Below are positions 1-64,000 of a stretch of DNA of 64,000 nucleotides, in pieces. The notes below the pieces were generated by a model that did not search any database, was not told the origin of the DNA, and was given only the letters and a program-made list of their open reading frames with translations. Each line of letters opens with the position of its first letter. Positions within the stretch are counted from its first letter, which is position 1. Origin of the DNA: Pseudoalteromonas ulvae UL12 (GTDB lineage: Bacteria > Pseudomonadota > Gammaproteobacteria > Enterobacterales > Alteromonadaceae); the NCBI RefSeq assembly GCF_014925405.1, contig NZ_AQHJ01000030.1, positions 186,001 to 250,000 of the forward strand. Direction: 5' to 3'. Position numbers and translations under genes: made by a program.

Positions 1-1
1 T

Positions 2-841
2 TTAGGGCCGGTACATTGGTACATAGACTCAAGCACAGGACAGGGCGGTTTGTATCAAATGAAAAATGAGATCGCACAAGTTGCGCTAGCATTTGATCGC
101 AGTGATAGCGAACAACTTCAGCGCTTACAGCAAGGATCTTCGGGAAAAATTATGTTTGATCCGACCTTAGATCGTGCCCTCACCATCAAGATAGCCGAAG
201 AGTCCCTGTGGGATCACATTCAAAAAGGTGGGGTGTGGGTCTTACCTATTTTGATCTTTGGGGTCTTTGCCTTATTCATTTCTTTTGCAAAAAGCATTCA
301 GTTATGGCGTTTACCTGCGGTACAGCCAGCACTAAGTACACGTTTGGCTCATATTTTTGCTCAGAAAGATCAACAAAGTGTGAACCAAGAATTAGCGCAG
401 CTCAAGAGCCAGCTTGGAGATTCGATGCAAGGGCAACTACTTGACATAACGGCCAATACAAAAATAGGGCCCAGCCGAGATGATCAGCTTTTTGCGGCAC
501 TGCTGCATCATAAGCATCGCTTAGATTATTGGCTTGGTGCCATTGCGATTACCGCTGCTGTTGCTCCTTTGCTTGGGTTGCTTGGGACAGTGAGTGGCAT
601 GATTGAAACATTCAAGCTGATGACTTTGTTTGGTGCGGGCGATCCTGCCGCTGTTTCGGGCGGGATCTCTGAGGCATTGGTGACCACTGAGCTTGGTTTA
701 GTTGTCGCGATCCCAGCTTTGTTATGCCATGCATTGTTATCGCGCCGTGCAAAAACGTATTACGGTGATCTTGAAAGTTGCGCAGTGAATTTAAGCCAGT
801 TAGGCGCAGTCGAACAGAGCACATTGAAGGAGGCGGCATAA
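2..841 (+). CDS. ExbB/TolQ-type proton channel subunit, 5' end outside window
   Basis: The frame is open from base 2 with no stop, so the gene begins before the window; a TTG at 50 is only an internal codon. The visible 279 residues hold a soluble stretch, one membrane helix (about residues 75-95 of the visible part), a cytoplasmic loop, then two further helices with the MotA/TolQ/ExbB signature (APLLGLLGTVSGMIETF). This matches the C-terminal part of the long ExbB-like proteins that work with DUF3450 proteins in TonB2-type systems and use the proton gradient to energise TonB. It overlaps the next gene by one base (TAATG), with AAGGAGG at 827-833 serving the next start. The upstream DUF3450 partner is expected but lies outside the window. 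Confidence 0.85.
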   Translation, partial: LGPVHWYIDSSTGQGGLYQMKNEIAQVALAFDRSDSEQLQRLQQGSSGKIMFDPTLDRALTIKIAEESLWDHIQKGGVWVLPILIFGVFALFISFAKSIQLWRLPAVQPALSTRLAHIFAQKDQQSVNQELAQLKSQLGDSMQGQLLDITANTKIGPSRDDQLFAALLHHKHRLDYWLGAIAITAAVAPLLGLLGTVSGMIETFKLMTLFGAGDPAAVSGGISEALVTTELGLVVAIPALLCHALLSRRAKTYYGDLESCAVNLSQLGAVEQSTLKEAA

Positions 842-1218
842 TGCAATCATTTGATAATATTGTAGTTTGGGCCATGTTAACGTTAGCTTTATTTGTGTAC
901 TACAAATTGTGTTTATTGATGGTAGTTCGGCCAAGTAGCCTGAATACCGAACAAAAAAAGCAATGGTCACAAACCGTGGGCTGCCTAATCAATGCTTTGC
1001 CATTGTTGGGGTTGCTTGGGACCATTATGGGGTTGCTACAGTCATTTTATGCGATGTCATTAGGCGACAGTTTCTCGGCCAGCAGCGTGCTTAGCCAAGG
1101 TATTGCTAGTGCATTATGGACCACGCAATTGGGCTTAGTATTAGCGGTTCCTGCTTGGTTAATGTTGACTTATTTTAATAATTTAGTGCAAAAAGCGAGC
1201 TTGGCTGATGCGCGCTAA
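841..1218 (+). CDS. ExbB2-like proton channel protein
   Basis: A 125-residue inner-membrane protein with three predicted helices and the MotA/TolQ/ExbB motif (ALPLLGLLGTIMGLLQSFY). It is the short ExbB that forms the proton channel with ExbD. The ATG at 841 was chosen over an earlier in-frame start because a strong AAGGAGG lies 7 bases upstream and the upstream gene ends at 841. It overlaps exbD by 11 bases, so translation is probably coupled. Having a long and a short ExbB side by side is the known arrangement of TonB2-type clusters. Confidence 0.85.
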   Translation: MQSFDNIVVWAMLTLALFVYYKLCLLMVVRPSSLNTEQKKQWSQTVGCLINALPLLGLLGTIMGLLQSFYAMSLGDSFSASSVLSQGIASALWTTQLGLVLAVPAWLMLTYFNNLVQKASLADAR

Positions 1219-1609
1219 TTTGAAAAATCGCTTAGAGCAACAGCAGCAAAACATTGATTTATCGCCCTTGCTGGATGTGGTGTTCATTTTGTTAATCTTC
1301 TTTATCGTGACCACAGTATTTGTCAAAGAAACCGGAGTTGAAGTTGATAAACCCCAAGCAATTTCAACCGCTAAGCTAGAGCGAAATATCATCATGCTGG
1401 CGATTACTAATCAGGGAGAGGTGATTTACGATGGCAGTAATATTGGCGTCGCAGGGGTTAGAAATACCGTTGCGCATTTATTAAAAAATCGCGCCCTGCC
1501 AGTGGTGATCCAAGCTGACAAACTCGTTCCAACAGAGCTGTTAGTGCAAGTATTGGATGAAAGTAAATTGGCAGGTGCTGCCAGTGTCAGTATTGCGACG
1601 ATCCCCTAA
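1208..1609 (+). CDS. ExbD/TolR family biopolymer transport protein
   Basis: A 133-residue protein with a short cytoplasmic N-terminus, one membrane helix that includes the key Asp (LSPLLDVVFILLIFFIVTTV) and a periplasmic domain, the standard ExbD/TolR plan. The Asp in the helix is the expected proton-relay residue. It starts inside the end of the upstream exbB2 and ends 1 base before the tonB ATG. Together with both ExbB proteins it should couple the proton-motive force to TonB. Confidence 0.88.
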   Translation: MRANLKNRLEQQQQNIDLSPLLDVVFILLIFFIVTTVFVKETGVEVDKPQAISTAKLERNIIMLAITNQGEVIYDGSNIGVAGVRNTVAHLLKNRALPVVIQADKLVPTELLVQVLDESKLAGAASVSIATIP

Positions 1610-1610
1610 G

Positions 1611-2246
1611 ATGAAATTAAAACGTCATCATGTTTATGCCGTGTTGCTGGCATTGTTGTGTGTCAGCTCGGCTGTGTCGTTGTTATTTATTAATCAATGG
1701 TTTAGTGATCAAGCTGAGCGAACGGTGGTGGTTAGAGAGGTTGAATTGACGGCGTTGGCACCTCCACCACCTCCGCCACCGACCACTCAGCAACCAACAC
1801 CTCCCGAAGCGTTAACTTTAGCAGTAGAAGGTCAAGGCCCAGCTGTTGAAATAAGCTTAGTCGCACCTGTCGCCCTCAAAATGGATACGCACGTTCCGAC
1901 CCCTCAAATGAATGTCGAACCGGACTGGCAAAGCCAACTTGATATTGATTGGCAAGCATTTGGTTTGAATGATCTGGATGGTTTACCGCAACTCCTAACC
2001 CCAATTAAGGCTGCGTTTCCCAATAGTTTAGTGCGAAAAGGCGTGCATCAAGCGGTGGTCAAGTTGGATGTGTTTATTGATGAGCAAGGTCAGATTAGCT
2101 TAATTTCAATAGCGCATAATCCGTATCCAGAATTAAACAACGCGATTGATAAAATTATAAAATCATCGCGTTTCAGTATACCGAAAAAAAATGGTGAGGC
2201 GGTCAAAGCGCGCTTTATCTGGCCTGTGGAATTTAAAAAATCATGA
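1611..2246 (+). CDS. TonB family energy transducer
   Basis: A 211-residue protein with an N-terminal membrane anchor (about residues 8-27), a proline-rich segment (about 45-62, including a run of seven prolines) and a C-terminal TonB domain (about 145-210) ending in FIWPVEFK. TonB spans the periplasm and opens outer-membrane receptors for iron complexes or other scarce nutrients. ATG 1611 was chosen because it directly follows the exbD stop; an earlier in-frame start would lie deep inside exbD. Its stop overlaps the next start (ATGA). Confidence 0.85.
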   Translation: MKLKRHHVYAVLLALLCVSSAVSLLFINQWFSDQAERTVVVREVELTALAPPPPPPPTTQQPTPPEALTLAVEGQGPAVEISLVAPVALKMDTHVPTPQMNVEPDWQSQLDIDWQAFGLNDLDGLPQLLTPIKAAFPNSLVRKGVHQAVVKLDVFIDEQGQISLISIAHNPYPELNNAIDKIIKSSRFSIPKKNGEAVKARFIWPVEFKKS

Positions 2247-3598
2247 AATTGAAACTTATAAAATGTGTGGTTGGCGCAATTGTGTGTGCCGTATCAAGTG
2301 TTGCTCAGGCACAAGTCAATCAGGTCAGTGTTATACTCGAGCCTCCAGTATGGGCATTTAAAGCTGATACTGTGGTCATTCCCAATCATGAAGCGCGCTT
2401 AACACCCAACGAGCAGCCTTTGGCTGAGCGGCTCAAACCATTGTTGACGAACGCCGATTATCACAGTGCAGCAAGCTTACTTGAGGGATATAAAAGCACC
2501 ACTAAAAGCGCAGCGTTGTGGCAATTAACCGGGCAGGTTTATCTAGCACTTGAACAATATGCTAAAGCCGAAGAGGCTTTATTAATCGCACTTAAACAAG
2601 CTCCGGGATTAAGCCGTTCGCACCGTAGTTTAGCGGTCATTTACCTGCAATTAAAAGACTACCACAAGGCGCACTTTCACATTGGTCAAGCCATTGCGTT
2701 GGGCCATCATGATGCGCAGTTATTTGGTCAACTTGCCTATATCAACATGCAAAACCATCAACCTTGGGCAGCAATAAGTGGGTATCAACGGGCGTTGTTA
2801 CTTGAGCCAAATAATCAACAATGGCAGCAAGGGTTAATGGCTTCATTGATTCAGTCGCAGCAATTTTCAGCGGCGCATGCGCTTGTGATGGATTTAATTG
2901 CCAACGATGAAAATAATGCCAACTTATGGCTCAGGCGTGGGCAAATTGCCCTCAATCTACAGCAGTTTGAGCAAGCGCTGTCTAGTTTTGAAATGGCGTT
3001 GCGTTTAGGTGATACGCAAGTCAATAATCGCTTACTGACCGCACAGCTTCATATCCAACATGGTTCAGTCGCTCGCGCCAGCACGCTTTTAAAAGATGTA
3101 CTTCGCCAAGATGCGCTTCAGTTTAGTCTGTTGCATCCAACATTTTCTTGGTTGTTACAGCAGCAACATTATGAAGAAGCCGAGCAACTACTGACAACAA
3201 TTGCTGATGTAGGCACGTTAACTGTGTTTGACCAAAGTCGTTATTATGCGTTTAAAGGTCAGCTGGCAGCAAAGAAGGGTTCAATCAAGCAAGCGTTAAA
3301 ATGGTATGAACAATCATTATTGCTAGATAGCAATAATGGCGAAGTGTTATTGGCGCTGGCTGAGCATTTTTCAACGCAAAATGCGTATAGTCGCGCTGAG
3401 CTCTATTATATTCGAGCCGCCGTGATTGGCGCAGTGAAAGAGCAAGCGTTGCTTGGGCACGCCCAACTAGAAATTAACCAGCAAGATTATGGCAGTGCGA
3501 TTGTGCTGCTCAATAAAGTGTTGGCACATAACCCAAATCGACTCGATTTGAAGCAGAATATCGCAATATTACAGCGATTACACAGTCAGGCTAGTTGA
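2243..3598 (+). CDS. Periplasmic TPR-repeat protein of the TonB cluster
   Basis: A 451-residue protein with a signal peptide (cleavage likely after AVSSVAQA, residue 23) and about ten helical repeats with the TPR pattern (for example ALWQLTGQVYLALEQYAKAE). TPR proteins commonly follow tonB in TonB2-type clusters and are thought to act as periplasmic scaffolds; the partner here is unknown. The start overlaps the tonB stop by four bases, so the two are probably translationally coupled. Confidence 0.75.
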   Translation: MKLKLIKCVVGAIVCAVSSVAQAQVNQVSVILEPPVWAFKADTVVIPNHEARLTPNEQPLAERLKPLLTNADYHSAASLLEGYKSTTKSAALWQLTGQVYLALEQYAKAEEALLIALKQAPGLSRSHRSLAVIYLQLKDYHKAHFHIGQAIALGHHDAQLFGQLAYINMQNHQPWAAISGYQRALLLEPNNQQWQQGLMASLIQSQQFSAAHALVMDLIANDENNANLWLRRGQIALNLQQFEQALSSFEMALRLGDTQVNNRLLTAQLHIQHGSVARASTLLKDVLRQDALQFSLLHPTFSWLLQQQHYEEAEQLLTTIADVGTLTVFDQSRYYAFKGQLAAKKGSIKQALKWYEQSLLLDSNNGEVLLALAEHFSTQNAYSRAELYYIRAAVIGAVKEQALLGHAQLEINQQDYGSAIVLLNKVLAHNPNRLDLKQNIAILQRLHSQAS

Positions 3599-4665
3599 TG
3601 AAACCGTTCGATACACCCCCTCAGGATATTGTTTCACTGCATGATTATCGCCGCTATGCAGCAAAAATACTGCCTGCAAATGCATGGCACTATATTGATG
3701 GTGCCAGTGCGGATGAATTGACTGCGCAACACAATCAGCACGCATTTAGTCGGTTTCACTTGAAACAACGCGTACTCAATGGCGTTACAAAAGTCGATAC
3801 GAAAGTGCGGTTACTCACAGAAGATCATGCCTTTCCTTTGTTATTAGCACCGGTTGCGTATCAAAAATTAGCGCATCCAAGCGGTGAAGTGGGGGTGATG
3901 CAAGCGGCCGCGGCGCAAGACATTGGTTATGTACTCAGTACACTTGCGAGCACCCTTTTAGGCGAGGTTATTAAATATAAAGCCAGTAATTCTGCTTGGT
4001 TTCAGTTGTATATACAGCCGCAATGGTCACAGACTTTGCAGTTAATTGAACAAGCTGAAATGGCTGGTTACTCGGCGTTGGTGATCACCGTTGATGCGCC
4101 AATCAATGGTTTAAGAAACCGCGAACAGCGAGTGGGCTTTTGTTTGCCTGACGGTATTGCCGCGGTCAATATCCAAGGAGGAAATCAACCTAGCAGTTTA
4201 GAGGCGTGTTTAGCTGTCGCACCGACTTGGCAGACCATTGAAAAGATAATCAGTGCAACAAAATTGCCTGTTATTCTAAAAGGTATCTCTTGCGTTGAAG
4301 ATGCCCGCTTGGCTAAGCAGCTTCATTTATCAGGAATTGTGGTGTCTAACCACGGTGGCCGTGTGCTCGACTCTACAGCGCCTAGTATCAATACCTTAAG
4401 AGCAATTCGTGAGGAAGTCGGTCAGGAAATGACTGTATTACTCGATAGTGGTATTCGTCGGGGGACCGATGTGGTGAAAGCTCTGGCCCTTGGGGCAAAT
4501 GCGGTAATGATTGGCCGACCTATGATGTATGCTTTGGCGACAGCTGGCCCGTTAGGCGTGGCGCATATGCTGCGAATACTCAAAGATGAAATACAAATGA
4601 CAATGGCATTATGTGGTTGTGAGAATGTCGGGAAAATTAGTGGGGATATTTTACATGATTACTGA
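3598..4665 (+). CDS. FMN-dependent alpha-hydroxy-acid oxidising enzyme
   Basis: A 355-residue protein of the family of L-lactate dehydrogenase LldD, glycolate oxidase and lactate oxidase. These FMN enzymes oxidise 2-hydroxy acids to 2-oxo acids. Visible motifs are the N-terminal Y-x-D-G substrate region (HYIDGASADE), the active-site His in SNHGGR (His252) and the C-terminal phosphate-binding part (DSGIRRGTDVVKALALGA, IGRPMMYA). The substrate cannot be read from sequence; no lactate permease is adjacent. The ATG at 3598 shares a base with the TPR gene stop (TGATG); a TTG one codon earlier is the alternative. Being coupled to a TonB operon is unusual for this family. Confidence 0.82.
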   Translation: MKPFDTPPQDIVSLHDYRRYAAKILPANAWHYIDGASADELTAQHNQHAFSRFHLKQRVLNGVTKVDTKVRLLTEDHAFPLLLAPVAYQKLAHPSGEVGVMQAAAAQDIGYVLSTLASTLLGEVIKYKASNSAWFQLYIQPQWSQTLQLIEQAEMAGYSALVITVDAPINGLRNREQRVGFCLPDGIAAVNIQGGNQPSSLEACLAVAPTWQTIEKIISATKLPVILKGISCVEDARLAKQLHLSGIVVSNHGGRVLDSTAPSINTLRAIREEVGQEMTVLLDSGIRRGTDVVKALALGANAVMIGRPMMYALATAGPLGVAHMLRILKDEIQMTMALCGCENVGKISGDILHDY

Positions 4666-4687
4666 GCCAAAGAGAGAGTTTGGCTCA
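4663..4687. terminator. Hairpin at the end of the TonB operon
   Basis: TGAGCCAAA (4663-4671) pairs with TTTGGCTCA (4679-4687), a 9-bp perfect stem with a 7-base loop that includes the stop codon of the oxidase gene. No T-run follows on either strand, so it may be an RNA-stabilising hairpin rather than an intrinsic terminator. Confidence 0.45.
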
Positions 4688-4702
4688 GATCTGACGGCTC
4701 AA

Positions 4703-4912
4703 TTAGTTGTATCCTAATACAAAAACAGGCTCTTTTGTTTCTGGAGTCGATGATTGACCGCAGTAAGCTTCTTTGAGCGCTTCTAGCTGCTGTTCTTGGG
4801 CAGCAAACAGATTGAGCACTTCTGTTCGATATTCGCAGCTAGTTTCAAATAACTCTTGATCAACTAATGGGTAAAAACTTTCTAATTTTTGGCAAAGTGA
4901 AATATGTACCAT
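4703..4912 (-). CDS. Small protein of unknown function (69 aa)
   Basis: I do not recognise this protein. The ATG at 4912 is preceded by GAGGAG at a 7-base spacing, which decides the start over the GTG at 4981. The product is acidic, predicted mostly helical, without signal peptide or membrane segment, and has three cysteines. It stands alone, convergent with the TonB operon. Confidence 0.55.
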   Translation of the reverse strand: MVHISLCQKLESFYPLVDQELFETSCEYRTEVLNLFAAQEQQLEALKEAYCGQSSTPETKEPVFVLGYN

Positions 4913-5155
4913 AATAACGCTCCTCAGTGTGCTAACACTTTTAAGTAATTCACACTTTAACAGTAGCAGATCTTGTGCCACTGTCTAACCAACTGATTTA
5001 CATCGTGATGCGTTATTCGAGAGGTTTCTTGCGAGGCAAAATGCAATTTTTTAGTGCAAATAGCCACTTAGTTGGTGCATTGATGCGCTTACTTTATGGC
5101 AACCCGCGTATTTTTTTATGTTAATCTGCTTTTTATTTGCTCTTAGAGAGTCAGC

Positions 5156-5755
5156 ATGTCGCTCCCTCCTTTTTCACAAGCGTGTGAAAATAATAAACAG
5201 GCTATTTTATCGCTATTAACTGAGGTGTTCAGTTCGACTCGCCATGTGCTTGAAGTGGGCTCTGGCACCGGTCAGCATGCGGTTTTTTTTGCTCAGCACC
5301 TCCCTCATCTCATTTGGCAAACCAGTGATCTAACCATTAATCATGATGGAATTAATGCATGGATAGCCGAGTATCCCAGTCCTAACTTAGTGTCGCCCTT
5401 AGCATTAGATGTCACACAAAAGTGGCCTTGTGGTGAAGTTGACGGTATTTTTACCGCCAATACCTTACATATTATGGCGTGGTCAATCGTAGCGCTCTTT
5501 TTTGCTGGAGTAGCTGAAAACTTACAACAAGGTGGGCGCTTGGTTATTTATGGGCCGTTTAAATACCAAGGGTGCTTTACCAGTGACAGTAATGCCGATT
5601 TTGATTGCTGGTTAAAAGCTCATGATCCGGCCAGAGGTGTGCGTGATATAGAGGCTATTTTGGCATTGGCGGCAACGGCTGGGCTGACACTGTTAAGTGA
5701 TACGGCAATGCCAGCAAACAATCAGTTGTTGGTGTTTGAGAAAACTCAGAGTTAA
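5156..5755 (+). CDS. DUF938 family SAM-dependent methyltransferase
   Basis: A 199-residue protein opening with the DUF938 pattern (PFSQACENNKQAIL) followed by the SAM-binding glycine motif VLEVGSGTGQHAVFFA (about residues 32-47), then the acidic LALDVTQ segment and FTANTLHIM. The Rossmann methyltransferase fold is clear; the substrate for this family is not established to my knowledge. Its stop codon overlaps the stop of the convergent downstream gene (5752-5755). Confidence 0.8.
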   Translation: MSLPPFSQACENNKQAILSLLTEVFSSTRHVLEVGSGTGQHAVFFAQHLPHLIWQTSDLTINHDGINAWIAEYPSPNLVSPLALDVTQKWPCGEVDGIFTANTLHIMAWSIVALFFAGVAENLQQGGRLVIYGPFKYQGCFTSDSNADFDCWLKAHDPARGVRDIEAILALAATAGLTLLSDTAMPANNQLLVFEKTQS

Positions 5756-6108
5756 TGTGTCTCTCGTGTTTTTTGTTTCAATCTTCCGTATAAATCGTGG
5801 GCTATTAATCCAAGCGGCATTAATAACAATAAATTAATGAAAGGGGCGACATACAGGTTGAGCAGCATGCCAAAATTGACACCAGCTTGCTGATCGTCAC
5901 TGGATATGAATAACAGTATGTCTAAACAAACAGGTAGCAATGCGCCCCAAAAAGCCAGTTGATAGCGTTTGGTGAGGTAAAAATACCCACAAATCAAATA
6001 GGGGAGCCAAGCTAAAATCATTAAGGGACTTGAAAACGAGAATAAAGGAAGAATCAAACCACACATTAGTGCTATTCGCGCTTTTTGTTTCACGATGCAA
6101 TCCAGCAA
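5752..6108 (-). CDS. Small multi-pass membrane protein of unknown function
   Basis: A 118-residue hydrophobic protein with about three or four predicted membrane helices and a basic C-terminus (RLKQKTRETH). No family is recognised. The start is uncertain: TTG at 6108 has no good ribosome-binding site and a GTG five codons later is possible. It lies between the DUF938 gene (convergent, overlapping stops) and the acyltransferase-like gene upstream on the same strand. Confidence 0.5.
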   Translation of the reverse strand: MLDCIVKQKARIALMCGLILPLFSFSSPLMILAWLPYLICGYFYLTKRYQLAFWGALLPVCLDILLFISSDDQQAGVNFGMLLNLYVAPFINLLLLMPLGLIAHDLYGRLKQKTRETH

Positions 6109-6139
6109 AAGTTGGAGTTGTTCACATTAGCAATATTCA

Positions 6140-7279
6140 TTAAATAGGTACATCTTTTTTAAAAGGCAGTAATGTTAAGCATTGCTGCTGATACTGGCGT
6201 AAATGAGTGGTTTCACGATCAATAAAATGACCAATTGCGGCGCTAAATTCAGGATGGATAATGGCATGATTCGAATAGGTAAATACCGCTTCAAAACCCC
6301 GCATAATTTTATGTTCACCTTGTGCGCCAGCATGAAAACACGCTAACCCATGTTTAATGCAATATTCAATCCCTTGGTAATAACAGAGCTCAAAATGAAG
6401 AAAATTATAATGCTCTTTGGCTCCCCAGTAGCGGCCAAATAGGGTATCGTGACTTTTTAAGCTTAAGGTGGCGGCGATGATATCGTGATCCTTTTTAGCC
6501 ACCATAATAACTAACTTATCGCGCAAGTTGTGCTGCAGCTGACGAAAAAAATTCTGATTGAAATAGCCCAAATGCCCCGAGCGTTTCAAATAGGTTTGTT
6601 GGTAAAAAATCGTGAATTGATCCATAAGCTCTGTGGTAATGTCGTCGCCTTCGAGCCATTGAATGATTAAGTTATCTGCCAATGCCTTTTGTCGCTCTTT
6701 TTTGAGCGTTTTTCGTCGTCGAGCAGTAAAGCGAGCTAAAAAATGCTCAAAATCAAGGTAACCTTGATTGAACCATTGAAATTGCACTCCAATACGTTGC
6801 AAGGTGTTGTGCTCTCTGAGTTGGTCGCTTTGTTCTTTGGGCAAAAAATTCACATGCCAGCCTGACCAACCATGTTGTTGGCAATGATTGTTAAGAGTAT
6901 CGCTAATGTATTGGATTAAGGGAACATTGAGCTCTTGGCAGCCAATGCGCGTGCCACTGACTGGGCTAAAGGGCACGCCACACACCCATTTTGGGTAGTA
7001 TGTTAAGCCATGTTGTTCATAGGCTTCTGCCCACGACCAATCAAACACGTATTCGCCATATGAATGGGTTTTTAAATAACCCGGTAAAATAGCAACGACC
7101 ACAGATTCTTGATAAATCACTAAATGCTGTGCATGCCAGCCAGATTGTATACTCGCAGCGCCACTTTGCTGACAGGCTAGCAAAAAAGCATGGCTAACCA
7201 GCGGATCAGACTCAAACAGGGCATCCCAGATAGCAGGGGCGATATTGCTTAAGTCATCAATAAATTGGTGGTGAAACAT
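6140..7279 (-). CDS. GNAT/FemAB-like acyltransferase (DUF482/COG3146)
   Basis: A 379-residue protein matching the COG3146 family. Visible signatures are the basic RRKTLKKERQKA segment, RYWGAKEHYNFLHFELCYY and GAQGEHKIMRGFEA near the C-terminus. The fold is a double GNAT resembling FemAB peptidoglycan aminoacyl transferases; the substrate is not known. The ATG at 7279 (TAGG about 8 bases upstream) fits the family N-terminus (FIDDLSNIAPAIWDAL) better than the TTG at 7339. Confidence 0.75.
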   Translation of the reverse strand: MFHHQFIDDLSNIAPAIWDALFESDPLVSHAFLLACQQSGAASIQSGWHAQHLVIYQESVVVAILPGYLKTHSYGEYVFDWSWAEAYEQHGLTYYPKWVCGVPFSPVSGTRIGCQELNVPLIQYISDTLNNHCQQHGWSGWHVNFLPKEQSDQLREHNTLQRIGVQFQWFNQGYLDFEHFLARFTARRRKTLKKERQKALADNLIIQWLEGDDITTELMDQFTIFYQQTYLKRSGHLGYFNQNFFRQLQHNLRDKLVIMVAKKDHDIIAATLSLKSHDTLFGRYWGAKEHYNFLHFELCYYQGIEYCIKHGLACFHAGAQGEHKIMRGFEAVFTYSNHAIIHPEFSAAIGHFIDRETTHLRQYQQQCLTLLPFKKDVPI

Positions 7280-7421
7280 ATTAAACCTATCGTCAGTCTG
7301 GTGTTTCTGGAGTGTGAATATTAAACGCTTTGGGTTCAATCACAAATAAGCACCTTGACGTTTGTGGCTATGATTTGCAAGCAATAAACAGTAGCCGTGT
7401 ATTTTAGCTATGAACTTAGAT

Positions 7422-7479
7422 CTGTTGCTTTTTCGAGGTTAAGTTTTATTCAAGATAAAAGCGTTTGTATCGTACAGAG
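7422..7479. repeat. Decayed half-copy of the MITE-like element
   Basis: This 58-base stretch aligns without gaps to the left end of the elements at 27301 and 37054, sharing GAGGTTAA and AGATAAAAG and the TTTTATTC/TTTTGTTC block, with roughly ten mismatches. The right end and the inverted repeat are missing. It sits just downstream of the hybrid kinase stop. Confidence 0.5.
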
Positions 7480-7491
7480 AGCTGTAAAGCT

Positions 7492-10245
7492 TCATAGCTT
7501 AAATTGGCTTAAGCACAGTTTTAATTTTTTGATATCAAGGGGTTTGGCGAGATGAAAGTTAAATCCGACATCGAGTGCATGTGCTTTATCTTCTGGCATG
7601 GCATCTGCGGTTAACGCTATGATTGGGATGTGCTGAAATTCCGGAAGTGTGCGAATCTGTTTTGTGGCCTCATACCCATCAAGGGCGGGCATTTGGCAGT
7701 CCATCAGAATTAAATCAAAATGCTGTTGTTGCAAGGTGTCTATCGCTTCTTGCCCGTCTTTTGTTAGAACCGCTTCAATGTTTAATGTTCGCAACATTTC
7801 TTGAATGACAATTTGATTTATAGGGTTATCTTCGGCGACCAAAATGCGTATGTTCGATAAATCGATGTCAGGTTCAACTTGGCTAGTTGCTTGCGGTGCT
7901 GTAGTCGTTAGCGTGACGCGAAAGGTGAAGGTGCTGCCTAGTCCTTCATCGCTTGTTAATGTCACATCGCCACCCATTAGTAAGCTCAGCTCCTTAGAAA
8001 TAGCCAGACCCAATCCTGTGCCACCAAAGCGGCGTGATGTAGAGTCATCGGCTTGAGTGAAAGCACTAAAAAGAGTTTTGGCGATCTCTGGTTTGATACC
8101 GACCCCAGTGTCAATCACTGCCAAACTTAGAGTGTGCTCTGTGCTGCTTTGAGACAGTACTTGAGCGGTTAACGTTACGCTCCCCGATTGAGTAAATTTA
8201 ATCGCATTGCTACAGAGGTTAATCAGGATTTGCTCAATTCGAACTGGGTCGCCCAAATACCAAGTTGGTTGAGGCAGTGAATTATTAAGGTTCCATTGCA
8301 AACCTTTATTTTGCACAAGGGGTGAAAACATCGCATCAACACGCTGTAAAATGCCCAATAAATCAAACGGAATGTTTTCAAGCTGTAATTTATCTGACTC
8401 AATTTTGGAAATATCTAAAATATCATTGACGATATTCAACAACGAGCTTGAAGAGAGCGCTATTTTGTCAATGTAATCAACTATGGTGTCGGTATCCTTG
8501 GTTTGTTTTGCTAATTGAGAAAAGCCGATGACAGCGTTGAGCGGAGTGCGTATTTCATGACTCATGTTTGCTAAAAAACGACTTTTTGCTTTATTGGCTT
8601 GCTCGGACAGTTGTTTTTCACGTTTTAAATCTTTTGTACGTACTGAGACGAGGTGATTGAGAATCGTTTGTCGGTTATTCATTAATAAAATCAGTAGTAT
8701 GATAAACGCAACAATCAACACTTGAAAGCAAATCAGTAAAATAGACAAATCGTTTGGGTGGTGTGCTAAATAATCGTTCTTGGGTTGTAAGTTCATTAAC
8801 CATGTTTGCCCAGAAAAATTAAACGTAAGAGAAGTGACATTTTCTTTGCCGAGTAATTGCAGATTTTGTACGTTGGTTTTTTGTAATTCATCAAAGCTGT
8901 CGTAGAAGGCGCGGTTTGTACCCGGTTCATACAGTTCTAAATGAAACATATCTTCTTGATAGGGAGTAATAGCTTTACTGAGTAATTCTTTGACTAAAAA
9001 AACACCGGTTGCATAACCTATCAGCTGTTTTTTGTTGGTGGCATTTCTTGTTAATTGATATACAGGGGAAAATAGTAAAAAACCAGCTTCAGGATAATCG
9101 GATTGCACCAATTGAATAATCGAGGTCGCTTGAGGGGTATTTGCTTTTTCAGCCTGAGTCAAAACAGTGTTACGTTTGGGGTTTGAATTAACATTAAAGC
9201 CAAGCGCTTTCTCATTGCCGAGAAGAGGGCTGATCATTTCGACTACTATATAGGGATCGCTCTTGGACAAGGGAGTGCCTTGAATTGAGATTGGGCGCTG
9301 ATAATGTTCAAAAAGGCGTGCCTGCAGGTTTAATAAGGAATCTTTGTCGTTAATCGTGTTCCATGACATTGCTTTGATGCTAGGCTCATCGGCGATTAAC
9401 TGAGCAACATAACTATCAAATTTATCAGTGGTTAAGTTAGGGGTATTTTGAATAAAGCTGGCGAGGCTATGGATGTGCACAAGACTATTGTTGAGCTGAC
9501 GATAGATGGCATTTTCAATCACTTTGGTTTCGCGTTGGCTTAATTTTAATGAATTCAACTCGCTGTTCTTGTGAAAAATAACCGTAGTGAAGGTGACTGA
9601 AAATAATGCAATGCTAACGGTTGCGACAATCAACCAATGACTTTTTTTGTTACCTTTAGGCAGAAACCCTAAATGGTATAGTGCAAATAAAACAGGTGTG
9701 GCTAGTAAGACACCCAGTGAATCACCGAGCCACCAATTTAATACATTCAACCAGTGATGCTCATTACTATAATTAGAGTTAAAAGTGCTGAGCGCATACA
9801 CACCGATATTGGCAGAAATGAGATTGACTCCAATTCCTATCACAAAAATGAACAGCAAAATTTTTAAGCTTGAGGTGCAGATCAGTGGGTCGCCAATGTA
9901 ACGTCGTAATATTACTCCGCCCACGGCCGCTTGCAATGATGCTCCTAATGCTATTAGGCCAACCTCAGCACCTAGCGGGGTGAGGAGTAAAGATAGTTGC
10001 AGATGATCTTGTGCAGTTAAATTGAATGTTGCAGAAGCTAAGAAAATGGCAGGTAAAAATCGCCAGCTCCATAAATACACACCAAACAGTGCAATGCCTG
10101 CTGGAAGCCAAATCAGCACCACCTGAGATTGTGCAGAAAGCCCAGAGAAAAAAGATCCTGAATATAAGTAGCCGAGCATCAAACAGGCATAGAGCAAGGC
10201 ATGTTGAAGAGGAGATAGTTTTAATTTTGGCAAGGTTTGCTCCAT
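7492..10245 (-). CDS. Hybrid sensor histidine kinase with MASE1, CHASE and receiver domains
   Basis: A 917-residue inner-membrane protein. Residues about 10-220 form a MASE1-like set of eight membrane helices, 225-430 a CHASE-like extracytoplasmic sensor, followed by a helix near 490-510. Next come a HisKA domain (phosphoacceptor His in FLANMSHEIRTPLNAVIGFS), an HATPase domain (NAIKFTQSG, DTGVGI, GTGLGLAI) and a C-terminal receiver with its Asp in LILMDCQMPALDGYEATKQ. No output domain or Hpt is present, so phosphate must pass to a protein encoded elsewhere. CHASE domains sense small extracellular molecules; the ligand is unknown. ATG 10245 is preferred over GTG 10269 but neither has a strong ribosome-binding site. 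No cognate regulator is adjacent. Confidence 0.85.
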   Translation of the reverse strand: MEQTLPKLKLSPLQHALLYACLMLGYLYSGSFFSGLSAQSQVVLIWLPAGIALFGVYLWSWRFLPAIFLASATFNLTAQDHLQLSLLLTPLGAEVGLIALGASLQAAVGGVILRRYIGDPLICTSSLKILLFIFVIGIGVNLISANIGVYALSTFNSNYSNEHHWLNVLNWWLGDSLGVLLATPVLFALYHLGFLPKGNKKSHWLIVATVSIALFSVTFTTVIFHKNSELNSLKLSQRETKVIENAIYRQLNNSLVHIHSLASFIQNTPNLTTDKFDSYVAQLIADEPSIKAMSWNTINDKDSLLNLQARLFEHYQRPISIQGTPLSKSDPYIVVEMISPLLGNEKALGFNVNSNPKRNTVLTQAEKANTPQATSIIQLVQSDYPEAGFLLFSPVYQLTRNATNKKQLIGYATGVFLVKELLSKAITPYQEDMFHLELYEPGTNRAFYDSFDELQKTNVQNLQLLGKENVTSLTFNFSGQTWLMNLQPKNDYLAHHPNDLSILLICFQVLIVAFIILLILLMNNRQTILNHLVSVRTKDLKREKQLSEQANKAKSRFLANMSHEIRTPLNAVIGFSQLAKQTKDTDTIVDYIDKIALSSSSLLNIVNDILDISKIESDKLQLENIPFDLLGILQRVDAMFSPLVQNKGLQWNLNNSLPQPTWYLGDPVRIEQILINLCSNAIKFTQSGSVTLTAQVLSQSSTEHTLSLAVIDTGVGIKPEIAKTLFSAFTQADDSTSRRFGGTGLGLAISKELSLLMGGDVTLTSDEGLGSTFTFRVTLTTTAPQATSQVEPDIDLSNIRILVAEDNPINQIVIQEMLRTLNIEAVLTKDGQEAIDTLQQQHFDLILMDCQMPALDGYEATKQIRTLPEFQHIPIIALTADAMPEDKAHALDVGFNFHLAKPLDIKKLKLCLSQFKL

Positions 10246-10488
10246 ATCATCTGTGCTTGTTAGTAGCACTAGGCATGTGACTGTATAAGCGGTTTAATCA
10301 GTTTTGAAGCTACTTTAGGCAGTATAGACTATGTATTTTAGCTATGGCTAATAATCACCTAGAGATGAATGGAGCCGATATTTATTTTTAATTCAGTATG
10401 TTGGTTACTCTCTTATCCAGATTGTATCCAGACCTTAACTAGAGTAAAGGTTAGGTAACTGGGTGGCTTTTTAAAATAAAAACAACGT

Positions 10489-11139
10489 TTAACTTAAGTT
10501 AGCAATTGTTTTATACGCGTTGGTTTTATCATTGGCAGATGGACCTTGTACAGCTATTAAGCCGAGCGTATCGTTTATTTTCAGTAACCCTTGTTGCGCC
10601 GAAGGTGTGAGTGTGTTGAATTCATCGGAGGCAAAAAATTGGTTAAAGCCATATTGTGCCTGTTTGACGTCTTCGTTATTAATCGCTTTACCTTGCTCAA
10701 GCTGATCGAATAATGAGGCGGTCAATTGCAGTGGTGCTAGCAGCTGATGGTCTGGGTTTTCTTTTTTTAACTCTGAGTGGAGTTCGGTGACAAATCCACT
10801 CAGAGATGTGCCGCCTGAGGGTTGTTCAGTTGCTGGGTTTTGGGTTTTTAAGTGCTGGTATTGATCGGCATTAATTAAGCCATTTTTGTGCAATGCGTTG
10901 ATGTAACTTGGCAGCTGTTCGAAAGATATTTTGTTGTTATGGAAAAATTGTGCATTGATAGACTGTAATTTTTTGCCGCGCTCAGATAAATGAATGTACT
11001 GATTAATCGCGTTTTTGTTCTCAGGCGCTGCTTGCGAGGTGCTATCGGTGTTTGCTGCTTGTTGCGATGGTTTAGTTTGCCCTAATTGACTCGGGTTGAG
11101 TTCGGATGCGCTCGATTGGTACGGGTTGATTGCGTTCAT
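10489..11139 (-). CDS. Unknown soluble protein, Gln/Asn-rich N-terminus
   Basis: I do not recognise this 216-residue protein. It has a low-complexity N-terminus rich in Ser, Gln, Thr and Asn (about residues 5-48), then a predicted helical body. No signal peptide or membrane segment is visible. ATG 11139 was chosen over a start 13 codons earlier because the upstream codons look non-coding. It lies downstream of the degenerate HD-GYP gene on the same strand with a 76-base gap, so the two may be co-transcribed. Confidence 0.55.
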   Translation of the reverse strand: MNAINPYQSSASELNPSQLGQTKPSQQAANTDSTSQAAPENKNAINQYIHLSERGKKLQSINAQFFHNNKISFEQLPSYINALHKNGLINADQYQHLKTQNPATEQPSGGTSLSGFVTELHSELKKENPDHQLLAPLQLTASLFDQLEQGKAINNEDVKQAQYGFNQFFASDEFNTLTPSAQQGLLKINDTLGLIAVQGPSANDKTNAYKTIANLS

Positions 11140-11215
11140 AATTGCGTTACTTGGCTTGTGATACACAAAATAAAGCAATTACCGTACCGTTTTAGGGCAA
11201 AATCTTTGGCGCTAC

Positions 11216-12727
11216 TTAATCATCTATTGGCGGCGGTGCGGTGCAGACTTTTCGAGTGCCATCTTTTTTCCAAAAATCCAGCGCGGGTATTTGTACTTCC
11301 CAGACTTCATTGGCATTCCAAACAAATGATCCTTGGTACTTTAGCTTAAAGTACTCATCATCATAGCCGGACAGTTGGCGAGCAGTTTCAAAGAAAATAT
11401 TGTTGGCTGGTGGAATAATAATTTCTTGCTGTGTCATCGACTTGAGTTGACGACGGGTAATTTGTTTACAAATTGGGCTATGCGGATTGTCAGGATACAA
11501 AGAAGACACAATCGCTTGCTCGATGGATCCTGTTTCAGGGTTTAAAAAATAAACTCCGCTACCGAGTGGAAAACGCCCAACCATAGCTAAAAATAACTTA
11601 CTGTATTGGCTGTCTAACTCCCCATCTACAGCGCTTTTTTTAATGGTATCGTAGGCATCGTAAATTCGACGATAGTCAAAATCAGGCTTAGTCGAGACCA
11701 TAAAAGAAGAGTACACCACAGGGATTTTCATTAAACGCTGCAGCTCTACATTGCTGGGGTCTTCTTCATTGAAAAAAGATAACATAAAGTCGAGTTTGGC
11801 TTTTTCGTACTCGGTATAGTCAATTTTTTCTTGATGAGTATTGAAGCGCTTAGGGGGGATCCCAATGCCTGACTTGAGATACATCATCGACTTTTCTTTG
11901 ATAGTGCTGACTAACAAGCTACGCTCATCCGGGGTTAATAAACGATAGCGATCACCGGCAAAAATTTCTTCAACCTCTGGCGAGTAACTGCCAATCCAAA
12001 GGAGTAATGCCGCTTTTGCTATAGGTTTAAGTACTTCTTCACGGTAGGCGGCCATTTCTTCGTTAGAGAGATTATTTTGTTCGATATCCATAAAGCTAGC
12101 AGTTGGATCAGTGAACATATCTTCCATGGCTTGTGTTAAGTAACGGTTTTTAAACCCATGGGTGATGCGAATTTCCTCAAACAGCGCCACCATTAAACCA
12201 GCAATATAAATTGGTTTAAATTTTTCATTGCGCACGCAACGTATTTTTTCATCCGGTAAGGGCGTTGAAAGCACGATTGTCCCTAAAAACTGGCTAAAAA
12301 TACGTTGGTTATTGAGCAAATCGAGCATGTTGTCTGTGAGATGGTCGATATTTTCGTAACGTTTTGTTTGCTGAGCGATCATGTTCTGACGCAGTGTTTG
12401 AAATTGTTTTTTATCGTGCTGCTCATAGCGGTAAAGCTGATCTAGGTATTTCTCTGATGATTTTTGCCCAGCAATAGCCGGTAAATGGCCGTGCTCTTTT
12501 TTATATTTAACAATAATATCAATCTGATGCTCATAAGCATTGAGTTTCTTTTTCAGTTTTTTTAATTGATTAATTTCATCAGGATAGGTACTAAAAAAGA
12601 GGGTGGCGTCTTCGACCACTTTGCGGTGTTGCTGTTGAAACAGGCTAATTTTTTTCGATACCGCACTGGCCATGTTAGGAATAGCGGATAAACGAGCTGT
12701 TTGATACGTTTTTTTATTTTTATTCAT
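11216..12727 (-). CDS. Protein with a probable degenerate HD-GYP domain
   Basis: A 503-residue soluble protein with a basic coiled-coil-like N-terminus. Part of the body reads like an HD-GYP domain that has lost its metal site: KAALLLWIGS stands where active proteins have AALLHDIGK, followed by LTPDERSLLVSTIKEKSMMYL in place of the usual LT-x2-E helix. Then come RRIYDAYDTI and FLAMVGRFPLGSGVYFLNPE, the C-terminal hallmark (vG-x-yPvGS-x-V). The HD and GYP residues are not found, so c-di-GMP hydrolysis is not expected; a binding or scaffold role is possible. The family match is by eye only. ATG 12727 is the first ATG; TTG 12790 is an alternative. Confidence 0.6.
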   Translation of the reverse strand: MNKNKKTYQTARLSAIPNMASAVSKKISLFQQQHRKVVEDATLFFSTYPDEINQLKKLKKKLNAYEHQIDIIVKYKKEHGHLPAIAGQKSSEKYLDQLYRYEQHDKKQFQTLRQNMIAQQTKRYENIDHLTDNMLDLLNNQRIFSQFLGTIVLSTPLPDEKIRCVRNEKFKPIYIAGLMVALFEEIRITHGFKNRYLTQAMEDMFTDPTASFMDIEQNNLSNEEMAAYREEVLKPIAKAALLLWIGSYSPEVEEIFAGDRYRLLTPDERSLLVSTIKEKSMMYLKSGIGIPPKRFNTHQEKIDYTEYEKAKLDFMLSFFNEEDPSNVELQRLMKIPVVYSSFMVSTKPDFDYRRIYDAYDTIKKSAVDGELDSQYSKLFLAMVGRFPLGSGVYFLNPETGSIEQAIVSSLYPDNPHSPICKQITRRQLKSMTQQEIIIPPANNIFFETARQLSGYDDEYFKLKYQGSFVWNANEVWEVQIPALDFWKKDGTRKVCTAPPPIDD

Positions 12728-12904
12728 ACCGCAGGTTGTAATGCCTCTGTTGGAGGTGATGCTGCTGATTAAGCAATTAATGCAAACCAATAATGATCAA
12801 GAATAAGGGAAATCAGAGTTATCAGCAAACTTTGTCTACTTAGGTATCGGCTGCTTTTTGAGTTTAGTTAAATTTATTGTTAATTCAACTGATTGAGGAG
12901 AGGT

Positions 12905-12940
12905 TAAAAGAATGATGCAGCCAGTGGTTGGCTGCATCAT
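12905..12940 (-). terminator. Terminator of dbpA
   Basis: ATGATGCAGCC (12912-12922) and GGCTGCATCAT (12930-12940) form an 11-bp stem with a 7-base loop just past the dbpA stop; on the minus strand it is followed by TTCTTTT. Confidence 0.7.
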
Positions 12941-12947
12941 AGGGTTT

Positions 12948-14333
12948 TTAACTAATACGACGTACGCGGAACAGGCGGCCTTTGATTTTATCTTCGCCAA
13001 GTTTACGAAGCGCTGGTTTGGCAGCATCCCGGGCAACTGCGACATACGCAAAGTTGTCGAGTACGTTGATCTTGCCAACTTGCTTACCTGAAATTCCGTC
13101 TTTTGAGGTTAAGGCTCCCAAAATGTCACCTGGGCGTACCTTTTGCTTTTTGCCGCCATCAATTTGCAAAGTGATCATAGGTGGCTTTTCTGCGATTTTA
13201 TCGAGCAAACTAAAAGGAGGTAATGGGGTGATATCAAATTGCTTATCGAAATATTCAGAAACCGCAGCAACACGGTAGCTTTCGTTATCGGTAAACAATG
13301 AATGGGCGGTTCCTTTGCTACCAGCGCGGCCTGTACGGCCAATGCGATGGACGTGGACTTCTGGATCTTGAGTAATGTGGTAGTTAATCACCATATCAAG
13401 CTCGTTGATATCGAGTCCGCGTGCAGCAACATCGGTCGCCACTAATATTGATACGCTTTTATTTGCAAAACGAACCAGCGTTTGATCCCGCTCTCTTTGC
13501 TCTAAATCACCATGGAGCGCTAACACACTAAAGCTACAAACTGACAGCTCATCAGCAACCGCTTGTGTTTCAACTTTAGTATTACAAAACACGACACAGC
13601 TTTCTGGGCGATGCTTGAGTAGTAACAAACGTAACGCAGTCATGCGTTGTTTGTTTTGCTCTAACTTATAAAAATATTGGCGAATATTGACATTATTGTG
13701 ACTTGTTTCAACCGTCACTTTTATAGGGTTTCGCATAGTGCGATTGGCAATAGACTGAATTTTTTCAGGGAATGTTGCGCTGAAAAACAATGTTTGACGA
13801 TCATGAGGTGTTTGATCAATCACAGCATCAAGTGCCGAAGCAAAACCCATATCTAACATACGGTCGGCTTCATCAAGCACTAAGGTATTTACATTATGCA
13901 AATTAAGCGTGCGGCGGCTAAGGTGATCTTCAATGCGCCCAGGGGTGCCAACAATGATATGCGCACCATGCTCTAATGAACCGATTTGTGGGCCCATTGG
14001 CACTCCACCACATAAGGTCAGCACTTTCACATTTGGAATACCACGAGCAAGTGTGCGGATCTCTTGCGCTACTTGGTCTGCAAGTTCGCGAGTCGGACAC
14101 AATACTAACGCTTGGATACGGTAATTACGTACATCGAGGTTTTCGAGCAAACCTAAAGCAAATGTTGCGGTTTTGCCTGAGCCTGTTTTGGCTTGGGCGA
14201 TGACATCTTTACCTTCAAGAATGTGCGGTAAGCTTTGCGCTTGAATTGGCGTCATCGAGGTGTATTCAAGTGACGTTAAATTCTCAAGTAACGCAGGTTG
14301 TAACTTGAGTGATGAAAATGCTGATTGGCTCAA
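12948..14333 (-). CDS. dbpA: ATP-dependent RNA helicase DbpA
   Basis: A 461-residue DEAD-box helicase (E. coli DbpA has 457). Motifs in order: Q-motif region MTPIQAQSLP, Walker A AKTGSGKT (48-55), PTRELADQ, TPGR, DEAD (LVLDEADRMLDMGF), SAT (FFSATF), VATDVAARGLD and HRIGRTGRAG. The C-terminal RNA-binding domain ends in KGRLFRVRRIS; in DbpA this domain binds hairpin 92 of 23S rRNA and directs the enzyme to 50S subunit assembly. The TTG at 14333, with AGG 9 bases upstream, gives an N-terminus (SQSAFSSL) that aligns with the E. coli start; TTG 14372 would add 13 unsupported residues. Confidence 0.9.
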   Translation of the reverse strand: MSQSAFSSLKLQPALLENLTSLEYTSMTPIQAQSLPHILEGKDVIAQAKTGSGKTATFALGLLENLDVRNYRIQALVLCPTRELADQVAQEIRTLARGIPNVKVLTLCGGVPMGPQIGSLEHGAHIIVGTPGRIEDHLSRRTLNLHNVNTLVLDEADRMLDMGFASALDAVIDQTPHDRQTLFFSATFPEKIQSIANRTMRNPIKVTVETSHNNVNIRQYFYKLEQNKQRMTALRLLLLKHRPESCVVFCNTKVETQAVADELSVCSFSVLALHGDLEQRERDQTLVRFANKSVSILVATDVAARGLDINELDMVINYHITQDPEVHVHRIGRTGRAGSKGTAHSLFTDNESYRVAAVSEYFDKQFDITPLPPFSLLDKIAEKPPMITLQIDGGKKQKVRPGDILGALTSKDGISGKQVGKINVLDNFAYVAVARDAAKPALRKLGEDKIKGRLFRVRRIS

Positions 14334-14460
14334 GGTGGTAATCCTGTATTGATAAGCATGGGGAAAATTCAACCCTTATTATACCAGAGTTCTGCGTATT
14401 GCTATGCAGTAAATTTAAGCAAAGATAATCAACTTCGTTTATTCCCATTTCTGATTTCAT

Positions 14461-14477
14461 TTTCCCTGTAAAGGGAA
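14461..14477. promoter_or_regulatory. Candidate activator-binding inverted repeat
   Basis: TTCCC (14462-14466) and GGGAA (14473-14477), separated by TGTAAA, form a short inverted repeat about 65-80 bases upstream of the sigma-54 promoter; another ATTCCC half-site lies at 14441-14446. This is where an NtrC-type activator could bind. Assignment to the regulator encoded at 19096 is inference. Confidence 0.4.
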
Positions 14478-14528
14478 TGCTGCAGTATGATTAAATTAAA
14501 AACTACTTGTTTATCAATGTTTTATTTC

Positions 14529-14544
14529 TGGCACGAAGTTAGCC
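14529..14544 (+). promoter_or_regulatory. Sigma-54 promoter of the efflux operon
   Basis: TGGCACGAAGTTAGCC matches the -24/-12 consensus, with GG (14530-14531) and GC (14542-14543) separated by exactly ten bases. It lies 37 bases before the adaptor gene ATG. A sigma-54 activator is encoded downstream in the same cluster. Confidence 0.75.
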
Positions 14545-14580
14545 TAATGTTCGTACCTTTATAATGATAACTGTTTTTCT

Positions 14581-15846
14581 ATGGATATTGATTTAACGCT
14601 TAACAGCCAGCGTTCACAAAGTCAGCAATATAAAATAATCTGGACGCTGGTGATTGTTTGCTTTGTGCTCTTTTTATATGGATTGAAACAGTGGCTTAGC
14701 CCAATGAGTTTATTGGCTTCATCTGTTCAAATAGCGCAGGTGCAGCAAATAGACTTTGCTGTAAAAATCCGCGGATTTGGTCGCTTAAAAGCCAAGCAGC
14801 AACGTTTTTTAACCAACTCGCATATGGCCACAGTCGAAGCTATTCATGTATATCCAGGCACACGAGTGAGTAAAGAGACAGTGATTGTCAGTTTGGTTAA
14901 CCCCGAGCAAACGCAGCGTTTGTCGGTTGCAAGGCTTGAACTCGCACGGCAAAAAGCTGTGTATAACGAGCAAATTATTAACCAAAAAAGCCAACTACTT
15001 GAGCGGGAATCCACTTTAACTTTACTGCAAAGTGAGCTCGAAAATGCGCAGCTCAGAGCTGAGGCTGAAAGTAAATTAATCGAGCAAGGGATTGTCTCGA
15101 GTTTGGATTACAAGCGTAGCCTTTTACACGTTAAGCAACTTAATCAACGGGTGACGATTGAGCAACAACGTTCGTTGCAATTACAAGAGATGCATCGCGA
15201 ACGGATTAAAGTGCAGCAAGAGTTATTACGGCAGTTTGAGCTCAATTATGTCATGCAAAAACAAGCGTTTGAGCAGCTACATGTTAAAGCGGGGATCGAT
15301 GGCATGCTGCAAGAGCTGAATGTTGAACTCGGTCAAAATTTAAATACCGGTACCCTTCTGGCTGTCGTGGGCTCAGATTCAGCATTAAAAGCTGAGCTAC
15401 TGATCCAGCAGGCCGATGCTGAGAAAATCAGTCTCAATATGGCCGCCAAAGTCAACACTTTTAGTCGAGAGGTTGATGCTACTGTCAGCCGCATTGACCC
15501 AGTTGTTACCGATGGGCGTGTGATGATTGAACTTGATTTGCACGGCGACCTTCCGGCGAATGCTCGACCTGATTTAAGTATCGAAGGTTATGTGATTAGT
15601 GAAGTGATCCCACGAGCGCTGGTTATCAATGTGCCGCATGGCACTAAAGCAAATTCCAAAAATACCCTTTTTAAACTTAACCCACATTCTCATTTAGCCC
15701 AGCCTGAAATAATTGAATTTGGTACACTGAGCGATAATAAAATTCAGCTTCTTCAGGGGGTCGAGGTGGGTGAGCTGCTGATCATTTCGGATTTATCGAA
15801 ATGGCAGCATTTGGCAACAATAAAAATAGAACAGGACAGTTTATGA
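14581..15846 (+). CDS. Periplasmic adaptor (membrane fusion) subunit of ABC efflux system
   Basis: A 421-residue HlyD/MacA-like protein with one N-terminal membrane helix (about residues 21-38), a first lipoyl/beta-barrel half, a long coiled-coil hairpin (about 115-220), the second half (VKAGIDGMLQELNVELGQN) and a beta-barrel region. Such adaptors bridge an inner-membrane ABC transporter and an outer-membrane channel. It overlaps the ATPase gene by four bases (ATGA). No outer-membrane channel gene is in the cluster. Transcription probably starts at the sigma-54 promoter at 14529. Confidence 0.85.
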   Translation: MDIDLTLNSQRSQSQQYKIIWTLVIVCFVLFLYGLKQWLSPMSLLASSVQIAQVQQIDFAVKIRGFGRLKAKQQRFLTNSHMATVEAIHVYPGTRVSKETVIVSLVNPEQTQRLSVARLELARQKAVYNEQIINQKSQLLERESTLTLLQSELENAQLRAEAESKLIEQGIVSSLDYKRSLLHVKQLNQRVTIEQQRSLQLQEMHRERIKVQQELLRQFELNYVMQKQAFEQLHVKAGIDGMLQELNVELGQNLNTGTLLAVVGSDSALKAELLIQQADAEKISLNMAAKVNTFSREVDATVSRIDPVVTDGRVMIELDLHGDLPANARPDLSIEGYVISEVIPRALVINVPHGTKANSKNTLFKLNPHSHLAQPEIIEFGTLSDNKIQLLQGVEVGELLIISDLSKWQHLATIKIEQDSL

Positions 15847-16568
15847 ATACCCAGACACTTATCTCATTAAAAAAAATAGCCAAGATTTATCGCAGTCAAA
15901 ATGTTGAAACCTATGCGCTCAAGCACATTGATCTTGAGGTTAATCAAGGAGATTATTTATGTATCAGCGGCCCTTCAGGCTGTGGAAAATCGACGCTGTT
16001 GTCGTTACTTGGTCTACTGGATAGCCCAAGTGCAGGGCAGTATCTGATTAAAGGAATTGATACCGCTAACTTAGATATGGATAAGCAAGCTGAATTAAGA
16101 AACTTGCACATTGGCTTTATTTTTCAATCATTTAATTTGATTGATGAATTGAGTGTCTTTGATAATGTCGCTTTGCCACTCACTTATCGTGAACCCGCGA
16201 TGAGCGCTGCAGAGATTGAAAAAGCGGTCATTAAAGCGTTAAGCGATGTTGAAATGAGTCACCGAACACAACATAAGCCTAATCAATTATCTGGCGGGCA
16301 GCAGCAACGTATTGCCATTGCTCGGGCATTGGCTGGTAGCCCTAGTATTTTATTAGTGGATGAGCCAACTGGTAACCTTGATTCAAAAAATGGCGATGCG
16401 GTGATGGATTTGCTCGATGCGCTGAATCAAAAAGGCACCACAATTTGTATGGTAACCCACGATTTACGTTACGCAGGGCGAGCGACCACACAGCTTAAGT
16501 TGTTAGATGGCGAAATTATCGGCCACACCACCGCTCGCGCTACTCGCCCAGTCGCTGAGGCGGTGTAA
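15843..16568 (+). CDS. ABC transporter ATP-binding protein (MacB/LolD type)
   Basis: A 241-residue ATPase with Walker A (GPSGCGKST), Q-loop (FIFQSFNLIDEL), signature LSGGQQQRIAIARAL, Walker B (ILLVDEPTGNLDS) and the H-loop (MVTHD). It belongs to the MacB/LolD/FtsE group that powers mechanotransmission-type permeases. ATG 15843 overlaps the adaptor stop, and the gene ends one base before the permease ATG. Confidence 0.92.
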   Translation: MNTQTLISLKKIAKIYRSQNVETYALKHIDLEVNQGDYLCISGPSGCGKSTLLSLLGLLDSPSAGQYLIKGIDTANLDMDKQAELRNLHIGFIFQSFNLIDELSVFDNVALPLTYREPAMSAAEIEKAVIKALSDVEMSHRTQHKPNQLSGGQQQRIAIARALAGSPSILLVDEPTGNLDSKNGDAVMDLLDALNQKGTTICMVTHDLRYAGRATTQLKLLDGEIIGHTTARATRPVAEAV

Positions 16569-16569
16569 C

Positions 16570-19023
16570 ATGATCAATTTAGTTAAACTGAAAAGCCAAT
16601 GTCGCCTTGCATGGGCGATGTTAAAAAGTGCGCCGGGATTTGTCGCTGCTGTGGTTGCGACTTTATCTCTTACGTTGGCCTGTTTATTTGTCGTGCTCAG
16701 TTTAGTGAACAGCTATTTTTTAAAACCTTTAGATGTGTTTGATGAAACACGCATGCTGGTTGTAGAGCAGCAAACGACTTACCAAGATAACAGCTCATCG
16801 GGCTTTCAAAGTTATCAATCTATTGTGCACTGGCTCAAGCATAGCCAAAGTTTTGAGCGGGCATTTATGATTAATGCTGCAGAGCAAGTGTTTGATAACC
16901 TGGAAGGGCAACCAAAAGAAGATGTGCTTTATGTAGGAGCTGAGTACTTCTCGTTGCTCAACACGCCATTTGTTTTAGGGCAAGGGTTTGCCTTAGCTGA
17001 GAACTTTGAAGAGCTTGATAACAGCGTCGTAATTTCTGAGCGTTTTTGGCAGACGCACTTTAATCGTGATCCGGATGTGTTAGGGCAAACGTTGCATGTG
17101 GCAGGGGGAATTGGCGGATCAAGTCATACCATTGTTGGTGTGGTTGCGGAGCAATTTAGTCCTTCGTATATGATTGCTTCAGGCTCGGTTGAAGTGTGGT
17201 TTCCAACCAGTGCGGATGCTCGTTTTTTCCATAATGAGGATTGGCAAAGCCCATGGACAAATACATTTCGTAACCTGAAGTTAATTGGTGTGTTAAAACC
17301 CGGCGTGAACGAAACGCAGGTGCGCGAAGAGTTAAAAAGTCAAATTGATACCATCAAACCCGAATGGCTCAACAATGGCGGTATTAGTGATATTCAGCCT
17401 GTGACGACCCTTTATCGTGAAGCTGAGCTTGGCAACAATGATGAGCTGAGCTTAATGATGCTGGCGGGGGCCTTGGGGTTGTTGACGATTGCGGTGTTGA
17501 ATGTCAGTACCTTGTTTTTTTCGCGGGCGTTAGCGCAACACAAAACCTTGGCGTTACAAGCGGTGCTTGGGGCAAAGCGTCAAACATTATTCCAGAGCTT
17601 ATTTCTACAATCGTTAATGTTAATGGTGATTTCTATAGGTGTCGCACTGTTTGTATCAGTGTGGGGGATTCGGCTATTTAAAGTCCTTGCTCAAGGGCGC
17701 TTACCTTTGGTTAATAGCCTTGCCGTGGATGGTAACTTGGTGATGATAGCCATAGGTTTATGTTTATTGCTTGCTTATGTTTTTGCCCTAATCACTGCAC
17801 GTTTAGTGAATTACCAAGCGCTGAATAGTCAAATGCAACGTAGTGGTAAAGGTGGGGTGTCACAAGTGTCTGGCCGCACAGTGAAGGTGTTAATCGCAAG
17901 CCAGATGTGCGTTGCGGCAATATTAGTTAGTTTTTCAATGATGGTGCTTGGCAAGTCGATTGAGACAATTAATCGTCCATTGGGCAGTAAGACGGACAAT
18001 TTATATTTTGCTCAGCTATTTCAAGCTAATAACCAAGCGACTCTCGCTGAGCGCTATGACAACATCAAGCATTATCAAAGTGTGTTGCAAAATAGCCCAG
18101 GAATTAAACGTGTTGCACTGGGGCAAAGTCCTGTTACCGCTAGACAAAACGCAAATACAATTACAGATATGGAAGGGAACAGTTCGATTTTTTTCCCTAG
18201 TCAGTGGGTTGGGCCAGATTACTTTGATTTAGTTGGCAGTAACATTCTTGCTGGTCGTACGTTCAGTGAGCAGGCGATTCGGGGCGAAGTGAATGAACTG
18301 TTGGTGTCGGTCAGCGTGGCAAAGTGGCTGCAGCCAGATCTCGAATATCACCATATTATTGGCAAAAATTACAAAGGGTTAGAAGAAAAGGTTTTTGAAA
18401 TTGTTGGCGTAACTGACGATTTTAATCATCCTAAATTTCATGATGAGTCATTTGGGCGTCATATTTGGTGGCCGTCGCAACCTTGGAGTTATATGTTTGT
18501 TATTGAAACAGATGACAATGTTCAATTAACGGGTAAGCAAGTACTGAGTCTGCTTTTTGAGGCTAATAGCCATTTAACGTTATGGCAATTTAGAGACTTA
18601 GCGCAAGAGTATGACAATTTATTGTATATGAGTCATTTGACGGTTGCGCTATGTGGTACTTTGGCGGTGTTTACCTTGTTGCTCGCTGCTATCGGTATTT
18701 TTGGCGTACTGAGTTATAACTTGGGATTACGTCGTTATGAGTTTGGTATTCGCATGGCGTTAGGCGCTAAAAAAAGTCGCTTAATCAGATTAATGAGTAA
18801 AGAAGCGGTCGTGCCGGTATTGCTGGGTTTTAGTGTGGCGATTGTGATGGTGTTAAGTGGTTATTATGCCTATAAGGCTCAGTTAAGTCATTGGTTGTTA
18901 ATGGAGTGGAAAGTACAGATGACAGCTTGGTTGATCACTTTAACTATTGCATTGATTGCTTGTTTTAGGCCACTGTTGATATTAATTAAAGCTAAACCGA
19001 TGGCGTCGCTGCGCAGTGAATAA
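16570..19023 (+). CDS. ABC transporter permease, MacB/FtsX type, duplicated core
   Basis: An 817-residue permease with N-terminal membrane helix, a MacB-type periplasmic domain, a three-helix FtsX block (about residues 295-420), then a second helix, a second periplasmic domain and a final FtsX block (about 690-810). Two FtsX blocks in one chain suggest it supplies both halves of the pore. The conserved Leu-Gly-Ala-x-Lys/Arg segment follows each block (VLGAKRQTLFQSL, ALGAKKSRLIRLM). With the adaptor and ATPase it should export a peptide, lipid or drug; the substrate is unknown. Confidence 0.85.
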   Translation: MINLVKLKSQCRLAWAMLKSAPGFVAAVVATLSLTLACLFVVLSLVNSYFLKPLDVFDETRMLVVEQQTTYQDNSSSGFQSYQSIVHWLKHSQSFERAFMINAAEQVFDNLEGQPKEDVLYVGAEYFSLLNTPFVLGQGFALAENFEELDNSVVISERFWQTHFNRDPDVLGQTLHVAGGIGGSSHTIVGVVAEQFSPSYMIASGSVEVWFPTSADARFFHNEDWQSPWTNTFRNLKLIGVLKPGVNETQVREELKSQIDTIKPEWLNNGGISDIQPVTTLYREAELGNNDELSLMMLAGALGLLTIAVLNVSTLFFSRALAQHKTLALQAVLGAKRQTLFQSLFLQSLMLMVISIGVALFVSVWGIRLFKVLAQGRLPLVNSLAVDGNLVMIAIGLCLLLAYVFALITARLVNYQALNSQMQRSGKGGVSQVSGRTVKVLIASQMCVAAILVSFSMMVLGKSIETINRPLGSKTDNLYFAQLFQANNQATLAERYDNIKHYQSVLQNSPGIKRVALGQSPVTARQNANTITDMEGNSSIFFPSQWVGPDYFDLVGSNILAGRTFSEQAIRGEVNELLVSVSVAKWLQPDLEYHHIIGKNYKGLEEKVFEIVGVTDDFNHPKFHDESFGRHIWWPSQPWSYMFVIETDDNVQLTGKQVLSLLFEANSHLTLWQFRDLAQEYDNLLYMSHLTVALCGTLAVFTLLLAAIGIFGVLSYNLGLRRYEFGIRMALGAKKSRLIRLMSKEAVVPVLLGFSVAIVMVLSGYYAYKAQLSHWLLMEWKVQMTAWLITLTIALIACFRPLLILIKAKPMASLRSE

Positions 19024-19046
19024 ACGGTTTTTAGCGCTCTTTAACC

Positions 19047-19077
19047 ATAAAACAACACGCATTGCGTGTTGTTTTAT
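19047..19077 (+). terminator. Terminator between permease and regulator
   Basis: ATAAAACAACACGC (19047-19060) pairs with GCGTGTTGTTTTAT (19064-19077) around a 3-base loop. The 14-bp stem ends in a T-rich arm. It suggests that the regulator genes are only partly read from the efflux promoter. Confidence 0.7.
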
Positions 19078-19095
19078 ATAGAAAAAGAATAATAA

Positions 19096-20457
19096 ATGGA
19101 CACTATTTTAATTATTGATGATCAGGCTGATGTACGAATGTCAGCAACCATCGCGCTCAATCAAATGGGTTACCATTGCATCGAAGCACAAGGCCCAGAT
19201 GAAGCCTTTGAAATGTTGGCACGTACGGGTGTCAGTCTTATTTTGCTCGATATGAATTTTAAGCTTGATACCACCTCTGGTGAAGAAGGATTGCGTTTTC
19301 TTCAGCAATTAAAAACGCAGCAATATGATATTCCGGTCGTAGTTATGACGGCATGGGCGAGTGTCGATGTGGCGGTGCAAGCAATGCAGTTGGGTGCGGT
19401 TGATTTTATAGAAAAACCCTGGAATAACATGCGGTTGATTTCTATTGTTGAACAACAGCTGAAACAACAACAGATCACCCACGACAATGCTTGTTTAAAA
19501 GCCTTGCAGTCAGATGTATCAGAGGAATATATTGCCCAATCTGAGCAAATGATTCACTTACTAGCGCAAGCACGCCGTGCAGCTAAAACAGATGCCAGTA
19601 TTTTAATTACAGGCGAAAATGGCACTGGAAAAAGCTTGCTTGCTCATTATATTCACCAGCACTCGGCTCGTCATGCACAGCGCTTTGTGAGTATCAATAT
19701 TGGCGCTATTGCCCCTTCGTTATTTGAAAGTGAATTATTTGGTCATAAAAAAGGGGCCTTTACGGATGCTAAGGAGGATCGTCTCGGGCGGTTTGAAATC
19801 GCTGACGGTGGTACATTATTTTTAGATGAAATTGCTACGCTTCCTCTTGAGCTACAAAGTAAAATGTTGCGAGTACTCGAAAGTCGCGAGTTTGAAGTGC
19901 TAGGCTCGAGCAAAACTCAACAAGCCGATGTCAGAATTATCGCTGCAACCAATGCGGAGCTTGCAAACTCTATTGAGCAAGGTGAGTTTCGTCGAGATTT
20001 GTTTTTTCGCCTCAATACAATTGAGCTTCATATTGCGCCTCTTCGTGAGCGACCTGAGGATATTGAAGCGCTCAGCCGACATTTATTGCACCAACACAGT
20101 AAAAAATATCAACGTCATGGCATGTCTTTTTCGCCATCAGCACAGCAAAGCTTAACGTATTACAGTTGGCCGGGAAATGTGCGAGAGTTAAGCCATTGTA
20201 TTGAGCGTGCAGTGATTATGTCAGAACACAGTGTGATAACCGAGAGTGATTTATCGCTGCAACACATTGAGGCGACACCTTCGTCTGCACTCCCTCTGTT
20301 ACCACTTGATGAATTAGAAAAACAGATGATCCTCAAAGCCATGGCTGAATTTAATGGCAATGTGATTGCGGCGGGAGAGTTTTTAGGGCTCAGTAAATCG
20401 GCTATTTATCGGCGCATCGAAAAGTTTGGGATAGATCTCAAAGGCAGGGAGAGTTAA
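19096..20457 (+). CDS. Sigma-54-dependent response regulator (NtrC family)
   Basis: A 453-residue activator. The receiver domain (1-120) has its acidic pair at IIDDQ and phosphoacceptor Asp in LILLDMNF. The AAA+ domain (about 150-385) has Walker A GENGTGKS, ELFGHKKGAFTDA, Walker B GGTLFLDEI and the R-finger region. A Fis-type helix-turn-helix ends the protein (NVIAAGEFLGLSKSAIYRRI). The sigma-54 contact loop reads GAFTDA instead of the most common GAFTGA. The kinase gene follows directly after the stop. It probably activates the promoter at 14529 and hence the efflux operon; this is inferred from position. Confidence 0.88.
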   Translation: MDTILIIDDQADVRMSATIALNQMGYHCIEAQGPDEAFEMLARTGVSLILLDMNFKLDTTSGEEGLRFLQQLKTQQYDIPVVVMTAWASVDVAVQAMQLGAVDFIEKPWNNMRLISIVEQQLKQQQITHDNACLKALQSDVSEEYIAQSEQMIHLLAQARRAAKTDASILITGENGTGKSLLAHYIHQHSARHAQRFVSINIGAIAPSLFESELFGHKKGAFTDAKEDRLGRFEIADGGTLFLDEIATLPLELQSKMLRVLESREFEVLGSSKTQQADVRIIAATNAELANSIEQGEFRRDLFFRLNTIELHIAPLRERPEDIEALSRHLLHQHSKKYQRHGMSFSPSAQQSLTYYSWPGNVRELSHCIERAVIMSEHSVITESDLSLQHIEATPSSALPLLPLDELEKQMILKAMAEFNGNVIAAGEFLGLSKSAIYRRIEKFGIDLKGRES

Positions 20458-21753
20458 ATGGCACGGTTCCACTCTTTTGAGCGGTATCTGATCATAGCTG
20501 GTCTAGCTGTGTTCTTCGTATTGGTCATTATGGGAAGCCTGTTGGCTTATTCATGGACATTTGATTGGTTTACCAGTGTGACATTATTAATGCCTTTTTT
20601 CATCGTAGTCGTCTGGGCATTGCTGCGCTGTTATCAGCGGATTGTCGATTTAATTGAGCGCATCGGTTTGCAGCTAGATGGCCTGCAATACCAAGAAACC
20701 AATAGTTGGCATTTGGCGCAATATACAAGTGGTCGAGTGGCCAGTTTAAAAGCGGATTTCAATCAAGTAGCACAAACGATAGTCGACAAAAAACGTGAGC
20801 ATAGTCAAACAGAAGCGTTTGTTTTTGAATTTGTCACTATGCTTGATCTGCCAATTGTAATTATTGACCCATACCAGCATGTTTATTTTACCAATCAGGC
20901 TTGTTTAAAGACACTAAAATTAACTCAGATTGAAGGGGTAGATGTCAAAACATTGGGCCTTTATCAAGACAATACCGAATGGAAATTTGCTGAGCGAGCC
21001 TCTAAAACGGGTCGGTATCAAATATCGAATCATTCATTTTGGCGCGCTGGTCGAAGTTACGAATTGCTGGCTTTTTTCTCGATAGAAGAGCAATTACGGG
21101 TAAATGAACAGCAGGTTTGGCAACGGCTGATCCGAGTGATTAATCATGAAGTCCGCAACTCTTTAACCCCTATTTGCTCGATGAGCCAGTCTTTATTGCA
21201 AATGAAAGCCAAGGGACAGCTCGGTGAAAAGGACGATTTAGCTTGCGATATGCTACAAGTGATTGAAAAAAGAGCCTTAAATTTGCTTGATTTTGTGGCC
21301 AGTTACAGTGCTTTTTCACAAGTGGGCACAGCGCAGCCTAAACAAGTAAGTAGTGAGTTGATTAACCAGCGTTTGAAAGCGATTTACCCAGACTTAGACA
21401 TTAGTTGTCACGCTACGGTCTATTTTTCGGTCGATATCGGGCAGTTAGAGCAAGCACTTATTAATCTGATCAAAAATGCTTATGAGGCAGGTGGTCAAAC
21501 AGTACCGCAGTTGAAATGGTCGCTAAGTGCGAACACGATTGAGGTTGATATTATCGACCAAGGCATCGGCATTCAAAATCCTGACAACTTATTTGTGCCT
21601 TTTTATACCACTAAGCAACAAGGAGCCGGTATTGGTTTAGTGATCAGCCGAGAGTTGATCCGTAATCAAGGCGGGCACTTAGTGGTTGCAGCTAACTCCG
21701 ATGGATTAGGTACCCGCGTGAATGTGCGCTTGCCTCAAAGTCGAGGCCTATAA
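20458..21753 (+). CDS. Sensor histidine kinase (NtrB/PAS type)
   Basis: A 431-residue kinase with two N-terminal membrane helices (about residues 10-32 and 38-58) and almost no periplasmic loop. A PAS-like domain follows (about 125-200: FVTMLDLPIVIIDPYQHVYF), then the phosphoacceptor His in INHEVRNSLTPI, and an HATPase domain (NLIKNAYEAGG, DQGIGI, GAGIGLVIS). The tiny periplasmic part suggests it senses a membrane or cytoplasmic signal. Its ATG directly follows the regulator stop, so the two form a cognate pair. Confidence 0.87.
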   Translation: MARFHSFERYLIIAGLAVFFVLVIMGSLLAYSWTFDWFTSVTLLMPFFIVVVWALLRCYQRIVDLIERIGLQLDGLQYQETNSWHLAQYTSGRVASLKADFNQVAQTIVDKKREHSQTEAFVFEFVTMLDLPIVIIDPYQHVYFTNQACLKTLKLTQIEGVDVKTLGLYQDNTEWKFAERASKTGRYQISNHSFWRAGRSYELLAFFSIEEQLRVNEQQVWQRLIRVINHEVRNSLTPICSMSQSLLQMKAKGQLGEKDDLACDMLQVIEKRALNLLDFVASYSAFSQVGTAQPKQVSSELINQRLKAIYPDLDISCHATVYFSVDIGQLEQALINLIKNAYEAGGQTVPQLKWSLSANTIEVDIIDQGIGIQNPDNLFVPFYTTKQQGAGIGLVISRELIRNQGGHLVVAANSDGLGTRVNVRLPQSRGL

Positions 21754-21818
21754 ACGGGTTCTCTGTATAAAGTGCTAACTCTGTCTATACTCTGATGATG
21801 TTCGCTTGAGAAATTGTT

Positions 21819-22793
21819 ATGAATAGCGCCAAGGTGATATCTGTTTGTTTTATGTTGTACGCCATTAGTTGGATCTCAGGCGTGTTTGCGGGTGCAACGC
21901 CCGCAAAGAAAGCGCCACCGACTGTGATAATCGCGATGAATGAATGGGCCAGCCAACGAGTGCTCTCTAAAGCGATAGGATTGATGATTAGTGGTATGGG
22001 AGAGCAAGTCGAGTACCAAGATATTTCTGTCGCGCATCAATGGGGAGCGTTACGACAAGGGTTTGTTCATATTCAAGTTGAGGTATGGCAAAGCTCAGTC
22101 ACTGACGTTTTGGTAAAAGCGCTTGCTGATAAATGGTTTGATGACTTAGGGCTTCATAATGCAAAGGGCCGAGAGGACTGGTGGTTTCCAGCTTATGTGT
22201 TGAAATTGTGCCCAGATTTACCTGATTGGCGCGCTCTAAATCAGTGTATTGAGGTATTTGCAGATGCAGCACGAGCAGATGAAGGGGTTTATCGCACTGG
22301 ACCTTGGAATCCTCATGATGCAGATTTGATCCGTGCATTGAAATTACAATATCGCATTGAGCGCTATTCGGGTTCGCAACCTTTATGGCAAGCACTTAAA
22401 GCAGCGGTCACCAAACAAGAACCTATACTCCTGTTGAATTGGACACCCAATTGGACTGATGTCAGAGTACAGGGTCAGTTTGTTGAGTTTCCTGAGTACG
22501 AACCAGCCTGTGAACTCGTTGAGGCATGGGGACTGAATAAAAACATGGCTTATGATTGTGGCAAACCACGGCAAAGCCAATTAAAAAAAGTGGCTTGGTC
22601 AGGTTTAAAAAAACAATCACTTTGCGCGTATCAGTTAGTTCAAAATATGCAATTTAGCAGTGAGATGATTGCCAACGCGTCAGCTTTGGTGGTGGCAGAT
22701 GGGCATGCTGAAAACAAAGCTGCGCAATTGTGGTTAGCCATGTATGCCAATGAAGCACAACAATGGATCCCAAAAACATGCCTTGCCCCTTAA
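21819..22793 (+). CDS. Glycine-betaine/choline-type substrate-binding protein, no transporter partner
   Basis: A 324-residue secreted protein (signal peptide to about residue 25). It resembles OpuAC/ProX-type periplasmic binding proteins (IIAMNEWASQRVLSKAIG, EVWQSSV, LLLNWTPNWTD), which bind quaternary ammonium compounds in a box of aromatic residues. Several Trp residues are present. No permease or ATPase lies nearby, so it may feed a distant transporter or a sensor. The match is by eye. Confidence 0.65.
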   Translation: MNSAKVISVCFMLYAISWISGVFAGATPAKKAPPTVIIAMNEWASQRVLSKAIGLMISGMGEQVEYQDISVAHQWGALRQGFVHIQVEVWQSSVTDVLVKALADKWFDDLGLHNAKGREDWWFPAYVLKLCPDLPDWRALNQCIEVFADAARADEGVYRTGPWNPHDADLIRALKLQYRIERYSGSQPLWQALKAAVTKQEPILLLNWTPNWTDVRVQGQFVEFPEYEPACELVEAWGLNKNMAYDCGKPRQSQLKKVAWSGLKKQSLCAYQLVQNMQFSSEMIANASALVVADGHAENKAAQLWLAMYANEAQQWIPKTCLAP

Positions 22794-22875
22794 AAAGGGA
22801 AGCGTTTGCTGAGCACTCAACTAAAGTGTATAAAATCCAACCATAATAAGTGTTAATAAAATAAAAGAGACAAGC

Positions 22876-23676
22876 ATGATCAAATTAGTCTTTTGGATGT
22901 GTATTGGGTGGCTGTTTTTTCCTGCCCATGCCACAAAACCGACATTAAATTTTTACACAGAAATCTCTCCGCCAGGTAATTATCTAGATGAGTCGGGTAT
23001 TTTGGTCGGTTCAAGTGTTGAGATGATTGAAGAGCTTAATCGTATTGCGAGTTATCGGGTGAAAAGTCATGTTTTTCCGTGGACGCGCGCCTACCAAAAG
23101 GTACTTAAAAGACCCAATTCCGCGATTTTTTCTATTTCTCGCACGCCACAGCGCGAAGACTTATTTCATTGGGTTGGGCCATTACTCAGAGTAAAATGGG
23201 TGCTGTATAAACATCGAGACTCGCAGATTGAGATTGCCAACTTAGATGACGCAAAACAGCTGACGTCAATTGCAGCAACACGAAACGATGCCAAAGCTGA
23301 TTATCTTTTGTCGCTTGGGTTTAAAAACCTTGATTTATCTGAAGATAATATTGGCCGGATGCGCAAATTGTATGCAAATCATAACGATGTGATTTTGACT
23401 TCCAATTTAGGTGTGGAACGCTTAGCTGAGCTTGCTTTGCAAGATCCTGAACACCTAGAAATAGCGCTTGAGGTTAAGTCGAGTGATATCTATTTGGCGT
23501 TTAATAAAGAGACTGATCAGCAAATAATCGATGACTACAAGCGCGCATTTGAGGTACTCCAAAAATCTCCAATTTATTATGAAATTTTAGTCAAATGGTA
23601 TGGTGAAAAAGCCACCCACGAGATTTTTCAAAGCATTGGCTTAAAGTGGGCGTTTACTGAACGCACTTATCATTAA
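22876..23676 (+). CDS. Periplasmic solute-binding protein (SBP_bac_3 type)
   Basis: A 266-residue protein with a signal peptide (cleavage near HATKP, about residue 20). The fold pattern is of family 3 amino-acid-binding proteins (LNFYTEISPPGNYLDESGILVGSSVEM is split over the first lobe; FPWTRAYQ and SISRTPQRED follow). Members without transporter genes are common in Pseudoalteromonas and Shewanella relatives and have unassigned ligands. It stands alone after the betaine-binding-like gene. Confidence 0.7.
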   Translation: MIKLVFWMCIGWLFFPAHATKPTLNFYTEISPPGNYLDESGILVGSSVEMIEELNRIASYRVKSHVFPWTRAYQKVLKRPNSAIFSISRTPQREDLFHWVGPLLRVKWVLYKHRDSQIEIANLDDAKQLTSIAATRNDAKADYLLSLGFKNLDLSEDNIGRMRKLYANHNDVILTSNLGVERLAELALQDPEHLEIALEVKSSDIYLAFNKETDQQIIDDYKRAFEVLQKSPIYYEILVKWYGEKATHEIFQSIGLKWAFTERTYH

Positions 23677-23689
23677 TTTGATGCCCACA

Positions 23690-24808
23690 TTATTGTAAGG
23701 CCTCTTCTATGGCAGTGATAAGTCGCTCAATATCATTCATGTCGGTATAAATATGCGGAGAGAGTCGAATACCACTGGCTCTGACATCAACACTAATATT
23801 GTGGTGCTGTAATTGTGCTAGCACATCAGGCTGTCGGTGTTGGAAGTTTAAAATACATGTCCCTGATGCAAGCTCTGGTTGTTGTGGTGACACACACCAA
23901 GATGGGAAAGCGGCGTGAATTTTTTCTAGCTGTGTGAAATTGAGTTGCCGAACTTGTTTAACTCCAATGTCTGCAAAGTAAGCGATACTGTGCGCTGCAA
24001 CAGCATAGGGTAGAATCGAAGGTGTGCCCCCCCAAAACCGCAGCGCGGTATTGTGATATTCAAAGTGATGAATATCAAATTCAAAGGGATTGCGGTGTGA
24101 AAACCAGCCGACATCCTGCGGCGTACAATGCGAGACCCGCAGTGGATTGACCCACAAAAATGCCGCGCCAGGCCCACCGCATAACCACTTCACTGATGAA
24201 CCAATCACAAAATCGGCGTTTAGAGCTTTTAAATCTAACGGAATAACACCAGCAGATTGGGCGCAATCAACCACACTGATGCAATTGAACTGTTGTGTTA
24301 ATGCAATAATGTCTTGCACGGGGGAGCATTGCCCTGTGTTTGAATAAGCATGGCTGATGAAAACCAAATCAACTTCATGAGTGAGGTAGCGCTGCCAGCA
24401 AGCAATATCTGTCAGGTTTGAACCTTTGGGAATAAAACGTAAATTGAGCTGGTGGTTGCGCGAATGCTCAAGCGCAAACGCCATACTTGGAAAGTCATCT
24501 TCGGCCATGAGTATGGTCGGTGTGGGCGTATTGAAAGAGGGAATTGCAGTGATGATTTTGCACAAAGCGCTCGACAAATTAACTTGAGGACAAAAATCAT
24601 CTGGGTGCGCATTAAATAGTTGGGCCAAAGCCGTTTGAAATTGTGTGATAACACAGAGCCACTGCGCCCAAGGATCTGCGTTCGAGTATTGCCAAGGCTG
24701 AAAAAACTGTTGATGTGCGATGTGTTCCGCAGTTTTTAATGGTCGGCCAACAGAGTGACTGAGTAGGTAGCAGTGGTTATTTAAGACAAAGTCTTGTTTA
24801 TAATCCAT
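23690..24808 (-). CDS. Kynureninase-like PLP-dependent enzyme (aminotransferase class V fold)
   Basis: A 372-residue fold-type I PLP enzyme. The PLP-binding Asp is Asp181 (SVVDCAQSAGVIPLDL) and the Schiff-base Lys is Lys207 in VIGSSVKWLCGGPGAAFLWV, a motif typical of kynureninases and related desulfurase/EgtE-like proteins. Kynureninase cleaves kynurenine to anthranilate and alanine. The gene starts inside the end of the PrnB-like gene (11-base overlap), so the two products probably act in one pathway on a tryptophan-derived compound. The substrate is inference; a cysteine-desulfurase-like role is the alternative. Confidence 0.72.
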   Translation of the reverse strand: MDYKQDFVLNNHCYLLSHSVGRPLKTAEHIAHQQFFQPWQYSNADPWAQWLCVITQFQTALAQLFNAHPDDFCPQVNLSSALCKIITAIPSFNTPTPTILMAEDDFPSMAFALEHSRNHQLNLRFIPKGSNLTDIACWQRYLTHEVDLVFISHAYSNTGQCSPVQDIIALTQQFNCISVVDCAQSAGVIPLDLKALNADFVIGSSVKWLCGGPGAAFLWVNPLRVSHCTPQDVGWFSHRNPFEFDIHHFEYHNTALRFWGGTPSILPYAVAAHSIAYFADIGVKQVRQLNFTQLEKIHAAFPSWCVSPQQPELASGTCILNFQHRQPDVLAQLQHHNISVDVRASGIRLSPHIYTDMNDIERLITAIEEALQ

Positions 24809-25982
24809 GGTGCTGACCTATTAGCGCCGATAATGTTTTAATATCATGGTAGCGGGTTTTTATATCGTTGCGCGGCGCGGCAGTGCGGCGATCTCTCAGT
24901 TTTTCTAAAGCATCGATTAGTATTGGTAGGGCTGGCCCGCTCGCGGTTAGTTTATCTAAATGTTGTGCTTGCAGTGACTGTGATGGTTGGCTAATAAACT
25001 TTTCGACTAGCTGATCATGATGCTGCGTTGCTGCTTGTCCATGGACTTGGCATAGCTGTAAAAACAAATGTAAGTTTTCTTGAAACCATAAATGGTGTGC
25101 ACAATGTTGTTGCTGTAAAAATAAATCAAGCATACTGGGGCGGCGCATACAATCGCGCAAAATGGCCTGATCTTCTGGCATCATATATAAAAATTTATCA
25201 ACTAACATTTGAGAATAGGCTTTGTCATTCCCCGCACAGAGCCCTGTTAGCAAATCAATCACGTTAATCCCTGCAAAATCGCCGGCATTTGCACCTCGGT
25301 AGACAACGCTGCCAACTCGATACGGTTTGTAATACGGTCGCACACAATAGAAAAAACGCTCAGCATCTAAGGTATGGAATAGGGTTTGATTGTGTTTTTG
25401 GACGGTTTGAATTGCAGCAATGGCTGTCGTTAGTAAGTCAGTTGTGGCTGGGTGAGAAATGCCCAGTGGCTGAATTCTAATCAGTGCATCTGCCGCTTGT
25501 TTATAGGCTAAAATTCCTTTGGTATTAAAGTCGATGAAAACACGCTCATCGGGTAAGTGAGTGAAGCGCTTATATTCGCCTTCTACAGCTTTATTATGTG
25601 TTGTTAAATGGGCGGTGGCAAAGCGTGGTGTAACGCCAATAGAGGCACCAATGTGCATCGCCAATGTGGATGCTTCGATTAAAGGTGAATGAGTTTCTCG
25701 AGAGGGTTCCGTGATTTCATGACGGCGACAGGCTGCCATATATAAACCAACATTTCCTAGTAAATCAAACGCATGGTCAAAACCTTGATTTGTATTACCT
25801 TCGGCCAATAAAGCATTAATAAAGTGCAAGCCTTGTTGCTCCAGTGCTTGTTTAAAGCTCTGGCCAATCGATTCTACGTTGGCTCTATCGCTTTGTTGCC
25901 AATAAAGGTTTTCTAGCTCAGTATTGAGATCAATAAAATCATCACGGATCCAATCATCAAATAAAGTACTGTGGTTGGTCAT
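24798..25982 (-). CDS. PrnB-like protein (DUF1864), indoleamine-dioxygenase superfamily
   Basis: A 394-residue protein with the segments VRPYYKPYRVG, VYRGANAGDFAGINVIDLL and RDCMRRPSMLDLFL, which I recognise from the DUF1864/PrnB family. PrnB is the haem protein of pyrrolnitrin synthesis that rearranges 7-chlorotryptophan and is structurally related to tryptophan and indoleamine 2,3-dioxygenases. The haem ligand cannot be assigned here with certainty. No PrnA halogenase, PrnC or PrnD is present, so pyrrolnitrin itself is not made by this locus. ATG 25982 is preferred over TTG 26000. It is the first gene of a two-gene operon with the kynureninase-like gene. Confidence 0.7.
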   Translation of the reverse strand: MTNHSTLFDDWIRDDFIDLNTELENLYWQQSDRANVESIGQSFKQALEQQGLHFINALLAEGNTNQGFDHAFDLLGNVGLYMAACRRHEITEPSRETHSPLIEASTLAMHIGASIGVTPRFATAHLTTHNKAVEGEYKRFTHLPDERVFIDFNTKGILAYKQAADALIRIQPLGISHPATTDLLTTAIAAIQTVQKHNQTLFHTLDAERFFYCVRPYYKPYRVGSVVYRGANAGDFAGINVIDLLTGLCAGNDKAYSQMLVDKFLYMMPEDQAILRDCMRRPSMLDLFLQQQHCAHHLWFQENLHLFLQLCQVHGQAATQHHDQLVEKFISQPSQSLQAQHLDKLTASGPALPILIDALEKLRDRRTAAPRNDIKTRYHDIKTLSALIGQHHGL

Positions 25983-26222
25983 GCTGCTTTGCTTTATCAA
26001 AATGTATTAAATGAGCATAGCAGAGCTCACTATAGAGTTTTTCACAACAATGAAATAAAAATTTATCATTTGGCGTTAAAACGATACAGCTATTAAAATG
26101 AGCAAGGTATTTATTTATGGCTGGTTTGCGCAGCGCAGAAATAGAGTGGCAGATGAGACAGTTTAGCTTTTCGTACAGTATGCGACTCCTAAAGAACAAG
26201 AATATTATAGAGAACAACACAT

Positions 26223-27302
26223 ATGAAGCCTGACTGGTGGGGAAGTTTTATCGATTTAAAATCTTCCCAGAGTATTGAAATAAAAAGACAAAAACTAGTG
26301 ATGTATTTTTCTAGTTATATCGGTGGGCTTATTCTATTGCTGTTTTCGTTGCAGCATTTTGAAAATGAAAACAGCCTGTTGTTCTCTATTTTGTTAACCA
26401 GTGCTGCGGTGGTTTTAAGTAATGTCGTGTTGTCTCATTTTCACCGTTACTTTAAGGTGTCTTTATATATAACAGGCGCAGGTGTATCAGGGTTAATTTT
26501 GGGGTTGGTCATTACGGGAGGGCACGAGAATACTGCGCTCTATTGGCTTTTTCCGTTTCCTCTGGTGTATTTTATTTTGTTTGGGTATCGACAGGGGTTA
26601 ATCGTCAATTTGGCTTTATTTGCAGTTGTGCTGCAATTACTTTATCAACCTCAATGGTTACTAGCTGAATATCGCACCGATGAAAAATCCCGGTTTATCG
26701 CTTCTTATCTAGTTACTGTCTTTTTGGCATTTGTGGCTGAGTATTTTCGCTTTCGAAGTCATAAGGAATTGTCATCTATTAACCTTCACCGACAAAAACA
26801 AGCGAATATGGATCCACTGACCAAATTGCCGAACCGTCGTTTTCTTGATTCCGTCTATTTTAATAAAACTAAAAATGCAGACTCAGGTCGTTTCCCGATG
26901 ACAGTTATAGTGGCCGACTTGGATTTCTTTAAAAAAGTAAATGACAATTATGGTCATGATATAGGCGATAAGGTGTTAATTCATGTTGCTGATTTATTCA
27001 AAACGCATGTTCGGGAATTAGATGTGGTGGCCAGAGTTGGAGGAGAAGAGTTTCTAATTTTATTGCCACATACTCAGTTGGTTGATGCTTTAAATGTCGC
27101 TGAAAAAATTCGTGCATGTATCGCCGCTCACCCATATCAATGCATCGAAGAAAAAGAGTGTCGTATTGAGATGACTGTGAGTATAGGTGTGGCTGAGGCT
27201 ACGACAATTGAGCAATTAAATGAGGCCATTTTGTGTGCTGATGAACACCTTTATGCAGCAAAGCGAAATGGCCGAAATTGTGTCATTCATCAGACATATT
27301 AG
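26223..27302 (+). CDS. Membrane-bound diguanylate cyclase (GGDEF)
   Basis: A 359-residue protein with about six N-terminal membrane helices (to about residue 175) and a C-terminal GGDEF domain. The active site is intact (GGEEF, 273-277), and an inhibitory site RxxD (RELD, 264-267) lies five residues upstream, so product inhibition by c-di-GMP is likely. The enzyme joins two GTP to c-di-GMP. It is transcribed divergently from the PrnB-like operon (240 bases apart). The last two bases of its stop codon are the first two of a MITE-like element. Confidence 0.9.
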   Translation: MKPDWWGSFIDLKSSQSIEIKRQKLVMYFSSYIGGLILLLFSLQHFENENSLLFSILLTSAAVVLSNVVLSHFHRYFKVSLYITGAGVSGLILGLVITGGHENTALYWLFPFPLVYFILFGYRQGLIVNLALFAVVLQLLYQPQWLLAEYRTDEKSRFIASYLVTVFLAFVAEYFRFRSHKELSSINLHRQKQANMDPLTKLPNRRFLDSVYFNKTKNADSGRFPMTVIVADLDFFKKVNDNYGHDIGDKVLIHVADLFKTHVRELDVVARVGGEEFLILLPHTQLVDALNVAEKIRACIAAHPYQCIEEKECRIEMTVSIGVAEATTIEQLNEAILCADEHLYAAKRNGRNCVIHQTY

Positions 27303-27565
27303 GGGCTTTTGATCTTTCGTGGTTTAATTTTGTTCGAGATAAAAGCGTTTTTATCACGGCGAGCAGTGTGTAGCCTAGTCATTCTAAGCAAATACTGCTC
27401 AACAAAGAGAAATACGCTTTTAGCCGAACCCTTCGGGCAGCGTTTGTTGGGTATTTCTACTGCGTTATCGCTTTTTCGTGTAGCTCGCTACACCACAAAA
27501 GCGCTGCCTTGTATCAATACCCAACAATTCGCTGCAAAAATCATCACGAAAGATCAAAAGCCCCT
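27301..27565. mobile_element. MITE-like element with 21-bp perfect terminal inverted repeats
   Basis: AGGGGCTTTTGATCTTTCGT plus G (27301-27321) is repeated inverted at 27545-27565. The 265-bp body has no convincing gene. A shorter relative lies at 37054-37197 and a remnant at 7422-7479, so this is a dispersed family. It ends 14 bases before the DUF6482-like gene and could also act as a hairpin terminator for both convergent genes. Confidence 0.8.
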
Positions 27566-27579
27566 AACCTTGGACTCGG

Positions 27580-27876
27580 TTAAGGATGTAGAGAAATACT
27601 CGTCGATACTGCTTGGCAACGTTCTCGTCCTATCATTTCGTCATACGCTGTCTCGATGATAAAGTTGGCTTGTTCGATGCCTATTGCAACGAGCACATTT
27701 TCGGCTTCGCGCACTGAATTAAATTGCTTCGTTTTACCTTTTTCATCTTGTAATAAAAAATAGTTGTTTTGTTTATCTTCAGCACCCACCAGGTAGTGGT
27801 TACTGTCGGCATAACTCAGAATGACCGCTTGAAATTGATCATCGCGTAACAATGATTTTAGTTGATGTATCTTCAT
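27580..27876 (-). CDS. Small protein, probably DUF6482 family
   Basis: A 98-residue soluble protein. The pattern of a short beta-rich body with SYADSNHYLVGAEDKQ and QFNSVREAENVLVAIGIEQA, ending in a conserved-looking YDEMIGRE, resembles DUF6482 proteins, whose function is not known to me. GGAGG lies 6 bases before the ATG, so the start is firm. It is convergent with the diguanylate cyclase and separated from it by the MITE-like element. Confidence 0.6.
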   Translation of the reverse strand: MKIHQLKSLLRDDQFQAVILSYADSNHYLVGAEDKQNNYFLLQDEKGKTKQFNSVREAENVLVAIGIEQANFIIETAYDEMIGRERCQAVSTSISLHP

Positions 27877-27965
27877 AAAAACCTCCGTTTGTTTGTTTTT
27901 TATACGAACTGGAGGTTTGTTCGATCACTTTAGCTGTACCAGCGATTAATTATCCAAAGAGCAGA

Positions 27966-30002
27966 TTAATTTAACTTAAAGCGATGGATTGACGAGGACA
28001 ATGAGTGGGCTAATTGGCTCACTTCTTCACTGGTGACCGTCATTCCTTTTGCTTGCTCTGCATTGCCTTGTGCTGCAATTTCTGTTTGCGCCATGGTGGA
28101 GGCAATATCTGTGCTAAAACTAAGTTGCTGCTGTGCAGCGACGGTAATGCTTTTACTCATTTGATCTATGGTATGCAGCGCGGTTTCGATTTGCATTATG
28201 GCTTGATTTAATTCAACGCTTTGCTCAGCACATTCAGTGGCTTGCATTTGCCCTTGATGAATTGCTTGTTGTGCACCATCGGTTTCTTTTTGTAGATTGG
28301 TGATCATTGCGTGGATTTCAGCGGTACTTGATTGGGTTCTTGACGCTAAAGAGCGCACTTCATCAGCTACAACAGCAAAGCCTCGACCGTGCTCTCCGGC
28401 TCTGGCTGCTTCAATGGCCGCATTGAGGGCTAATAAGTTTGTTTGTTCAGCAATGCTGCCAATGGTATCAAGAATACTGCCTATGCTGTCACTATGAGTC
28501 GCCAAGCGATTCATGGTTGCGACGGTTGTTTTTAAATTATTTGAAAGGGCGTTGATTCTGTCACTATTTGCTGTGGCAATATTGCGCACTTCTTGGCTCG
28601 ATTGTGATGCATCCGATACATGTTGAGCACTTGTGCTGGCCTCATTGTGAACGGTTTCAGAGCTCTGCTGAATTTGCTCAGCAAGATCTTTTGCTTTTTC
28701 AACTCGGGTAATTTGCGCAGCCGCGGCAGTCGATATGGTGAGGCTTTGTTCGCTGGATTGGCTGGCGGATTTATCAAGTGTGATGGCGTTTTGTTCTATT
28801 ACACCTAAAAGCTGCGTGAGATCATCAGAGAGTTTGTTGATATTTGCGATTAAATTACCGAACTCATCGTTGCTTCGTTGTTCAAATCGTTGTCGTAAAT
28901 CACCCGCAGCAATTTGACCCAGCGCTTTATTGACTAGCGCTAAAGGCCCTAACATTGCCTTGGAAGTGATGTAAGAAATGCAACTTGCTAAGGCAAGAAA
29001 AACAATCGCAATCACAATCGCTAATGTCTCTCCGCGAATAATCGCGTTTTGCGCCGCTTCTTGAAGATTTTCAAAGCGCTCATTGGCTAACATGTTTAAG
29101 TTATCAAGAGATTGATAGCTTTCATTAAAAAACTGGTCTGCGTGATAGTAAGCCTGCTCTGCATTATCTCTTTGTTGTAGTTTTTGCTGTTGCAGTTGAT
29201 ACAGTTGGCCCGGTTGGTCTAAAGCGGCAGTCAGCGTTTGCATTGCCAGAGTAAAGCGCTTGAGTTGCTCAGAGGCATCTAAGCTGGCCGCTTGTTGGAC
29301 GAGATAATCGAAATTAGTTTGAATATTGCCTAACAAAAATTGTACATCAGCTTGATGGGTATTAACGGTTTCGGGGCTCGCCAGTTGTGGGATACCGCTC
29401 AAAGCAGAGGCGAGTGTAAATAACAAATCGTCGATACGTATTCCGGTGCCGATCACTTCATCTAACAGACGCGTTTGCCCTTGTGGATCGACTATTTCTA
29501 AATCTAACATGGCGCTGCTGGCATCAATGCGTACTTGTTCAATTTGCTTGTTTAATTGCGTGAATTGATTGATAGCCACTAGAGTGTTTAGTTTGGCTTC
29601 AAACATACTTTTTGTATGATTGATATAGGTTTGATAGCTCTGCTGCGCACTTTGCAATTCATTGCGCATTTGTTGTTGATCTTGCACCCGAGCAACCAAA
29701 TCTTGTGTCTGTTCGCTAAAGCTCTGAGCAAGTTCATTATATGTTTTTTGGCTGCTAGAAAGTGTATTTTGACTCGTTTGTGTGTAGGCCAACGCACCCA
29801 ATTTAACCATTTTTAAAAGTTGAATTTGCAGCGCTTTACTTTGCTCTTGCACAGGAATGGCAATGGTTTTGACATTGTTATTAGCGTGGCTGATTTGCCC
29901 TAAAGAAACGTAAAAAAAACTGCTCGCGGCGACTAATAAAATGGCAATAGTGCTAAAGCCAAGCGTGATTTTTTGCCGAATAGTTAATTGCATTGAACTC
30001 AT
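27966..30002 (-). CDS. Methyl-accepting chemotaxis protein
   Basis: A 678-residue chemoreceptor. It has an N-terminal membrane helix (about 9-30), a long helical periplasmic sensor (about 30-325), a second helix (about 327-348) and a HAMP domain (about 350-402). The cytoplasmic signalling hairpin carries the tip [19 protein letters not shown] and [15 protein letters not shown]. The periplasmic part is a helical bundle, so ligand class is unclear. The CheA/CheW-binding tip is intact. It has no CheR-binding pentapeptide at the C-terminus (ends IHRFKLN). Confidence 0.9.
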
Positions 30003-30140
30003 AATCGTTTCTTTAAATTATTGTTAATATTATTTTTTAGGCCGCAATAATACGCTTTTATTGAGTAAAAACTCAACTCTTGCTCCTAACACAATTATAG
30101 CAGGATTATTTAATGTCCCTGATTAGTTGCTTTTTGTTCT

Positions 30141-31349
30141 TTAATGTAATGATTTTCCACAGCCTTTTAGTGACTGTTCGTTTACTTTAAGGCTGACGTG
30201 TGTTTCAAACTTTTCTCCGCTCATACTGTCTGTACAGGGGCCAATAGATAGCTTCATGAGTAAGGTGTTGCTGCCATTTTTGGCTTGGTAGAGAGTGTGG
30301 GCTGCGCTTGAGAGTATTTCAGCATGACTGAAGTGTTCGATCTGTTGACCGTACTGCGTGGTTAAGGTGATATTGGTCTTTTGATTTATGGTCAGGTGCC
30401 AGCCGGGCTCGTTACCGACAGCTCTAAAGTCAGCGCCATTTAGTTTTGCGGCTTGCCATATTGCTTCGCTTGGATTGTTTTTACACGCTTTGTAGACAAT
30501 GTTTCCAAGGGAGAGCATTGCTTCATCTTGATGTTGCCAAAACATGATGTTTTCGAGTTGGTATTTAACCCCAGAACCGCTTTTAACCCGCGGTAGCTTT
30601 ACTGTTTTTTGCGGTAAAAATAGCCAAATATGATCCTTGTCAGCAAGGCGTGCAACAAATTCTATAGCTGGCGAGCATTGGTAGGCATATGGTGTGATTG
30701 GTGTGATTGGTGTGATTGGTGTGATTGGTGTGATTGGTGTGATTGGTGTGATTGGTGTGATTGGTGTGATTGGTGTGATTGGTGTGATTGGTGTGATTGG
30801 TGTGATTGGTGTGATTGGTGTGATTGGTGTGATTGGTGTGATTGGTGTGATTGGTGTGATTGGTGTGATTGGTGTGATTGGTGTGATTGGTGTGATTGGT
30901 GTGATTGGTGTGATTGGTGTGATTGGTGTGATTGGTGTGATTGGTGTGATTGGTGTGATTGGTGTGATTGGTGTGATTGGTGTGATTGGTGTGATTGGTG
31001 TGATTGGTGTGATTGGTGTGATTGGTGTGATTGGTGTGATTGGTGTGATTGGTGTGATTGGTGTGATTGGTGTGATTGGTGTGATTGGTGTGATTGGTGT
31101 GATTGGTGTGATTGGTGTGATTGGTGTGATTGGTGTGATTGGTGTGATTGGTGTGATTGGTGTGATTGGTGTGATTGGTGTGATTGGTGTGATTGGTGTG
31201 ATTGGTGTGATTGGTGTGATTGGTGTGATTGGTGTGATTGGTGTGATTGGTGTGATTGCTTCAGATGTATTGTTCTTTTTTGGGGCGGTATGACAACCGA
31301 TAAGCATTACACAAAGTAACATGGTTAAAAGTGTGAGGGTGTGAGTCAT
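30141..31349 (-). CDS. Lipoprotein with (Ile-Thr-Pro)63 stalk and MliC-like domain
   Basis: A 402-residue protein. A lipoprotein signal peptide (lipobox LIGC, Cys19) is followed by a 12-residue lead, 63 perfect Ile-Thr-Pro repeats (residues 32-220) and a 182-residue C-terminal part. The latter begins as an MliC-like lysozyme-inhibitor domain ([38 protein letters not shown]) and ends in a COG3650-like domain ([13 protein letters not shown]). The repeats should form an extended proline-rich stalk holding the domains away from the membrane. ATG 31349 is preferred over TTG 31355. An orphan copy of its first 30 codons lies at 32083-32178. Confidence 0.8.
30691..31257. repeat. 63 perfect tandem copies of a 9-bp unit
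   Basis: GGTGTGATT is repeated 63 times without a visible mismatch (567 bp) inside the lipoprotein gene; on the coding strand it reads as ATC ACA CCA. As the unit is three codons, changes in copy number keep the reading frame. All six frames are open across it, giving meaningless shadow frames on the other strand. Confidence 0.97.
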
Positions 31350-32087
31350 GGTCAATCCAGTTGTTTAGATGAGTGCTTGTTCTAAAAGCACGTTTAGTGA
31401 CAGTTGGTTAAATGCACAATTGAGCTAGCTGAATGTCAACGCTTTGTGTATCTTAAACCTTTACAACTATTTGAATAAAGGCTTTTTATGGCTGGTGCTA
31501 GTTTATTTTCTTTGCTCGATGATATTGCAACTTTACTTGATGACATCGCGGTGATGAGCAAGGTCGCAGCGAAAAAAACAGCAGGTGTACTCGGAGATGA
31601 TTTGGCGCTTAACGCTCAGCAAGTATCAGGTGTGAGCGCTGACAGAGAATTACCTGTGGTATGGGCTGTTGCAAAAGGGTCAATGCTTAATAAAGTGATT
31701 TTGGTGCCAGCTGCTTTGATTATTAGCGCGTTGATGCCAGCATTAATTTTACCAATGTTGATGCTAGGTGGCGTATATTTGTGCTTTGAAGGTGCTGAAA
31801 AAATAGTTGAGAATTACCTTCATCCTAAAGTGGCCGACTCTGAGATTGCAGCAGAACAAACAGGTGATTGGCAAGAGTACGAGAATACAAAAATTAAAGG
31901 TGCAATTCGCACCGATTTTATTTTATCAGCTGAAATCATAGTCATTTCGTTGGGGACTGTAGCAACCGCTTCGTTGTTATCGCAATTTACGGTGCTGAGT
32001 ATTATTGCCGTGGCGATGACGGTTGGTGTATATGGGTTGGTGGCTTTAATTGTCAAAATTGATGACGCAGGTCTGCATTTAATTAAA
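31259..32087. repeat. 829-bp tandem duplication, first copy
   Basis: This stretch repeats at 32088-32916 with an offset of 829 and no difference seen by eye. It holds the first 30 codons of the lipoprotein gene (minus strand), the divergent intergenic region, and codons 1-200 of the DUF808 gene. The junction (AAAC/TTCAG) shows at most one base of microhomology. Confidence 0.93.
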
Positions 32088-32132
32088 CTTCAGATGTATT
32101 GTTCTTTTTTGGGGCGGTATGACAACCGATAA
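31488..32132 (+). pseudogene. Truncated DUF808 gene (5' copy of duplication)
   Basis: The first 200 residues are the same as in the intact gene at 32317, then the frame runs across the duplication junction into 14 unrelated residues encoded by antisense lipoprotein sequence and stops. It keeps the ribosome-binding site and membrane segments of the N-terminal part but lacks the last third. It may still be translated into a truncated membrane protein; it is most likely non-functional. Confidence 0.85.
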
Positions 32133-32178
32133 GCATTACACAAAGTAACATGGTTAAAAGTGTGAGGGTGTGAGTCAT
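32083..32178 (-). pseudogene. Orphan 5' fragment of the lipoprotein gene
   Basis: The duplication copied the start codon, signal peptide and lipobox of the (ITP)63 lipoprotein. The frame runs 30 codons, adds one Val at the junction and stops, giving a possible 31-residue lipopeptide. Its upstream region is the same as that of the intact gene, so it would be expressed if that promoter lies within the shared 829 bases. Confidence 0.7.
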
Positions 32179-32916
32179 GGTCAATCCAGTTGTTTAGATG
32201 AGTGCTTGTTCTAAAAGCACGTTTAGTGACAGTTGGTTAAATGCACAATTGAGCTAGCTGAATGTCAACGCTTTGTGTATCTTAAACCTTTACAACTATT
32301 TGAATAAAGGCTTTTTATGGCTGGTGCTAGTTTATTTTCTTTGCTCGATGATATTGCAACTTTACTTGATGACATCGCGGTGATGAGCAAGGTCGCAGCG
32401 AAAAAAACAGCAGGTGTACTCGGAGATGATTTGGCGCTTAACGCTCAGCAAGTATCAGGTGTGAGCGCTGACAGAGAATTACCTGTGGTATGGGCTGTTG
32501 CAAAAGGGTCAATGCTTAATAAAGTGATTTTGGTGCCAGCTGCTTTGATTATTAGCGCGTTGATGCCAGCATTAATTTTACCAATGTTGATGCTAGGTGG
32601 CGTATATTTGTGCTTTGAAGGTGCTGAAAAAATAGTTGAGAATTACCTTCATCCTAAAGTGGCCGACTCTGAGATTGCAGCAGAACAAACAGGTGATTGG
32701 CAAGAGTACGAGAATACAAAAATTAAAGGTGCAATTCGCACCGATTTTATTTTATCAGCTGAAATCATAGTCATTTCGTTGGGGACTGTAGCAACCGCTT
32801 CGTTGTTATCGCAATTTACGGTGCTGAGTATTATTGCCGTGGCGATGACGGTTGGTGTATATGGGTTGGTGGCTTTAATTGTCAAAATTGATGACGCAGG
32901 TCTGCATTTAATTAAA
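32088..32916. repeat. 829-bp tandem duplication, second copy
   Basis: Second copy of 31259-32087. It continues without a break into the remaining third of the DUF808 gene, so this copy carries the native right-hand junction. Confidence 0.93.
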
Positions 32917-33237
32917 CATCATCAACCACCCTCATTGGCATGTTATTTTGGGCGATTTTTGTTAGGTTTCGCGCCGTATTTGATGAAAACTTTATCGATA
33001 GTCGGGACCTTGGCGATGTTTATGGTTGGCGGAGGGATTTTAAGTCATGGGGTGCATGCCGTGGCTGAAACAATCGATTCGATGGCGCAAGTTATCAATG
33101 GTTTATTGGTGACGTGGTTACATTGGCTCGCCCCAGCTGTTCTTAATGGTGTGTTTGGTTTTATTGTAGGTTTGATTGTGGTCGCTTGTATGATGGCAGG
33201 CTTAAAAATGAAAGCGCGTTGGTTTAAAAAAATCTAA
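32317..33237 (+). CDS. DUF808 (YedI-like) inner-membrane protein
   Basis: A 306-residue multi-pass membrane protein. The opening [20 protein letters not shown] and [17 protein letters not shown] are characteristic of the DUF808/YedI family, whose role is unknown. About six membrane helices are predicted, with a soluble loop near residues 35-60. AAAGG lies 6 bases before the ATG. It is the intact copy; a truncated copy precedes it in tandem. It is divergent from the lipoprotein fragment. Confidence 0.88.
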   Translation: MAGASLFSLLDDIATLLDDIAVMSKVAAKKTAGVLGDDLALNAQQVSGVSADRELPVVWAVAKGSMLNKVILVPAALIISALMPALILPMLMLGGVYLCFEGAEKIVENYLHPKVADSEIAAEQTGDWQEYENTKIKGAIRTDFILSAEIIVISLGTVATASLLSQFTVLSIIAVAMTVGVYGLVALIVKIDDAGLHLIKHHQPPSLACYFGRFLLGFAPYLMKTLSIVGTLAMFMVGGGILSHGVHAVAETIDSMAQVINGLLVTWLHWLAPAVLNGVFGFIVGLIVVACMMAGLKMKARWFKKI

Positions 33238-33339
33238 TGCTACTGTTTATAAAGGAGTATTTAGCTCGCAATTTACAGACATTCATCTGATTTAGGTCTA
33301 GTTTTAATGCTAACAGGGCAATAAATAATGTAGGTGAAA

Positions 33340-33819
33340 ATGAATATAACGTATGTCGGCATTGCCGTTGTGATTGGGTTTGCATTGGTATATTTATATT
33401 TTCGTGCTGAAAATTATCGCAAAGAGCTGGCTATCTATCGTCGCAAAGCTGATAGCGCATCAAAAGTGGGCCGCCAGCTAGCACAACAAGTGCATGACTT
33501 TGCGAAAGCGGATTTTTTGTTACTTAAAGAGCGTTTCACTCGCATACAAACTGGGGGGTCGTCAAATATTCAAACGTTGCGCTTTACCAGCATTTTGTTT
33601 GAAGCCGCTGAGGATGTGATTGCGCAAACCAGTATGAATGATAAAACTGTGATTGAAGCGTTTAAAGAGTACATCAACCAATCAGGGCAATACGGCTTCG
33701 GTGATTTCAGTCAGTTTTTATTACAAGAAAGTGAACACAAACAACAGCTTTGGCAAAGGAACACCCTGAAAGACTACCTTCAGTTGTGTAAAACCTGCTT
33801 GCTAGATTTAGAATCCTGA
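33340..33819 (+). CDS. Unknown protein with N-terminal membrane anchor
   Basis: I do not recognise this 159-residue protein. It begins with a membrane helix (residues 3-22) followed by a basic, helical cytoplasmic part. ATG 33340 follows TAGGTG closely; GTG 33334 is possible. It lies 100 bases after the DUF808 gene on the same strand. Confidence 0.55.
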   Translation: MNITYVGIAVVIGFALVYLYFRAENYRKELAIYRRKADSASKVGRQLAQQVHDFAKADFLLLKERFTRIQTGGSSNIQTLRFTSILFEAAEDVIAQTSMNDKTVIEAFKEYINQSGQYGFGDFSQFLLQESEHKQQLWQRNTLKDYLQLCKTCLLDLES

Positions 33820-34095
33820 GTTGCAGTGGTCGGTTATACAATGACCTTTACGGGACAAATAGTAATCACTGTGGTATGATGGCTGGCTAATTTACCAATT
33901 TGTTTTGTAGGACACACTAAAAAATATCAGTAAAAAACGGGCTTTTTGTAGTCCTTCTCGTCTTTTATCGTCTACGTGTATCTTTTCATCTTTTATTGTT
34001 GCCATTTTGCAAATGGGTAAATTGTCTCTGCTTATCAATGCGCGGTGAGTAATTGCGGCGTGGTAAGTCTTTCATTGAATCTATGTGAGGTATGA

Positions 34096-36984
34096 ATGGA
34101 ACATAAAAAATTAAACTTAGTCGCAGCGCTCGTTGCCGCAGCTTTAGGCACATCATTAGTAGGTTGTGCGCACTCTCCCTCCATCGACCCGTCACAGCAA
34201 GAAATAATTAAAAGCCAAAATGACCAACGCCAATATCGTTATTTAGAATTAGAAAATGGTTTAAGAGTCGTGCTTGTCTCAGATCATAAAGCAGATAAAG
34301 CCGCAGCATCACTTGATGTACATATTGGCCACATGGCAGATCCTAAAGGCCGTGAAGGTTTATCCCATTTTCTTGAGCATATGCTGTTCTTAGGCACAAA
34401 AAAATATCCAAAAGTCGGCGAATATAACGAATATTTAAAAGAAAATGGTGGTTGGTCAAATGCTGGGACAGGGCAAGAACATACCAATTATTTCTTTGAG
34501 GTAAATGAAGACGCTCTTGACGAAGCACTTGATCGCTTCGCACAATTTTTTATCTCTCCAACGCTCGATCCACAATATGTTGAGCGTGAAAAAAATGCAG
34601 TTGATTCTGAATATAATATGAAGATTAAAGATGATGCGCGTCGTATTCGTGAAGTACTCAAAGACACATCGAATCAAGCGCATCCAGCTAGCCAGTTTTC
34701 GGTCGGTAATCTTGATACATTGGCAGATCGAGAAGGCAGCTTATTAATTGATGATTTAAAGCAACAGTATCAAACCTATTATTCAGCGAGCCGGATGGCG
34801 TTATCTGTGGTTGCTAAAGATGACTTAGATACTTTGGAAGCCTCGGTGAGAGCGAAATTTTCACAAGTGCCGACAAATGGCACTGTGTCTTCCCCTTCAC
34901 AAATGACGCCTTTTTTACCTGAGCAGTTAGGGGTAAAAATCAACATTGAACCGATGAAAGATACTCGAGCGTTAACCTTGTATTTTCCGGTGCCGACTTC
35001 TCAGCAATATTTTAAAGAAAAACCCCTTACATTAATCAGTGATTTACTTGCCAATGAAGGGGCAGGTAGCTTGTATAGCTACTTAAAGCACAAAGGGTTT
35101 ATCGAGTCTCTCAATAGCTATTATTATGGCCCTGATGACTTTGAACAGTTTACCGTGACGATGACGTTGACTGAGCTTGGGCTCGCGCAGCATGAAGAAG
35201 TCACACAGGCGATGTTTTCGTATCTACGTTTGATTGCAGAGCAAGGCTTAAAACCTTTGTACTTTGACGAACTAAAAGCCATAGCAAAAACAAACTTTGA
35301 TTTTCAAGAAAAATACTCAGCCGCGAATACTGCCCGTAGTATTTCTTCGCAATTACAATATTTTGCTCCGAAATATGTGCTGAGTTCAGATTATATTTAT
35401 GAGCGTTTTTCAGCTGATTTAGTCAAAGAGTATTTGGCTTATTTAACTCCAGAGAATATGCGCCAAGTCTTGATAGCGAAAGGCTTAGAAACAAACAAAA
35501 TTCAGCCTGAATATCAAACGCCGTATGCCATGGTATCGTTAACTGAGCAGCAGCTAAAATTTTATCAAAGTGATGAAATTAATCCGGCATTCGCTTTGCC
35601 AAAAGCGAATCCGTTTATCGCGAAAAATTTAACGATGAAACCGCTTGATGCCGGAAATGCTATTCCCGAAGTGATTTTTGAACAACATGGTTTTAAATTG
35701 TGGCACAAACAAGATAGTGAGTTTTTAGTACCAAAAGCATCGATTAATGTGCAAATTTATTCAGACCTTGCTGGGCAAGATGCAAGCTCGCGCGCCAAGA
35801 ACTTTTTGTACAATGCCTTGTTAAAAGATAGCCTTAATGAGTTTGGTTATCCGGCAAAACAAGCGGGGCTTAACTATAACTTATGGTCGACCAATCAAGG
35901 AATGGGGTTTGGAGTAAATGGTTATGATGAAAAGCAAGTTGACCTATTAACAACTATTAATCAACGTGTGCGTAATTTAAATATTGATCCTGCTGCGTTT
36001 GAGCTTCATAAAAACAGGCTGATCCGCGCATGGGGTAATGCCAAGTTTAACCGCCCTTATTCACAAGGTTTGTCAGTCCTAAGGGAGATTCAGCGCAATC
36101 AAATGTATTCGCCTGAGCAGTTGGCAGGTGCTCTCTCTGATGTGACTATTGCGCAATTACAGTCGTATATACAAGCATTTCATCAAGAGATTGAAGTTGA
36201 AGTATTGGCACATGGTAATATTCAACGGGTAGAGTCATTGGATTTAGCAAAACGCCTTTATCAATTTAATATGGCTGATGCGACTCCAAAATTGCGAGCT
36301 GCAAAAGAAGTGCGAGTCAATGATAGCAATGATGCGCTGATCCGTGAGCTCGACATCGATCACCCTGATTCATCTTTAATCATGAGCTACATCAATCCAG
36401 ATAAGTCGCTGCAAACAAAAGCGCACTATGCATTGTTGGGCAATATTATTAATGCGCCATTCTTTAAATCGATTCGCACAGAGCAGCAACTTGGTTACAT
36501 AGTCGCAGGTCGTGCGACGACCTTAGATGAGTTATCGGGGTTGTATTTCTTAATTCAGTCGCCTAAAGAAGGCCCGGTAGAATTACAGCGTCGTGTGGAG
36601 CAGTTCTTTGCTAGTTTTAAGCTTGAACTTGAGCAAATGACCCCGCAGCAATACGATGACTTCAAGCAGGGGCTGATTAAAGATTTATCAGCTAAAGATA
36701 AAAACCTCAATGAACGCACCGCTCATTATTGGTCAGAAATCAATGCCAAAGTGGTGAACTTTGATAGTGATGAGCAACTTATCACCTATGTTAAAGCACT
36801 AAAACAAGGCGATTTAATTCCTTTGTTTGAGATTGCGACACAAACAGTGAAACCGTTTATTGTCCGCAGCTTTGGTCAAGTTCATCGCGATAGTGATGAC
36901 TTTAAAGCTAGTGAAAACAGCCTTGATATTTGCCGCCAGAGCGGTTGTTTTGCCACTGGGTTGACCCGTAGTATCAAAATGTAA
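34096..36984 (+). CDS. Pitrilysin-like (M16) zinc protease lipoprotein
   Basis: A 962-residue protein of the insulinase/pitrilysin (protease III) family. A lipoprotein signal (SLVGC, Cys24) suggests anchoring to a membrane on the periplasmic side, unlike soluble E. coli Ptr. The inverted zinc motif HFLEH (His91, Glu94, His95) and the distal Glu172 (AVDSEYNMK) are intact, so it should be active. The three further M16 domains follow, with FKSIRTEQQLGYIV near residue 795, a conserved substrate-binding segment. It probably degrades peptides in the periplasm. A clear terminator follows at 37015. Confidence 0.92.
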   Translation: MEHKKLNLVAALVAAALGTSLVGCAHSPSIDPSQQEIIKSQNDQRQYRYLELENGLRVVLVSDHKADKAAASLDVHIGHMADPKGREGLSHFLEHMLFLGTKKYPKVGEYNEYLKENGGWSNAGTGQEHTNYFFEVNEDALDEALDRFAQFFISPTLDPQYVEREKNAVDSEYNMKIKDDARRIREVLKDTSNQAHPASQFSVGNLDTLADREGSLLIDDLKQQYQTYYSASRMALSVVAKDDLDTLEASVRAKFSQVPTNGTVSSPSQMTPFLPEQLGVKINIEPMKDTRALTLYFPVPTSQQYFKEKPLTLISDLLANEGAGSLYSYLKHKGFIESLNSYYYGPDDFEQFTVTMTLTELGLAQHEEVTQAMFSYLRLIAEQGLKPLYFDELKAIAKTNFDFQEKYSAANTARSISSQLQYFAPKYVLSSDYIYERFSADLVKEYLAYLTPENMRQVLIAKGLETNKIQPEYQTPYAMVSLTEQQLKFYQSDEINPAFALPKANPFIAKNLTMKPLDAGNAIPEVIFEQHGFKLWHKQDSEFLVPKASINVQIYSDLAGQDASSRAKNFLYNALLKDSLNEFGYPAKQAGLNYNLWSTNQGMGFGVNGYDEKQVDLLTTINQRVRNLNIDPAAFELHKNRLIRAWGNAKFNRPYSQGLSVLREIQRNQMYSPEQLAGALSDVTIAQLQSYIQAFHQEIEVEVLAHGNIQRVESLDLAKRLYQFNMADATPKLRAAKEVRVNDSNDALIRELDIDHPDSSLIMSYINPDKSLQTKAHYALLGNIINAPFFKSIRTEQQLGYIVAGRATTLDELSGLYFLIQSPKEGPVELQRRVEQFFASFKLELEQMTPQQYDDFKQGLIKDLSAKDKNLNERTAHYWSEINAKVVNFDSDEQLITYVKALKQGDLIPLFEIATQTVKPFIVRSFGQVHRDSDDFKASENSLDICRQSGCFATGLTRSIKM

Positions 36985-37014
36985 GCTGTCGCTGAATAAG
37001 TTAAATTCAGATAT

Positions 37015-37042
37015 AAAAAAACCAGCATCAGCTGGTTTTTTT
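37015..37042 (+). terminator. Terminator of the M16 protease gene
   Basis: ACCAGC (37021-37026) pairs with GCTGGT (37031-37036), flanked by six A and a run of seven T, so it can work on both strands. Confidence 0.85.
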
Positions 37043-37053
37043 ATATCGAGCAC

Positions 37054-37197
37054 TTGGGGCTGTTGATCTTTTGAGGTTAAATTTTGTTCGAGATAAAAGT
37101 GTTTTTATCGCGGCGAGTAGTGTGTAGCCTAGTCATTCTAAGCAAATATTGCTCAACAATTCGCTGCAAAAATCATCACGAAAGATCAACATCCCTT
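37054..37197. mobile_element. Shortened MITE-like element
   Basis: About 144 bases related to the element at 27301. The left end (GGGGCTGTTGATCTTTTGAG) and right end (CACGAAAGATCAACATCCCT) form an imperfect inverted repeat. The middle is missing: the sequence jumps from GCTCAACAA straight to TTCGCTGC, as expected for a deletion between two CAACAA direct repeats seen in the long copy. Confidence 0.72.
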
Positions 37198-37201
37198 AGG
37201 A

Positions 37202-38590
37202 TTATTTACCACGTATCGCATAGGGTGCATCGGCAGCCATAAAAGCAAACACGGCATACGCAGCTGCGTTTTGTTGCAACTTGGCTGGATCTACTTTATC
37301 TAGCGTGTCATCGGCGGTGTGATGGTAATCGAAATAGTCAGTGCCATCTTGGTGCAAACTAAACACCGGAATAGACGCGGTATTTTTTAGTGGAATTAAG
37401 TCAGGGCCACCACCGGCTTTGTTGCGACCAATGTATTCGATGTTAAGCGGTGCTAACTGCTTGGCTATTTCACGAACAATCGGCAGTGAAGCAGCCGATA
37501 CATTTGATTCAAAAGCATACACGACATCAGCCCCAAAATCAGACTCTGCAGCAGCAACAATATTTGAAAGCTCTTTTTTATGTGCTTTTGCGTAATCTTT
37601 TGCGCCCCATAACCCGAGTTCTTCAGCGGCAAATAAAACCACACGAATACTGCGTTTAGGACGTTGAACTGAATTAATAAACTTTGCTGCTGCCATAGTT
37701 AAGGCTACGCCTGCACCATCATCGAGAGCTCCGGTTCCTAAGTCCCATGAGTCCAAGTGGCCGCCTATCAGAACGTATTGCTCTGGGGTTTCTGCGCCGT
37801 TAAATTGGCCTATGACATTAAACCCGCTCCCTTGGCCTAGATCTTCTGCTTGAACATTAATATTCACTTTTACAGGATTGCCTAACGCAATTAAACGCGC
37901 GACTTGATCTGCATCTGGGTTTGCAATAGCAACCGTTGGTATTTTAGAGGTGCCTTCTTGGTAATGGCTGCCACCAGTATGGGCAAAGCGATGATGTGAT
38001 GTACTTACTGAGCGCATCATGTAACCTATCGCCCCTTTTTTGGCTGCTTCGACCGCGCCAGAATTACGCGCTTGTACGGCTGGGCCATAACCATTGCCGT
38101 CGATATCACGATTCATACGGTAATTAATAAAGACAATTTTGTCTTTGGCTGCATCTATTGGTGCTGCTTTTAATTCTTCGAGCGTTTCAAAAATAATGAC
38201 ATCGGCAGTAATGCCATCTTTAGGTGTACTGACACTATTGCCAAGCGCCGTTAAATGAAGAGGTTGCTCACTAGGCGAAATAATTTTCCCTGATTCGCTG
38301 TAACGACGCCAGTCAGGAAAGTTCGCAGGTTCGAGCCACACTTTGTCAAACCCTAAGTGATTGAATTTATCTTGAGCCCATTTTACCGCTAATTTGTCAT
38401 TTTCAGTGCCTGGGTAGCGAGGGCCTATTTCTGTTGTCAGTGATGTGAGAATTTCATAAGCAAGAGGGCTTTGCATCGCTTGCTGGCGAATTTCAGCGAC
38501 CTGTTTGAGCTGGGTTGGATTAAAAAGTGCTTCTGCAGAAGCATGTAAGCTCAGTCCTGTTAATGCGATTGAAATCAGTAGTTTTTTCAT
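37202..38590 (-). CDS. Secreted M28 family metallopeptidase
   Basis: A 462-residue protein with a cleavable signal peptide (cleavage near ASAEA, residue 19-20), a PA-like insertion (about 125-250) and an M28 zinc peptidase domain. Metal ligands are in GGHLDSWDLGTGALDDGAG (His, Asp), AAEELGLWGA (Glu pair) and the C-terminal FDYHHTADDTLDKVDP (His). The closest familiar relatives are carboxypeptidase Q-like and aminopeptidase proteins. It lies convergent with the M16 protease, so two peptide-degrading enzymes sit side by side. Confidence 0.88.
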   Translation of the reverse strand: MKKLLISIALTGLSLHASAEALFNPTQLKQVAEIRQQAMQSPLAYEILTSLTTEIGPRYPGTENDKLAVKWAQDKFNHLGFDKVWLEPANFPDWRRYSESGKIISPSEQPLHLTALGNSVSTPKDGITADVIIFETLEELKAAPIDAAKDKIVFINYRMNRDIDGNGYGPAVQARNSGAVEAAKKGAIGYMMRSVSTSHHRFAHTGGSHYQEGTSKIPTVAIANPDADQVARLIALGNPVKVNINVQAEDLGQGSGFNVIGQFNGAETPEQYVLIGGHLDSWDLGTGALDDGAGVALTMAAAKFINSVQRPKRSIRVVLFAAEELGLWGAKDYAKAHKKELSNIVAAAESDFGADVVYAFESNVSAASLPIVREIAKQLAPLNIEYIGRNKAGGGPDLIPLKNTASIPVFSLHQDGTDYFDYHHTADDTLDKVDPAKLQQNAAAYAVFAFMAADAPYAIRGK

Positions 38591-38689
38591 TATTCAAATT
38601 CGTGTGATATCAAAGAGGGCAACATTTAAGCATTTATGATTCATGTACGCAAAGAGAATGCGCTGAGCTGGTACGCGAAGGTGGAAATG

Positions 38690-39874
38690 CTAGCCTTGTT
38701 TTAATAAAAACTCGACAATTTGGTTCATATCTAAGTTGAAGTCATCAGGTCGTACGCCCTTGACGATATAATCTTCATCAGAGGTTAAGTCGATACTTTT
38801 GGCGGCTTGGTAGCCTTTTTGATCAACATCATAAAATGTTTTAACCACTGGGCGTGTAGGGTCTTCGGTATTGTGTTCTTCGATGATTGCCAGTTTGTGG
38901 GAGTGTAATTCAACTAACGAACCGACCGGATAAACCCCCATGCATTTGATAAACTTATCAACTAACTGTGAATCGAGATGATTAAGCTTGGCCAGGTTGC
39001 GTAAAATACTAAACGATTTGATGTGGCTGTATCCTGCTTTATATACTCGGTTGGCTGTCAGTGCATCAAATATATCGCAAATAGAAATCATCCGGCCATA
39101 CAGTGAAATGTCATCAGCATTTAATTTAAAAGGGTAGCCGTTACCATCGAGTTTTTCGTGATGTTGGGCCGCAACAGATAAACTTAGTGGGCTAATATTG
39201 GAGGTTTTTTCTATCGCATCAATGGAATGGTTCACGTGAGTTTTCATTATTTCAAATTCATCGTCAGTGAGTTTTCCAGGCTTATGTAAAATATGGCTTG
39301 GGACTTTAATTTTGCCAATATCATGCAAAAATGCCCCCACTGCGAGTTGGTGTGTGGTGGCTGAGTCGATACCTAAGTGGCGTGCAAAAATACACATTAA
39401 TACGGACACCGATACTGAGTGCTCTAATAAATAATGATCTTTTTCGCGAATGTTAATTACACAGGCCAGGGCGCTGGAATTTTTGAACACTTCATTCATC
39501 GCAGTTTCTGTGATGTCTAATACCGGAGCGAGTTCTATTTCGCGGCCACTTTGCACATCGTTAAAGACTTTGGCTGAAATCGCTTTAGAATCATCAAAAA
39601 TCATTTTGGCTCGAAGTACATCGGCTTTGATTAATTGCTGGCGGCTGATCTTATCGTTTGGTTGGGGAGCGGATGTGGCCACCGGTAACACTGATTGATG
39701 CAGTGTTCTATCGGGGTCGATTAAGACAGTTTGCACGCCTTTACTGGCCAATTTATCGATGACCTGTTGGCTTTTGATATAACTCGGCTTAGCAAGATTA
39801 TAATTCCCACTTTGCAGCATAATTTTGACAACATAATGGCCAACAGCCAAATCGCTAAGCTTCGTTTCTATCAT
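38690..39874 (-). CDS. HD-GYP domain phosphodiesterase with DUF3391
   Basis: A 394-residue protein. An N-terminal DUF3391 domain (from IETKLSDLAVGHYVV) is followed by an HD-GYP domain with the metal residues intact: FLHDIGKIKVPSHILHKPG, then HHEKLDGNGYP and DIFDALTANRVYK. Active HD-GYP proteins hydrolyse c-di-GMP. ATG 39874 places the start at the usual family position; an earlier start at 39937 would add 21 unsupported residues. It is a lone gene and would oppose the GGDEF cyclase encoded at 26223. Confidence 0.88.
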   Translation of the reverse strand: MIETKLSDLAVGHYVVKIMLQSGNYNLAKPSYIKSQQVIDKLASKGVQTVLIDPDRTLHQSVLPVATSAPQPNDKISRQQLIKADVLRAKMIFDDSKAISAKVFNDVQSGREIELAPVLDITETAMNEVFKNSSALACVINIREKDHYLLEHSVSVSVLMCIFARHLGIDSATTHQLAVGAFLHDIGKIKVPSHILHKPGKLTDDEFEIMKTHVNHSIDAIEKTSNISPLSLSVAAQHHEKLDGNGYPFKLNADDISLYGRMISICDIFDALTANRVYKAGYSHIKSFSILRNLAKLNHLDSQLVDKFIKCMGVYPVGSLVELHSHKLAIIEEHNTEDPTRPVVKTFYDVDQKGYQAAKSIDLTSDEDYIVKGVRPDDFNLDMNQIVEFLLKQG

Positions 39875-40021
39875 TATTGCGTCACTGCTTGCCTCAATTA
39901 AAACAGGGTTGAATACCATGGGAAAGGTCGTTTGCACTTAATGTAATTCAAGTTCACACTGAGTCATTAAGCAATAATCATCGAAAAATTAACTGAAAAC
40001 AAATGCGTTGTTGCGAGATGG

Positions 40022-40059
40022 GAAAACAAAAAAGCTCAGGTGCAATGCAACTGAGCTTT
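40022..40059 (-). terminator. Terminator after the tRNA-Ser genes
   Basis: On the minus strand AAAGCTCAG and CTGAGCTTT (40051-40059 and 40031-40039) form a 9-bp stem followed by TTTTTTGTTTT. It lies 12 bases past the CCA end of tRNA-Ser(GCU). Confidence 0.8.
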
Positions 40060-40070
40060 ATAAGATTAAA

Positions 40071-40163
40071 TGGCGGAGAAGGAGGGATTCGAACCCTCGA
40101 TAGGGCTACAAACCCTATACTCCCTTAGCAGGGGAGCGCCTTCGGCCACTCGGCCACCTCTCC
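40071..40163 (-). tRNA. tRNA-Ser (anticodon GCU)
   Basis: A 93-base class II tRNA. Acceptor strands GGAGAGG and CCTTCTCC-type pairing, the D-arm GTGGCCGAGTGG, the anticodon loop CTGCTAA in a CTCCC/GGGAG stem, a long variable arm and GGTTCGAATCC are all present. The 3' CCA is encoded. It reads AGC/AGU codons. Confidence 0.95.
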
Positions 40164-40183
40164 GGCGTTTAATTTGTAGAATG

Positions 40184-40274
40184 TGGCGGAGAGATAGGGA
40201 TTTGAACCCTAGATAGGCTACAAACCTATGCCGGTTTTCAAGACCGGTGCATTCGACCACTCTGCCATCTCTCC
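40184..40274 (-). tRNA. tRNA-Ser (anticodon UGA), copy 1
   Basis: A 91-base class II tRNA with anticodon loop CTTGAAA in an ACCGG/CCGGT-type stem, a long variable arm, the T-arm GGTTCAAATCC and an encoded CCA. It lies 20 bases upstream of tRNA-Ser(GCU) on the same strand, so both are probably cut from one transcript. A second copy lies at 41844. Confidence 0.95.
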
Positions 40275-40451
40275 GTGGGTGAAGATAATACTTATCCTCT
40301 ATGGGCATGTAAATAGTTAAAATGACTGTTTGCTTAAACTTTAAGCATATTTGGCGATTTTATTGAATTTAATCAGTTTTATATTAAAAATTGCGCAATG
40401 AATAAATGATCACAAATAATGTGTTGTTGTGGCGAGTGCATCTAGGCAGGA

Positions 40452-40484
40452 TAAAATGCCAGCAAGTACAGTCATTACTGGCAT
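40452..40484 (-). terminator. Hairpin after the response regulator gene (copy 1)
   Basis: ATGCCAG and CTGGCAT (40456-40462 and 40478-40484) form a 7-bp stem; on the minus strand TTTTAT follows. The same element is at 42112-42144 and 43143-43175 after the other two regulator copies. Confidence 0.55.
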
Positions 40485-40491
40485 AAATACG

Positions 40492-41175
40492 TTATTCAAC
40501 TAAAACTAAGCGGTATCCAATGCCTCGTTTAGTTTCTATCATGCTCTCGCCTTTGCTTTCGATGGTTAGCTTTTTACGTAATTTACCAATGTACACATCG
40601 ACGACGTTTGTCATTGGGTCCATTTCCATTCCCCAGACATTACTTAAAATACGTTCGCGGCTCAGGTATTTTCCTGTATTTGTCATTAAGAGCTCTAAAA
40701 TAGCCATCTCTTTGACTGTCAGTGAAATTTCTTCGTTATCTAGCGAGACAATATAGCTGGCACGGTCGAAATTAAGTGGACCGAACTCAAGTGTATCTGT
40801 GTTTTTAATTTCGTTAGGGGTGCGACGAGTAACAGCTTCAATTCGTGCGAGTAACTCATCATAAGCAAAGGGCTTTGTGACATAATCATCAGCGCCTAAA
40901 CGCAAGCCTTTGATAATATCTTGCGACTCATCCATTGCGGTTAGCATAATAATGGGGACTTGATTCTTTTTGATTCGAAGCGCTTGGCATACTTCGAGAC
41001 CGTTTAAACTTGGTAGCATGATATCGAGCAAGATAAGTTGAAAATCACCTTCTTGAGCTAACTCAAGACCTTCTCGACCATCGCAGGCTCGAACAATAAA
41101 ATACCCTTCTGCGCGAAGCCCGCGCTCTAAAAAGCTTGCAACGCGATCATCATCTTCTACTAATAATATTCTCAT
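40492..41175 (-). CDS. OmpR/PhoB-family response regulator, copy 1
   Basis: A 227-residue protein identical to the copies at 42152 and 43183. It has a receiver domain (phosphoacceptor Asp51 in LILLDIMLP, Lys in YVTKPF) and a winged-helix DNA-binding domain (LTVKEMAILELLMTNTGKYL, VVDVYIGKLRKKL). It overlaps by 4 bases a kinase gene fragment that lacks the phosphoacceptor His, so it has no linked functional kinase. It lacks the native promoter, and hairpins after the other copies may limit read-through, so expression is doubtful. Confidence 0.85.
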   Translation of the reverse strand: MRILLVEDDDRVASFLERGLRAEGYFIVRACDGREGLELAQEGDFQLILLDIMLPSLNGLEVCQALRIKKNQVPIIMLTAMDESQDIIKGLRLGADDYVTKPFAYDELLARIEAVTRRTPNEIKNTDTLEFGPLNFDRASYIVSLDNEEISLTVKEMAILELLMTNTGKYLSRERILSNVWGMEMDPMTNVVDVYIGKLRKKLTIESKGESMIETKRGIGYRLVLVE

Positions 41176-41825
41176 GCTGTTTCAACACCTAAAATGGGCA
41201 ACAAGACTGTTGCGGTACAGCCTTGACCATGACTATTGGGCTGTAATGAAATATGGCCGCCATGACCATCTATTATGGCTTTTGCTACGGGTAATCCTAA
41301 TCCCGAACCTGGGGTTTGGCCACGATTTCCACGGTAAAAGCGTTCAAAAACTTGCTGCTGTTCTTCTTTGGGGATCCCCATGCCTTGATCGATTACCTTA
41401 ATCACCACTAGCTCTTCACGGATCAGCAGATGAATTTCTGTACAGGTTTGGCTTGGGGAGTAGGCCAGTGCATTTTCTAATAAAATCATCAGTACTTGGC
41501 GTAAACGGCGTTCATCGGCATCAATAAATGCCTCTTGATTGGCCAAAAACAAAGTGATTTCTTGTTGTTGAGCATTGGCTTTTCGTTGATAAACTTGCTG
41601 GATGTCGGTCAGTAAATTTTTTAAATCAAACTGATGGATGTTGAGTTTTAATTGCCCGGCACTTGAGCGGGCAACCAGCATTAAATCTTCGATTAAGGCG
41701 GTTGTATGTTGTACCTCATCGACCACGCGCTGCAATACTTCTTTGTAGTCTGGCAATTGAGCGGATTGGCTGCGTAATAATACTTCGGACTCACCACGAA
41801 TGATGGTCAGTGGTGTGCGCAGTTG
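41172..41825 (-). pseudogene. Sensor kinase 3' fragment (from residue 319/320)
   Basis: It matches the C-terminal 216 residues of the kinase at 43863. The break falls inside the codon for Glu319, one residue after the phosphoacceptor His318, so the ATPase domain is kept and the phosphorylated His is lost. An in-frame stop (TAA) lies just upstream of the junction. The first possible start is a TTG at 41756, giving an isolated ATP-binding domain of 194 residues, without a visible ribosome-binding site. Confidence 0.88.
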
Positions 41826-41843
41826 CGTTTAATTTGTAGAATG

Positions 41844-41934
41844 TGGCGGAGAGATAGGGATTTGAACCCTAGATAGGCTACAAACCTATGCCGGTTTTCA
41901 AGACCGGTGCATTCGACCACTCTGCCATCTCTCC
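41844..41934 (-). tRNA. tRNA-Ser (anticodon UGA), copy 2
   Basis: Same as 40184-40274 at an offset of 1660, with the same flanks. All parts of the tRNA, including the encoded CCA, are intact. Unlike copy 1 it is not followed by tRNA-Ser(GCU) but by the kinase fragment, so processing of its 3' end may differ. Confidence 0.93.
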
Positions 41935-42151
41935 GTGGGTGAAGATAATACTTATCCTCTATGGGCATGTAAATAGTTAAAATGACTGTTTGCTTAAACT
42001 TTAAGCATATTTGGCGATTTTATTGAATTTAATCAGTTTTATATTAAAAATTGCGCAATGAATAAATGATCACAAATAATGTGTTGTTGTGGCGAGTGCA
42101 TCTAGGCAGGATAAAATGCCAGCAAGTACAGTCATTACTGGCATAAATACG

Positions 42152-42835
42152 TTATTCAACTAAAACTAAGCGGTATCCAATGCCTCGTTTAGTTTCTATC
42201 ATGCTCTCGCCTTTGCTTTCGATGGTTAGCTTTTTACGTAATTTACCAATGTACACATCGACGACGTTTGTCATTGGGTCCATTTCCATTCCCCAGACAT
42301 TACTTAAAATACGTTCGCGGCTCAGGTATTTTCCTGTATTTGTCATTAAGAGCTCTAAAATAGCCATCTCTTTGACTGTCAGTGAAATTTCTTCGTTATC
42401 TAGCGAGACAATATAGCTGGCACGGTCGAAATTAAGTGGACCGAACTCAAGTGTATCTGTGTTTTTAATTTCGTTAGGGGTGCGACGAGTAACAGCTTCA
42501 ATTCGTGCGAGTAACTCATCATAAGCAAAGGGCTTTGTGACATAATCATCAGCGCCTAAACGCAAGCCTTTGATAATATCTTGCGACTCATCCATTGCGG
42601 TTAGCATAATAATGGGGACTTGATTCTTTTTGATTCGAAGCGCTTGGCATACTTCGAGACCGTTTAAACTTGGTAGCATGATATCGAGCAAGATAAGTTG
42701 AAAATCACCTTCTTGAGCTAACTCAAGACCTTCTCGACCATCGCAGGCTCGAACAATAAAATACCCTTCTGCGCGAAGCCCGCGCTCTAAAAAGCTTGCA
42801 ACGCGATCATCATCTTCTACTAATAATATTCTCAT
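42152..42835 (-). CDS. OmpR/PhoB-family response regulator, copy 2
   Basis: The middle of three identical 227-residue copies (see 43183 for the linked kinase). The upstream kinase sequence is reduced to the last 44 or so codons, so this copy is also separated from the native promoter. All receiver and winged-helix residues are intact. If transcribed from read-through it would raise the dose of the same regulator. Confidence 0.85.
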   Translation of the reverse strand: MRILLVEDDDRVASFLERGLRAEGYFIVRACDGREGLELAQEGDFQLILLDIMLPSLNGLEVCQALRIKKNQVPIIMLTAMDESQDIIKGLRLGADDYVTKPFAYDELLARIEAVTRRTPNEIKNTDTLEFGPLNFDRASYIVSLDNEEISLTVKEMAILELLMTNTGKYLSRERILSNVWGMEMDPMTNVVDVYIGKLRKKLTIESKGESMIETKRGIGYRLVLVE

Positions 42836-42967
42836 GCTGTTTCAACACCTAAAATGGGCAACAAGACTGTTGCGGTACAGCCTTGACCATGACTATTGGG
42901 CTGTAATGAAATATGGCCGCCATGACCATCTATTATGGCTTTTGCTACGGGTAATCCTAATCCCGAA
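42832..42967 (-). pseudogene. Sensor kinase 3' fragment (last ~44 codons)
   Basis: It matches the end of the kinase gene from about residue 491 (GLGLPVAKAIIDGHGGH onward) and breaks off at the 1031-bp duplication junction. No start codon with a ribosome-binding site is seen. Confidence 0.85.
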
Positions 42968-43998
42968 GGGTGAAGATAATACTTATCCTCTATGGGCATG
43001 TAAATAGTTAAAATGACTGTTTGCTTAAACTTTAAGCATATTTGGCGATTTTATTGAATTTAATCAGTTTTATATTAAAAATTGCGCAATGAATAAATGA
43101 TCACAAATAATGTGTTGTTGTGGCGAGTGCATCTAGGCAGGATAAAATGCCAGCAAGTACAGTCATTACTGGCATAAATACGTTATTCAACTAAAACTAA
43201 GCGGTATCCAATGCCTCGTTTAGTTTCTATCATGCTCTCGCCTTTGCTTTCGATGGTTAGCTTTTTACGTAATTTACCAATGTACACATCGACGACGTTT
43301 GTCATTGGGTCCATTTCCATTCCCCAGACATTACTTAAAATACGTTCGCGGCTCAGGTATTTTCCTGTATTTGTCATTAAGAGCTCTAAAATAGCCATCT
43401 CTTTGACTGTCAGTGAAATTTCTTCGTTATCTAGCGAGACAATATAGCTGGCACGGTCGAAATTAAGTGGACCGAACTCAAGTGTATCTGTGTTTTTAAT
43501 TTCGTTAGGGGTGCGACGAGTAACAGCTTCAATTCGTGCGAGTAACTCATCATAAGCAAAGGGCTTTGTGACATAATCATCAGCGCCTAAACGCAAGCCT
43601 TTGATAATATCTTGCGACTCATCCATTGCGGTTAGCATAATAATGGGGACTTGATTCTTTTTGATTCGAAGCGCTTGGCATACTTCGAGACCGTTTAAAC
43701 TTGGTAGCATGATATCGAGCAAGATAAGTTGAAAATCACCTTCTTGAGCTAACTCAAGACCTTCTCGACCATCGCAGGCTCGAACAATAAAATACCCTTC
43801 TGCGCGAAGCCCGCGCTCTAAAAAGCTTGCAACGCGATCATCATCTTCTACTAATAATATTCTCATGCTGTTTCAACACCTAAAATGGGCAACAAGACTG
43901 TTGCGGTACAGCCTTGACCATGACTATTGGGCTGTAATGAAATATGGCCGCCATGACCATCTATTATGGCTTTTGCTACGGGTAATCCTAATCCCGAA
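42968..43998. repeat. 1031-bp nested tandem duplication, second copy
   Basis: Second copy of 41937-42967. It continues into the intact kinase gene and therefore carries the native junction on that side. Confidence 0.92.
43183..43866 (-). CDS. OmpR/PhoB-family response regulator, copy 3 (kinase-linked)
   Basis: A 227-residue regulator: receiver domain with acidic VEDDD, Asp51 and Lys in YVTKPFAYDELL, then an OmpR-type winged helix (about residues 130-225). This is the only copy directly behind an intact kinase gene, overlapping its stop by four bases (ATGA), so the pair is probably translationally coupled. Its targets are unknown. A hairpin with a short T-run follows at 43143-43175. Confidence 0.9.
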   Translation of the reverse strand: MRILLVEDDDRVASFLERGLRAEGYFIVRACDGREGLELAQEGDFQLILLDIMLPSLNGLEVCQALRIKKNQVPIIMLTAMDESQDIIKGLRLGADDYVTKPFAYDELLARIEAVTRRTPNEIKNTDTLEFGPLNFDRASYIVSLDNEEISLTVKEMAILELLMTNTGKYLSRERILSNVWGMEMDPMTNVVDVYIGKLRKKLTIESKGESMIETKRGIGYRLVLVE

Positions 43999-45470
43999 CC
44001 TGGGGTTTGGCCACGATTTCCACGGTAAAAGCGTTCAAAAACTTGCTGCTGTTCTTCTTTGGGGATCCCCATGCCTTGATCGATTACCTTAATCACCACT
44101 AGCTCTTCACGGATCAGCAGATGAATTTCTGTACAGGTTTGGCTTGGGGAGTAGGCCAGTGCATTTTCTAATAAAATCATCAGTACTTGGCGTAAACGGC
44201 GTTCATCGGCATCAATAAATGCCTCTTGATTGGCCAAAAACAAAGTGATTTCTTGTTGTTGAGCATTGGCTTTTCGTTGATAAACTTGCTGGATGTCGGT
44301 CAGTAAATTTTTTAAATCAAACTGATGGATGTTGAGTTTTAATTGCCCGGCACTTGAGCGGGCAACCAGCATTAAATCTTCGATTAAGGCGGTTGTATGT
44401 TGTACCTCATCGACCACGCGCTGCAATACTTCTTTGTAGTCTGGCAATTGAGCGGATTGGCTGCGTAATAATACTTCGGACTCACCACGAATGATGGTCA
44501 GTGGTGTGCGCAGTTCATGGCTAATATCAGCTAAAAACTGTCGACGTTGCTGGTCGACTAAGGCTAGCTTTTGATTTGATCGCTCAAGATCTTGTGTTCG
44601 CTGTGCGACTTTTTCTTCAAGTGAGCGTTTAGCTTCATTTAGCTGCGCTTGTTGGCTGGCCAGTTGTGACGCCATGCTGTTTAGTGCATCACCTAAGTAC
44701 TGAAATTCAAAATCGCTTAGGGCATTAATTCGATGAGCGAGGTTACCATCGCTGTATTGGCTGGTTGCAGTATGCAATTGTTTGGTGGCATCGTTAATGC
44801 GGCGCCAAAAATACCAAAAGGTCATTAAAGTAAATAAGCTCATCGCGGCAAGAGCGGCAGCCAGTGCTTGATTGCTAAAATGATAAAGAGTGTTTACATC
44901 GTTGCGAATTTGTTGTGCCAGAGCTTGTTCTTGCGACACGGCTTTATTAATTAGTTGATTAAACTCTTTATCGACATTTTGCTTTTGTAGCAAATTGAAA
45001 AGCTGATTGGCATCGACGAGTTTATCCTGCGCGACTAAAAACTTTATTTCATTGTTAGTATTAATGATTTGCTCGACTTTTTGCGTAATGAGGTCGAGCA
45101 TTTGTAGTTCTTTATTGGCGCTATCTAAATGACTAAGGGCGATTTTTTTTAATAAATTATCACGCACAGAAAATAATGCGCCGCGTAATTGTTGTTCATT
45201 TTCTTCTCGTAACTGTGGGGTTTGTACTCGACCGGTGCGGACAATTTCGCCCATAGCGATGAGTTTTTCGAGACTGAGTTTTGCGATTAGAGAGTATTGC
45301 GTGAGTACTTCGTGAGTGAGATCTGATTGCTTGGCGTGTTTGCTGTAGCGTTCTGAGCTATCGAAATACAGCCAGCCGATAAGGCAGCTAAACAAAAAAA
45401 TCACACTAAAAGCAAATAAGAGCTTATGTGTGAGGCGGCTATGGAGATGTCTTTTTTGTTTCGGCTTCAA
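43863..45470 (-). CDS. Sensor histidine kinase with helical periplasmic domain and HAMP
   Basis: A 535-residue inner-membrane kinase. It has a membrane helix at about 14-35, a helical periplasmic sensor of about 165 residues, a second helix (about 203-223) and a HAMP domain (about 224-278). A coiled coil leads to the phosphoacceptor His318 (FLADISHELRTPLTIIRGE), and the ATPase domain has NALAYSP, DQGMGIP and GSGLGLPVAKA. TTG 45470 is the only reasonable start, with CGGAA upstream. The signal is unknown. Two 3' fragments of this gene lie downstream because of tandem duplications. Confidence 0.9.
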   Translation of the reverse strand: MKPKQKRHLHSRLTHKLLFAFSVIFLFSCLIGWLYFDSSERYSKHAKQSDLTHEVLTQYSLIAKLSLEKLIAMGEIVRTGRVQTPQLREENEQQLRGALFSVRDNLLKKIALSHLDSANKELQMLDLITQKVEQIINTNNEIKFLVAQDKLVDANQLFNLLQKQNVDKEFNQLINKAVSQEQALAQQIRNDVNTLYHFSNQALAAALAAMSLFTLMTFWYFWRRINDATKQLHTATSQYSDGNLAHRINALSDFEFQYLGDALNSMASQLASQQAQLNEAKRSLEEKVAQRTQDLERSNQKLALVDQQRRQFLADISHELRTPLTIIRGESEVLLRSQSAQLPDYKEVLQRVVDEVQHTTALIEDLMLVARSSAGQLKLNIHQFDLKNLLTDIQQVYQRKANAQQQEITLFLANQEAFIDADERRLRQVLMILLENALAYSPSQTCTEIHLLIREELVVIKVIDQGMGIPKEEQQQVFERFYRGNRGQTPGSGLGLPVAKAIIDGHGGHISLQPNSHGQGCTATVLLPILGVETA

Positions 45471-45490
45471 GCTTAGTTCCGCACATTAAA

Positions 45491-45536
45491 TGAAAACTCG
45501 TTACTGCATTAGTGCAATTTGGCGCAGTAACGAGTT
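45491..45536 (-). terminator. Terminator of the carbonic anhydrase gene
   Basis: AACTCGTTACTGC (45495-45507) pairs with GCAGTAACGAGTT (45524-45536), a 13-bp perfect stem; the minus strand continues TTTTC. It separates the anhydrase from the kinase gene. Confidence 0.75.
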
Positions 45537-45552
45537 GATGGGCAAGTAATAA

Positions 45553-46251
45553 TTAGTTAAATGTTACTTCACCAGTCGCGACGTTATGCATTGCGCCGAC
45601 TACTTTTACTTTACCTTGTTTTACCAAATCAGCAATAACAGGGCTGCGATCTAAAATGTTTTGCACTGTTAGCTCAACATTTTTGTCTGCGACAGCTTGT
45701 ACGAATGCTTTGTTTTTAGAGCTACGTACACCTGGGATATCTGTTGTTGCGTAAATTGCTGGAGCGATATTGCTTAAAGTATGCGTTAGGTTGCCTAATT
45801 CGACATTGTCACATGCACCTTTAACAGCACCACACTCAGTGTGACCTAAAACAACCACTACTTTAGAGCCAGCAACAGCGGTTGCAAACTCAACACTACC
45901 AAGAATATCAGTATTTACAAAGTTACCTGCAATACGGGCAGAAAAAATATCGCCAATACCCGCATCAAACACTAATTCGTGTGGTACGCGAGAATCGATA
46001 CAACCAATAACGGTGGCGTAGGGGTATTGACCTGCGCCTGTCGCTGCCACTTGTTTTGCTAAATCACGCTCTAACATTGAGCCTGATACAAAACGTTTGT
46101 TGCCATCTTTTAACATTTGTAATGCTTGATCTGGTGAGATCGCGCTTTGTGAAGCGGCTGTTTGTGCAGGAACTGCTGCAACAGTACTAAATGATGAAAT
46201 CGATAAACCTAAACCTAGGCTTGCCGCTAAAACAAATTTATTAAAAGACAT
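45553..46251 (-). CDS. Periplasmic beta-class carbonic anhydrase
   Basis: A 232-residue protein with a clear signal peptide (cleavage near VAAVP, residue 26). Zinc ligands are Cys84, His137 and Cys140, with the catalytic Asp86-Arg88 pair (CIDSR, GHTEC). It interconverts CO2 and bicarbonate in the periplasm, where it may help carbon uptake or pH control. Most beta-class enzymes are cytoplasmic. A possible structured leader lies upstream (46293-46381). Confidence 0.92.
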   Translation of the reverse strand: MSFNKFVLAASLGLGLSISSFSTVAAVPAQTAASQSAISPDQALQMLKDGNKRFVSGSMLERDLAKQVAATGAGQYPYATVIGCIDSRVPHELVFDAGIGDIFSARIAGNFVNTDILGSVEFATAVAGSKVVVVLGHTECGAVKGACDNVELGNLTHTLSNIAPAIYATTDIPGVRSSKNKAFVQAVADKNVELTVQNILDRSPVIADLVKQGKVKVVGAMHNVATGEVTFN

Positions 46252-46693
46252 GTTGTGTTTCCCGTTGTGTAACTTTGTATTAAAAATTAAGTGCGTTCCT
46301 GTCCCCTGAAAATACCCCTCAAAATCAGCGTGGAGATGGGATACATCTACTCACTGATGATGAGAGGTAATACAGGAACGCGACAAAATTATATGGAGAA
46401 GGTGTAAAAATAGCCTGTTGAAAGGATTAAAATTGCTTAATGGCAAAGTAAACTTATCTTAAATAAGTATCAGTGGTGAGTTGCGGATGAATTATTCTGT
46501 ATGTGTGATGACACACGTTTATTCAGTGGAATATTGAGGGAGGACTTAACTGGTTTTGGGTGAGTTTGCCCTTAAATAAAATAATGAAGATGCAATCAAT
46601 TAGCATGTACGGTGAATGAATAAAATGGTTGGGTTTTAATCATTCACTTATACGAGATTGCATCGTCAAGAAAAGTAACATAGGGATTACTTT
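46252..46693. other. Long intergenic region upstream of the carbonic anhydrase gene
   Basis: No convincing gene is seen in these 442 bases. The part near the anhydrase contains the leader described at 46293-46381. The rest is AT-rich and shows no repeat or tRNA. Confidence 0.5.
46293..46381 (-). promoter_or_regulatory. Candidate structured leader of the carbonic anhydrase mRNA
   Basis: Ten-base arms GCGTTCCTGT and ACAGGAACGC close an 89-base segment, ending 41 bases before the anhydrase ATG. Read on the minus strand, at least two small hairpins fit inside it: CTCA/TGAG around TCATCAG, and AGATG/CATCT around TATCC. A CTGA/TCAG stem further on is possible. It could be a folded RNA control element or a protein-binding site; no known riboswitch class is recognised. 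Confidence 0.4.
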
Positions 46694-46834
46694 TTATTTG
46701 TATTTTACTGCATTGGCTAATGCGAGTTTTCTTCCGTAACTGTTTAATTTTAAAATTAACTTAGCACGCTTGCTGTTGCTTTTTGTGACTTGGCTGATGC
46801 CTTGGCTTTGTGCATTTATGTTTACTGATGTCAT
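46694..46834 (-). CDS. Possible small basic protein (46 aa)
   Basis: A short frame with ATG at 46834 preceded by GAGAAAAG two bases upstream. The product is basic, rich in Lys, Asn and Ser, and ends KLALANAVKYK. No family is recognised and it could be a chance frame. Confidence 0.3.
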   Translation of the reverse strand: MTSVNINAQSQGISQVTKSNSKRAKLILKLNSYGRKLALANAVKYK

Positions 46835-47108
46835 TACTTTTCTCGTCTTGGTTTGGATAACTTGTTGACTATTTTGCACACAATTATCTTGCTTTACTAA
46901 TGAGAATATTTACTTTTTAGGTATGAAAAAATCTAATGAATGTCTCTTGTCTTTTCGTGGTGAATAATTAGCGTTTTTTTATGAATAAAAGTAGGTTTTA
47001 ACGCTGTAAAAGTGCATAACTAAATGTTTATGCGTCAAAAGAGGTCGCATTTGTGATGCAACTCGGTATGCTAAAAAAGTTTTATTATCGGTTAAGAAAT
47101 CTAATCAA

Positions 47109-47978
47109 GTGCAGGCTAATCTTTATTTAATCGTTACCAACCCATTTTATCATGCCAAAAAGCGGCAATTACTTAATTGGTTATTGCATGAGTTGGCTGT
47201 GAGGAAATTGAACTATGTGTTTTACGAAACTCACGTAGATCTGGACGAGAATCAGCATTATTTTTCTGAACAGTTACCGCATTGTAGCAAAGTAGTGGTT
47301 TTAGGAGGGGATGGCACACTGCATCTTACAGTCAATGCGATGGCCGGTTTTGACTTACCTTTGGCGCTGCTACCTTGTGGCACAGGTAATGATTTTGCTC
47401 GAGGATTAGGTTGGTCTGTGGCGCAATTTAAGCAAGCCGTTTTTTCAGAGCGCGTGCAATCCATTGATCTTGGCATGATAAATCAACGGCGATTTATTAA
47501 CATTGCCGGGATCGGTTTTGATGGCGCGGTGGTGGCGAGTCAAGGGCGTTATCAGCGAACGGTTTGGTCTCAGTTGCATTATTTACGTTTAGCATTAAAG
47601 CAACTTGTTGTTTATAAGGGAGCTTTTATTGCATTGCAATTTTTAGGAAGAGAGCGCAGTTATCGAAATTTCATGACGGTGTTTGCCAACGGCCAATATT
47701 TTGCAGGTGGCATGAAGATAGCTCCGTTAGCGCAGGTTTCAAGTGGCCATTTACATTGTGTGATGATCGAAGAGCTGAGCATGCTCAAAAAAGTACTCTA
47801 TTTAAGCAAAGTGTATTTTGGGACTCATTTGCGGGCTCGTGCCGTTAATACCTGTGATGCAGCAGAGTTCAAAGTCGATACGTCAGGGTTAGCTATTGAA
47901 GCTGATGGCGAATTTATTGGGTATACGCCAGCTATAATCGAGGTCATTCCTAATGGTCTTAAATTACAGGCACCGTAA
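47109..47978 (+). CDS. Diacylglycerol-kinase-family lipid kinase (YegS/DagK type)
   Basis: A 289-residue protein with the nucleotide-binding motif VVLGGDGTLHLTVNAM, the LPCGTGNDFARGLG loop and the late AIEADGEFIGYTPA segment. These define the DAGK catalytic family, which phosphorylates diacylglycerol or related lipids. Start GTG 47109 has only a weak ribosome-binding site. It is convergent with the EamA transporter gene and shares a terminator with it. Confidence 0.88.
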   Translation: MQANLYLIVTNPFYHAKKRQLLNWLLHELAVRKLNYVFYETHVDLDENQHYFSEQLPHCSKVVVLGGDGTLHLTVNAMAGFDLPLALLPCGTGNDFARGLGWSVAQFKQAVFSERVQSIDLGMINQRRFINIAGIGFDGAVVASQGRYQRTVWSQLHYLRLALKQLVVYKGAFIALQFLGRERSYRNFMTVFANGQYFAGGMKIAPLAQVSSGHLHCVMIEELSMLKKVLYLSKVYFGTHLRARAVNTCDAAEFKVDTSGLAIEADGEFIGYTPAIIEVIPNGLKLQAP

Positions 47979-47998
47979 AAAAGGGCCGAAGCCCTTTT
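47979..47998. terminator. Bidirectional terminator
   Basis: AAAAGGGC (47979-47986) and GCCCTTTT (47991-47998) around the tetraloop CGAA; it lies exactly between two convergent genes and has A/T tails on both sides. Confidence 0.9.
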
Positions 47999-48000
47999 GG

Positions 48001-48924
48001 TTAGTGCGCTTTTACAACACTCACTGGGGATGAGCCGAACAGCGCCTTGAGCTTTTGAACCGGTGTCAGCACTATGGCATTGCCTAATAACACACAGCTG
48101 AAACCAAGAATCGTATTGTTAGTCCAAATAAATCCTTCAAAGTATGTACTTAACACCACTGCGACCAATGGAAATAACACAATCACATAACTGGCTTTTT
48201 CAGGCCCAATTTCTTTGAGTAATGCAAAGTAGCAGCCAAACGCAATGACAGTGCCAAATACAGACAAGTAAATAAGTGAAATCAGGTAGCTCGGGGTGGT
48301 CGATATCGACATTTGGGCACCAGTGAGGTTTATATAAATCAATAATAAAACCGCACTGTACAACATGCCCCATGCATTGCCTTGCAAAACAGGGATCTGT
48401 GCATGGGAATTGCGAACACTAATCATATTGCCAATAGAAGCGGCGAATGTGCCGGCCAGTGATAAAAGTAAACCAATCACCGCACCATTTGAAAACGTTA
48501 AATCAGCCAGATCAGCCCAAAACAGTACAATGATCCCGATTACACCCAGACACGCACCCAGATAAATACGCAGTGCAATGGGCTTACCAAAAAAGATTCG
48601 TGTATTAATGATGTTCATCAATAGCAGCAGTGAAAATGCAATAGACGTCATGGCTGAGGTCAAATAAGCCTGTGCCCAGTACAAGATTAAATAGTTTGCA
48701 CCAAAGTTAAACACTGCCAGCAGGATAAAAAAACCATGTTGTTTAACAGGGTAACGCATGGGGAGTTTTTTGATTGTGCAAAAGATCCACATCAATGCCG
48801 CAGCGAGTGCAAATCGGTAGAATAATGACACTTCAACAGCAACATCACCAAGTTGGAACTCAATCGCAAACCAAGTTGAGCCCCAAATCAGCACAGTCAC
48901 CAGGTAGAGCAAAGTCGTTTTCAT
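48001..48924 (-). CDS. EamA/DMT-family transporter
   Basis: A 307-residue protein with ten membrane helices in two EamA repeats (WGSTWFAIEF near the start; FGTVIAFGCYFALLKEIGPEKA in the second). DMT transporters export metabolites such as amino acids or drugs. It is divergent from the MocR-type regulator, with possible operators in the 105-base gap, so it is probably controlled by it. The substrate is unknown. Confidence 0.9.
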   Translation of the reverse strand: MKTTLLYLVTVLIWGSTWFAIEFQLGDVAVEVSLFYRFALAAALMWIFCTIKKLPMRYPVKQHGFFILLAVFNFGANYLILYWAQAYLTSAMTSIAFSLLLLMNIINTRIFFGKPIALRIYLGACLGVIGIIVLFWADLADLTFSNGAVIGLLLSLAGTFAASIGNMISVRNSHAQIPVLQGNAWGMLYSAVLLLIYINLTGAQMSISTTPSYLISLIYLSVFGTVIAFGCYFALLKEIGPEKASYVIVLFPLVAVVLSTYFEGFIWTNNTILGFSCVLLGNAIVLTPVQKLKALFGSSPVSVVKAH

Positions 48925-48971
48925 AGCGTAATTAGTCTTTTTTAGGGGAGATGGTGGGAAGTTTAACGTTT

Positions 48972-49021
48972 CTGTGTATAGTTAACATATACAGATAAAT
49001 GAAAATGTAACCTATACAGAT
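48972..49021. promoter_or_regulatory. Repeated operator between EamA and MocR-type genes
   Basis: TAACATATACAGAT (48983-48996) and TAACCTATACAGAT (49008-49021) are direct repeats 25 bases apart with one mismatch. An inverted version, CTGTGTATAGTTA (48972-48984), overlaps the first. MocR regulators are known to bind pairs of direct repeats, so this is the likely operator for both promoters. Confidence 0.65.
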
Positions 49022-49029
49022 TTGCGCTT

Positions 49030-50490
49030 ATGTCGACTATTGTTAATCGTGAAAAAACAGAATTCTTATATCAGCAAGTAGCACAGCTCATTCGTGAGAT
49101 GAAAGCACAAAATACTTTGCAAGCGGGGCAGAAATTGCCTTCGCTACGAAATATGGCAGCGAAATTAAATGTCAGTATTCCTACTGTTAAACAAGCTTAT
49201 TTAGAGTTAGAGCAACAAGGACTGATAGAAGCAAAGTCGAAATCAGGTTATTTCTTAAAAGCGATGGATTCACAGTATGATAAACCCAAACGTCGTCGCC
49301 TTTCATCACAACCGATAGCGGTCAACAAACAATCACTCATTGAACAAGTGTATGAAGCTATACATCGTAAAGGTGTGATCCCTTTTGGTATTGCCAACCC
49401 GATTGCCGCCCGTTCGACCGATAAAGCATTAGCACGTACTATGCGCAGGGTGATGACAATGTCTGGTCATCAAGGTATCAATTATGGTGCCATGGATGGG
49501 TTTGCCCCGTTAAAAAAGCAGCTTATTTATCGATATTTAGATGTCGGTATCGGGGTCGATTTTGATGAGTTAATCATCACAAATGGCGCGCAAGAAGCAT
49601 TAGCGATTGCTTTGCAATGTGTTGCAAAACCCGGTGATGTGATTGCTATTGAGTCACCGACCTATTTTGGCATCATTGAGCTGATTGAAAATTTGGGCCT
49701 TAAAGCCATTGAGATTCCAATTTGTAGCGAAAAAGGTATTTGGCTTGAAGATTTAAGTAACGCACTACAACAACACACGATCACGGCTTGTGTTTTTTCA
49801 ACCGCATTGAATAATCCTGTCGGATCATTGATGCCAGAACAAAACCGCGCTGATTTAGTGGCGTTGCTTGAATCTCATGATGTGGTTCTCATTGAAGATG
49901 ATGTCTACGGTGACTTGTATTTTAATGGCCCACGAGGCAAACCCGCGCAATATTACAGCAAAAAAGGATTGGTGATTTCGTGTGCTTCTTTTTCTAAAAC
50001 AGCGGCCCCGAGTTATCGTATCGGTTGGTTAATCGCTGGTCGTTATGCGCAAAAAGCGTTAGGTTTAAAGCGCGCATTTAGCTGCTCTTCACCATTATTG
50101 AATCAGTGGGCGCTGTCTGAATTTTTAGCAAGCGGAGATTACGATCGGAATTTGGTCAAATTGCGGCAAATTTTACGTTCAAATAAAGAGCGGATGATCC
50201 ACTTTGTATTGCAGCATTTTCCGGCAGGAACTTGCGTGAGCGATCCGCAAGGAGGATGTGTGCTGTGGGTGGAGTTCCCTGCGGGGATTGATGCAACTGC
50301 GCTGTTTCATCTTGCCTTAATGTATAATATTAGTATTACACCTGGCAGCATGTTTTCTGCGAGCAATAAGTATCAGCGCTGCGTTCGTTTAAGTTACGGT
50401 TTGCCATGGCGCGACGAGGTTGAGCGCGCGTTAATAAAACTGGGGGAGCTTGCCGCATCGCTGCAAATGAAAAAACAATCGGCCACTTAA
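49030..50490 (+). CDS. MocR-type transcriptional regulator (GntR HTH fused to aminotransferase fold)
   Basis: A 486-residue protein. An N-terminal GntR winged helix (about residues 10-80: LPSLRNMAAKLNVSIPTVKQAY) is linked to an aminotransferase class I fold. The PLP-binding Lys is in ASFSKTAAPSYRIGW and the cofactor Asp-Tyr pair in IEDDVYGDLY. MocR proteins use PLP as effector-binding cofactor rather than for catalysis. It probably controls the divergent EamA gene and itself. Confidence 0.9.
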   Translation: MSTIVNREKTEFLYQQVAQLIREMKAQNTLQAGQKLPSLRNMAAKLNVSIPTVKQAYLELEQQGLIEAKSKSGYFLKAMDSQYDKPKRRRLSSQPIAVNKQSLIEQVYEAIHRKGVIPFGIANPIAARSTDKALARTMRRVMTMSGHQGINYGAMDGFAPLKKQLIYRYLDVGIGVDFDELIITNGAQEALAIALQCVAKPGDVIAIESPTYFGIIELIENLGLKAIEIPICSEKGIWLEDLSNALQQHTITACVFSTALNNPVGSLMPEQNRADLVALLESHDVVLIEDDVYGDLYFNGPRGKPAQYYSKKGLVISCASFSKTAAPSYRIGWLIAGRYAQKALGLKRAFSCSSPLLNQWALSEFLASGDYDRNLVKLRQILRSNKERMIHFVLQHFPAGTCVSDPQGGCVLWVEFPAGIDATALFHLALMYNISITPGSMFSASNKYQRCVRLSYGLPWRDEVERALIKLGELAASLQMKKQSAT

Positions 50491-50546
50491 TGTGGCCGAA
50501 TGCTGCTTGCTGATGACTGACAAGACTTGCTGTTGAGTACCGTTTT

Positions 50547-51341
50547 TTAGTGGTGGTTGGCAGCGAATAAATCATACCCTTTTAAGATAGGTAAGCTTTG
50601 TTGCAGTGTTTTTTCGGTCTGCGCGAGTTGCTCTATCGAGCCACAAAGTGCATCGGCACGCGCTTCAAGTTGATGTGCTTGCGCTTCAACTTTAAGTTCA
50701 ATTTGCTCACCCATACGTGTCATGCGGTTTTCGAATTCTTCCATATTTCCGCCAGCACCTAGTAACTCAGAGCCGAGAGAGACGAGTAAGCTACCAATTG
50801 AATTCATTACGGCTTCTTCCATCGCACGCTCAATTTCTTGATCAAATTGCTCATCAAAGTGATTTTCAATATTGGTAAAGTTGCTTTGATCTATGACAAA
50901 CGACCCATCTTGATAAAAGCTTTCATTAATTTTGACAGAGACTTCATCCATCAAGCGAGTCATGCTATCTGTGTTGTGTAAGCCAAATGCGGTGCCAACT
51001 TCATCAAGTGCGATACCTGCGATCTTTACCCCTTCTAAAGCAATTTCGGCGACTTGTGGCATGTTTGCCCGTAAGCCATCGGCATATTGCATCAGCATTG
51101 TTTGTTGAGCGGATGTGACATCGACTTCTTGCTGATTAATGAATAAACGACCTTGCTGGTCAATTTGCATGACTTGATGATCGTTGTTTTCAATCTCAAG
51201 TATATTGGGAGAGATTTTCAGTGTTTGTTGGATATCGATATTGCATGATTCAGACGATACGGTAAGGCCATCAACATTTGAGTGCGCCATTGCGGGTCCG
51301 ACCATTAAAGCTGAGCTGAGTAAAATAATTGATTTCATCAT
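50547..51341 (-). CDS. YggN-like (DUF2884) periplasmic protein
   Basis: A 264-residue protein with signal peptide (cleavage after PAMA, about residue 19), a short Cys-containing N-terminal segment and a long charged, helical body with GSLLVSLGSELLG. This matches the DUF2884/YggN family, of unknown role. ATG 51341 has AGGAAAC upstream. It is convergent with the MocR-type gene. Confidence 0.8.
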   Translation of the reverse strand: MMKSIILLSSALMVGPAMAHSNVDGLTVSSESCNIDIQQTLKISPNILEIENNDHQVMQIDQQGRLFINQQEVDVTSAQQTMLMQYADGLRANMPQVAEIALEGVKIAGIALDEVGTAFGLHNTDSMTRLMDEVSVKINESFYQDGSFVIDQSNFTNIENHFDEQFDQEIERAMEEAVMNSIGSLLVSLGSELLGAGGNMEEFENRMTRMGEQIELKVEAQAHQLEARADALCGSIEQLAQTEKTLQQSLPILKGYDLFAANHH

Positions 51342-51632
51342 TGCGTTTCCTGTTGTTTGTTCGTTTGGCTGCTTTGTTGACGTTATCTTTTCAATATCAA
51401 TGCCAAAATAATTTTTTATTATTTTTCATGTTGTTATGTTTTTTAGCTGATATTGAGTGTTTAGATTGAGTGATGTAATTGACTACTTTTTAGTTAAAAT
51501 GATGAATTTAACTATTTCGATTTGATATTTTCATCAACACGATAAAAATATTTTTCTTTGCTAAATTTTAATTTGGCGCTATTTATTCAACTTAGAAGTT
51601 AACTGTATAAATTCCTGTTTTTGGAGATAGGT
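51342..51632. other. Intergenic region with no feature seen
   Basis: AT-rich divergent region between the YggN-like gene and the small acidic protein gene. It presumably holds both promoters; no repeat, hairpin or gene was seen. Confidence 0.4.
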
Positions 51633-51824
51633 GTGGGTAAAACGTATTCTTATGACGATTTTGATGACGCTTTCGATAGCGATGATGATTTTGAGCCAAG
51701 CAACAAGGCACAAAACGACAATCAAAAGCGTAAAGTAAAACGCAAAATCGATGATTACTTAGAGCAAAAGCGCTTAAGAAAGAATCTCGGTGACGATGAT
51801 TTCGACAGTTATTTAAATGACTAG
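51633..51824 (+). CDS. Small charged protein, PA3496-like
   Basis: A 63-residue protein with an acidic N-terminal half (Asp-rich, residues 6-25) and a basic helix (KRKVKRKIDDYLEQKRLRK). This resembles the PA3496 family of short proteins, whose function is unsettled. GTG 51633 has GGAG 6 bases upstream; the earlier TTG at 51621 does not. A terminator follows directly. Confidence 0.65.
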   Translation: MGKTYSYDDFDDAFDSDDDFEPSNKAQNDNQKRKVKRKIDDYLEQKRLRKNLGDDDFDSYLND

Positions 51825-51835
51825 AATTTGATGAG

Positions 51836-51859
51836 AAGGGGCTTGTAAAGCCCCTTTTT
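51836..51859 (+). terminator. Terminator of the PA3496-like gene
   Basis: AAGGGGCTT (51836-51844) and AAGCCCCTT (51848-51856) with a 3-base loop, followed by TTT. It may also serve the convergent glutathione peroxidase gene. Confidence 0.88.
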
Positions 51860-51866
51860 CGTATGC

Positions 51867-52361
51867 TTAATTGAGGCTTGTTTGTGCGAGTGCTTGTTTA
51901 ATATCTTGTTCTATTTTTTGTGGTGTCGTTGTGGGTGCATAGCGTTTTAACGGCTGCCCGTCTCTTGCAATTAAAAACTTCGTAAAGTTCCACTTAATCC
52001 ATTTCCCGAAAGTCCCCGGTAACGCGTTTTTTAGGTAACTGAAAATAGGGTCGGTGTGTTCGCCATTTACATCCACTTTTTCCATTACAGGAAAGCTAAC
52101 GCCATAATTAATCAAACAACCTTGGGCTATTTCTTCTGCGCTTCCAGGCTCCTGTTGGCGAAATTGATTGCATGGGAAGCCGAGTATTACCAGTCCTTGA
52201 TCTTTATATTGCTGATACAAGGTTTCTAACCCTTCGTATTGAGGTGTCAGTCCACATTGACTGGCTGTATTGACTATCAGTACAACTTTTCCTTGATAGG
52301 CCGAAAAATCGATAGGTGCGCCTTGTAGGCTGGTGCTTTTAAATTGATAAATGTTTGTCAT
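51867..52361 (-). CDS. Glutathione peroxidase family protein
   Basis: A 164-residue thioredoxin-fold peroxidase. Cys36 (NTASQCGLTPQ) stands at the catalytic position, with the Gln in FPCNQF and Trp-Asn in KWNFTKFLI completing the active site. It reduces peroxides with glutathione or thioredoxin. No signal peptide, so it is cytoplasmic. It lies downstream of a LysR-type regulator gene on the same strand (31 bases apart). Confidence 0.92.
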   Translation of the reverse strand: MTNIYQFKSTSLQGAPIDFSAYQGKVVLIVNTASQCGLTPQYEGLETLYQQYKDQGLVILGFPCNQFRQQEPGSAEEIAQGCLINYGVSFPVMEKVDVNGEHTDPIFSYLKNALPGTFGKWIKWNFTKFLIARDGQPLKRYAPTTTPQKIEQDIKQALAQTSLN

Positions 52362-52392
52362 CTTCTTTCTTTTTATTTGATTTTAATGGTGT

Positions 52393-53265
52393 TTATCTAA
52401 CTTGGCTAAAATGTTCAGTCAAGAATTCTATCAATAATCGAATGCGATGGGGCATTAGATCTTTACGTGGATACACTAACCAAGTCGCGTTATCGGTGAC
52501 TTGATATTCATTTAGCAATGAGCAAAGCTTGCCAGCTTGCAGATAATCAGCAACTAAGTCTTGTGCAAGGTGCGCGATGCCTAAGCCAGCTAAACATGCA
52601 TGCATCAAGGCATCACCATGGTTACTGCGCCAATTCCCTTGTACCTTCACTTCCTCGATTTTGTTGTCGATTTTAAACCGCCAGCGATTACCGATAGCGA
52701 TGAGACAATTATGATCTTTGAGTTGCTTGGGATGAGTCGGTGCCTCATAAGAGGCTAGGTACTCAGGGCTTGCAACAAGCGTCATGGCTCGTTGCGTAAG
52801 TGGTCTGGCGATTAAGTTAGAATCTTGCATACGACCAAAGCGAATAGCAAGATCGAATCCTTCTTCAATTAAATTGACATTGCGGTTACTAAAGTCCATC
52901 TCGATGCTGACTTGTGGGTAGCGTTTTATAAACTCGGCTAATAAAGGTGCCACGGTGCGAGCCACAAACTCTCCTGCACCTGTGATACGAATATGCCCAA
53001 TGGGTGATTGTTGATCCCCTTGCAATAGCGCATTGGCATCAAGCAACTCTTGGCGAATGGCCTTAAGTTTTGTGACATATTGGCGACCAGCGTCGGTGAG
53101 ATGAATTGTGCGGGTGGTGCGTTTGATTAATTCAGTGCCAAGCCGTTGTTCGAGCTGGCTAATTTGTCTGCTAATGTGTGACGTTGACACATCCATATGT
53201 TTGGCTGCTAATGTGAAGCTGCCTTGTTCGACGACATGGAAAAATTCTTCAATACCTTGCCACAT
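52393..53265 (-). CDS. LysR-family transcriptional regulator
   Basis: A 290-residue regulator with an N-terminal winged helix (FFHVVEQGSFTLAAKHMDVS, HISRQISQLEQRLG) and a type 2 periplasmic-binding-like effector domain. It is divergent from yqhD and 31 bases upstream of the glutathione peroxidase gene, so it may control aldehyde/peroxide defence; this is inference from position. Confidence 0.88.
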   Translation of the reverse strand: MWQGIEEFFHVVEQGSFTLAAKHMDVSTSHISRQISQLEQRLGTELIKRTTRTIHLTDAGRQYVTKLKAIRQELLDANALLQGDQQSPIGHIRITGAGEFVARTVAPLLAEFIKRYPQVSIEMDFSNRNVNLIEEGFDLAIRFGRMQDSNLIARPLTQRAMTLVASPEYLASYEAPTHPKQLKDHNCLIAIGNRWRFKIDNKIEEVKVQGNWRSNHGDALMHACLAGLGIAHLAQDLVADYLQAGKLCSLLNEYQVTDNATWLVYPRKDLMPHRIRLLIEFLTEHFSQVR

Positions 53266-53429
53266 AACCTAATCTTTATTATTGATGAAAGTGCGATATA
53301 TGTAGTGTAACGCATTTATTGTTGCAGCTGTGCAAAACTGATTCGCATAATTACGTCTTATCATTTTGTGATTGCCAGCTACAATTTGATTTTTGAAAAT
53401 ATCAATACCGTTAAATCCTGAGGATGGCC

Positions 53430-54599
53430 ATGTTAAATTTTAGTTTTGTAAATAGTACGCAAATTCACTTTGGTGCCGAGCAAATTGCACAGGTAACTGA
53501 TGAAATTCCGAAAGACGCGAAAGTATTAATGACTTATGGTGGTGGCAGCATTAAATCTAATGGTGTGTATGATCAGGTTGTTGCGGCATTGAAAGATCAT
53601 ACTTGGCAAGAGTTCTCAGGGATTGAGCCAAATCCTAGCTATCAAACCACAATGAAGGCGGTGGCGTTAATTAAAGAACATCAGCTTGATTATGTTTTAG
53701 CTGTTGGTGGTGGCTCAGTGATTGATGGTAGTAAGTTTATTGCCGCAGCTGCGTTATTTGATGGTGAGCCATGGGATATTTTAGCAAAAGGCGCCGAAAT
53801 CAAAGCGGCACTGCCTTTAGGTGTTGTTTTAACGCTACCGGCAACTGGTTCAGAATCGAATACTTTTAGTGTGGTATCAAACCTAGATACAAACGATAAA
53901 TTGCCTTTTGCTAGCCCATTTGTGCAGCCAAAATTTGCTGTACTCGATCCAAATGTGACTTTTTCATTGCCTCAGCGTCAACTAACTAACGGCATTGTGG
54001 ATGCATTCGTTCACACTGTTGAGCAGTATTTGACTTACGATGTGAATGCGAAGGTACAAGATAGGTTTGCAGAAGGGTTGTTATTGACCTTAATTGAAGA
54101 AGGTCCAAAGGTATTCAGTGAGCCGCAAAATTATGATGTGCGCGCCAATGTGATGTGGGCAGCAACAATGGCATTAAATGGCTTAATTGGTGCGGGTGTA
54201 CCACAAGATTGGTCTACACATATGTTGGGTCATGAAATTACTGCGGTATATGGACTAGATCATGCTCAGACATTAGCCATTGTTTTACCTAGAATGCTGG
54301 CTGAGCAACGCCAAGTCAAACAAGGTAAATTATTGCAGTATGCGCAGCGTGTATGGCAGTTAACACCAAAATCAGACGAACAATCTGATATTGATAGCGT
54401 GATAGATCAAGCAATATTAAAAACCGAAGCGTTTTTCCATAGTGTTGAAATGCCAACTCGTTTCAGTGATTATCAACTAGGAGCTGAAGTTGCCGATACT
54501 ATTGTTGCGCAACTTGAGCGCCATGGCATGACAGCTTTAGGTGAGCATCAAGATGTGACGCTTGCCAAAAGCAAAGCTGTTTTACTTGCGAGTTTGTAA
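53430..54599 (+). CDS. yqhD: NADPH-dependent alcohol/aldehyde dehydrogenase YqhD
   Basis: A 389-residue iron-containing alcohol dehydrogenase very similar to E. coli YqhD throughout (YGGGSIKSNGVYDQV, LAVGGGSVIDGSKFIAAAA, LTLPATGSESN, RANVMWAATMALNGLIGAG, GLDHAQTLAIVLP). The metal ligands Asp and three His lie in GIVDAFVHTVEQY, MLGHEITA and GLDHAQ. YqhD reduces short-chain and lipid-peroxidation aldehydes with NADPH. ATG 53430, with GAGG 6 bases upstream, is preferred over ATG 53424. E. coli yqhD is controlled by an AraC-type gene, here by a probable LysR-type one. Confidence 0.9.
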   Translation: MLNFSFVNSTQIHFGAEQIAQVTDEIPKDAKVLMTYGGGSIKSNGVYDQVVAALKDHTWQEFSGIEPNPSYQTTMKAVALIKEHQLDYVLAVGGGSVIDGSKFIAAAALFDGEPWDILAKGAEIKAALPLGVVLTLPATGSESNTFSVVSNLDTNDKLPFASPFVQPKFAVLDPNVTFSLPQRQLTNGIVDAFVHTVEQYLTYDVNAKVQDRFAEGLLLTLIEEGPKVFSEPQNYDVRANVMWAATMALNGLIGAGVPQDWSTHMLGHEITAVYGLDHAQTLAIVLPRMLAEQRQVKQGKLLQYAQRVWQLTPKSDEQSDIDSVIDQAILKTEAFFHSVEMPTRFSDYQLGAEVADTIVAQLERHGMTALGEHQDVTLAKSKAVLLASL

Positions 54600-54619
54600 A
54601 TAACAGCATCAAGATTAAC

Positions 54620-54652
54620 AAGCCCAAAAGCAGCTGCATTTGGGCTTTTTTG
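54620..54652 (+). terminator. Terminator of yqhD
   Basis: AAGCCCAAA (54620-54628) pairs with TTTGGGCTT (54639-54647), followed by TTTT. Its position between convergent genes suggests use in both directions. Confidence 0.88.
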
Positions 54653-54673
54653 TGCAACGAAGTAATTAAGCTC

Positions 54674-54973
54674 TTAGCGTAATAAAAAGAAGACTGCTAA
54701 TCCAGCCAGTGATGTGTAGTAAATATTATTTGTTTTGGCTGCCACGGCAATGGCGACTATTGCTGCTGGAATATAAGGATTATGCCAAGTAAGGTTTAAC
54801 GCCCCATCTTCTAATAACACAATCGGCACCCAAATTGCGGTCAGCACCGCAGGCGCGCTGTAGCTTAAAAACTGTTGTAGTTTTTGTCCTACTGTAAAAG
54901 GGAGAGCGCGGTGTAAAAATAAATATCGACTAACAAAAGTGACACAGGCCATTAAGAGGATAGTTGTGAGCAT
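54674..54973 (-). CDS. azlD: AzlD-family amino-acid export subunit
   Basis: A 99-residue protein with three or four membrane helices, typical in length and in the start LTTILLMACVTFVSRYLFLH for AzlD. With AzlC it exports branched-chain amino acids. It overlaps azlC by 22 bases, so translation is coupled. Confidence 0.88.
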   Translation of the reverse strand: MLTTILLMACVTFVSRYLFLHRALPFTVGQKLQQFLSYSAPAVLTAIWVPIVLLEDGALNLTWHNPYIPAAIVAIAVAAKTNNIYYTSLAGLAVFFLLR

Positions 54974-55665
54974 GATACCGCCTTATATTTTTTAATTAAT
55001 CGCTCGCAACCATAACCTGCACTCATGCCCAGTAAAGCTGCCCCAACTAACCAGAGTTCGAACCCTAGGGCTTTAAACCATGCTGCAGCAGCCCCAGCGC
55101 TGCATACAGTAACAAAAATCGGCCAGCTTTTAATTCCTGGTATCACCAAGGCGATGAAAGTGGTCGCAATGGCGAAGTCGAGCCCCATATTGGTGAGATC
55201 AGGTAATAATGAGCCTGCGACAATGCCAAGAAAAGTCCAAAGATTCCAACAGATATAAAAACTAAACCCTGCACTGAGGGCGTAAATTAATCGAGTTTTT
55301 GTTTGATAGGCTTTTGGATGGTGTGATAACGCAAAAAGCTCATCCGTAAGTACAAAGCTTATCGGAAGGCGCCAGTGCAATGGCTGTGCGATAACTTTAT
55401 GGCGAATACTCAAACCATATAAAAAATGCCGAGAGCTAATAATAAAGGTGGTAAATAAAATCGTCATTAAAGGGGTGTGTTGACTAATCAACTCAATGGC
55501 AACTAATTGCGCAGAACCAGCAAAAACCAGTAAAGACATCAGTTGAGTCTCAACGGCAGTGAAACCATTTTGAATGGCCAAGGATCCGCAGAGGACTCCC
55601 CATGGGATGACGGCTAAATTGAGCGGCAGCATGTCCAAAAAGCCTTTTAAGAGTGCTTTTTTCAT
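54952..55665 (-). CDS. azlC: AzlC-family amino-acid exporter subunit
   Basis: A 237-residue multi-pass membrane protein. The segment LVFAGSAQLVAIELI and ISSRHFLYGLSI are typical of AzlC/YgaZ. Together with AzlD (AzlC/YgaH type) it exports branched-chain or related amino acids. Its ATG directly follows the AraC gene stop. Confidence 0.9.
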   Translation of the reverse strand: MKKALLKGFLDMLPLNLAVIPWGVLCGSLAIQNGFTAVETQLMSLLVFAGSAQLVAIELISQHTPLMTILFTTFIISSRHFLYGLSIRHKVIAQPLHWRLPISFVLTDELFALSHHPKAYQTKTRLIYALSAGFSFYICWNLWTFLGIVAGSLLPDLTNMGLDFAIATTFIALVIPGIKSWPIFVTVCSAGAAAAWFKALGFELWLVGAALLGMSAGYGCERLIKKYKAVSCSQLSS

Positions 55666-56499
55666 TCATTTTACCTTTTGTATTTTAAAGAGTTGGCTAT
55701 ATCGACCTGGAGTCACTCCGAGATTGGCTTTAAAGTGACGATGAAAATGGCTTTGGTCATGAAAACCGCAAGCCTGTGCGGTATCTATTACTGTACTGCC
55801 TAGTTTGAGTAACTGTTTGGCTTTGTGTAAGCGCCGCTGAATTTGATATGCGTGCGGAGTGAGTGAAAACTGCTTTTTAAACTGACGTAAAAAGTGAAAA
55901 GGACTTAAATGACATAATGTGGCCAGTCGCTCTAGGCTTATCTCTTGTGTGCAGTATTCATCTAAAAATTGTTTTGAACGACTGAGATTCGCGTTGTTAG
56001 GCATTTGTTTGAGTGAACGAGGCGTGTGTTGACTGGCAAGCATTAGTTGCACCATAAAGGTATGAAACAAACTCTCTTTAAGTAAGGTGTTGCTAGGCTC
56101 GGTGAGCGCTTCTAATAAAATATGAAGTTGGCTTGCAAGTGTAGGAGATTGCAAGACAGCTTGATTAAAATAGGGTGCGCCACAGCGAGTGCCACTGAGC
56201 TGATGTGCAAGTTGTTCAAAGTGCTGTGGGGTTGGGTACATGGCGCGATAAGACCAGCCATGCTCTGTGGCTGTTTGACCATTATGCACCTGATCGGCAT
56301 TCACTAATATGATGCTATTTTTCGGGGCGATATGGTCGTGACCACTACGGAAAAATTTCTGCGCGCCGCAATCTATCAAACCAATGGTGTAGCCTTCATG
56401 GCAATGACGAGAAAAGTTTTGCTGCTTAAAACTTGCTTGTAATACTTCTAAGCCATTGAGATCTGCATGGTAGTGAAAATGTGTTTGCTCTGAACTCAT
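55666..56499 (-). CDS. AraC-family transcriptional regulator
   Basis: A 277-residue regulator with an N-terminal cupin-like AraC ligand domain (CHEGYTIGLIDCGAQ) and two C-terminal helix-turn-helix motifs (LERLATLCHLSPFHFLRQFK and VIDTAQACGFHDQSHFHRHF). It is the first gene of the AraC-azlC-azlD operon, so it probably senses an amino acid and controls the exporter. Confidence 0.9.
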   Translation of the reverse strand: MSSEQTHFHYHADLNGLEVLQASFKQQNFSRHCHEGYTIGLIDCGAQKFFRSGHDHIAPKNSIILVNADQVHNGQTATEHGWSYRAMYPTPQHFEQLAHQLSGTRCGAPYFNQAVLQSPTLASQLHILLEALTEPSNTLLKESLFHTFMVQLMLASQHTPRSLKQMPNNANLSRSKQFLDEYCTQEISLERLATLCHLSPFHFLRQFKKQFSLTPHAYQIQRRLHKAKQLLKLGSTVIDTAQACGFHDQSHFHRHFKANLGVTPGRYSQLFKIQKVK

Positions 56500-56670
56500 C
56501 CGCGCCTCATCCGATTGGTTAGTTGACTTTCAGTATATCGAAGCGAATCGACAAAGCTTGTAGAAAATTGCGCAATACGACGAAAATATCAGCGAGTTAA
56601 TCGCGTCTTAATAGGCAATCACAGTTGTTCATGGCACTATAAAAATAGGTTTGATTACAAGATTTGAAAT

Positions 56671-57351
56671 ATGAATACAGATAACACACAACAGATTAAA
56701 GTTTGGGATGGCTTTGTCCGTTTTTTTCATTGGGCGTTAGTCAGTCTAATTGCTTTACTTTACTTCAGTGGTGAAGAAGGGTGGATGGCGATTCATTTTA
56801 TCGCGGGATTCAGTGTGCTGACCTTAGTCTCGACACGATTAATTTGGGGCCTGATAGGCAGTGATACAGCAAAACTGAGCCATTTATTTCATGGGCCAAA
56901 AGCGGTCTGGCAGTCAATCAAATATGGCAAACAAACCATAGGTCATAATCCTGCTGGCAGTTATATGGTGTTATTGTTTTTTACTTTGGTTTTGGCACAA
57001 GCTGTCAGTGGGTTGATGACAACGGATGATATTTTGACGGACGGTCCTTTGGTTTCAGTTGTTGATTCATCTTGGGTGGAGCTTGCGAGTAGTTTGCATC
57101 GGTTGATTTTTGATGGATTATTGATTGCGATAGGTTTGCACATTGTGGCCATTGTTATTTATCGTTTACGTGGCAAGCCATTGGTCAAGGCGATGATCAC
57201 TGGAAAAATGAATACGACTACTGCGGTCACAAGCGAGCAAGAAGCAATTAATATGAAATCGGGATGGGTCGCTTTTGTGATGTGGTTGGTTCTTGAAGCC
57301 ATCATATTATCGACTTGGGGGCTAGAGTCGCTTAAAACTTTACTCGGTTAA
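56671..57351 (+). CDS. Cytochrome b561-like membrane protein
   Basis: A 226-residue protein with four core membrane helices plus a C-terminal helix (about 195-220). The haem-binding His residues are in VWDGFVRFFHWALV, WMAIHFIAGF, SLHRLIFDGLL and LHIVAIVIY. It belongs to the di-haem cytochrome b561/Ni-Fe hydrogenase b-type group that moves electrons between quinol and soluble carriers. A cytochrome c' gene is convergent next to it, so they may be partners, though no co-transcription is possible. Confidence 0.86.
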   Translation: MNTDNTQQIKVWDGFVRFFHWALVSLIALLYFSGEEGWMAIHFIAGFSVLTLVSTRLIWGLIGSDTAKLSHLFHGPKAVWQSIKYGKQTIGHNPAGSYMVLLFFTLVLAQAVSGLMTTDDILTDGPLVSVVDSSWVELASSLHRLIFDGLLIAIGLHIVAIVIYRLRGKPLVKAMITGKMNTTTAVTSEQEAINMKSGWVAFVMWLVLEAIILSTWGLESLKTLLG

Positions 57352-57363
57352 ACGAATAGGTAA

Positions 57364-57391
57364 TAAAAAAAGCGCCTTAGGCGCTTTTTTT
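57364..57391. terminator. Bidirectional terminator between the cytochrome genes
   Basis: AGCGCC (57371-57376) and GGCGCT (57380-57385) with A-rich and T-rich flanks of at least six bases on each side; serves both convergent genes. Confidence 0.92.
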
Positions 57392-57408
57392 ATTTTTAAA
57401 ACAAAAAC

Positions 57409-57852
57409 TTAATCTTTAAAGGTTTTATGGCAATCTTTACAGCCTTTAGCCCATGGGCCAAAAGCTTTACCAATGGCAGCTTTGTCGCCAGACTGCGCTG
57501 CAACGGCTAGCTTGTCTGCATAATCTTGAAAGGCAGTCGCTTTTTTCATGAACTCGTCATTTTGTGACCATACAGCTGCTAATGCGCTGGTCTCGCCTTT
57601 GTCAGTACCTGGACCAAATGCTTCCCATGGCATTTTTGATAATGCAGCAGCATTATCAGCACGCATTTGAAAGCGTTTTGCATCAAACGGAACTGCGCCT
57701 TTGAGCATATCACCCATATCACTGATCTGAACACGGATCATTGAAAAGGCTGCTTGACGGTATTCAATCGCGTCAGCTGGTTCTTCAAATACAGTGTTAG
57801 CCATAGTGGGAGCGCTCAGTAACGCGCCTAATAAAATAAGTGTTTTTTTCAT
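57409..57852 (-). CDS. Periplasmic cytochrome c' (c556 type)
   Basis: A 147-residue protein with signal peptide (cleavage after TMA, residue 18) and a four-helix-bundle body. The haem motif CKDCH lies near the C-terminus, the position typical of cytochromes c'. Such proteins bind NO and CO or carry electrons. It is convergent with the cytochrome b gene. Confidence 0.9.
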   Translation of the reverse strand: MKKTLILLGALLSAPTMANTVFEEPADAIEYRQAAFSMIRVQISDMGDMLKGAVPFDAKRFQMRADNAAALSKMPWEAFGPGTDKGETSALAAVWSQNDEFMKKATAFQDYADKLAVAAQSGDKAAIGKAFGPWAKGCKDCHKTFKD

Positions 57853-57982
57853 TGATTCACCCCTGAACTAATTATTATTAACTTTAACAAACCTTTTTAC
57901 CCTAAGCATGCAAAGGCTGCAATAAAATGCGTTTAATACATTACCTTAACATAATGACAGAAATTATAGTCCATATAAGTCC

Positions 57983-58453
57983 CTAATCATCAAGGTCGAT
58001 ATGAGTAAATATCATACCTCTGCGCATTGAGCGAGTGGCGAGAAAGACTTCAACCAGTAAAGAGAGCATCGCAAAAATTAACAATAGCATGGCCCCGACA
58101 AAGCTAATGCCGATGGTTATATTTAAATTCATCGACAGTAAGTGGCTCACAAATAAGGCCATTACAACGGTACAGACGAGTAATGCGCTCAGTACACTCA
58201 AGCTAAATGATATATGGATACAGCGGGCGCGTTTCCAAAGCGCTCTTAATTCTTTTGTTAAGAGATTTTTTAAAGTGTCATCTGAGGTTGTACGGACTTT
58301 TTTTTCTAGTTGACGAGCTCGGTCGGTAATCCGGGCTAATCGGTTTGATAAAACACCCAATGTGGCCGCGACTCCGGTAATTAAAAATACCGGAGCAACT
58401 GCCGTTTGGATGAGTTTTGCCATTGTAAGGATGTTTAGCGCGTCAGGAGTCAT
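57983..58453 (-). CDS. DUF2721 family membrane protein
   Basis: A 156-residue protein with three membrane helices. The opening MAKLIQTAVAPVFLITGVAA and SNRLARITDRARQLE are typical of DUF2721. ATG 58453 was chosen; the longer frame to 58720 would overlap the divergent protease gene and has no family support. Function unknown. Confidence 0.82.
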   Translation of the reverse strand: MTPDALNILTMAKLIQTAVAPVFLITGVAATLGVLSNRLARITDRARQLEKKVRTTSDDTLKNLLTKELRALWKRARCIHISFSLSVLSALLVCTVVMALFVSHLLSMNLNITIGISFVGAMLLLIFAMLSLLVEVFLATRSMRRGMIFTHIDLDD

Positions 58454-58637
58454 GGTATCTGCCTTTATTAATCTCATCTCACTATGCCTTGTTTGAAATG
58501 GGTCTGCAATTGATCTACGTCTGTTGATTATTTTTGTCATGAGATAATTTTGAAAACCATTGTAAACAGCGTGTTGTAAGTCTGTTTCGTGCGGTGTACC
58601 TTGCTCAGGCTCAAAATAATAAAATCTTAGGGAATTT

Positions 58638-61043
58638 ATGAAACATTCAGTATTTAAAATGTCTGCACTGTCAGCAGCCATCATGATAACGCTGTCAGGT
58701 TGTGGCGGTGATAACGACAAAAAAGTAGAAATAAAAGATGTGCCACCTCGCGCAAATAATGTTGAGTTAGCTAACTTAAAACATTGGGTTCCAGTAAAAG
58801 ACTCACTGAAAGCTGTTGATTCTAATGGCGATGCACTTAGCTTTAGTTTTGCTGAGAATGGCGAAACTGTTAGCGCTATTGAAGGCGTGTATCACTTTAG
58901 CCACGGTATATTGGCCTTGGATGGACGTGACTTTACCTACACTTCTTTAACTGGTGAAGATGCTTCAATTGATTACACAGTAACAGCAAATGGCCAATCA
59001 GCCTCTGCAAAAATCAATATTTCAGGTGTTGAGAGTGACCCATTAGCGAATGAACAATGGCATCTTCGCAATACTGGTCAGCGCGCCTTTGCTCGTAGTG
59101 ATGAGTTTTTAGAGGCGAATGCTAAAGCGAACGGTTTAGAAACAGATGAAGAGATTGCTGCCTATAAACAATCGCGTCTGGATTATTTTAATGAAAATCT
59201 GACACTTGTTGGCGCAGATATGAATGTTGCTGAAGCGTATCAGCAAGGCGTAACTGGTCAAGGTGTAATTGCTGTTGTGGTTGATTCTGGTTTAGAAATT
59301 CGTCATGAAGATCTAGATGATAACGTTGTTCCATATCGTTCGCTTAACTTTAATCCAGGTGCATTTGATCAAACGGATCCAACAAAACCAGTTCCTGAAG
59401 ATGGTATTTACCAATCATTTGGTGATTACAGTGATCATGGTACTGCTGTTGCTGGCTTGATTGCTGCTGAAGGCTGGAACGGAAAAGGGGGGCGCGGTGT
59501 GGCTCCTGATGCGCAACTAATCGGAATGAACTTTATTCATAGCAAGACAAATCAGGGCGACTTTACTGTACAAGCACTGGTTAATGGTCTTCCTGGTAGT
59601 GGCATCACCACAGACGAAGAAGTATTATTTAACCGCAGCTATGGTTATACCCCAGCGTTATTTTTACCAGATGATCAAATCGAAGAGATGATGACATCTT
59701 ATGCGCCGACAATCCTTCGTAACGGTAAAGGGGCAATCAGTGTCAATGCCTCAGGTAATGATTTTGAATCAGGCCGTCACAGTGATGGTAATTTTTGTAA
59801 AGCGGCTGGCACCAATGAATTAGGTTTAGGCTGTATTGATATGAATGTATCAGCATCAAACAGAAGCTTAAACCATGTCACTGTTGGCGCATTAAAAGCC
59901 AACGGTAAGCGTACGAGTTATTCTACATCAGGCAGTGGCTTATTTGTTACCGCACCGGCTGGTGAAAATGGTAAGTGGGAACCTGCGATGATCACCACTG
60001 ACAACATGACATGTTTAAATGGTTCATCAGGTTTTCCTTTCTTGAGTTTCATGGATAGCTTGTACGGCCAATTTTGGGGTACTCCAGCAGGTTTTGCATA
60101 CAGTTATCACTTTTTTGATGCTCCAGGTCATCCACTTAACCCAAGCTGTAATTATACCAATAGTATGAACGGGACGTCTTCTGCAGCTCCGAATACTTCA
60201 GGGGTTGTTGCGCTTGTCATGGAAGCGAATCCTGCATTAACGGCGCGCGATATTAAACATGTTTTAGCGACAACAGCATCACAAACAGATCCTGACAATG
60301 CCCCAATCATCCGCATGACTGCTGATGGTGATTTTACGGCGCACTTAGGTTGGGTTGAAAACGCGGCGGGTTATAAATTTAATAACTTTTATGGTTTAGG
60401 TCGTGTCAATGCAGGCGAAGCTGTAAAAATGGCTAAAAACTTTACATCCCTTTCACCACAAGTACAAAGTGATTGGTACTTTAATGGTCAAGCTGTTGAT
60501 ATTGTCGTGGGTGAAGCTGGAGCTGAGTTTGTATCGGTAGGTGAGTCTTTAGCATTAACAGTGCCGAATAATTCGGTCGAAGGCGCTACGCATGCAATGG
60601 TGGTTGATGCAGATCTAACCGTAGAGGCAATGCAATTTAGCTTCACGATTGCAAATCCTCAAACGCGCTCTGATTATAGCCATGAGCAAATCCCTGGTGA
60701 TATTCAGTCATCAGCGGCTACCGATTTAGCGATTGAAGTGACCTCACCTTCTGGTACTAAGGCAATCATCTTGTCATCAGGTCAAGCAAACTTAACTCCA
60801 GCTATTGCAAGCTCTTATTATTACTTAAATGGCTACATACATAGCCCAAGTGTAAGCTTTTTATCGCATGCCTTTTATGGTGAAAGCAGTAAGGGTGAGT
60901 GGACGGTAAAAGTAGTGGATGTTGCTAACCCTGAGCAAATTGTTTACAGCAATGGTAATCAGCAAGTAAGTGTTGTATTCCCAAATGACGCACCTTCTGT
61001 TCTCGAAGGTTGGGGTGTTCGTGTAACGGGTCGTGTAGAGTAA
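58638..61043 (+). CDS. Kexin-like S8 serine protease lipoprotein with P-domain
   Basis: An 801-residue protein. A lipoprotein signal (lipobox LSGC, Cys22) is followed by an extracellular N-terminal region (about 35-135) and an S8 subtilase domain with Asp216, His267 and Ser514 (VVVDSG, SDHGTAVAG, NGTSSAAPNTSG). The last ~160 residues look like a P-domain, ending GWGVRVTGRVE, as in kexins and in Aeromonas sobria protease ASP. No subtilisin-type prodomain is evident at the N-terminus. A 193-residue partner gene follows by 12 bases. It should be exported and anchored to a membrane or surface. Confidence 0.88.
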   Translation: MKHSVFKMSALSAAIMITLSGCGGDNDKKVEIKDVPPRANNVELANLKHWVPVKDSLKAVDSNGDALSFSFAENGETVSAIEGVYHFSHGILALDGRDFTYTSLTGEDASIDYTVTANGQSASAKINISGVESDPLANEQWHLRNTGQRAFARSDEFLEANAKANGLETDEEIAAYKQSRLDYFNENLTLVGADMNVAEAYQQGVTGQGVIAVVVDSGLEIRHEDLDDNVVPYRSLNFNPGAFDQTDPTKPVPEDGIYQSFGDYSDHGTAVAGLIAAEGWNGKGGRGVAPDAQLIGMNFIHSKTNQGDFTVQALVNGLPGSGITTDEEVLFNRSYGYTPALFLPDDQIEEMMTSYAPTILRNGKGAISVNASGNDFESGRHSDGNFCKAAGTNELGLGCIDMNVSASNRSLNHVTVGALKANGKRTSYSTSGSGLFVTAPAGENGKWEPAMITTDNMTCLNGSSGFPFLSFMDSLYGQFWGTPAGFAYSYHFFDAPGHPLNPSCNYTNSMNGTSSAAPNTSGVVALVMEANPALTARDIKHVLATTASQTDPDNAPIIRMTADGDFTAHLGWVENAAGYKFNNFYGLGRVNAGEAVKMAKNFTSLSPQVQSDWYFNGQAVDIVVGEAGAEFVSVGESLALTVPNNSVEGATHAMVVDADLTVEAMQFSFTIANPQTRSDYSHEQIPGDIQSSAATDLAIEVTSPSGTKAIILSSGQANLTPAIASSYYYLNGYIHSPSVSFLSHAFYGESSKGEWTVKVVDVANPEQIVYSNGNQQVSVVFPNDAPSVLEGWGVRVTGRVE

Positions 61044-61055
61044 GGAATTAAGATT

Positions 61056-61637
61056 ATGAAATTTAAAAATATACTCACTCTTTCGAGTGGTTTAGCTGTG
61101 TCGGTTATTGCATTTCAATCATTGGCAACAGAACTGCCTGCTGAGTTTAAGCGCACGACTCACGCTCATGCGAATGTAAGCTTACCTACATTTAAAGCTA
61201 GTGACTTTAAACATGATGGCCAACAGATCTCTGATGGTTACAAAAAAGTACAGGATATGAAGGCAGTCCCTGAGTTTTTGGCTACTCCTAGTGAAGTGAT
61301 TGGGCAGCAAGGTGAATACGCACTCGTTAAATCAGCGCGCTCTAGCGCAGCAAATGAAGAGGGATTATTTGCAGGAGATGTGATGAAAAATCATATTTCT
61401 GGTGGATTTGCAGTTGTAACTGGTAACTTTGCAGTGCGTGTTGATGATCAGTCAAACCTAAACGCATTATTAGAGCAGTTTAATTTGGCTGTTGTGAAAG
61501 ATCTCAATATTGATGTTGTGATAGTGAAGCCTGTGAGTCAGGTTGACCTTACGCAGCTTCAAGGAAAAATTGCCGCTTCTGGTTTAGTGAAAGCGGTGAA
61601 GTTAGAGAAATTAGAAAACTTAAACCAAGCTTTTTAA
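61056..61637 (+). CDS. Probable external chaperone of the upstream protease
   Basis: A 193-residue secreted protein (signal peptide, cleavage near SLATE, residue 26). The C-terminal half (from FAVVTGNFAVRVDD to VKAVKLEKLE) has the beta-alpha-beta pattern of subtilase prodomains and inhibitor-I9 domains. In Aeromonas sobria, the kexin-like protease ASP needs the separate chaperone ORF2 encoded directly downstream; here gene order, size and secretion fit the same arrangement. Homology with ORF2 was not tested. It is followed by a strong terminator. Confidence 0.6.
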   Translation: MKFKNILTLSSGLAVSVIAFQSLATELPAEFKRTTHAHANVSLPTFKASDFKHDGQQISDGYKKVQDMKAVPEFLATPSEVIGQQGEYALVKSARSSAANEEGLFAGDVMKNHISGGFAVVTGNFAVRVDDQSNLNALLEQFNLAVVKDLNIDVVIVKPVSQVDLTQLQGKIAASGLVKAVKLEKLENLNQAF

Positions 61638-61680
61638 TGATTGAGTAAATCTGTCGGCATCACGTGTTAGTCGGCGTTTA

Positions 61681-61719
61681 AAAAGTCCAAAATGATCAAA
61701 ATCATTTTGGACTTTTTTT
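61681..61719 (+). terminator. Terminator of the protease-chaperone operon
   Basis: A 16-bp perfect stem: 61681-61696 pairs with 61701-61716 around CAAA, followed by TTT. Confidence 0.92.
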
Positions 61720-61920
61720 ATGCCGGTTAATTCATGATTATTGATAAATAATAGTGTGTTAGCTGGATTTTGTTATGTGTAAGATTTTACCTGTTAATTA
61801 AATGTTTTTTTATTGTGTTTTTTTGTCTCTAAATTGTTGCTTTGTGATGGGGGGCGATTATATAGTGACTACCTGCAAATTATTCTACATATAATTAACA
61901 AACTACTTAGGGGTTTAAGT

Positions 61921-64000
61921 ATGTCTCAGGGAATCATGAAAAAATCAGCTATTGCTTTAGCTGTTACAAGTGTGATGTTGGCAGCTCAAGGTGTTAGTTC
62001 TGCAACATTTGAACAGTACAACAAAAAGAATCAAAAGCCAGTTCAAGCACAAGCTTCAAAAAAAGATTCATCAATTAAGCGTGAAGTTCAAAGCTGGGTC
62101 GTTAAATTAAATGGTAATGCTCTTGCACAAAAATCATTAGGTGGCAAATCTGTAGCACTATCTGAAATATCATCACTGCAAACTAAAGTTGAGACATCCA
62201 TTCAGTCTATGGATCTTGACTTGACGGTACTTGCTCGTACAAGCAAGCTAGTCAATTCAATCATTGTAAAAGGTGACCAAGATAAATTAGAGCAGCTATT
62301 AGCCTTACCTGAAGTTGACGATATCTATCCTGTCTATGATTTTGAACTTGATGTTGCTGATAGCGCTGATTACGTAAAAGCCACGCCATTAGTTGCTGGC
62401 GGTATAGCTAAGGGGGCTGGTGTCAAAGTAGCAGTATTAGATACTGGCGTTGATTACACTCATGCTGCTTTTGGCGGTGCAGGAACAGAAGAGGCTTATG
62501 CCGAAGCAGTTAGTGATCCTTCAGCTGTTGTTTGGCCACAAGGTCAAGTAAAGGGTGGCTACGACTATGTTAATTATGATGCGGATCCAATTGATGTAAA
62601 CACAAATCATGGTACGCATGTTTCTCATTCAGTTACGGGTATAGCTCCTGACGTTGATTTATATGTTTATTCTGTATGTAATTCAGGGTGTTCAGGCTTA
62701 GCACAAATTTTAGCGCTTGAAAATGCAATGGATCCAAATAACGATGGTGACATCAGAGATCGTGTTGATGTAGTCAATATGTCTTTAGGTGGAGATTACG
62801 GTGACAAAGCATTAGATGCAGTTGGGTTGTTTATTAACCAAGCTGTTAAGTTAGGCACTAACTTAGTTATATCTGCAGGTAATGATGGTGCTTATCCATT
62901 TATTGTTGGTGGTCCAAGTACAACAGAAAACGCATTATCAGTAGGGGCAATGACCCACCCAACAGACCAAACTAAAGTATCATCAGGGACTATTGGTGGT
63001 GAAGAGACTGTAATTCAACCAGCAAGTTTTGGTCCCAATGTCGCATTTGAGTTTAGTAATGACACAATTGAAGTGGTTTATCCTTCAGAAAACCAAACAG
63101 CATGTACAGACTTTGCAGACGGCATTGATTTTACAGGTAAAGCCGTTGTAATCGACCGTGGTGCTTGTGCTTTTGTTACTAAAGTTTTAGTTGCTCAAGC
63201 TAAAGGTGCTGCGTTTGTTATTATTGCTAATAACACTGATGATGGTACACCGGCCCCTATGGGTGGCTCAAGCGATGCTGTAACCATACCTTCAGTTGGT
63301 GTTAATTATGCTGCTGGCATGGCTTTGAAGGCAGAAAATCCAGAGTTTAATATTAAAGTTGAGTTGAAAAATGGTGCAGGTGCAATTGCATCGTTTACAT
63401 CACGTGGACCTTCAATGGATGGTTATTTAAAACCTGAAATTACTGCTCCTGGTGTAAATATAATGACAGCTCACCCTGGTTTAGGAGATGGTCTTTCAGG
63501 TGCAACAGGTACTTCTTTCTCAGGCCCAATTACCGCAGGGGCAATGAGTCTATTAAAAGAAGCATTACCTGAGCGTAATGCACTTGAATTAAAAGCAACA
63601 TTAATGAATGCTGCTAACCTTGATGTAACAATGGAACCTCGAGAAATCAATCCTGATACAGCAATGGCTCCTATCAGCTATATTGGTTCTGGATTAGTTG
63701 ACGTTGAGAAAGCTGCAATGTTACCTGTTGCTGCTTGGGCTAAAGATACAAAACAGGCTGCTTTGTCTTTTGGTCTGGTGAACATTTCTGAAACTACAGA
63801 AATGGTCAAAACGGTTGAAATCAAGAATTTCTCTAATGACGCAAAAACGTATGACTTATCATTAGAGCAGCGCTTTGCTGATGATGTCGAACGTGGTGCA
63901 TTAAGTATGACTTACCCTGCTTCAGTTACTGTACCTGCAGGTCAAACCGTATCATTTGATGTAGTGGCAACAATTGATCCAGCTAAACTACCTGAATGGA
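61921..64000 (+). CDS. Subtilisin-like S8 protease with PA domain, 3' end outside window
   Basis: The frame is open from ATG 61921 to the window end (693 codons). It has a signal peptide (cleavage near SSA, about residue 28), an I9-type prodomain (about 50-140) and an S8 domain with Asp174 (VLDTGVD), His230 (NHGTHVS), the oxyanion Asn321 (ISAGNDG) and Ser532 (GTSFSGP). A PA domain is inserted at about 385-480. The C-terminal part begins a Fn3-like region (VNISETTEMVKTVEIKNFS). It should be secreted and active on proteins. Unlike its neighbour it carries its own prodomain. The length and C-terminal sorting signal are unknown because the window ends. Confidence 0.9.
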   Translation, partial: MSQGIMKKSAIALAVTSVMLAAQGVSSATFEQYNKKNQKPVQAQASKKDSSIKREVQSWVVKLNGNALAQKSLGGKSVALSEISSLQTKVETSIQSMDLDLTVLARTSKLVNSIIVKGDQDKLEQLLALPEVDDIYPVYDFELDVADSADYVKATPLVAGGIAKGAGVKVAVLDTGVDYTHAAFGGAGTEEAYAEAVSDPSAVVWPQGQVKGGYDYVNYDADPIDVNTNHGTHVSHSVTGIAPDVDLYVYSVCNSGCSGLAQILALENAMDPNNDGDIRDRVDVVNMSLGGDYGDKALDAVGLFINQAVKLGTNLVISAGNDGAYPFIVGGPSTTENALSVGAMTHPTDQTKVSSGTIGGEETVIQPASFGPNVAFEFSNDTIEVVYPSENQTACTDFADGIDFTGKAVVIDRGACAFVTKVLVAQAKGAAFVIIANNTDDGTPAPMGGSSDAVTIPSVGVNYAAGMALKAENPEFNIKVELKNGAGAIASFTSRGPSMDGYLKPEITAPGVNIMTAHPGLGDGLSGATGTSFSGPITAGAMSLLKEALPERNALELKATLMNAANLDVTMEPREINPDTAMAPISYIGSGLVDVEKAAMLPVAAWAKDTKQAALSFGLVNISETTEMVKTVEIKNFSNDAKTYDLSLEQRFADDVERGALSMTYPASVTVPAGQTVSFDVVATIDPAKLPEW

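Follow-up and report, generated by a model that had tools for sequence, protein, structure and literature searches.

The MliC/PliC proteins are inhibitors of c-type lysozymes (PF09864, COG3895), and most proteins of COG3895 carry no other domain, according to the accessible part of PMC2267010. In MliC of Pseudomonas aeruginosa, the residues touching lysozyme are S89 and K103, and the family features two motifs: the SxSGAxY loop with the contact Ser and the YxxxTKG loop with the contact Lys, the latter being K103 in P. aeruginosa MliC and in SliC (accessible part of PMC6033465). SliC of Neisseria gonorrhoeae is a surface-displayed MliC-type lipoprotein and needs S83 and K103 for inhibition, as described in the same part of that article. 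A layout with two domains is found in the MliC lipoproteins P0129 (Methylococcales), P0128 (Thiotrichales), and P0039 (a betaproteobacterial MAG) and occurs in several proteobacterial groups; a tested function for this layout was not found in the accessible portions of the literature. The neisserial Lip/Laz proteins are lipoproteins with short tandem AAEAP-repeat linkers.

The lipoprotein considered here is encoded in a window of 64,000 nucleotides of Pseudoalteromonas ulvae UL12 (contig NZ_AQHJ01000030.1, positions 186,001 to 250,000). Its gene lies on the minus strand at 30141-31355, as judged by reading frame, Pfam, and homologues. The first possible start is a TTG at 31355, which gives a reading of 404 residues. 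The ATG at 31349, two codons after the TTG, is probably the start used and fits the start of the homologue P0121; it yields a lipoprotein of 402 residues with 63 Ile-Thr-Pro (ITP) units. The product features, in this order, a signal peptide, the sequence LIGC, a 12-residue spacer, (ITP)63, the residues YAYQC, and a folded part consisting of the MliC domain and a second β-rich domain. By its residues, the N terminus reads as a signal peptide that ends in the Cys of LIGC—which we take to be a lipobox—and has an n-region without Lys or Arg. A loose lipobox pattern is present in 39 of 56 aligned rows (55 of the 185 listed homologues and the folded part of the window protein), at times within the signal peptide; the row of the window protein has no N terminus in this alignment. 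The Pfam domain MliC (PF09864) is matched at residues 225-284 of the 404-residue reading with 40.2 bits at a cutoff of 22. The open frame, the lipobox-like LIGC, and this match bear out the sequence-only reading, which had described an intact gene with signal peptide, lipobox, and MliC-like domain and had named the MliC profile as a check. Pfam matches to Bflower and Amelogenin were rejected, as they have a low-complexity look and no stretch passes alone. In two protein searches, the 404-residue protein was not among the best 120 of 123 and the best 120 of 128 matches.

The folded part (30144-30689, minus strand; Pfam and predicted structure) was modeled as two β-rich domains with a mean pLDDT of 93.5 in the best of five models and of 84-88 in the other four. 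A search with a 14-row profile matches the first domain to 2f09 (YdhA), 3f6z (P. aeruginosa MliC), and, weakly, 4mir. When the model of both domains was searched with Foldseek, nothing was obtained at E ≤ 0.001; 3f6z_B (P. aeruginosa MliC) appears at rank 42 with a probability of 1.00 and a TM score of 0.54 by target, and no match puts a name on the second domain. In the two-domain MliC family, this second domain is marked by a conserved GNEPGW and, at the C terminus, by a GCG motif.

Compared with the MliC/PliC inhibitors, the window protein is alike in its domain match, paired Cys, SxSG motif, and lipobox but features an extra C-terminal β domain, a His in place of the contact Lys, and—as assembled—a very long linker. 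The Cys pair of the barrel (C42 and C106 in the numbering of P0121) is invariant in 14 aligned rows. The counterpart of SxSGAxY is SGSGVKY, in which the Ser and the SG are kept and Ala is replaced by Val; the second Ser of the motif occurs in 54 of the 56 aligned rows, and the position of the Ala is occupied by A in 22 and by V in 16. The contact Lys of YxxxTKG is present in 45 of the 56 rows, and its position holds a His in the window protein and in the three closest homologues among the matches listed. In addition, the cutoffs of the NCBIfam inhibitor equivalogs are not reached: NF008475 scores 19.3 bits for P0121, below its cutoff of 168, and does not match the folded piece of the window protein. 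The protein can be described from its sequence as an MliC-domain lipoprotein of the two-domain type with putative inhibitor activity, a function that is uncertain because the contact Lys is a His here. SliC is likewise a lipoprotein with an MliC-type domain; the window protein differs in lacking the Lys, and a repeat linker is not mentioned for SliC in the accessible part of PMC6033465. The two-domain lipoproteins P0129, P0128, and P0039 share 42-48% identity with the window protein over 99-100% of its folded part and differ in having short linkers without ITP repeats. In Lip/Laz as in the window protein, lipid anchor and domain are joined by a linker of low complexity that contains proline; repeat, domain, and organism are different, and the likeness is one of layout. 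A narrow literature search on repeat lipoproteins found no paper, and neither did one on tandem repeats with slipped-strand mispairing in Pseudoalteromonas.

The linker is encoded by 63 copies of GGTGTGATT at 30691-31257 (567 bp, no mismatches), which are read on the minus strand in frame as ATC ACA CCA, and the periodic stretch around this tract spans 30690-31258. The 63 perfect 9-bp repeats given by the sequence-only reading are, hence, exact in the letters of the window, and its remark that a unit of three codons keeps the frame holds as well, the gene being open through all 63 units. A chance origin is ruled out by 567 perfect bp. At least three consecutive units occur nowhere else in the genome; within the genus, the 107 other genomes lack the 20-base, two-unit pattern, and 294 further genomes sampled from the order lack the 27-base one. 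A phage origin was rejected: The viral contigs scanned for the 27-base pattern gave no exact match, and the locus adjoins a DUF808 gene in all four congeneric loci with an orthologue. A plus-strand gene across the tract was rejected too—two open frames are present there, and they are expected because the 9-bp unit repeats its own codons.

Searches for homologues covered 5.8 billion proteins. The closest homologue among the matches listed is P0121, a protein of 219 residues with 95% identity and a linker of 22 residues that contains one ITP; P0122 (82% identity) and P0123 (75%) carry ITT at this place. ITPITP was found in none of the 185 distinct homologues among the matches listed (the check was run across 305 proteins). 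Where a Cys precedes the barrel, which is the case in 48 of the 56 aligned rows, the last one is 11-35 residues away. Among 108 genomes of the genus, a search found full-length matches in 5, one of which is the genome of the window, and the lipoprotein is accessory in the genus; the remaining 31 of the 36 matches are partial (query residues 2-87 of 182), some with stops. A scan of genome contigs identified two betaproteobacterial MAG loci with an orthologue. None of the six orthologues (four congeneric and the two from betaproteobacterial MAGs) carries an ITP array. Since the relatives lack the array and have short linkers, the sequences indicate that the array is new in the lineage of the window on any reading. 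This agrees with the recent expansion proposed earlier, as no more than one ITP is present in the short linkers of the closest relatives among the matches listed.

The sole close comparison is P0121, with one ITP against 63 as assembled. This great difference in length to one near relative, the preservation of the frame by the 9-bp unit, and the linker being the position free in length in this family would suit a contingency locus, in which the copy number steps by three codons and tunes the distance of the MliC-like domain from the membrane. Such a locus is very improbable here: A second allele with an array was not found, the protein is accessory in the genus, and nothing in the analysis shows selection on length.

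An exact tandem duplication, which the sequence-only reading had missed, starts 1-2 bp beyond the tract. It has a period of 829 bp and 830 matching bases, with 1 bp common at the junction. Copy 1 (31259-32088) contains the 5' end of the lipoprotein gene, the intergenic region, and the first 201 codons of DUF808, and copy 2 (32088-32917) matches it exactly. On the plus strand, a truncated DUF808 frame of 201 codons and 13 junction codons is located at 31488-32132, and the intact gene of the DUF808 membrane protein, divergent from that of the lipoprotein, at 32317-33237 (both by reading frame and Pfam). These two frames are the only matches to the DUF808 protein in the genome. Lipoprotein and DUF808 are divergent neighbors in all four congeneric loci with a full-length orthologue, and each congeneric locus examined (approximately 3.5 kb each) has one DUF808 frame. 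The truncated frame is probably an assembly product. A close strain exists, since the DUF808 protein P0186—encoded on a contig of 294,818 bp—differs from that of the window at only 3 of 306 residues.

Tandem repeats longer than the word length K form a loop in the assembly graph, and without spanning reads, their copy number is only speculation, as stated in the accessible part of PMC4237348. Gap closers often insert sequence that is unlike the true one, according to the accessible part of the DENTIST article (PMC8848313). The short-read misassemblies of tandem repeats in the accessible part of PMC4237348 resemble the present case in a wrong copy number at the array; the example given there lost copies, whereas array and flank in the window appear over-written. 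Likely, the ITP tract is a real microsatellite, shorter than recorded and probably of moderate length, that was miscounted and had its flank written twice; the count of 63 and the cut-short DUF808 copy most likely arose in assembly. The gene encodes a lipid-anchored two-domain protein with an MliC-like β-barrel, a second β domain, and, between the lipidated Cys and the barrel, a poorly conserved linker that normally has 11-35 residues. In the course of events that we infer—assembly method, closure step, true array length, and slippage as the cause included—the 9-bp ITP unit in this linker, present in one copy or none in the closest relatives, would have expanded in this strain, probably by slippage, and the expanded array would have outgrown the word of the assembler, so that a short-read graph could not count the copies. 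At closure, an arbitrary number of 63 copies would have been entered into the contig, and the 829 bp of the distal flank would have been entered twice.

The short linkers of the relatives, with a single ITP in P0121 and no ITPITP among the matches listed, argue for this miscounting, and so does the exact duplication, which shares 1 bp at its junction and starts 1 bp past the periodic stretch. Further support comes from the draft genome itself (G000; 34 contigs, 4.74 Mb). All eight contig-end pairs with a common start of at least 15 bases share exactly 61 bp and then diverge (46 usable ends); the constant overlap points to a word-based (de Bruijn) short-read assembly with k=61 and argues for the misassembly. 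Contig 20 counts against it, as its own two ends overlap by 57 bp, unlike the 61 bp elsewhere. In 1,080,969 non-N bases of the genome, with the window included and approximately 19 kb represented twice, we counted perfect arrays that have units of 2-40 bp and span at least 62 bp. They have lengths of 63, 66, 66, 71, and 77 bp, and then of 375, 498, 531, and 569 bp, with none of 78-374 bp in this sample. All four arrays above 300 bp (three loci) are accompanied by an exactly duplicated flank, the edge of which is at most 9 bp away from the array: the ITP tract (829 bp) and three arrays on contig 25 (segments of 1681, 287, 409, and 272 bp). Together with the empty range of lengths below them, these flanks argue for misassembly. 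On contig 25, the GTTTGACT array is present twice, once with 61 bp and once with 375 bp, between duplicated flanks that are the same but for 6 bases, which points in the same direction. The independent array cases number three, since a single repeat-rich locus of contig 25 accounts for two of the four long arrays, and the duplicated segments at this locus might be natural, which would count against the misassembly.

A second site in the window resembles a misassembly as well and adds to the case for the first. The stretch 40165-44515 is made up of three exact pieces that overlap in content and directly follow one another—40165-41824, 41825-42967 (equal to 40165-41307), and 42968-44515 (equal to 40277-41824)—with 0 bp common at the joins and no array. 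It holds three identical response regulators, an intact histidine kinase, and a cut copy of the kinase. The three regulators are the only matches of 100% among 84, the next best being at 38-40%. Other exact repeats in the sample of the genome may be natural: a pair of 244 bp, a pair of 343 bp whose members are 2.9 kb apart, and periodic repeats with units of 111, 164, and 233 bp. Because a k=61 graph alone should not resolve arrays of 111-, 164-, and 233-bp units, longer-range data may have been used, and the 63 copies could then be a measured number.

Another reading would be a cell with almost no repeat, i.e., one to three ITP units as in the homologue of 95% identity, with the whole array being a product of closure. 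The single ITP of P0121 and the ITT of P0122 and P0123 fit this, but a loop in the graph should need reads that are periodic beyond a word—approximately 7 units at k=61—although fewer periodic units would suffice for a gap filler that uses a shorter word; we consider a near-absence of the repeat quite improbable.

Two congeners assembled in two contigs each, G100 and G044, served as a small control, with 400 kb of each analyzed by the same script. Exact near duplications of at least 200 bp amount to one in G100 (periodic, with a 218-bp unit) and none in G044, and this scarcity argues for misassembly in the draft. Perfect arrays number three in G044 (100, 127, and 158 bp) and none in G100. Perfect microsatellites are, thus, real in the genus, which counts against misassembly; arrays of 375-569 bp are absent from the 800 kb of both congeners, and such arrays with copied flanks were seen in this draft only. 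If the assembly is right, a very recent expansion by slippage to approximately 63 copies and a tandem duplication triggered at its edge are both real, and the protein bears a proline-rich stalk of 189 residues. In favor of this, no letter deviates and all 63 units keep the frame, the G044 microsatellites of 100-158 bp set a precedent, and a break at the repeat might explain why the edge of the duplication meets the tract; a fragile edge of the tract could truly have undergone the 829-bp duplication in recent times, which counts against the misassembly. However, the other arrays show like patterns, 40165-44515 shows the same end-to-end exact pieces without any array, the contig ends overlap by 61 bp, the joins share just 0-1 bp, and arrays of 375-569 bp occur in this draft only, which makes it unlikely that expansion and duplication are both real. 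The reality of the 63-unit stalk, as assumed by the sequence-only reading, is not supported in view of the constant 61-bp overlaps of contig ends, the 829-bp flank duplication, and the like defects at the other long arrays sampled.

It is unlikely that the cell itself carries a stalk of tens of ITP units, born within one species from a single unit and placing the MliC-like domain on a tether of variable length that, if extended, would possibly be longer than the periplasm is wide. If the length were real, the locus would be a very clean natural case in which a single codon triplet grew into a tether within one species, and stalk length could be tested against function. As it is, the locus serves as a warning that long, perfect repeats within the coding sequence of a draft genome can stem from the assembly; the tell-tales—contig ends with a constant overlap and arrays whose edges adjoin exact copies of the flank—are visible in the assembly by itself.

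Further repeat loci were observed along the way. The contig 25 locus (L059) carries perfect arrays of 18-bp and 8-bp units with lengths of 375-531 bp and exactly duplicated flanks at 6712-12049 and 14500-16095, the 8-bp array having one copy of 61 bp and another of 375 bp. On contig 21 (L076), an exact 233-bp unit is repeated approximately 7 times at 4359-6083, and it is either a real repeat gene or a closure product. The G044 microsatellites have units of 7, 8, and 6 bp (L162, 4495-4594; L164, 6605-6731; and L169, 14931-15088, respectively) and are possible variable loci.
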